Shown: positions 1 through 35,953 of the stretch, one piece after another
How the letters are laid out: each line of letters starts with the position of its first letter
How positions within the stretch are numbered: position 1 is the first letter of the stretch
Notes under the pieces: model-generated
The model's database searches: none
What the model saw: only the letters and a program-made list of their open reading frames with translations
What the model was told of the DNA's origin: nothing
Assembly (NCBI GenBank): GCA_015065215.1
Contig: SVQT01000021.1
Coordinates: forward strand, 1 to 35,953
Direction: 5' to 3'
DNA: 35,953 nucleotides
Origin: Oscillospiraceae bacterium
GTDB taxonomy: Bacteria; Bacillota; Clostridia; Oscillospirales; CAG-272
Made by a program: the position numbers and the translations under genes

Positions 1-1
1 A

Positions 2-592
2 GAGCTGACCTTGATTCGCATGTGCGACCCCGCCCTTGACACCTCTGCTGAAGGCCTTTTGGCAAGACTGGAGCGGTTAGAGGACGCGGTTGCGGCAGGC
101 ACCCCTGTGACAAAGACGGCGCAAAAGGCAGCCCCCCCGAAAGAAACCGCGCTTGTGCCGGCCACCGAAAGCGCGCCGGCGCCTGTGGAAAAGCAGTCCC
201 CCGCCAAAAAAGAGACTGCTCCCATCGCCCCGGCAACGTCTGCCCCAAGGGCAAGCGAGGGCGGTCGCGTTCTGCACCGCATAAGGGGTTTTATGAATGG
301 TGTGGAACGCATCCGGCGGGAAAACGCTATGCTGGGATCCTTTCTTGCCGATGCCAAAGCCTTTTTGACAGAAGACGGAAAGGTCGTCATTCAGTTGACC
401 AATCCGTTTTCGCTGATGATGCTGGATGATCCTGATGCCAAAGCGTTGCTTTGCCGTAGCATCGCGCCCGAAATCAAACAAGCCCCCACTCCCGCCCAGT
501 TGATTTTTGAAACCCCCGACCCCAAAGCGGCAACAAAGGATACCGTATTGGACGATCTGTTGGATGCGGCAGCAAATCAATCGGAAGCATAA
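2..592 (+). CDS. dnaX: DNA polymerase III subunit gamma/tau, C-terminal part (5' end outside window)
   Basis: This is the tail of the clamp-loader ATPase subunit that loads the sliding clamp and tethers polymerase cores. The reading frame is open to the left edge and begins ELTLIRMCDP, the conserved end of the gamma/tau collar domain. It continues with a short 'LLARLERLE' helix, a Pro/Ala/Lys-rich linker (about residues 35-85 of the visible part) and a small folded C-terminal domain. The N-terminal ATPase and zinc-binding domains lie outside the window. ybaB and recR follow directly, the standard dnaX-ybaB-recR cluster of Firmicutes, which supports the call. The TTG at 11 is only an internal codon, not a start. 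Confidence 0.9.
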   Translation, partial: ELTLIRMCDPALDTSAEGLLARLERLEDAVAAGTPVTKTAQKAAPPKETALVPATESAPAPVEKQSPAKKETAPIAPATSAPRASEGGRVLHRIRGFMNGVERIRRENAMLGSFLADAKAFLTEDGKVVIQLTNPFSLMMLDDPDAKALLCRSIAPEIKQAPTPAQLIFETPDPKAATKDTVLDDLLDAAANQSEA

Positions 593-644
593 GAGACAAA
601 AACACCAAACGATATTGATTTTCAGATAAGAAGGAGAATACATC

Positions 645-1004
645 ATGAGAGCCAATTATCCCAAAAACGCAGGTGGACAAAACCTGAACGCTATGATCCA
701 ACAAGCGCAGAAGATGCAGGAGGATATGGCCACACTGCAAGCAGAGCTGGAGCAGCGTGAATATGAAATTTCCGCGGGCGGCGGCGCTGTTACTGTCAAG
801 ATCAACGGCAAAAAGCAGATCCTCGCTCTGGATATTCAACCCGAGATCGTCGACCCCGATGATATTGAGACCCTTTCTGACATTCTGGTGGCCGCTGTGA
901 ACGAAGCCATCAAGCGCGTAGAGGACACCTCTGCCGCCGAAATGGAGAAAGTCACCGGCTCGATGAATATTCCCGGCATGCCCGGTATGCCCGGCCTGTT
1001 CTGA
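645..1004 (+). CDS. ybaB: YbaB/EbfC family nucleoid-associated protein
   Basis: A small dimeric DNA-binding protein of the YbaB/EbfC family, thought to shape the nucleoid and assist recombination repair alongside RecR. The 119-residue product has the typical GGQNLNAMIQQAQKMQEDM start and a central beta region with 'VTVKINGKKQILALDI'. It ends in a Gly/Met/Pro-rich tail (NIPGMPGMPGLF), as many family members do. AAGGAG about eight bases upstream fixes the ATG. It lies 52 bases after dnaX and only one base separates its stop from the recR start, so all three are likely co-transcribed. Confidence 0.95.
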   Translation: MRANYPKNAGGQNLNAMIQQAQKMQEDMATLQAELEQREYEISAGGGAVTVKINGKKQILALDIQPEIVDPDDIETLSDILVAAVNEAIKRVEDTSAAEMEKVTGSMNIPGMPGMPGLF

Positions 1005-1005
1005 T

Positions 1006-1605
1006 ATGTCCGGCATCGAAGCGCTTGATATTCTTGCCGAGCAGTTCGCGCGGTTGCCCGGCATTGGCCGCAAAACCGCCCAGCGCCTTGCCTATGCGGT
1101 GCTGAAATACAGTCCGGAAGAAATTGCCGCCTTTACCTCGGCCATGACCGAAGCCAAAGAAAAAATCCACCGTTGCCCGATCTGCCAAAATCTGACCGAC
1201 CGTGAGATCTGTCCTATTTGCGCCGATCAGGGCAGAGACAAATCGGTGATCTGCGTGGTGGAAGATGCCCGGGCTGTTATGGCGTTTGAGAAAGTCCGCT
1301 CTTTTCGTGGCGTTTACCATGTGCTACACGGGCTGATCTCTCCCATGAGCGGTGTGACGCCGGATGCCCTTGCCTTGCGTGAGTTATTGGCCAGGCTGGA
1401 AGACACTGCTGTAAAAGAAGTGATCGTTGCCACCGGTGCCACCACCGAGGGTGAAGCGACTGCCATGTATATTGCCCGTCTGCTCTCCCCGCTTGGTGTC
1501 AAAGTCACCCGCCTTGCCCATGGACTCCCTTTTGGCGGCGAGTTGGAATATGCCGACGAGATCACGCTTTCCCGTGCCCTGGAGGGTAGGCGGGACTTTG
1601 ACTGA
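1006..1605 (+). CDS. recR: Recombination protein RecR
   Basis: RecR works with RecO (and RecF) to load RecA on single-stranded gaps during recombinational repair. The 199 residues are the usual length. Visible in order are the helix-hairpin-helix 'LPGIGRKTAQRLAYAVL' near residue 17, a four-cysteine zinc finger (CPIC...CPIC, about residues 57-72), a Toprim domain starting 'VICVVEDARAVMAFE', and the C-terminal 'TRLAHGLPFGGELEYADEITL' segment. The ATG almost touches the ybaB stop, so translation is probably coupled. Confidence 0.97.
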   Translation: MSGIEALDILAEQFARLPGIGRKTAQRLAYAVLKYSPEEIAAFTSAMTEAKEKIHRCPICQNLTDREICPICADQGRDKSVICVVEDARAVMAFEKVRSFRGVYHVLHGLISPMSGVTPDALALRELLARLEDTAVKEVIVATGATTEGEATAMYIARLLSPLGVKVTRLAHGLPFGGELEYADEITLSRALEGRRDFD

Positions 1606-1655
1606 TCCGATCTTGGATCCAATCCCCCCTAACGGGGTTAAAAAATGGAGTTTTT

Positions 1656-3965
1656 ATGACGAACGCTACCATTCAAGCGATACTGAAAGCCAACAAAATG
1701 CTGGCTCCCAGAGAAAAAACCGACCGCCTTTTTCTTTTCCCCGCGGGTAGCTTTGACTACCGTGGTCCTCTGGATAACGCCATCCGCTTTATTGAGGATT
1801 TTCAGCTTTTGGATCATACCCTTTGGGAAAAGTTTGTAAACGTTTTCACCGAGCTCCCTAAGCCGGATACAGCCAATAAGGGCTGGCGCGGCGAGTATTG
1901 GGGCAAAATGATGCGCGGCGGTTGCCTTACCTACCAATACACCCAAAATCCCGCCCTTTATAAAGCCTTGTCCCATGCCGTAGAGCTGATGCTGGCAGCC
2001 CCCGAAGCTGACGGTCGCATTTCCGCCTACGATCGGGATGCAGAATTTGACGGCTGGGACATCTGGTGCCGCAAATATGTGATGCTGGGGCTGGAATATT
2101 TTTTGGAAATATGCACCGACGAAGCGCTTTCCGCCCGTATTCTGCCGGTCATCATTGGTGAGGCAGACTATATGCTGGAACGGATCGGCTGGGATAAGCT
2201 TGATATTACCAAAACCTCGACTCACTGGGAGGGAGTGAACTCCTCCTCTGTGCTGGAGCCGATCGTTCGGCTTTTTAACCTGACCGGAAAGCGGAAATAT
2301 TTGGATTTTGCCACCTATATCGTAGAGCGCGGTGCCGCCGAAACCCAAAACCTGTTCGAAATGGCTTACACCGACGAGAAGGCCCCTTATGAGTGGCAGG
2401 TCATCAAAGCCTATGAAATTATGTCTTGCTTTGAGGGCCTCATCGAATATTACCGTGTGACAGGTATTGAAAAATGGAAAGAGGCCGCCTTGCGCTTTGG
2501 CAAAAAGGTATATGAATACGAGGTCAGCATCATCGGCTCTTGCGGTTGCTGGCACGAGTTGTTTGACAACGCCGCCAAACGCCAGCTGACCACCGTTTAT
2601 ACCGGCATTATGCAGGAAACCTGCGTAACGGTGACATGGATGAAATTCTGTCTCCAGCTTCTGTGCCTTTCCGGCGATCCGCATTATGCTGACGAGATTG
2701 AGCGCTCAGTCTATAATGCGCTGAGCGGTGCCATCAACTTTGACAAAAACACCGTCAACAACGGCTTCCCCTTTGATAGCTACAGCCCTCTCGTCATGGG
2801 CACCCGTGGCCGTTATGTGGGCGGTCGGCAGCAGCTATCTGACGGCTCTAACTATGGCTGTTGCGCCTGCATCGGCTCTGCCGGGACCGGTCTCATTCCC
2901 CTTTCCTCGATGCTTTTGCGTGAGGATGGCGTCGCGGTGAACCTGTATATCCCCGGTGTAGCCGCCACTCATACCCCGGATGGAGCGGCGCTGGAAATTG
3001 CCATTAAGACTCTTTATCCCGCAAACGGCGCGATTTCTCTCACCTTGGACACCACATCAGAGCAGCCCTTTACCCTGGCATTGCGTATCCCTGCCTGGAG
3101 CCAGCGTACCACATTGGCGCTAAACAGTCAGATGCTGGACGTAACCCCCGGTAGCTACGCCGAGATCAATCGCGTTTGGAAATGCGGTGACACGGTGGAA
3201 CTTTTCCTGGATATGCGCACCGAGGTGCTCCATCCCGACGAAATGGGCCTGCCCGATGCCAACGCGAAATATCACGTGGCTTTACGCCGCGGACCGTTGA
3301 TACTGGCCAGAGACGCCCGCCTTGCCGATGACCTGCACAAGCCGGTCAGCATAGCGGAAGACAGCTCCGGCTATGCCACAGAGGTTTTGCCGGGTACAGT
3401 CGACTTTGCTTGCAACTACGCCTTTCAGGTCAAACAGACCGATGGCTCCTATTTGCCGCTGATCGACTACGCCTCTGCCGGTCGCACTTGGGATAACCGT
3501 TCACTCATGAGCGCCTGGATGCACACCAAGGACTACCTGCCCTTTGATGAGACCAAGCCCTTTGAAATGGTGATCTCCTGCTTTATGGCCAGCGGCCAGC
3601 TGCCCACCGCAAAAGGGGATCTTGCCACCAAAACCCATATCACCCAACGAGAAGACGGGCTCTTCTACTCCCCTTGCGATAGCGACCGATTGGTGGTACG
3701 CACCACCAACCGCAAGGAGAACACCTGTCACCTGACGGTGGCGGACGGCCGCCATTTGGCCATCACCGCCGATGGATTGCTGACCCTTTCTAAAAAAGGT
3801 ACACCGCTGACCTTGCATTGGCAGGGCCACAACTGCTATGCCATCACCGATCCCGACGGCCGCTTTTTGGAATACGGAAGAACCCAAACGCAACAACCCT
3901 TGTTCTTCAGCACCGGATCACTGATCCCCCGCCATCTCTTTGATTTTGTCAATACAGAAGAATAA
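1656..3965 (+). CDS. Glycoside hydrolase family 127-type protein (beta-L-arabinofuranosidase-like, DUF1680)
   Basis: Predicted to release beta-linked L-arabinofuranose or a related sugar from plant glycans. The 769 residues consist of an alpha/alpha-barrel (about 1-420) and C-terminal beta-sandwich domains. In the Bifidobacterium enzyme HypBA1 (known from memory) Glu322 is acid/base, and Glu338, Cys340, Cys417 and Cys418 bind zinc, with Cys417 the nucleophile. Here Glu301 (HELFDN), Glu321 and Cys323 (QETC) and Cys402-Cys403 (YGCCACIG) fall at nearly the same spacing. No signal peptide is visible, so it is probably cytoplasmic. GGAG six bases before the ATG supports the start. It follows recR by 50 bases and may be read through from it; an arabinose-linked araM-type gene lies elsewhere in the window. 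Substrate specificity is inference, as family relatives act on several sugars. Confidence 0.88.
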   Translation: MTNATIQAILKANKMLAPREKTDRLFLFPAGSFDYRGPLDNAIRFIEDFQLLDHTLWEKFVNVFTELPKPDTANKGWRGEYWGKMMRGGCLTYQYTQNPALYKALSHAVELMLAAPEADGRISAYDRDAEFDGWDIWCRKYVMLGLEYFLEICTDEALSARILPVIIGEADYMLERIGWDKLDITKTSTHWEGVNSSSVLEPIVRLFNLTGKRKYLDFATYIVERGAAETQNLFEMAYTDEKAPYEWQVIKAYEIMSCFEGLIEYYRVTGIEKWKEAALRFGKKVYEYEVSIIGSCGCWHELFDNAAKRQLTTVYTGIMQETCVTVTWMKFCLQLLCLSGDPHYADEIERSVYNALSGAINFDKNTVNNGFPFDSYSPLVMGTRGRYVGGRQQLSDGSNYGCCACIGSAGTGLIPLSSMLLREDGVAVNLYIPGVAATHTPDGAALEIAIKTLYPANGAISLTLDTTSEQPFTLALRIPAWSQRTTLALNSQMLDVTPGSYAEINRVWKCGDTVELFLDMRTEVLHPDEMGLPDANAKYHVALRRGPLILARDARLADDLHKPVSIAEDSSGYATEVLPGTVDFACNYAFQVKQTDGSYLPLIDYASAGRTWDNRSLMSAWMHTKDYLPFDETKPFEMVISCFMASGQLPTAKGDLATKTHITQREDGLFYSPCDSDRLVVRTTNRKENTCHLTVADGRHLAITADGLLTLSKKGTPLTLHWQGHNCYAITDPDGRFLEYGRTQTQQPLFFSTGSLIPRHLFDFVNTEE

Positions 3966-3983
3966 ATAGAAAAAGCGACTTGT

Positions 3984-4024
3984 GATATGCCCCCCAAAAG
4001 TTAGATGCTTTTGGGGGGCATATC
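3984..4024 (+). terminator. Strong perfect hairpin after the GH127 gene
   Basis: A perfect 17-base-pair stem (3984-4000 with 4008-4024) closes a 7-base loop 19 bases after the GH127 stop. There is no T-run at the 3' foot; CTCTTTTTATT follows only about 15 bases later, so it is an atypical intrinsic terminator or an mRNA-end stabiliser. It sits just before the promoter of the next gene. Confidence 0.6.
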
Positions 4025-4045
4025 TTCGCCGAGCCGCTCTTTTTA

Positions 4046-4074
4046 TTGACAATTCATTGCTATCGTGTTACAAT
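4046..4074 (+). promoter_or_regulatory. Sigma-A promoter of the 4106 gene
   Basis: TTGACA (4046-4051), a 17-base spacer and TACAAT (4069-4074) form a near-consensus housekeeping promoter. A transcript would start near 4081, about 25 bases before the preferred ATG. The TTG of the -35 box can be mistaken for a start codon in the downstream frame. Confidence 0.85.
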
Positions 4075-4105
4075 AAAAGAAGATCTTTTATCCGGAGGAA
4101 TGATG

Positions 4106-4897
4106 ATGCCCATAGTCACTTCATGCCAAGAGCTACCCACGTTACTCAAAAACGGCGAAATCCTGAACTGTACACACCGGATCCTTTGCAAGATCGACTA
4201 TCCCTCCCCCGTCCTGCGGGGCTTTCAAGGGGGCTGCTCTGACCGAAAACGCTATTACTATCAGATCGTCATGCACTACGATCTGCCCGACCGCCTGAGG
4301 GACTACGGCCGTGTGGCAAAGGTGGATTTGCAAACCGGCGAGGTGGTTAGATGGAGCGAGAATCTTTATCTGGATCACGCCAACGATATGACCTATCACC
4401 CCGGCACTCACCGCATTCTGGTCTGTCACAACAAGCCGCGCTATCAGCACCTTTCATACTTAGACGCGGATACGTTGGAGCTTGTAGACCAGACAGATCT
4501 CCCCTTTCCCTTTTACGCCATCGAGTACAACGAAAAAAGAGATCAATACCTAATTGGACTTTCCGGCACGCGGGAATTCCGTTTTCTAAACGCGGATTTT
4601 TCCCCCACTGATGACCGCATTTTCCGCACCGCACCGCTGACCGACCGCTGCGTCAAGCAGGGCATCTGCGCGGATGACGAGCTGCTCTATTTTATTTTGT
4701 GGGATGGCAGGCACAAGGCAGAGCCGGACTTTCAGAACCGAATTGCCGTCTATGACTGGAATGGCGATTTCAGAGGTCTGCTCCATTTCAACGTTGGCGT
4801 GCAGGAGCCGGAAAGCATCAGCATCGTAAGCGGACAGATCCATGCCGTTTGCGGCAGATCTCACCCCATCATCTATCGATTTACCCCCGAAACGTGA
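4106..4897 (+). CDS. Hypothetical protein, beta-propeller-like
   Basis: A 263-residue protein with no signal peptide or membrane segment. I do not recognise a named family. It has recurring blade-like units of the kind seen in propeller folds: 'AKVDLQTGEVVRW', 'NDMTYHPGTHRILVCHN', 'SYLDADTLELVDQT', 'YAIEYNEKRDQYLIGLS', 'IAVYDWNGDFRGLL', each a strand, a D-x-x-T/G turn and another strand. Three ATGs (4100, 4103, 4106) follow GGAGG; 4106 gives the best spacing of seven bases. The frame is open back to 4046, but that part is the promoter. It has its own promoter and is closed by a hairpin, so it is probably monocistronic. Function unknown; binding or turnover of a small sugar-derived ligand is only a guess. 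Confidence 0.75.
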   Translation: MPIVTSCQELPTLLKNGEILNCTHRILCKIDYPSPVLRGFQGGCSDRKRYYYQIVMHYDLPDRLRDYGRVAKVDLQTGEVVRWSENLYLDHANDMTYHPGTHRILVCHNKPRYQHLSYLDADTLELVDQTDLPFPFYAIEYNEKRDQYLIGLSGTREFRFLNADFSPTDDRIFRTAPLTDRCVKQGICADDELLYFILWDGRHKAEPDFQNRIAVYDWNGDFRGLLHFNVGVQEPESISIVSGQIHAVCGRSHPIIYRFTPET

Positions 4898-4903
4898 TCA
4901 GAA

Positions 4904-4935
4904 AACGCCCCTTTGACCGCAGTCAAAGGGGCGTT
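4904..4935. terminator. Bidirectional terminator between convergent genes
   Basis: A perfect 14-base-pair stem with a CGCA loop lies between the plus-strand hypothetical gene and the end of argF. Short T-rich runs flank it on both strands (CTTTCGTTTT on plus, TTTTC on minus), so it can end both transcripts. Confidence 0.85.
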
Positions 4936-4945
4936 ACCTTTCGTT

Positions 4946-5929
4946 TTAAAGAGTTGCTGCCATAACGGCCTTGATGGTATGCATGCGATTTTCGGCCTCG
5001 TCAAAGACGATCGATTTGGGGCCTTCGATAACCTCGTGGGTCACCTCCATACAATCAATACCAAACTGCTCGTAGATCTCACGGCCAATGACGGTGCCGA
5101 GATCGTGGAAGGCGGGCAGACAGTGCATAAAGCGGCACTGCTCACCGGCATGATCCATTAGTGCCTTGGTCACACGGTAAGGGGAAAGATCCTTGATGCG
5201 CTCGGCAAAAACCTCCTTGGGCTCACCCATCGATACCCATACATCGGTATAAAGCACATTGGCATCCTCAACCGCCTTGGCGGGATCCTCCTCAAAGGTA
5301 ATAGTGGCGCCGGTCTCCTTGGCAATGGCAAGGCACTGCTCCACCAGCGCGCTTTCCGGCCAATACTTCTTGGGGGCGGCAGCGACAAAGTGCATGCCCA
5401 TCTTGGCGCAACCGACCATCAGGGAGTTCCCCATATTGTAGCGCGCATCCCCCAGATAGACCAGCTTTTTACCCTTCAGCTCGCCGCAATGCTCACGGAT
5501 GGTAAGGAAATCGGCCAGGATCTGGGTGGGGTGGAACTCGTTGGTAAGGCCGTTCCAGACCGGCACCCCCGCATAAGCGGCCAGCTCCTCTACGATGGAT
5601 TGACCAAAGCCACGATACTCGATGCCGTCAAACATACGGCCAAGCACGCGAGCAGTATCCGGGATGCTCTCCTTTTTGCCGATCTGGGATCCGGTGGGAT
5701 CCAAATAGACCGGGTGCATACCCAGATCGTTAGCGGCTACCTCAAAGGCACAGCGGGTGCGGGTGCTGGTCTTTTCAAAGATCAGCGCAATACTCTTGCC
5801 ATCGCAAAGACGGTGAGCAACGCCCGCTTTTTTCTTCGCCTTCAATTCGGCGGCAAAGTCAATGAGATAGGTTATTTCAGCAGGGGTAAAATCCAACAGC
5901 TTGAGAAAATGTCTTCCTTTTAAATTCAT
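4946..5929 (-). CDS. argF: Ornithine carbamoyltransferase
   Basis: Makes citrulline from ornithine and carbamoyl phosphate, the sixth step of arginine synthesis. The 327-residue product shows the carbamoyl-phosphate motif STRTR, the HPTQ motif and the ornithine-binding HCLPAF motif in the right order. An upstream in-frame GTG at 5941 overlaps the argD stop. The ATG at 5929 is preferred because GAGG lies six bases upstream and [14 protein letters not shown] is the usual family start. It is the last gene of the arg operon, and a strong bidirectional hairpin lies directly downstream. Confidence 0.97.
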
Positions 5930-5937
5930 TCTACACC

Positions 5938-7104
5938 TCACTCGGCAATCACCGAAAGAATGATCTCGGCGGCCTTTTTTAATTGTTCAACAGGAATATT
6001 CAAGGCAGGCAGCAAGCGCACCTTGTTTTTTGCGGTCAGACAAAGCACCCCTTTTGCCATACAGGCCTTCACCACTTCGGCGGCCGGCTTCTCGGTCTCA
6101 ATACCAATCATCAGACCCATACCGCTCACTGAGCGAACGCCCTTGGCGCCGCTAAAGGTCTTTTTCAAATATGCGCCCTTTTCGGCGACCTCGGCCATCA
6201 GCTTTTCATCGATACGGGAAATTACGTTACAAGCACCCGCTGAAGCGATAGGGTTGCCGCCATAGGTAGAGCCATGATCGCCAAAACCCAACACGTTTTG
6301 TACCTTTTCGCCCAAAAGGCAAGCGCCGATGGGTAACCCACCACCAAGCCCCTTGGCTGTGGTCACCACGTCGGGGGTAACGCCGTGGTGCATATAAGCA
6401 TAGAATTTGCCGGTGCGGCCGTTGCCGGTCTGGACCTCATCAAACATCAGTACGATGTCCTCTTTTTGGCAAAGTGCCGCCACGCCGCGGATAAAGTCGC
6501 CATCTACCACATGGACACCGCCCTCACCCTGAATACACTCGATCAGAATACCGGCAACCTTGTAATTCGCCAAAATTTCCTCAAATTCTTTCAGATTTCC
6601 AGGTTCCAGATGCACAAAGCCGGGGGTGAGCGGCTGGAACAGCTCGTGATAGTGCTCTTGACCGGTGGCGGCCAGCGTGGTCAGCGTTCTGCCGTGAAAG
6701 CTGTTTTTCAAGGTCACAATCACGTTATATTCGGGGCCTTTTTTCTCGGCGGCATACTTGCGCGCCACCTTGATCGCGCACTCGTTGGCCTCAGCACCGC
6801 TATTACCGAAAAAGACCTTTTTTAACCCCGTTTTGGCACATAATGCCTCTGCCAGCCTGGCGCAGGGCTCGGTATAGTAGAGATTGGAGGTGTGCTGCAC
6901 CTTGGAAAGCTGCTCAATCACGGCCGCTTGCCAGGCCTTGTCGGCAATGCCAAAGGCCGTAACGCCGATACCGCTGCCAAGATCAATATATGCCTTTCCC
7001 TCGGCATCATAGACCATTGAGCCCTCGCCCTTGACAATCTCCACAGGGAAACGGGCATAGGTGCCCGCTACATATTTTTTATCCAGCGCTTGCAATTCGC
7101 TCAT
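5938..7104 (-). CDS. argD: Acetylornithine aminotransferase
   Basis: A PLP-dependent class III aminotransferase that interconverts N-acetylglutamate semialdehyde and N-acetylornithine. The 388 residues match the family length. Visible are the '[16 protein letters not shown]' cofactor region, '[14 protein letters not shown]' and the PLP lysine in '[13 protein letters not shown]'. It follows argB by two bases, and its stop nearly touches the ribosome site of argF, so translation along the operon is tightly coupled. Confidence 0.97.
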
Positions 7105-7106
7105 TG

Positions 7107-7976
7107 TTATTCTCCCTTGACCATAGTGCCTGCGCCCTCATCAGTCAAAAGCTCCATCAAAATGGAGTGGGGCACACGACCGTCCATAATGGTAACATCC
7201 TTCACGCCGCGGTGCAACGCCTCGATACAGCAATCCACCTTAGGGATCATACCGCCCGAGATGACACCCTCCTCATACAGCTTCCCCGCCTCCTCGATGG
7301 TGATATGCGGGATGAGCGTGGTGGGATCATCCTTATCGCGCAGAATACCCGCAATATCGGTCATCATAATCAGTCGCTCGGCGCCGAGCGCACCCGCGAT
7401 ATAGGCGGCGGCGGTATCGCCATTGATATTATACACATTTCCCTGTCGGTCACTGGCTACAGTGGAGACCACGGGGATATAATTCTTTTCCAACAGATCG
7501 GTAACCGGCTGTGGGCGGATCTTGGTGATTTTACCCACATACCCCAAACGCTCATCCTTGATCTGCGCCTCGATGAGGCCGCCGTCGATGCCGGAAAGTC
7601 CAATCGCATGTCCGCCTTTGGTCTGCAAAAGCGTTACAAGCGATTTGTTGACCTTGCCCGCCAGAACCATCTGCACAATGTCCACCGTCTCTTTATCAGT
7701 CACACGCAGACCGTCTACAAACTCGGGCTTTTTGCCCAGCTTGCTCATCATTTCGTTGATCTCGGGGCCGCCGCCGTGTACCAGCACAACCTTGACGCCA
7801 ATCAGCCACAGCAGAGCAATGTCTTCCATAACCTGCTCCTTGAGCTGCTCGTTGATCATGGCGTTACCGCCGTATTTGACCACAATGATCTTGCCGTTAA
7901 ATTTTTTGATGTAGGGCAGCGCCTGGGTCAAAACCTCGGCTCTCTGCGCGTTGGAAAAATGATTGTCGATATTCAT
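7107..7976 (-). CDS. argB: Acetylglutamate kinase
   Basis: Phosphorylates N-acetylglutamate, the second pathway step. The 289-residue amino-acid-kinase fold has 'KIIVVKYGGNAM' near residue 30, the 'LVHGGGPEINEM' nucleotide/substrate loop, 'GLSGIDGGLI' and the C-terminal 'GGMIPKVDCCIEAL' ATP-binding region. The N-terminal helix 'AEVLTQALPYIKKF' is of the kind found in arginine-inhibited hexameric kinases, so feedback inhibition is plausible but not shown. A 215-base spacer separates it from argJ upstream, an unusual gap in this otherwise compact operon. Confidence 0.97.
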   Translation of the reverse strand: MNIDNHFSNAQRAEVLTQALPYIKKFNGKIIVVKYGGNAMINEQLKEQVMEDIALLWLIGVKVVLVHGGGPEINEMMSKLGKKPEFVDGLRVTDKETVDIVQMVLAGKVNKSLVTLLQTKGGHAIGLSGIDGGLIEAQIKDERLGYVGKITKIRPQPVTDLLEKNYIPVVSTVASDRQGNVYNINGDTAAAYIAGALGAERLIMMTDIAGILRDKDDPTTLIPHITIEEAGKLYEEGVISGGMIPKVDCCIEALHRGVKDVTIMDGRVPHSILMELLTDEGAGTMVKGE

Positions 7977-8191
7977 GGTTTCCTCTTAAAATGTGTGTTT
8001 TTTGATACCGTTTATGGGGATTTTACGGGAGGAACACCCCCCCTACACGGCTACGCCCTGATGAAAAAAGCAAGCAGGGCAATGGCACCCAATTTCGCCT
8101 GCGGCGAAACAGCGAAACGCCGACGGTGTCGTCATCTACTCCGAGGTGTTGGGGGCGATGCGGAACACAGCTATGCGCCGCTTATTTCACA
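7977..8191. other. 215-base non-coding spacer inside the arg operon
   Basis: Between argJ and argB, where the other arg genes overlap or sit a few bases apart (argG-argH: 82), there are 215 bases without a credible gene. It holds a short hairpin near 8092 (TTCGCC-TGC-GGCGAA class), a C-rich run around 8037 and a GC-rich right half, with a base composition unlike the flanking genes. It looks like an inserted repeat or a degenerate remnant. No transposase or direct repeats could be identified. Confidence 0.5.
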
Positions 8192-9406
8192 TCAGGTTCT
8201 GTAATCTCCGTTGATCTTCACATAGTCATATGTCAAGTCACAGCCAAAGGCGGTGGCACTGCAATCGCCACTGTTCAGATCCACCAAAATCTCGATCTCC
8301 TTCTCCAGCAAAATCTCTTTGGCAATCTCCTCGGAAAAGTCCACACCCGCGCCGTTTTCACAAACGCTGACAGTGCCCTTCGCCGAGCGGAAGGCTACGT
8401 CTACCTTATGTACATCCACAGCCGCGCCGCTGTAGCCGATGGCGCAAAGCACGCGGCCCCAGTTGGCATCGGCGCCGAACATAGCGGCCTTTAAAAGGCT
8501 GGAGCAAATCACGCTCTTGGCTACCGTCTTGGCGGTTTTGTCATCCGCCGCGCCGCTGACCTTGCACTCCAACAGCTTCGTGGCACCCTCGCCGTCACCG
8601 GCGATCATACGGCACAGATACACAGTCACCGTGTTCAGCGCCTTCATAAATGTGGCAAAATCCGCACCGTCCTCGGTGATCTCCCCATTTCCGGCCATTC
8701 CGTTTGCCAGGATGGTGACCATATCGTTGGTAGAGGTATCGCCGTCCACGCTGGTCATATTAAAAGTGTTTTGCACATCATGCTTCAATGCCTTTTCCAG
8801 CATCTGGGCGGAAATGGCAGCATCGGTGGTGAGAAACACCAGCATGGTCGCCATATTGGGGTGAATCATTCCGCTTCCCTTGGCAATACCGCCAAGATGG
8901 CAGATCTTGCCGCCCAGGGTGAACTCGACAGCAATCTCCTTTTTCACGGTATCGGTGGTCATGATACCCTCCGCGGCATCGGCACCGCCATTTGCGGAAA
9001 GTGTCTTTGCCAGCATCGGAATGCCCGCGGCAATCGGCTCGATATTCAAAGGCTGGCCAATGACACCGGTAGAAGCAACCACCACGTCAGTGGCGGAAAT
9101 GCTTAGCTCTTTTGCCACCAAATCACTCATTTGCTCGGCAATCTCAATGCCGTTGGCGTTGCAGGTGTTGGCGTTGCCGCTGTTACAGATCACAGCCTGG
9201 GCAAAGCCGTCAGCAATATGATTTTTGGTAACGGTCAGGGGGGCGCCCTTGACCAGGTTGGTGGTGTAAACGGCGGCCGCGTGCGCGCGCGTCTCACTCA
9301 CAATCAAGGCAATGTCCTTCTTGGTACGGTTTTTGCGGATGCCGCAATGGACACCACTTGCCATAAAGCCTTTTGCGGCACAAATGCCGCCGGAAATGAT
9401 CTTCAT
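8192..9406 (-). CDS. argJ: Bifunctional glutamate N-acetyltransferase / ornithine acetyltransferase
   Basis: Transfers the acetyl group from N-acetylornithine to glutamate and, in bifunctional forms, also uses acetyl-CoA; this makes the pathway cyclic. The 404-residue precursor contains the self-cleavage region 'GIAKGSGMIHPNMATML', where the Thr of ATML becomes the N-terminal nucleophile of the beta chain. The oxyanion-type 'STGVIG' motif is also present. The start is fixed by AGGAG inside the end of argC, with a four-base gap between the genes. No argA or argE is visible in the window, consistent with ArgJ serving both acetylation roles. Confidence 0.96.
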   Translation of the reverse strand: MKIISGGICAAKGFMASGVHCGIRKNRTKKDIALIVSETRAHAAAVYTTNLVKGAPLTVTKNHIADGFAQAVICNSGNANTCNANGIEIAEQMSDLVAKELSISATDVVVASTGVIGQPLNIEPIAAGIPMLAKTLSANGGADAAEGIMTTDTVKKEIAVEFTLGGKICHLGGIAKGSGMIHPNMATMLVFLTTDAAISAQMLEKALKHDVQNTFNMTSVDGDTSTNDMVTILANGMAGNGEITEDGADFATFMKALNTVTVYLCRMIAGDGEGATKLLECKVSGAADDKTAKTVAKSVICSSLLKAAMFGADANWGRVLCAIGYSGAAVDVHKVDVAFRSAKGTVSVCENGAGVDFSEEIAKEILLEKEIEILVDLNSGDCSATAFGCDLTYDYVKINGDYRT

Positions 9407-9410
9407 TATT

Positions 9411-10337
9411 TTATTCTCCTATGATAAGCCCGGTGGTCTCATCCACACCGAGCAAAATGTTCATGTTTTGAATAGCGGCACCCGAGGCACCCTTGCCCAG
9501 ATTATCAAAGCGAGCGATCAACAGGATGCGATCATCGTTTCCGCTCACCCGCACCTCCATATCATCTCTGCCGGAAAAGGCGTTGGCGGAAAGGAAGCCG
9601 CCCTCGCCATCTCCCTGGACAAAGCGAACCAATTTGCCTTGATAGGTGGCTCTGTAGACTGCTTTCACATCCTCAAGTGTTCCGTTCAGATCTCTGGCAA
9701 ACACCGGAACGGTAACCTCCATACCGCTGTAGAAATCCCCGACAATGGGGCAAAAAACAGGAGCGTTCGCAAGCCCCGCGATCCGCATCATCTCAGGCAA
9801 ATGCTTGTGGGCTTGGGCGATACCGTACTGGCGGGGGGCCTCCAACAGCTTGTCCCGATCGGCAGCCTCATAATCAGCGATCATTTTCTTACCGCCGCCA
9901 GAGTAACCGGTGAGCGAAAAGCATGTGAGATGCGCGTCTTTTTTCAAAACACCCGCGCGGACAAGTGGCTCGGTCAAAGCCAGAAAGCCGCTGGCGTGAC
10001 AACCGGGATTGGCAATGCGCTTGGAGGCGGCAATGGCTTCTTTACGGGCAAGCTCGGGGAAGCCGTAGGTCCACGTGGGATCCACACGATGAGCGGTAGA
10101 GGTATCAATCACCGCCACATTTTTGTTTTCGATCATCGAAACCGCTTCCACCGCGGCGGCATCCGGCAAGCAGAGAAAGACAATGTCCGCGCCGTTGATG
10201 GCCTCTCGCCTGGCGGCGGGATCCTTGCGAACCGCGTCAGGCAGGGTAACAAGCGTTAAATCCTCTCTTTTGGAAAGTCTTTCATGAATGCGCAGTCCCG
10301 TTGTTCCAACGGAACCGTCAATAAATACGTTTGTCAT
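9411..10337 (-). CDS. argC: N-acetyl-gamma-glutamyl-phosphate reductase (short type)
   Basis: Reduces acetylglutamyl phosphate with NADPH to the semialdehyde. At 308 residues it belongs to the shorter ArgC type. It begins with 'VFIDGSVGTTGLRIHERL' (nucleotide fold) and has the catalytic cysteine in 'NPGCHASGF' near residue 117. Its ATG overlaps the argH TGA by four bases, a sign of translational coupling. It lies between argH and argJ in the operon. Confidence 0.96.
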   Translation of the reverse strand: MTNVFIDGSVGTTGLRIHERLSKREDLTLVTLPDAVRKDPAARREAINGADIVFLCLPDAAAVEAVSMIENKNVAVIDTSTAHRVDPTWTYGFPELARKEAIAASKRIANPGCHASGFLALTEPLVRAGVLKKDAHLTCFSLTGYSGGGKKMIADYEAADRDKLLEAPRQYGIAQAHKHLPEMMRIAGLANAPVFCPIVGDFYSGMEVTVPVFARDLNGTLEDVKAVYRATYQGKLVRFVQGDGEGGFLSANAFSGRDDMEVRVSGNDDRILLIARFDNLGKGASGAAIQNMNILLGVDETTGLIIGE

Positions 10338-11707
10338 TTTAAACGCTCCTTTACATAGGAGATCTGCTCTCTCACCGAAGCCAGCGAGGTGCCGCCCTCA
10401 GAAATGCGGGTCTCAACGCAGGTACGCAAAGAGATGGCGTCGTACAGATCCTGATCAAACAGGTCGCTGTAGGCGCGGTAAACGTCCAAAGATAGCTCCT
10501 CGAGCACCGTGTTTTCAGCAATGCATTTTGCCACCAGTTGACCTGAAATCTTATAAGCACTGCGGAAGGGCATTCCCTTCTTGACCAGATAGTCGGCAAG
10601 ATCGGTCGCGTTGATAAAGCCCTTTTGCGCCGCGCGAAGCATATTTTCCCGATTGGCTACCATGGTAGCCACCATGCCGTCAAAAACCTGTAAACACATC
10701 TTCACGGTATCCACCGCGTCAAAAATGCTCTCCTTATCCTCCTGCATATCCTTATTGTAAGCAAGCGGAATGCCCTTGAGGGTGGTGAGCAGTGCCATCA
10801 GGTCGCCGTATACACGGCCGGTCTTGCCGCGCACCAGCTCAGCCATATCCGGGTTTTTCTTTTGCGGCATGATCGAGGAGCCGGTAGTATAGGCATCGGA
10901 TAGCTCCACGAATTTGAATTCCCAACTGCACCAAAGAATGATCTCCTCCGAGAAGCGGGATAGATGCATCATCAAAATCGACAGCGCGGAAAGCATCTCC
11001 AAGGCAAAATCACGGTCGGAAACGCCGTCCAGGCTATTGCGGCAGATGCCGTCAAAGCCGAGACGCTCCGCCTCGAAGCGGCGGTCGGTCTCATAGGTGG
11101 TGCCGGCCAGCGCGCAGCAGCCAATGGGCGATTGGTTCATGCGCTTGCGGCAATCGGCAAGACGATCCAGATCACGCAGCAGCATCATGGCATAGGCCAT
11201 GAGATGATGCCCGAACAAAATCGGCTGTGCTCGTTGCAAATGCGTGTAGCCGGGCAGGATCACGTCGGCATATTCTTCTGCTTTATCAGTCACCGTCGCC
11301 ACCAGCGCGCGCGCCAGTGCGGCGATCTCGTCAATCTCAGCGCGCAGATACATCCGCAAATCCAGGGCCACCTGATCGTTTCGGCTACGGGCGGTGTGTA
11401 GCTTTTTGCCCACCTCACCCAGTCGCTCGGTCAGCACCTGCTCTACGAACATATGAATATCCTCAGCGGTCATGTCGATCGCCAGCTTGCCCTCCTCCAG
11501 ATCGGAAAGGATGCCGGCAAGCCCATCGATCAAGGTGTCGGCCTCGGCCTTGGCAATAATCCCCTGCTTTGCCAGCATAGCGGCGTGCGCCATACTGCCG
11601 GTGATGTCCTGCTGATACATTCTGCTGTCAAAGTGGATCGAGGAATTGAAGTCATCCGCGATCTGATCGGTATTGCCGGCAGTCCTTCCGGCCCACATTT
11701 TTGCCAT
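10334..11707 (-). CDS. argH: Argininosuccinate lyase
   Basis: Splits argininosuccinate to arginine and fumarate, the last pathway step. The 457 residues are the normal length. It carries the fumarase/aspartase-superfamily signature 'GSSIMPQKKNPDMAELVRG' and conserved 'TARSRNDQVALDLRM' and 'GYTHLQRAQPI' segments. AAGGAG eight bases upstream supports the ATG at 11707. The operon places the last two pathway genes, argG and argH, first. Confidence 0.97.
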   Translation of the reverse strand: MAKMWAGRTAGNTDQIADDFNSSIHFDSRMYQQDITGSMAHAAMLAKQGIIAKAEADTLIDGLAGILSDLEEGKLAIDMTAEDIHMFVEQVLTERLGEVGKKLHTARSRNDQVALDLRMYLRAEIDEIAALARALVATVTDKAEEYADVILPGYTHLQRAQPILFGHHLMAYAMMLLRDLDRLADCRKRMNQSPIGCCALAGTTYETDRRFEAERLGFDGICRNSLDGVSDRDFALEMLSALSILMMHLSRFSEEIILWCSWEFKFVELSDAYTTGSSIMPQKKNPDMAELVRGKTGRVYGDLMALLTTLKGIPLAYNKDMQEDKESIFDAVDTVKMCLQVFDGMVATMVANRENMLRAAQKGFINATDLADYLVKKGMPFRSAYKISGQLVAKCIAENTVLEELSLDVYRAYSDLFDQDLYDAISLRTCVETRISEGGTSLASVREQISYVKERLK

Positions 11708-11734
11708 GATCGTCTCTCCTTAAAGAACACCATA

Positions 11735-11769
11735 GGACTGCCGCGTCCATTCATCGGAAACGGCAGTCC
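11735..11769 (-). other. Intercistronic hairpin between argG and argH
   Basis: A nine-base-pair stem (GGACTGCCG with CGGCAGTCC) with a 17-base loop lies in the 82-base argG-argH gap. There is no T-run, so it is more likely an mRNA processing or stabilising structure than a terminator. Confidence 0.5.
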
Positions 11770-11789
11770 ATGTATGGGATACTGCTTGA

Positions 11790-13013
11790 TTATTTCAGCT
11801 TGCCCTGATCAGCCAAGGCCTGTACCTGGATCGGCAGACCAAAGAGGTTGATAAAGCCCTCGGCATCCTTTTGGTTGTAATCGCTCTCGCCAAAGGTCGC
11901 GATTTCCTCGCTATAGAGGGTGTAGGGGCTCCAAGCGCCGGCGTTGATCATATTGCCCTTATAGAGCTTCAGTCTGACCTTACCTGTCACACGCTCCTGG
12001 GTTTTGTCAACAAACGCGGCCAGCGCCTCGCGCAGCGTGGTGAACCACTGACCGTTGTAGACCAGCTCGCCGTAGGTCACAGCCAGCTTTTGCTTTTCGT
12101 GCATGGTGTACTTATCAAGGCAAAGCGTTTCGAGAACGCTGTGTGCCTTGTACAGGATGGCGCCGCCGGGGGTCTCGTAAACGCCGCGGCACTTCATGCC
12201 GACCAAACGATTCTCGACAATATCCAGCAGACCGATACCGTTCTCGCCGCCCAGCTTGTTAAGGGTGAGGATAATGTTCTTGGCGCTCATCTTCTCGCCG
12301 TTGAGCGCTACCGGAGCGCCCTTTTCAAACTCCAGCTCCACATAGGTGGGTGTGTCAGGAGCAGTGATGGGCGAAACACCCATTTCCAAAAAGCCGGGCT
12401 TTTCATACTGAGGCTCATTGCCGGTATCCTCAAGATCCAGGCCCTCGTGGGAAAGATGCCACAGATTCTTATCCTTGGAGTAGTTGGTCTCACGGTTGAT
12501 CTTCAAGGGGACATTGTGCGCCTCGGCGTAATCAATCTCCTCCTCACGGGATTTGATGCTCCACTCACGCCAAGGGGCAATGATGGGCATATCCGGTGCG
12601 AAGTGCTTGATGGTCAGCTCAAAGCGAACCTGGTCATTGCCCTTACCGGTGCAGCCGTGCGCGATGGCGTCAGCGCCCTCCTTGATGGCAATGTCAACCA
12701 ACGCCTTGGCAATGCAGGGACGGGCGTGGCTGGTGCCAAGCAGATATTCCTCGTAAATAGCGCCTGCTTTCACGCAGGGAATGATGTAATTGTCAACATA
12801 GTCGTCGGTCAGATCCAGCACATAGCACTTGGAAGCGCCGGTCTTGATGGCCTTTTCCTCCAGGCCCTCCAGCTCGTCCGCTTGACCGACATTGCCCGAA
12901 ACAGCGATAACCTCGCAGTTATTGTAATTTTCCTTAAGCCACGGAATGATGATCGAGGTATCCAGACCGCCGGAATATGCGAGTACGACTTTTTTGATGT
13001 TTTTCTTATCCAT
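11790..13013 (-). CDS. argG: Argininosuccinate synthase
   Basis: Condenses citrulline and aspartate with ATP. The 407-residue product starts [20 protein letters not shown], containing the N-type ATP pyrophosphatase P-loop SGGLDTS, followed by '[13 protein letters not shown]' and '[20 protein letters not shown]'. The frame is open 49 codons further upstream, but that stretch contains the promoter and an ARG box. The ATG at 13013 has GGAGG seven bases upstream and matches the family start. It is the first gene of the arg operon. Confidence 0.97.
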
Positions 13014-13023
13014 GATTTGCCTC

Positions 13024-13041
13024 CGCGAATAAATATTCATG
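13024..13041 (-). promoter_or_regulatory. ARG box (ArgR/AhrC operator) in the argG leader
   Basis: On the minus strand this reads CATGAATATTTATTCGCG, close to the Bacillus AhrC consensus CATGAATAAAAATKCAAK. It lies between the transcription start and the argG ribosome site, where a bound ArgR hexamer would block transcription. Confidence 0.75.
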
Positions 13042-13061
13042 AGTTTTTCACTACGCGGATT

Positions 13062-13090
13062 ATTATACAACTTCCCGCAAGGCTTGTCAA
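13062..13090 (-). promoter_or_regulatory. Promoter of the arginine operon
   Basis: On the minus strand TTGACA (13090-13085), a 17-base spacer and TATAAT (13067-13062) match the housekeeping consensus exactly. Transcription would start near 13055, about 40 bases before the argG ATG, and continue through argF. Confidence 0.93.
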
Positions 13091-13159
13091 CCCCTTTTTT
13101 AAAAGTAATAAAAAAATAATGCACAAAACACGCAGCGCCTTTCCCCTTCTTTTGTTCCA

Positions 13160-13177
13160 TATGAATAAATTTGCATA
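13160..13177. promoter_or_regulatory. Upstream ARG box 1
   Basis: The plus strand reads TATGAATAAATTTGCATA, with 13 of 18 positions matching the AhrC consensus by my count. It lies about 115 bases upstream of the arg transcription start and about 60 bases upstream of the divergent -35 box. Confidence 0.65.
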
Positions 13178-13180
13178 GTT

Positions 13181-13198
13181 TCTGTATTTTTATTCACA
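13181..13198. promoter_or_regulatory. Upstream ARG box 2
   Basis: The minus strand reads TGTGAATAAAAATACAGA, 13 of 18 consensus positions including the complete core TGAATAAAAAT. Its centre is 21 bases, two helical turns, from the neighbouring box, the spacing expected for one ArgR hexamer on a pair of boxes. Confidence 0.7.
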
Positions 13199-13235
13199 TT
13201 GGCTGATGGTGCGCCACACATGCTCCGTCCCTTTC

Positions 13236-13265
13236 TTGACAAGAACAGGGGGCAGATGCTATAAT
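13236..13265 (+). promoter_or_regulatory. Promoter of the siroheme-reductase/ABC operon
   Basis: TTGACA (13236-13241), an 18-base spacer and TATAAT (13260-13265) precede the 13308 start; AAGGAG at about 13295-13300 is its ribosome site. It fires away from the arg promoter. Confidence 0.85.
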
Positions 13266-13307
13266 AAAATGCGTAATGTTTGCTATTCCATAAAAAGGAG
13301 TGAGACG

Positions 13308-14249
13308 ATGACATACAATGCCAATTTCTACCCCGCCTGCACCGTTCCGGCCGCCGAGGTCAACCGTGTCAAGGGGCTCGGCTTTTTGCGTGACAAAACC
13401 ACCCCCGATCGCTTTAACGCGCGCGTGATCACCCGTAACGGTAAGATCACCGCCGATGAAATGTACGCAATTGCCGATGCCGCGCGCCGTTTTGGTTCCG
13501 GTGAGATAGCGTTTACCACCAGGCAAACCGCAGAGGTGCAGGGCATTTCTTTTGAGAATATTCAGCCCTTCTGTCAGTTTCTTGCGATGCACGGCCTGCT
13601 GGTCGGCGGTACCGGCCCGCGCGTACGTCCCGTGGTCTCCTGCAAGGGTACCACCTGTGTGTTCGGCCTGATCGACACCTTTTCGCTCTCTTTAAAAATT
13701 CACGAGCTGCATTACATCGGCTACCATCAGGTCAAGCTCCCCCATAAATTCAAGATCGCCGTGGGCGGCTGTCCCAACAACTGCGTCAAGCCGGATCTGA
13801 ACGACGTGGGCGTGATCGGTGCCTGGCAACCGGTTTTGGTTGCCGATGCCTGCAAGGGCTGCGGCGCTTGCGTCAAGGCTTGCCCCATCGGGGCGGCCGC
13901 CTTAAAAAGCGGCCAATTCACTAACACCAGTGATTGTAACCTGTGCGGCCGCTGCGTGCGCGCCTGCCACGTGGGCGGTCTGGACTACATCCCCGGCTAC
14001 CGTCTGACCCTTGGCGGCAGATGGGGCAAGCAGGTGGCAAGAGGGCAAGCCCTCCGCCATCTCTTCACCTCCGAGGAGGAGGTACTGGCCGCCGTGGAAA
14101 AGGCAATCCTGCTCTTTCGCGACAAGGGCGTTGCCGGCGAGCGCTTTGCCGACACCGTTGCCCGCATCGGCCTGGACGAGGCCGAGCGCCTGATCCTTTC
14201 CGACGAGCTGCCGCAAAGAAAGGCCGAGATCCTTGAAAAGGTACTGTAA
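13308..14249 (+). CDS. Siroheme/4Fe-4S sulfite- or nitrite-reductase-like protein with ferredoxin domain
   Basis: A 313-residue redox protein related to AsrC-type anaerobic sulfite reductase subunits. It has a ferredoxin-like half domain (about 10-80) and a siroheme/4Fe-4S domain with Cys112, Cys117 (CKGTTC), Cys155 and Cys159 (GGCPNNC). An inserted bacterial ferredoxin pair follows: CKGCGACVKACP (182-192) and CNLCGRCVRACH (210-220). The first cysteine pair is spaced C-x4-C, tighter than the C-x5-C I recall for dissimilatory sulfite reductases. The ATG at 13308 follows AAGGAG; the frame is open to 13206, but that covers the promoter. asrA and asrB are absent. It overlaps an ABC transporter operon, which suggests a role tied to the imported metal or tetrapyrrole rather than respiration; that is inference. 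Confidence 0.85.
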   Translation: MTYNANFYPACTVPAAEVNRVKGLGFLRDKTTPDRFNARVITRNGKITADEMYAIADAARRFGSGEIAFTTRQTAEVQGISFENIQPFCQFLAMHGLLVGGTGPRVRPVVSCKGTTCVFGLIDTFSLSLKIHELHYIGYHQVKLPHKFKIAVGGCPNNCVKPDLNDVGVIGAWQPVLVADACKGCGACVKACPIGAAALKSGQFTNTSDCNLCGRCVRACHVGGLDYIPGYRLTLGGRWGKQVARGQALRHLFTSEEEVLAAVEKAILLFRDKGVAGERFADTVARIGLDEAERLILSDELPQRKAEILEKVL

Positions 14250-15156
14250 GCTTCTCGCGCTTTTATTGGCGCTGCTCTGCCTTGCCTCCTGCAACGCCGA
14301 AAAAAACGGGCCGGACGGTGATCATGCCATCGCCTTTACCGATAGCGTTGGATACGAGATCGTATTACATGAACAGCCGCGGCGGGTGGCGGTGCTATTT
14401 TCCTCTCTTGCGGAGATCTGGTGCCTTGCCGGCGGCGAGATCGCCGTTACCGTGGGGGAAACGGTAGAGCGCGGCATCGCAAGCGACGCAGTTACTCTGG
14501 TGGATAGCGGCGCCGGAAAAGCGATCAATACCGAGGTGCTGATCGCCGCCGCCCCCGATTTTGTCATCACCTCAACCGATATTCCTGCCCAAGCTGAGGT
14601 CGCCGCCCTATTGCGAGAAACGAATATCCCGGTAGCGGAAATGCGCGTGGAAACCTTTGACGATTATTTAAATGTATTGAAAACCTGCGCCGACATCTGT
14701 GGCACAAACGCCTACGCGCGCTACGGCACCGCGCAGCAGGCGTCAATCGGCGCCCTGCGCGAAAGCAAGCCCCTGGCAGGCAAAAACATTCTGTTCATCC
14801 GTGCCGGCTCCTCGGCCAGATCGGTCAAGGCCAAGGGCAGCGCTGACCATTTTGCCGCGGCCATGCTTTCCGAGCTGGGTGCCACCAACATTGCCGACGG
14901 AGCTTCACTTCTGATCGACGGACTTTCTATGGAAGTGATTCTGCAAAAGGATCCCGATTATATTTTCTACGTCGCCATGGGCGACGAGACGGCCTCTAAG
15001 GCCTATGTGGCCGAAATGCTACAGGAAGAGGCCTGGCAAGCGCTGAGCGCCATCAGAGGCGAACGATGGTTTTACCTGCCCAAGGAGCTGTTTCACTATA
15101 AGCCCTGTGACCGCTGGGCAGAGGCCTATGCGTATCTGGCCGCGCTTGCCGATTAA
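14233..15156 (+). CDS. ABC transporter substrate-binding lipoprotein (iron-complex/heme/cobalamin type)
   Basis: The 307-residue extracellular binding protein of an importer of the FecB/BtuF type. It starts at TTG (14233), 17 bases before the end of the preceding gene. That start gives a textbook lipoprotein signal: MKRYCK, a Leu/Ala-rich core and the lipobox LASC with Cys20. The mature part has the family start 'FTDSVGYEIVLHEQPRRVAVL', then 'PDFVITSTD' and a C-terminal 'KPCDRWAEAYAYLAAL'. The overlap implies coupling to the siroheme protein. The ligand cannot be read from sequence; siderophore-iron, heme and corrinoid are all possible. Confidence 0.88.
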   Translation: MKRYCKLLALLLALLCLASCNAEKNGPDGDHAIAFTDSVGYEIVLHEQPRRVAVLFSSLAEIWCLAGGEIAVTVGETVERGIASDAVTLVDSGAGKAINTEVLIAAAPDFVITSTDIPAQAEVAALLRETNIPVAEMRVETFDDYLNVLKTCADICGTNAYARYGTAQQASIGALRESKPLAGKNILFIRAGSSARSVKAKGSADHFAAAMLSELGATNIADGASLLIDGLSMEVILQKDPDYIFYVAMGDETASKAYVAEMLQEEAWQALSAIRGERWFYLPKELFHYKPCDRWAEAYAYLAALAD

Positions 15157-15202
15157 CGCAATATGCCATACCGTTTACTTGTTTTAAAAGGAGCGTGATA
15201 CC

Positions 15203-16195
15203 GTGAACAACAATCGGCGAGATGTTTTGCTTGTTCTTGGCGCGCTCCTTTTGCTATTGCTTTCCTTTTTCCTTTCCCTGCGCTTTGGCAGTACCCAACT
15301 TTCCGCCGCCGCGTTTTGGGGCGGTCTTTTCGGCAGGGCAGACGCGCAGGGTGCCACACTGATTTTACGCTCCTTGCGATTGCCGCGGGCACTGGCAGGA
15401 CTTTTCGCGGGGGCGGGCCTGGCGCTTTCGGGTAGCCTTTTGCAACATGCCACCGATAATCCGTTGGCCGCCCCCAACATCATCGGTATCAACGCGGGCG
15501 CCGGTTTTTTCGTGATTCTGGCTATGGCGCTCTTTCCCACTGCCCACGCCCTGCTCCCCTTTGTCGCCTTCGCGGGCGCTCTGCTCACCGCGCTTCTGAT
15601 TCTTTCGATCTCGGCCAGGGTCGGCTTGGATAAGACCGCTTTGGTACTCTGCGGTGTGGCATTTTCCGCGCTGTTCGGCGCGGGCATCTCCTTTTTCTCG
15701 GTGCTGGATGCCGATTTGCTCGCCTCCTATACCGATTTCTCTGTAGGGGGGCTTCGCGGCGTAACCATGCGGGAGCTTTGGGTGCCGATGGCAATCATTG
15801 TATTTTGCTTTCTGGGGGCCCTATGTCTCTCTCGCAAATTAAGCTTATTTTGCCTTGGAGACAGCCTTGCCTTGTCGCTGGGTGTCTCGGTCAAGCGGGT
15901 GCGTCTGCTGGCGCTTGCGCTGGCCGCGGCATCTGCCGCGGCGGCAGTCTCTTTTGCGGGATTGCTCGGCTTTGTGGGGCTACTGGTCCCCCATATGGCA
16001 CGACGGCTGTCACGCAACCGGCTAAAAACCGAGCTGCTGCTCTCTCCAACAGGCGGTGCCGTTCTGCTGTTGCTTGCCGATCTTGTGGGGCGGGTGATCT
16101 TTACCCCAACCGAGGTCCCCGTTGGCATCTTTACCGCTTTGCTCGGTGTACCCTTCTTTGTCACATTACTGCTACGGAGGAAACGCCATGCTTGA
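15203..16195 (+). CDS. ABC transporter permease, FecCD/BtuC family
   Basis: Membrane subunit of the iron/cobalamin-type importer, 330 residues with about nine or ten hydrophobic helices. Family signatures include 'LRLPRALAGLFAGAGLALSG' followed by 'NPLAAPNIIGINAGAGF', and near the end 'AGLLGFVGLLVPHMAR' (the coupling region) and 'PTEVPVGIFTALLGVPFF'. It starts at GTG (15203) with AAAGGAG about nine bases upstream. Its last codons overlap the ATPase start by eight bases. Confidence 0.95.
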   Translation: MNNNRRDVLLVLGALLLLLLSFFLSLRFGSTQLSAAAFWGGLFGRADAQGATLILRSLRLPRALAGLFAGAGLALSGSLLQHATDNPLAAPNIIGINAGAGFFVILAMALFPTAHALLPFVAFAGALLTALLILSISARVGLDKTALVLCGVAFSALFGAGISFFSVLDADLLASYTDFSVGGLRGVTMRELWVPMAIIVFCFLGALCLSRKLSLFCLGDSLALSLGVSVKRVRLLALALAAASAAAAVSFAGLLGFVGLLVPHMARRLSRNRLKTELLLSPTGGAVLLLLADLVGRVIFTPTEVPVGIFTALLGVPFFVTLLLRRKRHA

Positions 16196-16940
16196 TTTGA
16201 AAAACCTTTTTGCGGGCTATGATCGCAAGCACCCCATCCTAAAGGATGTCTCTCTCACCGCAAACAGCGGCGAGATCACTGTGCTTTTGGGGCGCAACGG
16301 CAGTGGAAAATCCACGCTTTTGCATACCGTTATAGGGGCAATCCACGCAAGCGGACAAATTTTAGCCAACGGCATTGAGCTTGCCACATTAAAACCGAAT
16401 GAGCGCGCCAAGCACCTCTCTTTTCTGCCTCAACGCCTCCCTGCCCCCGCCCTTTCTGTTAAAGAAACGGTGGCTCTGGGGCTAACCCCACAACGCACCC
16501 GTCTCGGGGAGGCGGAATGGCGACTGGTAGACGAAAAAATAGAGGCGTTGGGGATCACAGCGCTTTCTGACCGTGCGGTAAGCACTCTTTCGGGCGGCGA
16601 GCGGCAAAAGGTCTTTCTGGCGCTGATGCTAACGCAGGATACCGATATTTTGCTTTTTGACGAGCCCACCACCTATGCCGACGCCCCCTTTACCGCGCTT
16701 TTTTACAGTCTACTGCGAAAGGAACGCGCCAAAGGCAAGACCATCTTGCTGGTAATGCATCATGTGGGAGAAGCACTGACCCTTGCCGATCGCGTAGCGG
16801 TCCTGCAAAACGGTTCCCTCGCCTTTTGCGGCACCCCTGCCGAGGCACTGGAGCGGGAAATCCCCGAAAAATGCTTCGAACTCACCCGATACACCGCTAA
16901 GCGGGATGGAAAAACCGCAGTTTTCTTCAAGGCAGAGTAA
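16188..16940 (+). CDS. ABC transporter ATP-binding protein, FecE/BtuD type
   Basis: ATPase of the same importer, 250 residues. Visible are Walker A (GRNGSGKST, about residue 35), the Q-loop (SFLPQRL), signature LSGGERQ, Walker B with ILLFDEPTT and the H-loop histidine in VMHHVG. The ATG at 16188 follows GGAGG and overlaps the permease stop. Most relatives read DEPT followed by -x-LD; here it is DEPTTYAD, so the D-loop is slightly unusual. The gene ends at a large palindromic terminator. Confidence 0.95.
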   Translation: MLDLKNLFAGYDRKHPILKDVSLTANSGEITVLLGRNGSGKSTLLHTVIGAIHASGQILANGIELATLKPNERAKHLSFLPQRLPAPALSVKETVALGLTPQRTRLGEAEWRLVDEKIEALGITALSDRAVSTLSGGERQKVFLALMLTQDTDILLFDEPTTYADAPFTALFYSLLRKERAKGKTILLVMHHVGEALTLADRVAVLQNGSLAFCGTPAEALEREIPEKCFELTRYTAKRDGKTAVFFKAE

Positions 16941-16976
16941 AACAAAAAAGAGAGCAATTGCTCTCTTTTTTGTTTT
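16939..16976. terminator. Bidirectional palindromic terminator
   Basis: A perfect 38-base palindrome starts at the ABC ATPase stop and reaches close to the end of the convergent LRR gene. Its arms contain A6 and T6 runs next to GAGAGC/GCTCTC, so either strand gives a hairpin followed by Us. Confidence 0.9.
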
Positions 16977-16983
16977 GTGATTG

Positions 16984-19900
16984 TCAACTGCGCTTCCACC
17001 AGTAACCGCTATAAGTCGTTTTCAGGTAGGTTGCCGCAGTGGCAGTATTTTCCAGATCGGTGGCGGGCAGCGCCGTACCGGAGGTGGCGGCGGAATCACC
17101 TGTATACCACCAACCATCGTTTTCGACAAAGCTCACGTTAGTCAGTGCCGTGCAACCGTAGAAGGCATTCGTGCCGATCTTGGTCAAGTTCGCCGGAAAT
17201 TCGATTGTGGTCAAGCCCGTGCAACCTTGGAAGGCGCATGTGCCGATCTCAGTCAAGCTCGCGGGGAACTCGATGGCGGTCAAGCCCGTACAGCCGTAGA
17301 AGGCATTGTTACCAATCTTTATTACACCGGCGGGAAGGGTAATGCTGGTAATACCCGCATATTCATTATGACCACTGTTATCAAAAAACCGGTCGGGAAT
17401 GACGGTACCAGCATTGATGATCAGAGTCGTCAAAGATGTGGGCACGGTTTCCACGCCTGCCAGCTCATAGCTATCGAACAACCAGCTGAACTGCTCAATC
17501 ACATTATTCGAATCCTGACCGCTCACGGTGGGGATGGGCATGGTCAGGCTTTGCAGCTGATTGCATCCACCAAAAACACCTTGGTCAAGGGAGGTTACGC
17601 TGGCAGGGATCACCAGCTCGGTCAGCGCACCGCAGCCTGCAAAGGCACTGTCACCAATGGTGGTCAATCGGGAGCCGGTAGCAAAGGTCACCGTTTCAAG
17701 CGCTGCACATTCCTTGAAAGCGCCACCGCTGATGGTCACTACGCTTGCGGGAATGGTGATCTCGGTCAAGGCGGCACCCCCGAAAGCGTAATAGTCGATC
17801 TTCAAAAGTCCCTCGGGCAGATCAATGGCGGTCAGAGCCGTGCAACGCTCAAAAGTAAACATGTTAATGACCTGAAGCCCCGCAGGCAGTTCAATCTCAG
17901 AAAGATTGCTACAGCCCGCAAATGCCTGTCCCCCGATCTCGGTAACAGTGGTAGGAATGTTGATGGTGGTCAGCGCACTGCAACCGTTAAAGGCGCGTAT
18001 ACCGATCCGCTGCAGCCCTTGGGGCAGCGTCACGGTGGTCAGAGCATCAAAGCCGTAAAAGGGACCGGCGTAGGTGTAATCGGGGATCTCAGTCGTGCCC
18101 ACGATATGAACTGTAGTCAAGGTGTCCGGCACCTCGCAAAGGATCTCACCGCTCGGTCCCATGCCATCCACCTCAAACAGATATTGCAAGCCGTCCCAAC
18201 CTTCCATGCCTGCCACGCCAAGATTGAAGGTAACCTTCAGCACGGGCGTTGTCAGGCTGACAACATTGTTACAGCCCATAAGAGCGCCGCGACCGATGGT
18301 GTGTACGCTTGTGGGAATGACCACGTTGGTGAGACCGTCAAAGCCTGCAAGCGCCCAGTTACCCAGCACGGTCAGCCCTGCGGGAATGGCAGGGGGATTG
18401 TCGGTAATATCCACACCGTTAATATATAGCGTGTTACTGATCCGTACGGGATTGCTATCATGGACTGCGCCAAAGCCGATGGCAAGCCAATCGGCAAAGG
18501 CGCCGGTGTATTCCACGCGCTCCAGCGCATCGCAGTCGGCAAACGCCGTGCCACCCACCGTCCGCAAGCTTGCGGGCAGCACGATCTTTTCCAGCCCGGT
18601 ACAGCCTGAGAAGGCACTGGCACCGATCTCGGTCAAGGTCTCGGGCAGATGTACGCCGATGATACCGTCAAGATCCTTAAAGGCATCGCCACTCAGCTTT
18701 GCCACGGGGCAACCCTCGATATAGGCAGGAATGATGAGATTGGAAATATCGCTCTTCAATCCGGTCAGCGTCACCTTACCACCGGAAATGGTATAGTAGA
18801 AATCGGTGGGTTCCGCTTCCTCTGCCCATTTGGCAAAGACCGACACAGACGCTGCGGGCACGGTGGTGATCTGGGTACCGTCGGCAGTGAACCAGCCTGC
18901 AAAGGTGAAGCCCTGCCGCACAGGGGTGGGCAGTGCCTGTCCCAGCAGCAGCTGCTCGCTGCTTGCCACACCGCTGTTGTTGAAGGTCACGGTGGATGCC
19001 GTGGTGGAGAAGGTGACTTCTATCGTTTCCTGGGCGTTGCCGTTCTGGTAGGTTGCCACCAGGCGGTATTCGGTGCCCGAGGTGAGACCGGTTACCGCGG
19101 TATCGGTCACGGCAAGATCGCGTACCTTGTTCTCACCCTGGTACAGGGCAAGAGAAAGCAGCGTCTTATTGGTAACTGCCTCATCCCACAGCAGCGAGAA
19201 GCTGACATCGTAGGGACTGGGCTGCACCTCATGAAAGAGCACCACGTATTTGGTATAGACTGCCTGCGAGGTCAGAACATGGTGGGTAATACCCGCGCCG
19301 TCCATGGCATCGTATATGGCGATCACCGCGTATTGATAGAGCGTATTGGTGGTAAGGCCGTCAAAGGTCACGGTCTGCGTGCCCAATGCCAGCTCCTTAG
19401 TAGCGACCACACTGTCACCGTCATAGAGCACGGCGTAAAGCTTGCTCTCGCTCATGCCAAGCAACCCCTTTGCATCGGTCACGGTGGCAGAGAACGCGAG
19501 CGAGTGATAGTCAATCGTCTCGCCAGAGAAGGCGGCGGTCGGCTGCTGTTCAATGTAAACGGCAATATCGACCGTTTTATCGCCAGCCATGCGAACATCC
19601 TTGATCTTTTCGCCGTCTACATATTTGATCGCGTCAATGGTGTAGGAGGTAATACCCTCGGCATTCTCGGGGATCTGTACCTTAAGGATCAGGTTCTCCA
19701 GATCCGAGCCGTACTCGAACATGTAAGAGGTGTACGTTTTGCCGTTGAGGGTAAAGGACAGGATCTCAAAGCTATCCGGGTTGTCTACATGTACGGTAAT
19801 GTAGACGTATTCCCCTGCCTTGGCGTAATAGAGAGCGACATCGCTGCCGGTCACCGCAAACACATCCTTGACCGCGTCGCCGATCGGCTTTTTACCGTTC

Positions 19901-20250
19901 GGGAAGGGCTTTGCCTGATCCACGGGTCCGCGCCCCGCCTGATCACCATTCACATTTCCGGGGGCGTTGTAATCCGCGACAGCATCCGCAAAAGAAAGCG
20001 TGTTGATCGGTATTTCGTTGGATACCGTCATACCGGTATAAACCGGCACCTGCTTACCAAGCAACACAACCAACAAAATGGCCGTGGTGGCAATGAGCGC
20101 CAGTGCCGCCGCCATGGAGGTAATGGAAATGATCCATTTTCTGCGGTTATGGCTTCGCATCAAGGCAATGCGCTTTTGGGTATTCTTTTCCACAATACCG
20201 TCATCCATCCGCGATAGGATCTCCAAGCGCCGTTTTTGCTTATCATTCAT
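16984..20250 (-). CDS. Anti-sigma-like membrane protein with Fn3-like and BspA-type leucine-rich-repeat ectodomain
   Basis: A 1088-residue single-pass protein. Residues 1-38 are a charged cytoplasmic segment (RRLEILSRMDDGIVEKNTQKR) of the kind found in anti-sigma tails partnered with ECF factors. Residues 39-65 are one membrane helix. Outside follow a beta-rich region (about 120-235), two Fn3-like modules (about 235-415), a Listeria-Bacteroides repeat (about 420-475, 'GFTFAGWFTADG...VFAKW') and about 20 LRR_5/BspA-type units (about 485-1040, pattern 'ITLPAGVIKIGNNAFYGCTGL'). The tail ends in WWKRS without LPXTG. Its ATG overlaps the sigma-factor stop by eight bases. I infer a membrane receptor that holds the sigma factor and senses a surface or extracellular ligand. 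A plain surface LRR adhesin is the alternative. Confidence 0.85.
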   Translation of the reverse strand: MNDKQKRRLEILSRMDDGIVEKNTQKRIALMRSHNRRKWIISITSMAAALALIATTAILLVVLLGKQVPVYTGMTVSNEIPINTLSFADAVADYNAPGNVNGDQAGRGPVDQAKPFPNGKKPIGDAVKDVFAVTGSDVALYYAKAGEYVYITVHVDNPDSFEILSFTLNGKTYTSYMFEYGSDLENLILKVQIPENAEGITSYTIDAIKYVDGEKIKDVRMAGDKTVDIAVYIEQQPTAAFSGETIDYHSLAFSATVTDAKGLLGMSESKLYAVLYDGDSVVATKELALGTQTVTFDGLTTNTLYQYAVIAIYDAMDGAGITHHVLTSQAVYTKYVVLFHEVQPSPYDVSFSLLWDEAVTNKTLLSLALYQGENKVRDLAVTDTAVTGLTSGTEYRLVATYQNGNAQETIEVTFSTTASTVTFNNSGVASSEQLLLGQALPTPVRQGFTFAGWFTADGTQITTVPAASVSVFAKWAEEAEPTDFYYTISGGKVTLTGLKSDISNLIIPAYIEGCPVAKLSGDAFKDLDGIIGVHLPETLTEIGASAFSGCTGLEKIVLPASLRTVGGTAFADCDALERVEYTGAFADWLAIGFGAVHDSNPVRISNTLYINGVDITDNPPAIPAGLTVLGNWALAGFDGLTNVVIPTSVHTIGRGALMGCNNVVSLTTPVLKVTFNLGVAGMEGWDGLQYLFEVDGMGPSGEILCEVPDTLTTVHIVGTTEIPDYTYAGPFYGFDALTTVTLPQGLQRIGIRAFNGCSALTTINIPTTVTEIGGQAFAGCSNLSEIELPAGLQVINMFTFERCTALTAIDLPEGLLKIDYYAFGGAALTEITIPASVVTISGGAFKECAALETVTFATGSRLTTIGDSAFAGCGALTELVIPASVTSLDQGVFGGCNQLQSLTMPIPTVSGQDSNNVIEQFSWLFDSYELAGVETVPTSLTTLIINAGTVIPDRFFDNSGHNEYAGITSITLPAGVIKIGNNAFYGCTGLTAIEFPASLTEIGTCAFQGCTGLTTIEFPANLTKIGTNAFYGCTALTNVSFVENDGWWYTGDSAATSGTALPATDLENTATAATYLKTTYSGYWWKRS

Positions 20251-20848
20251 ACGATATGCCCTCCCTCTCCAAATGCTCCCTCAAGCCATTCCGCATATCG
20301 CTTAGAGTGCGGAAGACCGTGGGCTCGCTGATCTTGAGCATTTTGGCAATGCTGGCGATCTTATCGGCGTAATAGTAGCGACAAACAAAGATAAACTGCT
20401 CCCGTTCAGACAAAGAGTGCAAATAGGTGTTCAGGGCGCGCGCAAGCTCCCTCACCTCGATCTCCTCTTCAACCGACAGATCATTGGCAATACAATCCTC
20501 CAGCTCGTCCAACGACACCATCAGCTCGGAAGGCACACGCTTTGCTGCCGATTTGGCGCGGAACTTGTCCACCGCCGCATTGCGCATGATACGGGTCAGA
20601 AAGGCTTGAAAGACAGTGGGGCGCTTGGGTGGAATCGAATTCCACGTGTTCAGATATGTATCGTTGAGGCATTCCTCACAATCCATATTGTCGTAGACGA
20701 TGTTATACGCCACCGTAAACAGGTATTTCCCGTATTTACGGTCTGTCTCCTCGATCGCCTTCTCGTTTCGATCCCAATAGAGATCAATAATTGTCTCGTC
20801 CGGCAAATACTCCTTTTGGGGTGACCGAACCGCGTTGTCCTGCTTCAT
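20243..20848 (-). CDS. RNA polymerase sigma factor, ECF-like sigma-70 family
   Basis: A 201-residue sigma factor. Region 2 is recognisable around 'YLFTVAYNIVYDNMDCEECLNDTYLNTWNSIPP' and 'FLTRIMRNAAVDKFRAK', and region 4 around 'LSEREQFIFVCRYYYADKIASIAKMLKISEPTVFRTLSDMR', a helix-turn-helix. Upstream ATGs exist, but the one at 20848 has GGAG six bases before it, while the ATG at 20854 would touch the GGAG. A TATAAT lies at 20890-20885 without a clear -35 box. The next gene overlaps it and carries an anti-sigma-like tail, the usual arrangement of a sigma/anti-sigma pair. Confidence 0.92.
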   Translation of the reverse strand: MKQDNAVRSPQKEYLPDETIIDLYWDRNEKAIEETDRKYGKYLFTVAYNIVYDNMDCEECLNDTYLNTWNSIPPKRPTVFQAFLTRIMRNAAVDKFRAKSAAKRVPSELMVSLDELEDCIANDLSVEEEIEVRELARALNTYLHSLSEREQFIFVCRYYYADKIASIAKMLKISEPTVFRTLSDMRNGLREHLEREGISYE

Positions 20849-20959
20849 ATGCATCTCCTTTCGTGCGAGGAAATATCTCCCTCTATTATACATGACGAAA
20901 AATGCATCAAAATCTATCACGATTCTTCAAAAAATTTCAAAAAATTATTTTTATTTATG

Positions 20960-21778
20960 TTAGTACTGCTCCAGCAAACGGCGGCGGTAGGCGGCAGGGG
21001 TCTGGCCGGTGGCCTCGCGGAACACCTTATTGAAATGTGACTGTGAGCAAAAGCCTGTCTCCATCGCGATTTCCAGCATTGACTTTTCCCCCGCGGCAAT
21101 CAGCCGTTTGGCGCGGCGCACCCGCTTATCGGTTACATAGGCAAAGGGGGTGACACCAACCTCCCGCAAAAAAACGCTGTGCAAATAATTGGGGGAAACA
21201 TGCAGGGCGGCGGCCACCGTTTTCAGCGAACAATCCTCGGCATAATGCTCATTGAAATATTCATAAGCGTCGGCGGCGATCCGATGGATCGGCGTTTTGG
21301 CCGCTACGTCTCCGCTCCCCTGCCACAAGCGCTGTAAACGGTACAGAATATCCAACAAAATCCCGTTACTGCGAATGCCATTTGGCACCGCCCTCTCAGG
21401 GGCAGCGCCGATCAGCACGCTGCATAGCTTGGTAAACAGCGCCATCAGCTCCTCAACAATGCCTTCATCCTTAATATAAAGACAATCCGGCGCGGCGGCA
21501 AGCAGCGCGTCGATCTCGCTATCCTTTCGCGGCTGAATACGGATATAGCTGCACCGCACCGGGAAATCACTATAGCGCGTCTGCCCCGGCTTGGCGCAAA
21601 GCAGCATCCCCCGTCGCGCAGGGTAGGTACCATCACCCACGTGACTGACGCCCCCCTCTCGGTGGAATAGCTCCAGCTCAAAGTTCACCACCCGCCGTCC
21701 CGCGCTTTTCACCTTGTTCCCACGCAAAACGCTACTGTCAAACACACCGCATTGCAGCTCTTCTCTCGGCAAAAACAT
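20960..21778 (-). CDS. AraC-family transcriptional regulator
   Basis: A 272-residue regulator with an N-terminal cupin-like sensor half (about 1-130) and a C-terminal double helix-turn-helix: 'CSLKTVAAALHVSPNYLHSVFLREVG' and 'SMLEIAMETGFCSQSHFNKVFREATGQTPAAYRR'. The ATG at 21778 is preferred because GGAGG lies eight bases upstream; the frame is open 11 codons further, but without a ribosome site. It is divergent from the glycosidase/sugar-acid cluster starting at 21916 and so is the likely regulator of that cluster. Confidence 0.93.
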   Translation of the reverse strand: MFLPREELQCGVFDSSVLRGNKVKSAGRRVVNFELELFHREGGVSHVGDGTYPARRGMLLCAKPGQTRYSDFPVRCSYIRIQPRKDSEIDALLAAAPDCLYIKDEGIVEELMALFTKLCSVLIGAAPERAVPNGIRSNGILLDILYRLQRLWQGSGDVAAKTPIHRIAADAYEYFNEHYAEDCSLKTVAAALHVSPNYLHSVFLREVGVTPFAYVTDKRVRRAKRLIAAGEKSMLEIAMETGFCSQSHFNKVFREATGQTPAAYRRRLLEQY

Positions 21779-21805
21779 CTTCTGCGCCTCCAAATCGTAA
21801 GATTG

Positions 21806-21867
21806 TGACAAAAATAAAGTAGGATATGACTACAAAAGGCTTTAAATCAATGATATAATGACAAAAA
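21806..21867. promoter_or_regulatory. Divergent control region with TGACAAAAA direct repeats
   Basis: The gap between the araC-type gene and the glycosidase has two identical TGACAAAAA words (21806-21814 and 21859-21867), 53 bases or five helical turns apart, and a related TGACTACAAAA at 21827. TATAAT at 21854-21859 is the likely -10 box of the plus-strand operon; no good -35 box is visible, as is common for AraC-activated promoters. Confidence 0.45.
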
Positions 21868-21915
21868 GATCAATCTCATTATACCGTGCGAAATGCGATT
21901 TGTAAAGGAGTTTTT

Positions 21916-23343
21916 ATGGAAAGATTGCAGTTTGTTGAAAAGCTCCCGGTAGCAGGGGCAAAGGATATTCGCTTCTCCCGTATCGGCATCGGCTTTGAGA
22001 AGCTGGACCGAGATGTGTTCGATCCGGAAAAGGCCTATGACAAGGTGGCGCGCATCGGCGTAAAGAAGATCCGCGTTCAGTCCGGCTGGGCGCGCACCGA
22101 AAAAAGCGAGGGCGTTTACGATTTCGCGTGGCTTGACAAGATCGTGGATAATCTGATCTACCGCGGCCTGGAGCCCTGGATCTGCCTGTGCTACGGCAAT
22201 CCCATCTACACGGATCTCGCCAAGCCGGTGTTCGGCGCGGTGGGGTGCCCTCCCATTGCCACCGAGCGCGAAATGAATGCCTGGCTTGCCTACGTGAGGG
22301 CCACCGTCGCCCATTTCAAGGATCGTGTCTCGATCTTTGAGATCTGGAACGAGCCGGATCTCAATTACTCCTGGCGTCACGCAGAAAACGAGGAGGTCGA
22401 CCACCTGCGCAACGCCGACGAGTACGGCGAGTTTGCCTTAAAAACCGCCATGGCAATCAAGGCAGCGGATGCCGGCGCCAAGGCCATGGGATTTGCCCTT
22501 GGCCGCGCGGACGATCTGGAATATGTCAACCGTGCCCTCTCCACCGGCCTTTACAACTATCTGGATCTGATTTCCTTTCATTGCTACAGCCCCAGTGAGT
22601 TGACCCGACGCAATCGTGCCCACAAGCTCCGCGTGCTGATTGACAGCTACAATCCCAAGATCGGCCTTGTACAGGGCGAGACCGGGGCGCAGTCCCGCAG
22701 TGACGGCAATGGCGCCATGAAGGGCTTTGCCTGGACCCCCGAAAAGCAAGTGAAGGCGCTTTTGCGCGGCCTTGTGATGGATATGGCCGAAGGCGTGGAG
22801 TTCACCTCTTATTTTTCAACGATGGACATGATCGAAGCGCTCCGCGGTCGCCTTGCAGACAAGGCCTCCTATATGGACTTCGGCTACTTTGGCGTGATCG
22901 GCGCCCAGTTTGATGAGAACGGACGCGCCAGCGGTGAATACAAAGAAAAGCCTGCCTACTACGCCCTGCAAACGCTGGCCTCGCTGATGCGGGGAGATTG
23001 CGAGCCCTGCCGCCTGCCCTGGCGCTTTGAAGCGCTGCCCTCCCGCCGTGTGAACGGCACCGATTGCACCGACAGCACCGTACAGGTGGAAACCTTCACG
23101 CTGGATAACGGTGGCAAGGCACTGATCTACTGGAACGCAGTCGATCTGCTGACCGCAACCTATGAGGGCACCGTTTCCTTGCAAATCTTCGGCGTGCAGG
23201 CAAGCAGTATTCGCCTGTTGGATCTGAAGGACGGTAGCGTCTACACCCTGCCCGACACCATGGTGGAGGATATGGGCAAGGGCGGCGTACGGCTGCGCAA
23301 TTTACCCCTGACCGATTGCCCCTTGGCAATCCTCTTTGACTGA
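21916..23343 (+). CDS. Clan A (TIM-barrel) glycoside hydrolase, GH39-like
   Basis: A 475-residue retaining glycosidase with no signal peptide. The acid/base glutamate is Glu146 in FEIWNEPDLN at the end of strand 4. The likely nucleophile is Glu255 in LVQGETGAQS. Conserved barrel pieces include 'IGVKKIRVQSGWARTE' and 'YLDLISFHCYSP'. A small beta-sandwich follows from about residue 385. The start is set by AAAGGAG before the ATG at 21916; the frame is open to 21886. It begins a plus-strand cluster divergent from the AraC regulator. The GH39-like assignment is by overall look only; other clan A families cannot be excluded and the substrate is unknown. Confidence 0.8.
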   Translation: MERLQFVEKLPVAGAKDIRFSRIGIGFEKLDRDVFDPEKAYDKVARIGVKKIRVQSGWARTEKSEGVYDFAWLDKIVDNLIYRGLEPWICLCYGNPIYTDLAKPVFGAVGCPPIATEREMNAWLAYVRATVAHFKDRVSIFEIWNEPDLNYSWRHAENEEVDHLRNADEYGEFALKTAMAIKAADAGAKAMGFALGRADDLEYVNRALSTGLYNYLDLISFHCYSPSELTRRNRAHKLRVLIDSYNPKIGLVQGETGAQSRSDGNGAMKGFAWTPEKQVKALLRGLVMDMAEGVEFTSYFSTMDMIEALRGRLADKASYMDFGYFGVIGAQFDENGRASGEYKEKPAYYALQTLASLMRGDCEPCRLPWRFEALPSRRVNGTDCTDSTVQVETFTLDNGGKALIYWNAVDLLTATYEGTVSLQIFGVQASSIRLLDLKDGSVYTLPDTMVEDMGKGGVRLRNLPLTDCPLAILFD

Positions 23344-23358
23344 AAGGAGTGTAACACG

Positions 23359-24042
23359 ATGAAGATCACTTGGCTGGGACAGGCAGGTCTGCTGTTTGAA
23401 AAAAACGGCAAAACGGTTATGATTGACCCCTATCTCTCGAATTCGGTGATTAAAGTCAATCCCCTCAACTGGCGCCGTGTACCGGTGGAGGAAAAATTCT
23501 TTGACATCACCCCCGACGTGATGATCTTTACCCACGATCATCTGGATCACTACGACCCCGAGACCGCGCCCCGCTTTTTCGCCAAAACCGATAAGCAGAT
23601 GCTGGTGCTTTGCCCCGCCTCGGTCTGGCAAAAAGCGCGCACACACGGGGGCGGTCACAACTACGTACAGTTTGACCGCTTCACCGAATGGACCGCATAC
23701 GGTATGCGTTTTTCCGCCGTTCACGCCGAGCACAGCGACCCCTTTGCCATCGGTGTGATCATCGAAGATCTGGACGACAGCAAAAAATATTACATCACCG
23801 GCGACACGCTGTATAACAAAAAGATATTCGCTGATCTGCCGGATGACATTGACGTGATCTTCCTGCCCGTAAACGGCGTTGGCAACAATATGAACGAGGT
23901 GGATGCCGTGCGCTTCTTCAGGGCGAGCGGTGCCAAGGTTGCGGTCCCCTTGCACGTGGGCATGTTTGATGAAAAAACGCCCGATATTTTTGATGCCGAG
24001 CCCCGCGTGCTGCCCGAGCTTTACAAAGAAATCAAAGTGTGA
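23359..24042 (+). CDS. Metallo-beta-lactamase-fold hydrolase (UlaG-like)
   Basis: A 227-residue metal hydrolase. The start 'MKITWLGQAGLLFEKNGKTV' and the metal motif HDHLDH (FTHDHLDHYD) are typical of the UlaG/UPF0173 type, and a second ligand is likely in 'ITGDTLYN'. UlaG itself is an L-ascorbate-6-phosphate lactonase, so a sugar lactonase role is possible here. It lies 15 bases after the glycosidase with AAAGGAG upstream, so it is in the same operon. The substrate is inference from context. Confidence 0.88.
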   Translation: MKITWLGQAGLLFEKNGKTVMIDPYLSNSVIKVNPLNWRRVPVEEKFFDITPDVMIFTHDHLDHYDPETAPRFFAKTDKQMLVLCPASVWQKARTHGGGHNYVQFDRFTEWTAYGMRFSAVHAEHSDPFAIGVIIEDLDDSKKYYITGDTLYNKKIFADLPDDIDVIFLPVNGVGNNMNEVDAVRFFRASGAKVAVPLHVGMFDEKTPDIFDAEPRVLPELYKEIKV

Positions 24043-24052
24043 GGTAATGAAA

Positions 24053-24877
24053 ATGAAAAAATTTGAAGTAAAAGATCACGCCCCCAGCCTCCTGCCCGAC
24101 GGGTACGATTTTGAGCTGGTCTGGTCGGATGAGTTTGACGGCGACACCCTGGATACGAGCAAATGGGATTACCGCCTTTGCATGATGGGCAAGCGCCACC
24201 CCGCCTGGACCGATAAGGGCGTAAAAATTGAGAACGGGTGTGCCGTTTTCAGCATTTTTGAGGAAAACGGCGAGATCGTCTCCTCCCAGCTGCAAACAGG
24301 CTACAACTTTATGGATCAGCCCGTTACCAAAACCATGTTCGGCACGTGGGATCATCTCCAGTGGCCCATCGGCAAGCTCCACGAGAATAAGTACACCCAC
24401 AAGTACGGCTACTACGAGTGCTACTGCAAGCTCCAGCAGCTGCCCGGCTGGTGGTCGGCCTTTTGGATCCAGTCCCCCATCATCGGCGCTTCCCTCGACC
24501 CGAAGCTCACCGGCTCCGAGGTGGACGTGATGGAATCCTTCAAGCCCGGCGAGGTCAAGCCCCACAACGTATTTACGGGCGGCTACGGCCTGGATATGCA
24601 ACGCCGCCAGACAGGCGGCATGATGGTGGATGAGACCAAATTCCATCATTTCGGCGTGCTGTGGCTCCCCGACAAGTACGTATTCTACGTAGACGGCGTA
24701 GAGGACGGTGAGATCACCGAAAACGTTTCCGCCATTGAGGAATTCATCCTTATTTCCACCGAGGTCAGAGGCTACCGTAAGGAGGATCATCTCCCCACCG
24801 CCGAAGCGAGAGCCACCGCAAAAACAGGAGATGTGTTCCTGGTGGACCACGTGCGTGTGTTTGACATAAAAAAATAA
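24053..24877 (+). CDS. Glycoside hydrolase family 16 protein
   Basis: A 274-residue jelly-roll enzyme. The GH16 catalytic motif E-x-D-x-x-E is present as Glu156, Asp158 and Glu161 (GSEVDVMESF), preceded by 'YYECYCKLQQLPGWWSAFWIQ'. GH16 enzymes cleave beta-1,3/1,4 glucans or galactans such as agarose, carrageenan and laminarin. Unlike most members, this one has no signal peptide: the protein begins almost directly with the domain ('YDFELVWSDEFDG'). ATGs at 24047 and 24053 follow GAGG; 24053 has the better spacing. It begins ten bases after the MBL gene. Confidence 0.88.
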   Translation: MKKFEVKDHAPSLLPDGYDFELVWSDEFDGDTLDTSKWDYRLCMMGKRHPAWTDKGVKIENGCAVFSIFEENGEIVSSQLQTGYNFMDQPVTKTMFGTWDHLQWPIGKLHENKYTHKYGYYECYCKLQQLPGWWSAFWIQSPIIGASLDPKLTGSEVDVMESFKPGEVKPHNVFTGGYGLDMQRRQTGGMMVDETKFHHFGVLWLPDKYVFYVDGVEDGEITENVSAIEEFILISTEVRGYRKEDHLPTAEARATAKTGDVFLVDHVRVFDIKK

Positions 24878-24882
24878 ACTTG

Positions 24883-25157
24883 CAAAAGTTTTAGTCAAGT
24901 TTTTCCAAAAACTTGCGGGTGTGGGCAGAGCCCACACAGCAGCGTTTTCTTTTTGATAGCTTTTTCTTTTGCGCTTCTTCCGTCAAAAGAAAAAGCGAGT
25001 TAGGACTTCAGATATACCTCGCGGCTACAAGATCCCTGCCCGCTTTTTTCTTTGATTGTGCAAGGCACAAAGAAAAAAGCTAACAAAAAGAAATGCCGTA
25101 TATGGGGCTCTGCCCCAATCCCCGCCAACTTTTGAAAAAGTTGGATCAAAACTTTAC
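24883..25157. mobile_element. MITE-like element with about 50-bp terminal inverted repeats
   Basis: The gap after GH16 is bounded by imperfect inverted repeats, about 24883-24936 and 25101-25157. Both contain the words AAAGTTTT, AAGTTTTT/AACTTTTT and GGGCAGAGCCC. Inside are two further 13-bp hairpins: GCTTTTTCTTTTG/CAAAAGAAAAAGC (24959-25000 region) and GCTTTTTTCTTTG/CAAAGAAAAAAGC (25043-25081 region). No protein is encoded. Nested palindromes of this kind are typical of miniature inverted-repeat elements or dispersed intergenic repeats. It interrupts an apparent operon. Confidence 0.75.
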
Positions 25158-25176
25158 ATCATTTTAGGAGCAAAAT

Positions 25177-26337
25177 ATGAAAGTAACCGACGTAAAGGTA
25201 TTCGCTGTTGACTGCTTCCGCACCAACTGGATGTTCGTCAAGGTCTACACCGACGAGGGCGTGACCGGTGTGGGCGAGGCGACCCTCGAATACAAGGAAA
25301 AGGCGCTGATCGGCGCCGTTGAGCATATCAAGGAATATCTGGTGGGCAAAAATCCGCTGGATATTGAAAAGCATTATCACGACATTTACCGTGATGCCTA
25401 CTGGCGGGGCGGCGCGGTGCTGATGTCTGCCCTCTCCGCCGTGGAAATGGCGCTGTGGGATATTCTGGGCAAGCACCTGGGTGTCCCCGTCTATCAGCTG
25501 CTGGGCGGCAAGGTCAACGATAAGGTGCGCATCTACGTCAATGGCTGGTTCTCGGGTGCCAAAACGCCAGAGGAGTTTGGCGAAAAGGCTAAGATCGCCG
25601 TTCAGCGCGGCGTCACCGCCATGAAGTGGGATCCCTTCGGCAAATCCTATCTGGAGATCTCCAACGAGGATCTTGACCGCGCACTTCGTTGTGTGGCCGC
25701 CGTCCGTGAGGCGGTTGGCGACAAGGTGGACCTGCTCATCGAGGGTCACGGCCGCTTTAACGTGCCCACGGGCATCAAGATCGCCAAGGAACTGGAGCAG
25801 TTCAGGCCCATGCTCTTTGAGGAGCCGGTGCCCCCCGACAATCTGGAGGCACTCAAGGCTGTGCGGGACAAATCTCCCGTGGCCATTTCCGCGGGTGAGC
25901 GCCTTTATACCCTGCGCTCCTTCAAGGATCTGTTTGAAATGCGCGCCGCCGACTATATCCAGCCCGACATCAGCCACGCGGGCGGCATTATGGAGCTGAA
26001 AAAGATCGCCGCTGCCGCCGAGGCATATTACATCCCCTTTGCCCCTCACAATCCCTCCGGCCCCGTAGCCAACGCCGCCACGCTTCAACTGGCCGCCTGC
26101 TGCCCCAACTTCTCGATTCTGGAGATCATGTACAGCGACGTCACCTGGCGTGCGGACGTGACTGACGAAAAGCTGGAGTACAAGGACGGCTATATCACCA
26201 TCCCCGACAAACCCGGCCTTGGCATTGAGATCAATGAAGAGGAATGCCTGAAGCACCCCTACTCGGTACACACCCTGCGCCACTACACCGGGGCGCTCAC
26301 CGACATCCGCCCACCCGAAACCGCGTTTTATTTCTGA
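25177..26337 (+). CDS. Mandelate racemase/muconate lactonizing (enolase superfamily) sugar-acid dehydratase, DgoD-like
   Basis: Likely dehydrates an aldonate to a 2-keto-3-deoxy acid. The 386-residue protein has the capping domain and barrel of the superfamily. As I recall, DgoD galactonate dehydratase uses Asp183, His185, Glu209, Glu235 and His285. Here Glu189, His191, Glu215, Glu241 and His291 occur at a constant offset of six, in IEGHGR, FEEPV, AGERL and APHNPSGP. The only change is Asp to Glu at the first metal ligand. AGGAG precedes the ATG. It continues the glycosidase cluster beyond the MITE-like element; the exact sugar acid is unknown. Confidence 0.9.
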   Translation: MKVTDVKVFAVDCFRTNWMFVKVYTDEGVTGVGEATLEYKEKALIGAVEHIKEYLVGKNPLDIEKHYHDIYRDAYWRGGAVLMSALSAVEMALWDILGKHLGVPVYQLLGGKVNDKVRIYVNGWFSGAKTPEEFGEKAKIAVQRGVTAMKWDPFGKSYLEISNEDLDRALRCVAAVREAVGDKVDLLIEGHGRFNVPTGIKIAKELEQFRPMLFEEPVPPDNLEALKAVRDKSPVAISAGERLYTLRSFKDLFEMRAADYIQPDISHAGGIMELKKIAAAAEAYYIPFAPHNPSGPVANAATLQLAACCPNFSILEIMYSDVTWRADVTDEKLEYKDGYITIPDKPGLGIEINEEECLKHPYSVHTLRHYTGALTDIRPPETAFYF

Positions 26338-26347
26338 GGTGCCCGTT

Positions 26348-27130
26348 ATGAAAAAGAAAACTGTACTCATTACCGGTGCCTGCATCAATACGGGCGTCGC
26401 CATTGTTGAAAAATTCGCCGCCTCAGGGTATGACGTGGTCTTTACCGGCAGACGTCAGGAAAAGGTCAAGGCCGCCGAGGCTGCATACCGTGAAAAATTC
26501 CCCCAGACCAATATCCTCGGCTACGCCATCGATTCCTTAATTAACCCCACAACGGTAGACGAAAAGGCGGTTTCCAACCTGTTTGCCGACCTGGATGCCA
26601 AGGGCATTTTTGCGGAAACGCTGGTGCTGAATGCCGCCGATCAGGGACTTGGCATGAAGATCTTTGAAAGCTCCCTCACCGACCTCATGAAAGTGATCAA
26701 CACCAACGTGGTGTGGAACTATTGCCTTTGCGAGCAGGCTGCCAAGCGGATGAAGGAGCAGGGCGGCGGTAACATTGTGTTTGTCAACTCCAACACCGCC
26801 TACCGTGCCATCCCCGACCGCATCGCTTATGTGGCCTCCAAGGGCGGCCAGCTGGGACTGATGCGTGCGCTCACCCTTGATCTTGGCAAATACAACATCC
26901 GTGTCAATGCGGTATTGCCCGGCATGATCAAAACCGACCGTTGGGAGAAAAACCCCGATTTCTATGCCAAGGTTCCCTCCCGCTACACCCCCATTGGTGA
27001 CGTGGCGGTGGGAGCTGACGTGGCGGACGCGGTTTACTATTTCGCCGCTCATGCCCGCAACACCACCGGCGCCGAGCTGGTGGTTGACGGCGGTAATACC
27101 GTCCAACTCTACCCCATCATTCCGGAATAA
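26348..27130 (+). CDS. Short-chain dehydrogenase/reductase
   Basis: A 260-residue classical SDR: nucleotide loop TGACINTG near residue 9, 'LVLNAAD' in place of NNAG, catalytic Ser in 'VFVNSNTAY', Tyr-x3-Lys in 'IAYVASKGG', then 'NIRVNAVLPGMIKTDRW' and the C-terminal 'AELVVDGGNTVQLYP'. The ATG at 26348 follows TGAGGTG. It is ten bases after the dehydratase and is followed by a terminator, so it closes the operon. A sugar or keto-deoxy-acid oxidoreductase role is inferred from the neighbours. Confidence 0.92.
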   Translation: MKKKTVLITGACINTGVAIVEKFAASGYDVVFTGRRQEKVKAAEAAYREKFPQTNILGYAIDSLINPTTVDEKAVSNLFADLDAKGIFAETLVLNAADQGLGMKIFESSLTDLMKVINTNVVWNYCLCEQAAKRMKEQGGGNIVFVNSNTAYRAIPDRIAYVASKGGQLGLMRALTLDLGKYNIRVNAVLPGMIKTDRWEKNPDFYAKVPSRYTPIGDVAVGADVADAVYYFAAHARNTTGAELVVDGGNTVQLYPIIPE

Positions 27131-27166
27131 AGCAAAAGAGACCGCCGATAGCGGTCTTTTTTGCTT
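27130..27166 (+). terminator. Intrinsic terminator of the sugar-acid operon
   Basis: GACCGC-CGATA-GCGGTC is extended by an AAGCAAAAGA/TTTTTTGCTT outer stem, with T6 after the core. It starts at the SDR stop codon. Confidence 0.9.
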
Positions 27167-27184
27167 GTGCTCCAGAAAAACGAC

Positions 27185-27213
27185 TTGACAAAAGGAACAA
27201 AACATGCTATGAT
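27185..27213 (+). promoter_or_regulatory. Promoter of the tRNA-Leu gene
   Basis: TTGACA (27185-27190), a 17-base spacer and TATGAT (27208-27213) lie about 120 bases before the tRNA. The leader includes a CCCGCAT/ATGCGGG palindrome near 27251 and two copies of a 36-base repeat. Confidence 0.85.
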
Positions 27214-27260
27214 ATTAGCGTTATGCGGCGACGGCGATCTATTGCCACTCCCGCATCAAT

Positions 27261-27332
27261 GCGGGTGTAGGTGGTCCATTCCGCCACACCCACTTCGCGG
27301 GTGTAGGTGGTCCATTCCGCCACACCCACTTC
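27261..27332 (+). repeat. Two tandem 36-base repeats abutting the tRNA-Leu 5' end
   Basis: Units 27261-27296 and 27297-27332 are identical, and the tRNA begins exactly where a third unit would (shared GCGGGTGT). Each unit contains CCATTCCGCCACACCC, nearly the reverse complement of the tRNA 5' end, and can fold into a hairpin (GGGTGT-a-GGTGG with CCGCCACACCC). Confidence 0.9.
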
Positions 27333-27415
27333 GCGGGTGTGGCGGAATTGGCAGACGCGCCAGATTTAGGATCTGGTGGTTATCCGTGCAGGTTCAAGTC
27401 CTGTCACCCGTACCA
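27333..27415 (+). tRNA. tRNA-Leu (anticodon TAG)
   Basis: An 83-base type II tRNA with encoded CCA. Acceptor GCGGGTG pairs with CACCCGT, leaving a G1-U72 wobble where leucine tRNAs normally have G-C. The anticodon stem CCAGA/TCTGG closes the loop TTTAGGA with anticodon TAG at 27367-27369. The T-arm is GCAGG-TTCAAGT-CCTGT; A73 is the discriminator. The variable arm is short, about 11 bases. Confidence 0.95.
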
Positions 27416-27479
27416 AAAAAAGCAGGGGCACCGGTTGGTGCCCCTGCTTTTTTTGGTACGGGTGACGGTGAGAACCTGC
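27403..27479 (+). terminator. tRNA terminator embedded in a long inverted repeat copying the tRNA 3' end
   Basis: A perfect 30-base-pair stem (27403-27432 with 27437-27466, loop GGTT) includes the last 13 bases of the tRNA, and T7 at 27448-27454 serves as the terminator tract. Beyond a mismatched gap the symmetry resumes with GCAGGTTC (27388-27395) against GAACCTGC (27472-27479). The right arm is thus an antisense copy of the T-arm and acceptor strand. Confidence 0.85.
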
Positions 27480-27540
27480 CTCGCCGCAAGGCGATAGCAG
27501 GGCAAGTTTGCCTGCAAACTTGATAGCAACCGTAGGTTGC

Positions 27541-27581
27541 GTGACAAGTAGGCGGCTTCGCCGCCGTCCTGTCACTTTTTT
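27541..27581 (+). terminator. Second plus-strand terminator-like hairpin
   Basis: GTGACA...TGTCAC encloses GGCGG-CTTCG-CCGCC and is followed by T6 (27576-27581). Two smaller hairpins precede it (27503-27522 and 27526-27540), so the 100 bases after the tRNA are highly structured and hold no gene. Confidence 0.7.
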
Positions 27582-27603
27582 CGAATTCCTCAAAAGTTCG
27601 CTA

Positions 27604-27627
27604 AAACAAAAAAGAGGCTCCCGCCTC
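27604..27627 (-). terminator. Minus-strand intrinsic terminator
   Basis: On the minus strand GAGGC-GGGA-GCCTC is followed directly by TTTTTTGTTTT. It would end a transcript from the minus promoter at 28048-28020. A 14-base-pair hairpin (27640-27653 with 27674-27687) lies just before it. Confidence 0.75.
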
Positions 27628-27746
27628 CCCGTGAAAATCGAAATGACCCTTGACCGCGTTTCTTTACACACGATCAAGGGTCATTTCTGTTCACTCTTGA
27701 TATCTAACATCTTTTGTAATCCTCACTTTCTTCGGTCTACCTTTTG

Positions 27747-27992
27747 CTATCTAGTTCCTACACGCCTAAACACATTTTTCACTTCTCTAAAGGAGAACAC
27801 TTTTGTTTTGTTGTATGATCTGTTTTGCAAAAGGCGAATTTGCGGAGATTTTACCGATACCCATCGGCTGACACAAAACCTCAATTTGCTTCGCACACTC
27901 TCATCTATTTTCAGCGTAACACCGCCGTGTTTTTCCCTCCCATTAAATTTGCCGTGATTGAGTTGGCTTGTGGGATTGATTTACTTGTACAT
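27747..27992 (-). pseudogene. Possible broken small ORF (stop at codon 4)
   Basis: Behind a consensus promoter and AGGAGG, nine bases from an ATG at 27992, the frame reads Met-Tyr-Lys then TAA (27983-27981). It is then open for another 77 codons until TAG at 27749-27747. The hypothetical 81-codon product would be basic (many Lys/Arg) with 'TLKIDESVRSKLRF' and 'SFREVKNVFRRVG'. I recognise no family. It may be a gene killed by a nonsense change, a three-codon leader ORF or chance. Confidence 0.3.
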
Positions 27993-28019
27993 TGGACTGT
28001 ACCTCCTTTCTTCGCTTTT

Positions 28020-28048
28020 AGTATAGCACATCCGCCACTCTTTTGCAA
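28020..28048 (-). promoter_or_regulatory. Minus-strand promoter of a roughly 400-base transcription unit
   Basis: TTGCAA (28048-28043), a 17-base spacer and TATACT (28025-28020) on the minus strand, followed by AGGAGG (28007-28002). A TGTAC/GTACA inverted repeat overlaps the region just after it (27987-28001). The unit would end at the terminator near 27604. Confidence 0.75.
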
Positions 28049-28123
28049 TAGGCAAATTGTTAGAAATAAACAAGATTTTTTTATGCAAAAGATCGAAATT
28101 TGCATTTTTGCACAAATTCCATC

Positions 28124-28152
28124 TTTACAGATCTTTACTATTGTGATATAAT
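28124..28152 (+). promoter_or_regulatory. Promoter of a candidate small RNA
   Basis: TTTACA (28124-28129), a 17-base spacer and TATAAT (28147-28152). It is divergent from the minus promoter 75 bases away and is followed within 80 bases by a terminator. Confidence 0.8.
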
Positions 28153-28158
28153 AGATTT

Positions 28159-28227
28159 GTGATGGTGCTAAAATAGTCTCTTTGGAAAGCCACTGATGCG
28201 TCGGCATGTGCGCTTTCCTTTTCTTTT
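28159..28227 (+). ncRNA. Candidate terminator-ended small RNA
   Basis: About 70 bases run from the predicted start to an intrinsic terminator. The hairpin (28184-28218) has three stacked stems, GGAAAGC/GCTTTCC, CAC/GTG and ATGC/GCAT, and is followed by TTTTCTTTT. There is no ORF with a ribosome site. galT has its own promoter 32 bases later, so the element is more likely a separate small RNA than a galT leader; an attenuator is the alternative. It matches no riboswitch or RNA class I know. Confidence 0.5.
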
Positions 28228-28258
28228 GCAAAAATTTTCCAAAATCATGCATTTCCCT

Positions 28259-28287
28259 TTGACAAAACAGCCATACAATGTTATAAT
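28259..28287 (+). promoter_or_regulatory. Promoter of galT
   Basis: TTGACA (28259-28264), a 17-base spacer and TATAAT (28282-28287), an exact housekeeping consensus, with AAGGAG just before the galT ATG at 28317. Confidence 0.93.
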
Positions 28288-28316
28288 AAAAACAGTAAAA
28301 AGCAAGGAGTGATGTT

Positions 28317-29819
28317 ATGTCTAATATTTGCTTTCATATCAGAGAGCTTGTTGATTATGCCGCGGAACGCCAGTTGATTTGCAAAGCGGACCGCACCTTC
28401 GCAACCAATACCCTGATGGCAGCCCTGCGTATATCTGATTTCAACGACGACGGCGCCCCCGCTTTGGGCCGTCCGTTGGAAGAAATTTTAAAGGATATAT
28501 TAGACTATGCCGTTTCTACCGGTCTGATAGAGAGCGACTCGGTGGTTTACCGTGATCTGTTTGACACCTCGCTCATGGGCATTCTCACCCCCCGCCCCTC
28601 TGAGGTGATCGCCAAGTTCTGGGCGCTCTATAAGGAATCCCCCGAAAAAGCAACCGATTTCTTCTATGATCTGGCGCGCGACTCAGATTACATCCGCACC
28701 TACCGTGTAAAAAAGGACCTGAAGTGGGTCTATCGCAGCGAGTACGGTGACATCGACATCACCGTCAATCTCTCCAAGCCGGAAAAAGACCCCAAGGCCA
28801 TTGCCGCCGCCAAATTACTGCCCCCTAAGAATTATCCCAAGTGCCTGCTTTGCCATGAAAACGAGGGCTATGCCGGTACCCTTTCGCATCCCGCCCGCCA
28901 GAACATCCGTCTCATCCCCATGCAAATGGCCGGTCAGGATTGGTTTTTACAATATTCTCCCTATGTATATTATAACGAGCACTGCATTGCGCTGTCCGCC
29001 GCCCATACACCAATGAAAATTGATCGCTCCTCCTTTATCAAGCTCCTTGATTTTGTAGAGCAATTCCCGCACTATTTCCTTGGCTCCAACGCGGATCTGC
29101 CCATTGTTGGCGGTTCAATTCTTTCTCACGACCATATGCAGGGCGGCCATTACACCTTTGCTATGGAAAAAGCGCCGATTGAACATCCCCTCACCTTCAA
29201 GGGCTTTGAGGATGTAACCGCCGGCATTGTCCGCTGGCCGATGTCGGTCATCCGTCTGAACGGCACCGACAAGGCGCGGCTTATAGACCTTGCCGACAAG
29301 ATCCTTGCCGCATGGCGCGGCTACACCGACGAGGCCGCCTTCGTCTTTGCCCAGACCGACGGCGAGCCCCACAACACCATCACGCCCATCGGCCGTATGC
29401 GTGACGGCAGATTTGAGCTGGATCTGGTACTGCGCAACAACATCACCACCGAGGAGCATCCGCTGGGCGTATACCATCCCCACGCCGAGCTCCACAACAT
29501 CAAAAAAGAAAATATCGGCCTCATTGAGGTCATGGGTCTGGCAGTGCTGCCCGCAAGGCTCAAGGACGAGATCACAGCAATGTGCGACGCCATTCTCGCC
29601 GGCAAGGATTTCGCCGAGGACGAAACCATCGCCAAGCACAGAGACTGGTTCCTCAAATTCAAGGATAACTACACCTTTACCCCCGAGACGGTACGGGAAA
29701 TTATCGAAAAAGAGATCGGTGCTACCTTCGTTAAGGTCCTGACCGACGCAGGTGTCTACAAGCGCAACGCCGAGGGCCTCGCGGCCTTCCGCCGCTTTGT
29801 GGATGCCGTCAATCAGTAA
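28317..29819 (+). CDS. galT: UDP-glucose--hexose-1-phosphate uridylyltransferase (class II)
   Basis: Leloir-pathway enzyme that swaps galactose-1-phosphate and glucose-1-phosphate on UDP. The 500-residue length and motifs are those of the Gram-positive class II family: 'PPKNYPKCLLCHENEGYAGTLSHPARQN', 'WFLQYSPYVYYNEHCIALS' and the catalytic histidine region 'GGSILSHDHMQGGHYTFA'. No galK or galE is adjacent. It has its own consensus promoter. A cytidylate-kinase-like gene follows 13 bases later and is probably co-transcribed. Confidence 0.96.
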   Translation: MSNICFHIRELVDYAAERQLICKADRTFATNTLMAALRISDFNDDGAPALGRPLEEILKDILDYAVSTGLIESDSVVYRDLFDTSLMGILTPRPSEVIAKFWALYKESPEKATDFFYDLARDSDYIRTYRVKKDLKWVYRSEYGDIDITVNLSKPEKDPKAIAAAKLLPPKNYPKCLLCHENEGYAGTLSHPARQNIRLIPMQMAGQDWFLQYSPYVYYNEHCIALSAAHTPMKIDRSSFIKLLDFVEQFPHYFLGSNADLPIVGGSILSHDHMQGGHYTFAMEKAPIEHPLTFKGFEDVTAGIVRWPMSVIRLNGTDKARLIDLADKILAAWRGYTDEAAFVFAQTDGEPHNTITPIGRMRDGRFELDLVLRNNITTEEHPLGVYHPHAELHNIKKENIGLIEVMGLAVLPARLKDEITAMCDAILAGKDFAEDETIAKHRDWFLKFKDNYTFTPETVREIIEKEIGATFVKVLTDAGVYKRNAEGLAAFRRFVDAVNQ

Positions 29820-29832
29820 GGAGGACGAGACC

Positions 29833-30459
29833 ATGGCAAACTTCACCATCACCATTGCCCGCGGATTTGGCAGCGGCGGACGTACCATAGGCAGAATGCT
29901 GGCTGAGCGTCTTGGCATCGCCTGGTACGATCAGGATCTGATCAAGCTGGCATCCGAGGAAAGCGGCATCAACATTGCCCTGTTTGACAAGGCCGACGAA
30001 TACAAAAAGGCCACGCTGTTCGGCAAATACGACGGCAACTTCGGCAACAAGCTGATCCCCCCCGACAGCGGTGAATTCACCTCGGATGACAACCTGTTCA
30101 ATTATCAGGCCAAGGTCATCAAGGGCCTGCACGGCAAGGAGAATTGCGTGATCGTAGGTCGCTGCGCCGACTATATTCTGCGCGAAGAGCCCAATGTACT
30201 GCGCGTGTTCGTTTACGCCTCCAAGGAAAGATGCATCAAAACGGTTGCCGACCTCTACAATCTTTCGGAAAAGGAAGCCGAGCGCCAGATCGACCGGATC
30301 GACCGCGCACGCAGCACCTACTACCGCTACTACACCGGTCAGGAGTGGGATAACGCCCGCAACTATGACCTGTGTCTCAACTCCGAGGTGCTGGGCTTTG
30401 AGCGTTGCGTGGACCTCATCGAGCAGTACCTGAAGGTTCTTTATAGCGAGAAGGTATAA
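29833..30459 (+). CDS. Cytidylate kinase-like family protein
   Basis: A 208-residue P-loop-type kinase of the cytidylate-kinase-like family common in Clostridia. It begins 'TITIARGFGSGGRTIGRMLAERLGIAWYDQDLI', the degenerate P-loop of that family (GSGGRTIG), followed by 'CVIVGRCADYIL' and an Arg-rich lid 'QIDRIDRARSTYYRYYTGQEW'. The true substrate of the family is not established, and it is distinct from Cmk. AAGGAGG precedes the ATG at 29833. It is probably in an operon with galT and is followed by two hairpins. Confidence 0.9.
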   Translation: MANFTITIARGFGSGGRTIGRMLAERLGIAWYDQDLIKLASEESGINIALFDKADEYKKATLFGKYDGNFGNKLIPPDSGEFTSDDNLFNYQAKVIKGLHGKENCVIVGRCADYILREEPNVLRVFVYASKERCIKTVADLYNLSEKEAERQIDRIDRARSTYYRYYTGQEWDNARNYDLCLNSEVLGFERCVDLIEQYLKVLYSEKV

Positions 30460-30527
30460 TGTACGGATCTGTTCCGTACATAAAAACGAAAGCCGCTTGC
30501 CGCCAAAAACGATGACAAGCGGCTTTT
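30459..30527 (+). terminator. Double hairpin terminator after the kinase gene
   Basis: A nine-base-pair hairpin (30459-30467 with 30473-30481) overlaps the stop codon. A second one, AAAGCCGCTTG/CAAGCGGCTTT (30489-30527), ends in TTTT. A third CCGTAC word at 30529-30534 could compete for pairing with the first arm. Confidence 0.8.
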
Positions 30528-30600
30528 ACCGTACACACCAAAATTCTGTATTTGCAGACTGCACCCCCCTCGAATATCGATCATACAGGAGGAACCACAG

Positions 30601-32664
30601 ATGGCACAAGCATTTTTCAAAAAAGGCCTGCTCGCCCTTGTTCTTGCGTGCGTGATGATCATCGCACCCCTTGCCCTTGTCTCCTGCAAGGATGGGCAGG
30701 ATGGCACCAACGGCATTGACGGTAAGGATGGCAAGGACGGCACCGCCTGGATCACAGGCACCGACGATCCCACCGGCGCGCAGGGCAAGGACGGTGATTT
30801 TTATTTTGATATGGACAGCTATGCCCTGTATCAGAAAAAAGACGGGCTATGGAAGATCCTGCAAAACAATTTCGGCAAGCCCGGTATCAACGGCACAAAC
30901 GGCATAAACGGCACGACGCCGACCGTTACCATTAACGGTAACGGCTACTGGGTCATCAACGGAACGGCAACGACCGTAAAGGCAACCGGCACGAACGGAA
31001 CGACCCCTACGGTCACCATCAATAATAGCGGCTATTGGGTCATCAACGGGACTCCCACCGGCGTGAAAGCAAAGGCTCTCGACATTACCATAGGCGCAAC
31101 CGCCCCTACCAATCCCCAAATGAACGATCTGTTCTTGAACAACAACACCTGGGAGCTGTTCCAGTATAACGGCACCACCTGGGTCTCCAAGGGCAGGATC
31201 GGCGGCGAGCAAGAGGGAGAAGAGGTAGAGGACAAGGTGGTGGATCTGGTCATCTTTATGGGCCAATCCAACATGGCGGGCCGCGGTGTTGCCGCAGAGG
31301 CGCCCACCGTTGGCGAGGGACACGGCTATGAATTCCGTGCAGTTTCGGATCCCACCAAGCTCTACCCCATCACTGAGCCCTTCGGCGTGAACGAAAACAG
31401 AGGCGTGATCTCGGAAACCACCAAGACAGGCTCTCTTGTTTCCGCCTTTGCGGAAAGCTACTACGCCTACACGGGTGTGCCCATCGTGGGCGTTTCCGCC
31501 TCGCAGGGAGGCAAAAAGATCGAGTTTTGGGCAACGAACGGCGATGCCCTGAACGAAACCATCACCCGCTACAACGCCGCCAAGACCTATCTGACAAACA
31601 ACGGCTACACCGTCCGTCACCAGTACATGGTCTGGCTGCAGGGCGAAACCGACGGTGCGCAGGGCACGGCAACCGCAATCTACAAAAACAGCCTGGTCAC
31701 GCTCTTCGGAGAAATGAAAAAGCAGGGCGTGGAAAAGGCCATGGTCATCCGCATCGGTGACCGTCAGGCAAGCGAAACGCAGCACGACGCCATCATTCTG
31801 GCACAGACCGAGCTTTGCCGCGAGCACGACGATTTTGTGATGATCTCGGGCAAGCTGGCGGGTGTTGCGGGCGCGGATATGAAGGACAGCGCTCACTTCA
31901 AGCAGTCCACCTATAACGAGGTGGGCGCGGATGCGGGCAAGAATATGGCCTACTATGTGAACACGGGTATGGAGCCCTATTTCTGGGATCCCGAATACAA
32001 CAACTATTACCCCTTCGGCGGCTCTGGCGGCAATTCCTCCACGCCTCCCGCAGAAACGGTGACAAATCTGGTCATCGACGTATCCGATCCCAATTCCACC
32101 TATAATTTCTCTGATCTGGGCACCGTTTCGGGCGGCAAGGTGACCGTCAGCGAAAACCACACCGACAAATATCTGGCTGTGGCCGATACCGTGATCCTGT
32201 CCGACGATTACAGCTGGACCTGCGAATTTATTGCGGGCGGCTTTACGGGCACCGGCGGCGTGATCGCCTGCTCGGGCACCAACGGCGCGGGCTTCATCAA
32301 CCTGCCCTACAGGTACGCCGATATTTCCCTCACATCTGCCGGCTTCCGCTTTCGCGACGAGGGCAATACCTTCCAGATCGATATGACGCTCCCCGCGAAT
32401 TACGACAATACCGCCCTTCATCACTTCGCGCTGGTCTACGACGCCACCACAAGGACCTTTAAGGCCTACATCGACTACGTAGAATGTAAGATCGTCTATA
32501 ACAAGGGCACCGCGGGCGGTTTCTTTACCGACACGCAGCTCAACCGCGTGCTGGGCGGTTATCCCACCGAGTCCAATGCGAAGTGTGACTTCGCTTATTT
32601 CGCGTTCACCAAAACCGCTCTGGTGACCGACGAAATGAAGCAGATGTCGGGCAGCAACGCTTAA
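30601..32664 (+). CDS. Collagen-like lipoprotein with sialate O-acetylesterase-type (SASA/SGNH) and LamG-like domains
   Basis: A 687-residue surface lipoprotein. Residues 1-28 form the signal, ending in lipobox LVSC (Cys29). A short collagen-like run of Gly-x-y triplets follows (about 31-47, DGQDGTNGIDGKDGKDG), then two near-identical blocks (104-122 and 133-151) with 'TTPTVTINxxGYWVINGT'. The catalytic domain (about 213-455) shows the SASA/DUF303 motifs: nucleophile Ser223 in FMGQSNMAGRG, WLQGETDG near 345, and Asp429/His432 in DSAHF. A LamG/concanavalin-like domain (about 495-680) ends the protein. Likely removes acetyl esters from sialic acid or plant polysaccharide at the cell surface and binds glycan through the C-terminal domain. 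AGGAGG precedes the ATG. It is flanked by two similar AAGCCGCTT terminators and stands alone. Confidence 0.87.
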   Translation: MAQAFFKKGLLALVLACVMIIAPLALVSCKDGQDGTNGIDGKDGKDGTAWITGTDDPTGAQGKDGDFYFDMDSYALYQKKDGLWKILQNNFGKPGINGTNGINGTTPTVTINGNGYWVINGTATTVKATGTNGTTPTVTINNSGYWVINGTPTGVKAKALDITIGATAPTNPQMNDLFLNNNTWELFQYNGTTWVSKGRIGGEQEGEEVEDKVVDLVIFMGQSNMAGRGVAAEAPTVGEGHGYEFRAVSDPTKLYPITEPFGVNENRGVISETTKTGSLVSAFAESYYAYTGVPIVGVSASQGGKKIEFWATNGDALNETITRYNAAKTYLTNNGYTVRHQYMVWLQGETDGAQGTATAIYKNSLVTLFGEMKKQGVEKAMVIRIGDRQASETQHDAIILAQTELCREHDDFVMISGKLAGVAGADMKDSAHFKQSTYNEVGADAGKNMAYYVNTGMEPYFWDPEYNNYYPFGGSGGNSSTPPAETVTNLVIDVSDPNSTYNFSDLGTVSGGKVTVSENHTDKYLAVADTVILSDDYSWTCEFIAGGFTGTGGVIACSGTNGAGFINLPYRYADISLTSAGFRFRDEGNTFQIDMTLPANYDNTALHHFALVYDATTRTFKAYIDYVECKIVYNKGTAGGFFTDTQLNRVLGGYPTESNAKCDFAYFAFTKTALVTDEMKQMSGSNA

Positions 32665-32702
32665 ATAGCATGGGTCTGAGTCATTTGATGCAGAAGGCGT
32701 GA

Positions 32703-32743
32703 TCTCGGTACGATAGGCGTATAATATACGTCGAGTGCCGAGA
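32703..32743. other. Imperfect long hairpin downstream of the lipoprotein gene
   Basis: TCTCGG...CCGAGA encloses CGTAT-AAT-ATACG, and a further GAAATTC/GAATTTC hairpin lies at 32773-32790. The 235-base gap to the convergent araM gene otherwise holds only the terminator; no gene is seen. Confidence 0.5.
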
Positions 32744-32797
32744 GCGCAACTAAAAAAACACATATAAAAAATGAAATTCGATAGAATTTCTACCGAA

Positions 32798-32837
32798 AAG
32801 CCGCTTCACCATCACTTTTTTGATGGCAAAGCGGCTT
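32798..32837. terminator. Bidirectional terminator between the lipoprotein gene and araM
   Basis: AAGCCGCTT pairs with AAGCGGCTT around an inner CCATCA/TGATGG stem. The minus strand continues TTTTC and the plus strand CTTTC, so it can serve both convergent genes. Confidence 0.8.
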
Positions 32838-32899
32838 CTTTCTATGCTTTTTCGTGTGTTTTTTGTTCGGCGCTAATGACTCGGCTCCTTTTATCATTT

Positions 32900-34180
32900 T
32901 TATTCCATATAATCTGTTGCGTTGATCCCCATCATTGGGAACAGGTGCGTCAGCAGCAGCCTACCTTTGATAAAGGGGTGATAGCACAAGCCCTTTTCCA
33001 GTAGCGCGGCATCCACGTGGATGTCGGCAGGCTCAGTCGCCGCCCCTGCACGCCGCATATCTGCCAGTAGCGCCGCCTCGTCCGGCAGGCATTCCTCTGC
33101 CAGGGCGCGGATCGCGGGCCATTGCTCGCGCAGACGCACGGGATCAACGCTTTCCATAATAGCAAAAGCATTGACACGCTCCACCTCGGAGATCTGTGCC
33201 GCGTCAAAGCCAGCGTAAACCTTCTCATGGGAGACCGAAACGCGCACAGGCTCGATTTCCTCCACCCGTTTGGCCACATTTTTATAAATGCGAGTCATCA
33301 GCACGCTGGCCACACCCACCTTTTTGCCATGAAATTCCGGCCAGATGCCGCGCGACAGCTTGTAGCACTCCCAATAATGCGAAAGGGCGTGCTCGGCGCC
33401 GGATGCGGGCCTGGAGGAGGCCGCCAGCTTCATAGCAAGACCGGAAAGCACCAGCGACTCCATGATGGCGCCGGCGGCCTCCTCGTCCTGTTGAGTAACG
33501 CGATCTGCCAGCGCACGCATGCGGCCAACGCTTTCCAGCGTCAGCTCGGCTATCGCTGGGCAATAGTGCTCTCCGAGCAAGAGATGCGCCACACGCCAAT
33601 CAAATATCCCCAGATATTTCGCCACCATATCACCAAAGCCGGCCGCCTTCAGCTCAGCAGGCGCGCTTGCCAGTACCCGTGTATCCGCCAGGATCACCTG
33701 CGGCTGCGCCCCTTGCCAGGAGCTTTTGAAATTGTGCGCCACGATCGGCGCCAGATCCGCGGCAAAGCCGTCCATAGAGGGAGCCGTGGCAAAAATAGCA
33801 AAGGGCCTGTTGCAGGTCCCGGCCGCCACGCGGCAGATGTCGTTGAGCGAGCCAGTGCCAACCGAAAGGATCGCATCCACATCACCGCAAAGGGCCTCCA
33901 CCTCGCGTACCTGCTCGGCGCGCGCATAGATCAAATTGGGATAGATCAGCTTTTTGACAGCGAAATCCGCTGCCGCCAGCGATGCGAGTATGCCGTCCGC
34001 CGCCCGCAGCGTGTTATCGTCCGCCACAAGCAGCAACCTGTCACCAAAGCCCGCGCGGCGCAGCAAGATCCCTGCCCGCTCGGTCACATCGGGGCCGATC
34101 TCCGCCATGCGCAGATCAAAGGTGTGGGTCTGCCCACAGGGGCAATGCGCCAGCCTATTTAAGATACCGTTCAGATCCAT
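32900..34180 (-). CDS. araM: sn-Glycerol-1-phosphate dehydrogenase (AraM/EgsA type)
   Basis: Reduces dihydroxyacetone phosphate to glycerol-1-phosphate, the stereoisomer used in archaeal lipids; B. subtilis AraM is encoded in the arabinose operon. The 426-residue protein has the iron-alcohol-dehydrogenase-like fold with 'ILSVGTGSLNDICR' (nucleotide), 'TAPSMDGFA', metal ligands probably Asp in 'GFGDMVAKY' and His in 'SGAEHALSHYWE' and 'EFHGKKVGVA'. The N-terminal Cys-x-Cys-Gly-x-x-His is also seen in relatives. AAGGAG lies nine bases before the ATG. It begins 19 bases after the permease stop, so the two are probably co-transcribed. Confidence 0.88.
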   Translation of the reverse strand: MDLNGILNRLAHCPCGQTHTFDLRMAEIGPDVTERAGILLRRAGFGDRLLLVADDNTLRAADGILASLAAADFAVKKLIYPNLIYARAEQVREVEALCGDVDAILSVGTGSLNDICRVAAGTCNRPFAIFATAPSMDGFAADLAPIVAHNFKSSWQGAQPQVILADTRVLASAPAELKAAGFGDMVAKYLGIFDWRVAHLLLGEHYCPAIAELTLESVGRMRALADRVTQQDEEAAGAIMESLVLSGLAMKLAASSRPASGAEHALSHYWECYKLSRGIWPEFHGKKVGVASVLMTRIYKNVAKRVEEIEPVRVSVSHEKVYAGFDAAQISEVERVNAFAIMESVDPVRLREQWPAIRALAEECLPDEAALLADMRRAGAATEPADIHVDAALLEKGLCYHPFIKGRLLLTHLFPMMGINATDYME

Positions 34181-34199
34181 TTATGCACACTCCTTTTCG

Positions 34200-35504
34200 T
34201 TAAAACGCCATTACCAGCGCCAGGCCGCCAAGCGAGGCCAGTAGCGTTGGGATAGAAAGTGTCGCACCGTACAGCACAAATCTGCCAAAAGAAAGCGACA
34301 CGTGATGCTGTTTGAGCAACGCCATCCACATAATGCCCGCAAGAGCGCCCATCGGGGTAAAAAAGGCACCGATGTTCGAGCCAATCACAGCCGCATACAA
34401 GGCGGGCAAAGAAGCACCCGTTGCCCCTGTGACAATGGTAGAAAACAGTACGCTCATTGGAATGTTATTGAGCAAATTGGCAGAAAGAAAGGAGAGAGCG
34501 CCGCTACGCCACAGTTCTCCGCCGCCAAGCACCAAACCGCGCAAGCGGTCGGTAGCCCCCACACGTCCCAGCGCCATGACCAAAACAAACATAGCAAGCA
34601 CAAAAGGGATAACATCATATGGGGCACGCTGAAAGCTATGCTTGACAACCGCCATCCCACGGCGGCGAATCAATAATTCAGGAATAGCGGAAAGATATAA
34701 AAGCAAACAAGAAACAGCGGCGATCAACCACATGGGAAGCGACAAATACGAGGAAAGCACCAAAAACAGGATACAGCCGCCAAGAGCGGTGAGCCCCAGA
34801 ATAACAGTGGGTATATCTGCCAGATGCGCCTCCCCTTCCTGTGGCTTCATCGGCGCTTCCAGCCGGCGGCTAAACAGCGCCCAAAGCATAAAGATGGAAG
34901 CGGCACCGCCGAAAAGAGTGGGCAAGGCCATCATGGAAAAGTAGGTGGCAAAATCAATGCCGTTCCCCGCCGCGAGATAGATATTGGTAGGGTTGCCAAT
35001 GATCAACGCCATACTCCAGGTATTTGCCGCCACAAATTCAGCAACAAGATAGGGAACGGGATCAATTTCCGCATGTTTGGCAAAATAGCAGATGAAGGGT
35101 GTGAAGGTCAGCACCACAATATCATTGGAAGTAAAAACAGTCAGTACCGAAACAGCAAAATACAGCATCATAAAAAGCTTTTTCTGACTGCTCCCTGCCC
35201 GCCGTAGCACCTTGCCCGCCAGATAGCGAAAAAATCCCGCCTCATCAAGGAAAATCGAGATCAGCGTCATCGAGAAAAAGAGAATCAAGATCTTGATGGG
35301 ATTGACGGCGCTATCGGTGGTCAGACCCGCATATGCCTCACCAATCGGGATCCATCCGCCGATGATCAAAATCAATGCGCCCACAAGGGGGGCAACCCAA
35401 TAAAGCCTCCAGGAAAGATGCTTGGGGTGAAAAGCCGGCTCAAAAAGCGCCGTGGCCGCCGTGGCGAACACCGTCACCAGCGAAATCACAATCACCGCTG
35501 TCAT
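34200..35504 (-). CDS. ArsB/NhaD-type (ion transporter superfamily) permease
   Basis: A 434-residue membrane protein with roughly 10-12 hydrophobic helices of the SLC13/ArsB/NhaD fold. The two conserved re-entrant regions are visible: 'VLTVFTSNDIVVLTFTPFI' followed by 'ANTWSMALIIGNPTNI', and later 'LSANLLNNIPMSVLFS' with 'VIGSNIGAFFTPMGALAGIMWM'. The NN/NPTN pattern fits anion or arsenite transport. No arsA, arsR or arsC is nearby, so arsenite is uncertain; an organic or inorganic anion linked to AraM metabolism is possible. The GTGAGGGGGG-type ribosome site precedes the ATG. Confidence 0.88.
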   Translation of the reverse strand: MTAVIVISLVTVFATAATALFEPAFHPKHLSWRLYWVAPLVGALILIIGGWIPIGEAYAGLTTDSAVNPIKILILFFSMTLISIFLDEAGFFRYLAGKVLRRAGSSQKKLFMMLYFAVSVLTVFTSNDIVVLTFTPFICYFAKHAEIDPVPYLVAEFVAANTWSMALIIGNPTNIYLAAGNGIDFATYFSMMALPTLFGGAASIFMLWALFSRRLEAPMKPQEGEAHLADIPTVILGLTALGGCILFLVLSSYLSLPMWLIAAVSCLLLYLSAIPELLIRRRGMAVVKHSFQRAPYDVIPFVLAMFVLVMALGRVGATDRLRGLVLGGGELWRSGALSFLSANLLNNIPMSVLFSTIVTGATGASLPALYAAVIGSNIGAFFTPMGALAGIMWMALLKQHHVSLSFGRFVLYGATLSIPTLLASLGGLALVMAF

Positions 35505-35548
35505 TTACTTCCCCCCCTCACCGCGCAGAGCATTCAATCTACTAGGCT

Positions 35549-35577
35549 ACTATATCACACCGCGCCGTCGATTGCAA
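35549..35577 (-). promoter_or_regulatory. Promoter of the permease-araM operon
   Basis: On the minus strand TTGCAA (35577-35572), a 17-base spacer and TATAGT (35554-35549), about 45 bases before the permease ATG. Confidence 0.8.
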
Positions 35578-35602
35578 GGGTTTTTTTCAAATTTTGTCAT
35601 TT

Positions 35603-35953
35603 TTAGGAAAGGGGCAGACGCTCCCCTTCATACAATCCTTGAAAACAGCTGTTTTCCACATTAAACCGTACCCCCTCAATATGCAAAACACGAGCAATTG
35701 GCGCGTCATAGGCAGAAAGCGGTCTATTGTAAACATCATTGGAATGGGCAGAAAGCAGCAGCTCCTCACCTCGCCTGCCGGTCACCAGCAGGGTATGATA
35801 AAAATCCCCCGCATTGTCCCCCAGCTGCACAACGTCTCCCAGCTCCGCTTCCGCCTGTGTCGCCTCTCGCCCAAAGGGACCGATTCCACCGTTGGCGGCG
35901 GCAAAAGCGGGCGCGCCGGTAAAAAAATCCTAAAAATATTCCACACCGGTAAA
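35603..35953 (-). pseudogene. Amidase-domain protein (Amidase_6-like), 3' part, interrupted by in-frame TAG
   Basis: The C-terminal part of a putative secreted amidase/peptidoglycan-type domain runs off the right edge. The readable frame gives 'DFFTGAPAFAAANGGIGPFG', 'ELGDVVQLGDNAGDFYHTLLVT', 'LLLSAHSNDVYNRPLSAY' and 'RVLHIEGVRF', with the catalytic His region (FYHTLLVT) and AHS. Immediately upstream the frame reads 'TGVEYF' and then TAG (35932-35930). Relatives I recall continue through this point with an aromatic or Asn residue (TGVEYFYDF-like), so the amber codon interrupts a conserved stretch. It may be a pseudogene, a sequence error or recoding. A GTG restart at 35830 would lack half the domain. 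Confidence 0.6.

Follow-up and report, generated by a model that had tools for sequence, protein, structure and literature searches.

An ECF sigma factor gene paired with a leucine-rich-repeat membrane protein, a putative one-piece anti-sigma receptor in an Oscillospiraceae bacterium

In Clostridium thermocellum, RsgI is a single-pass membrane protein whose cytosolic N-terminus binds its sigma factor and which carries a domain outside the membrane; its C-terminal sensors are exchangeable (CBM, GH10, PA14 or protease-like), and ClpXP takes RsgI fragments via XAA sites (PMC12203970). The class II anti-sigma CnrY contacts regions 4 and 2 of CnrH with a two-helix segment, and the class I anti-sigmas RseA and RsiW have a charged region 4 contact that co-varies with the sigma factor (PMC7406223).

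Here we describe, in a window of 35,953 nucleotides (the whole stretch of DNA analysed) from a clostridial genome of gut type, an ECF-type sigma factor gene adjoining the gene of a membrane protein with a leucine-rich-repeat (LRR) exterior. Comparisons of sequences and predicted structures suggest that this partner is probably an anti-sigma receptor, forming with the sigma factor a one-piece transmembrane signalling unit, RsgI-like in its working, yet not RsgI. Among the literature matches listed on LRR or BspA proteins and sigma or anti-sigma factors, titles and abstract openings mention no such pair, and the matches listed on ECF factors in Ruminococcus or Lachnospiraceae include none.

The sigma factor and its membrane partner

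The two coding sequences overlap by eight nucleotides (20243-20250), as the initial annotation had claimed. Its neighbouring AraC gene is real, and so are the glycosidase-like genes, which match GH39/42 and GH16. The sigma factor is of ECF type, with sigma70 regions 2 and 4 and without 1.1 and 3, according to Pfam (Sigma70_r2, 8.6e-10; two region 4 models just under the cut-off), NCBIfam (sigma70-ECF, 1.3e-21), an AlphaFold2 model (mean pLDDT 80.5) and Foldseek, whose matches include the SigW/RsiW, sigmaE/RseA and CnrH/CnrY complexes (TM-scores 0.4-0.5). PADLOC gave weak HTH and CARF matches and nothing else. A scan of genome contigs with the sigma factor returned 13 loci: eight in Clostridia or Oscillospiraceae records, four of them titled as coming from sheep colon, goat caecum or roe deer caecum, and five Bacteroidota matches at 24-26%.

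Table 1. Features of the sigma-partner locus, in window coordinates.
Feature	Position	Strand	Details
ECF-type sigma factor gene	20243-20848	minus	201 aa, ATG at 20848, regions 2 and 4 only
1088-aa membrane protein gene, proposed anti-sigma receptor	16984-20250	minus	ATG overlaps sigma gene by 8 nt
Predicted ECF promoter	20877-20920	minus	GTGATAGATTTT - 10 nt - TCGTCATGTATAATAGAGGGAG; starts 72 nt upstream of sigma ATG
Residues 1-39, tail in the cytosol, putative anti-sigma segment	20134-20250	minus	motif LxxxSxIDxDIIEK....R, two predicted helices
Residues 40-63, membrane helix	20062-20133	minus	AlphaFold2 model
Residues 66-78, juxtamembrane motif KQVPVYTGMTVSN	20017-20055	minus	PVYxGMT-like motif in partners of close sigmas
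Residues 138-236, membrane-proximal beta domain	19543-19839	minus	YITVHxxNPDxFEILSFTLNG pattern; conserved columns and model strands
Residues 238-415, Fn3-like region	19006-19539	minus	probably about two domains, by strand count; fn3 below cut-off, strands, Foldseek
Residues 420-478, Listeria-Bacteroides repeat	18817-18993	minus	TIGR02543 above cut-off
Residues 484-1040, BspA-type LRR region	17131-18801	minus	LRR_5 2.3e-89, Foldseek 4fs7

The claimed layout of the partner, with one membrane helix and an Fn3-like, Listeria-Bacteroides and BspA-LRR exterior, was borne out by Pfam, NCBIfam and AlphaFold2, with fn3 (0.0027) under the Pfam cut-off. The LRR_5 repeats that mark BspA-type LRR proteins fall in five Pfam stretches, and the Listeria-Bacteroides repeat scores 24.7 bits in NCBIfam (cut-off 20.95) and is sub-threshold in Pfam. 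AlphaFold2 predicted tail helices at residues 3-12 and 17-32 with low confidence (pLDDT about 50-60), the single membrane helix, beta-sandwich (Ig/Fn3-like) domains up to about residue 415 and LRR-like strands at about 484-1040 (mean pLDDT 72). The top Foldseek matches were bacterial LRR proteins, 4fs7 first, with Fn3 arrays further down. A second strong hydrophobic segment occurs in one partner (L120) among 86. The PVYxGMT-like motif is present in 35 of 40 partners of close sigma factors, against 1 of 108 of distant ones, and the membrane-proximal beta domain, which has no Pfam name, shows many invariant columns in the 18 partners aligned as LRR-bearing, with N157-P158 (Asn-Pro) invariant in all 18 rows.

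Pairing, outer domains and the tail among relatives

At E<=1e-30, 228 of the family's 295 genomes have homologs of the sigma factor; for the class, the figure is 65 of 391. We compared 148 distinct sigma factors, from stretches selected among the matches listed in the family search, plus four from the contig scan and that of the window. A membrane protein gene directly follows in 143 of them, the co-encoding typical of anti-sigmas, and this gene order is far beyond chance; the two genes overlap by 4 nt in 101 cases and by 8 nt in 15. Among the remaining five, three partners are cut at the end of the contig or fetched stretch and start with the tail, and two loci (L114, L163) show none. No conserved third operon gene emerged: a same-strand ORF of at least 100 aa follows within 150 nt in 12 of the 30 close loci that are complete, and inspection by eye showed no type common to these ORFs. 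Viral contigs searched with the LRR protein contained no relative.

Consistently with the proposed sigma-LRR pairing, LRR exteriors recur beside close sigma factors, in 20 of the 31 complete partners of the closest ones by motif count, which missed L107, added by Pfam to make 21 (on a set that only partly coincides, Pfam found 20 of 41); other partners carry an M23 peptidase or other parts outside. Ectodomain type (LRR) changes six times on the sigma tree. The initial annotation had counted it against the pairing if LRR homologs usually lacked an adjacent sigma gene: most LRR_5 proteins of the same genome have no relative of this sigma factor alongside, but both that bear the tail do. Relatives frequently have pairs of similar make whose outer parts differ, and the sigma-receptor pairs therefore look like a modular kind of one-piece sensor.

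A short tail motif is common to most of the membrane-protein partners of the 148 sigma factors, and the tail is conserved among partners whose ectodomains differ; hhalign joined the tail profiles of close and distant partners (96.8%, E 2.2e-10). The tail matched no named anti-sigma family in Pfam (86 partners, 41 close and 45 distant), NCBIfam (at most 45 distinct proteins, from the 41 close partners and five proteins) or PDB sequences. DUF3379 gave a weak match (0.0091) in one of 41 partners, and the tail profile found only ribosomal proteins in the PDB (E at least 0.4).

Across 144 pairs (of the 148, short or weakly hydrophobic partners having been dropped), sigma residue 162 and tail residue 27 co-varied with a score of 0.338, reached by 0 of 400 within-cluster permutations (5% threshold 0.226), and were the only pair to pass the familywise threshold. 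Their charges swap together (acidic-basic in 92, Arg-Asp in 17 and like charges in 4 of 144). On the tree there are five changes, and none of three independent supported pairs, too few to reach significance, runs opposite. Twelve of the top 20 pairs fell in region 4 by tail 17-34, inside the permuted range (mean 9.1, maximum 15). An outside set, 50 pairs taken from the other families in the class, showed co-variation of sigma 151-tail 22, 152-23 and 156-23 (p<=0.002 by plain permutation with kinship uncontrolled; 29 to 48 pairs usable per test, owing to gaps); the 162-27 signal did not reappear in this set, whose tails are shorter and contain gaps (p=0.34, n=35), and 160-24, 170-24 and 97-9 showed no co-variation at 0.05.

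Of the claimed anti-sigma-like N-terminus, a 39-residue cytosolic tail co-varying with the sigma factor is supported; similarity to named anti-sigma families, sought by profile search, is not. The tail may represent an undescribed anti-sigma class. We see an even chance that its motif defines a very short, undescribed anti-sigma domain class across Clostridia, in which helix 2 would dock on region 4 and exteriors would be freely swapped, those named being LRR, M23 peptidase, beta-propeller and Fn3, besides unnamed ones.

Promoter and candidate targets

The proposed search for a promoter motif found a conserved site upstream of the sigma gene. Under a model built from relatives, with the window excluded, it scores 21.6 bits; the best of 1050 letter-shuffled upstream regions reached 12.9 and the best of 20 shuffled windows 15.1. 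In a set of 37 close loci minus two (L114, L120), 25 of 35 left-one-out upstream regions, that of the window included, beat the best of the 1050 shuffles. The second sigma-LRR pair of the genome is without the motif (left-one-out score -3.3). With a conserved promoter ahead of the sigma gene, the pair is probably self-activating.

Within the window, no site beyond the operon's own exceeds the shuffles. A scan of the whole assembly (2.14 Mb, 84.6% complete), in which 150 of 909 candidates were scored, gave one site below E 3, the operon's own (E 3.9e-4, a circular score because the window site was in the model); the next was at E 3.5. The AraC and glycosidase genes, put forward earlier as possible targets, were rejected, since no promoter site stands out there in either scan. 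Relatives do have some sites away from sigma operons, such as two upstream of zinc-ribbon-like protein genes in one genome (G096), and targets can therefore exist.

Explanations and comparison with known systems

A one-piece anti-sigma receptor is the best reading because the tail co-varies with the sigma factor, pairing is near-strict and LRR ectodomains recur; the LRR sensor governing transcription envisaged initially survives in this form, without its AraC and glycosidase targets. The tail of the LRR protein would bind the sigma factor, chiefly at region 4, and hold it inactive at the membrane. On meeting a ligand or surface, the LRR/Fn3 exterior might be cut or shed outside, and after a second cut in the membrane helix the released tail would be degraded and the sigma factor freed. 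It would then transcribe its own operon from the conserved promoter, yielding more sigma factor and receptor in a positive feedback. M50 protease matches are present, which says little because all 14 control genomes have M50 proteases.

We regard it as unlikely that the LRR protein serves chiefly as a surface adhesin whose production the sigma factor controls, with a tail that tethers or titrates the sigma factor in a self-limiting operon switch without external sensing. Such an adhesin would fit the scans, in which only the operon's own site stands out (its score in the assembly scan being circular), and the many LRR_5 proteins of the genome without a relative of the sigma factor; however, relatives have sites outside sigma operons, as before the zinc-ribbon-like protein genes, the assembly scan scored 150 of 909 candidates in an 84.6% complete assembly, and the six ectodomain changes are what exchangeable sensors would give. 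That the tail acts positively, with a sigma factor that requires the membrane protein for activity or localisation instead of being inhibited by it, seems quite improbable: co-variation suggests interaction and leaves its sign open, but the co-encoded, region 4-contacting partners in the solved complexes matched are anti-sigmas (PMC7406223).

Kinship with RsgI was rejected. RsgI_N (PF12791), which 13 of the order's 147 genomes have, had no match in the window protein (E<=1), the 86 partners (0.01) or the source genome (1e-4). RsgI also has a self-cleaving domain outside the membrane; hhalign of the tail and of the proximal domain, the latter compared with the same region, against ten RsgI proteins from those 13 genomes gave nothing, while it does link the tails of close partners to those of distant ones. 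The SigI model was not among the best 25 of 64 NCBIfam matches of the sigma factor, the best models being of ECF type. The tail is predicted helical (AlphaFold2, low confidence); RsgI_N has another fold. Despite the shared layout of tail, helix, proximal domain with Asn-Pro and exchangeable exterior, a true RsgI/SigI-type system with an N-terminal domain diverged past recognition is highly improbable.

If the tail does define a very short anti-sigma class with swapped exteriors, Clostridia would possess numerous one-piece surface receptors that control transcription, forming a large family with the LRR type as one member. Many eukaryotic receptors use LRR domains for ligand recognition; wired straight to a sigma factor, an LRR exterior would amount to a bacterial LRR receptor whose output is directly transcriptional. 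Because the wider family offers many paired sequences, partner specificity and ligand classes become testable, and a reading is offered for genes annotated as hypothetical, as in three named relatives with tails.

The pair shares with SigI-RsgI a single-pass protein with a cytosolic N-terminus and exchangeable exterior, and the Ala-Ala at residues 47-48 of the membrane helix (73 of 86 aligned partners) resembles the XAA sites of RsgI fragments (PMC12203970); here, in contrast, the sigma factor is of ECF type, the tail is short with another motif and the exterior is LRR. As in class I anti-sigmas, a charged pair (tail 27/sigma 162) co-varies, but that class has a four-helix domain, about half with a zinc motif, and the partner's tail, which is 39 residues long with two predicted helices, lacks the Cys that a zinc motif needs and has no Pfam match, falls outside it. 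Class II anti-sigmas (CnrY/NepR type) wrap their sigma factor in two short helices, and CnrY precedes one membrane helix; for the tail two helices are predicted at low confidence. Unlike CnrY, the partner has a huge ectodomain, there is no PDB sequence match, and the second helix, not the first, carries the residue co-varying with region 4. The LRR fold is that of the bacterial surface proteins 4fs7 and 4gt6, which are of BspA type. In contrast to these, the LRR region here is fused to a tail and membrane helix, with a sigma gene adjoining, an arrangement that most LRR_5 proteins of the source genome do not have.

Pairing of the sigma factor with a membrane protein

As the initial annotation had proposed, an ECF sigma gene in the window overlaps by 8 nt the gene of a 1088-residue membrane protein, its partner. 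The layout read there, with one membrane helix ahead of Listeria-Bacteroides and LRR repeats, was likewise borne out: a 39-residue tail leads into a membrane helix (residues 40-63), then come beta-sandwich domains, and a List_Bact repeat is followed by the LRR region. Region 2 of the sigma factor passes the Pfam cut-off and region 4 lies just under it; its predicted structure has the usual helices, and structure comparison with sigma factors complexed with RsiW, RseA, MucA and CnrY gave TM-scores of about 0.4-0.5.

Features located in the window and in relatives
Feature	Position	Strand	Remark
ECF sigma gene	window 20243-20848	minus	201 aa
Membrane protein gene	window 16984-20250	minus	1088 aa
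Arginine biosynthesis cluster	window 4946-13160	minus	OTC, class III aminotransferase, amino acid kinase, ArgJ, semialdehyde dehydrogenase, argininosuccinate lyase and synthase
Next-best promoter site	window 35572-35615		score 14.4
L097 partner	1322-2983		M23 peptidase; complete, close clade, no LRR motif
L099 partner	1340-3013		M23 peptidase; complete, close clade, no LRR motif
L091 partner	1282-5397		close clade; Tox-HDC, DUF1149, GLUG, fn3 scores above cut-off
L199/L200 promoter-motif sites	G096 C91:10601-10642, C119:4433-4467		strong; upstream of two proteins
Tandem-repeat proteins	L037:9178-9945, L045:1-2520		at contig ends; repeats such as GKTPQLRINPENNMWEYRYD

Such pairing is close to a rule. 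Of two further sigma relatives in this genome, one (60% identical) is followed, again with an 8-nt overlap, by a 1399-residue LRR protein whose N-terminus shows 55% identity to that of the window partner, and the other (41-42%) by a 631-residue membrane protein without LRR. One of the tandem-repeat proteins adjoins the second sigma-LRR pair. Sigma relatives occur in 228/295 genomes at family level and, with a query sequence composed for the purpose, in 65/391 at class level. The survey of homologous pairs suggested initially favoured the association: a membrane protein directly follows 143 of the 148 distinct sigmas read (the 148 being 143 from genome stretches, four from named records and the window's). 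Three other partners end at a contig or fetched-stretch edge, with the tail at their start, and no partner was seen after the L114 and L163 sigmas. In other families of the class an ORF holds this position in 50/50 pairs read, with a 4-nt overlap in 43; in three relatives, Lachnospira eligens, Monoglobus pectinilyticus and Vescimonas fastidiosa, the gene after the sigma, annotated hypothetical, starts with a tail of the same kind.

Constant tail, variable exterior

By sequence comparison, the tail is the constant part of the partners. Tail profiles of the clades close to and distant from the window sigma match (96.8%, E 2.2e-10), and a loose tail pattern was found in 38/40 close and 84/108 distant cases, versus 35/40 and 1/108 for a juxtamembrane motif and 28/40 and 1/108 for a membrane-proximal beta domain. 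Among 41 partners scanned, LRR_5 occurred in 20, fn3 in 13, Flg_new in seven and M23 peptidase in four, with a beta-propeller and further domains in one case each; 45 distant partners yielded one weak DUF match and nothing else. Other complete partners in the close clade that lack the LRR motif are L096, which carries a Flg_new repeat, L094, which has no domain match, and some with weak fn3, Ig or PKD matches. The motif count missed L107, an LRR protein according to Pfam, and in L091 Tox-HDC scores over the cut-off, yet no single stretch passes alone.

Tail and sigma co-vary. Across 144 pairs (effective number 120), sigma D162 and tail R27 ranked top, with a score reached in 0/100 and 0/400 permutations (two runs, permuted within sigma clusters), and they alone passed the familywise limit. 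Charges were acidic-basic in 92/144, basic-acidic in 17/144 and like in 4/144; the swap requires five changes on the sigma tree, and the three independent supported pairs, too few for significance, showed the same direction or no difference. Crowding of the next-ranked pairs in region 4 and tail 17-34 lay inside the permuted range. In 50 pairs outside the family, 151-22, 152-23, 156-23, 170-27 and 170-31 co-varied (p<0.01, kinship uncontrolled), and 162-27, 160-24, 170-24 and 97-9 did not at 0.05.

Promoter motif and candidate targets

A common motif, GTGNNAGNTTTT-N10-NCGACTTATA...AGAG, lies ahead of 35 close sigma genes, and 25/35 of these regions, each left out in turn, outscore the best of 1050 shuffles. 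The window sigma's own region, left out of the model, scored 21.6; no other site in the window stands out, the next-best lying within shuffles (maximum 15.1), so that the proposed AraC and glycosidase targets found no support. Genome-wide, with the window included in the model, its site alone fell below E 3. In 12 relatives, 15 of 24 listed sites precede a sigma-partner pair, many of these being in the model; the other nine include one before a LepA-like gene (genome G246) and two in genome G096, before proteins whose N-termini show zinc-ribbon-like Cys patterns and which are candidate regulon members there. Given this distribution across window, genome and relatives, autoregulation of the sigma operon is likely, a wider regulon in relatives possible, and control of AraC or glycosidase genes unsupported. 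Distant-clade sigma genes (e.g. L126, L141, L153) have another well conserved promoter-like block upstream; because it differs, ending TTTTTGGTACTACTATTTATGAAGGGCCTTTC, one promoter type per sigma clade is suggested.

Proposed mechanism and known anti-sigmas

The pair probably works along lines modelled on RsgI (PMC12203970) and ECF anti-sigmas (PMC7406223): the tail would bind and inhibit the sigma factor until a signal arriving via the exterior led to a cut of the partner within the membrane, and the tail would then be lost. Ala-Ala lies inside the membrane helix of 73/86 partners, fitting a putative ClpXP site; this genome has M50 protease matches, as does every control genome. Of the RsgI parallel drawn initially, the proposed one-piece way of working is retained, but the window partner fails the RsgI tests and is not assigned to RsgI. 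CnrY is short, as is the window tail, but does not match it in sequence. For these two reasons, we regard the pair as a putative variant among one-piece anti-sigma receptors, and its tail as possibly a new class.
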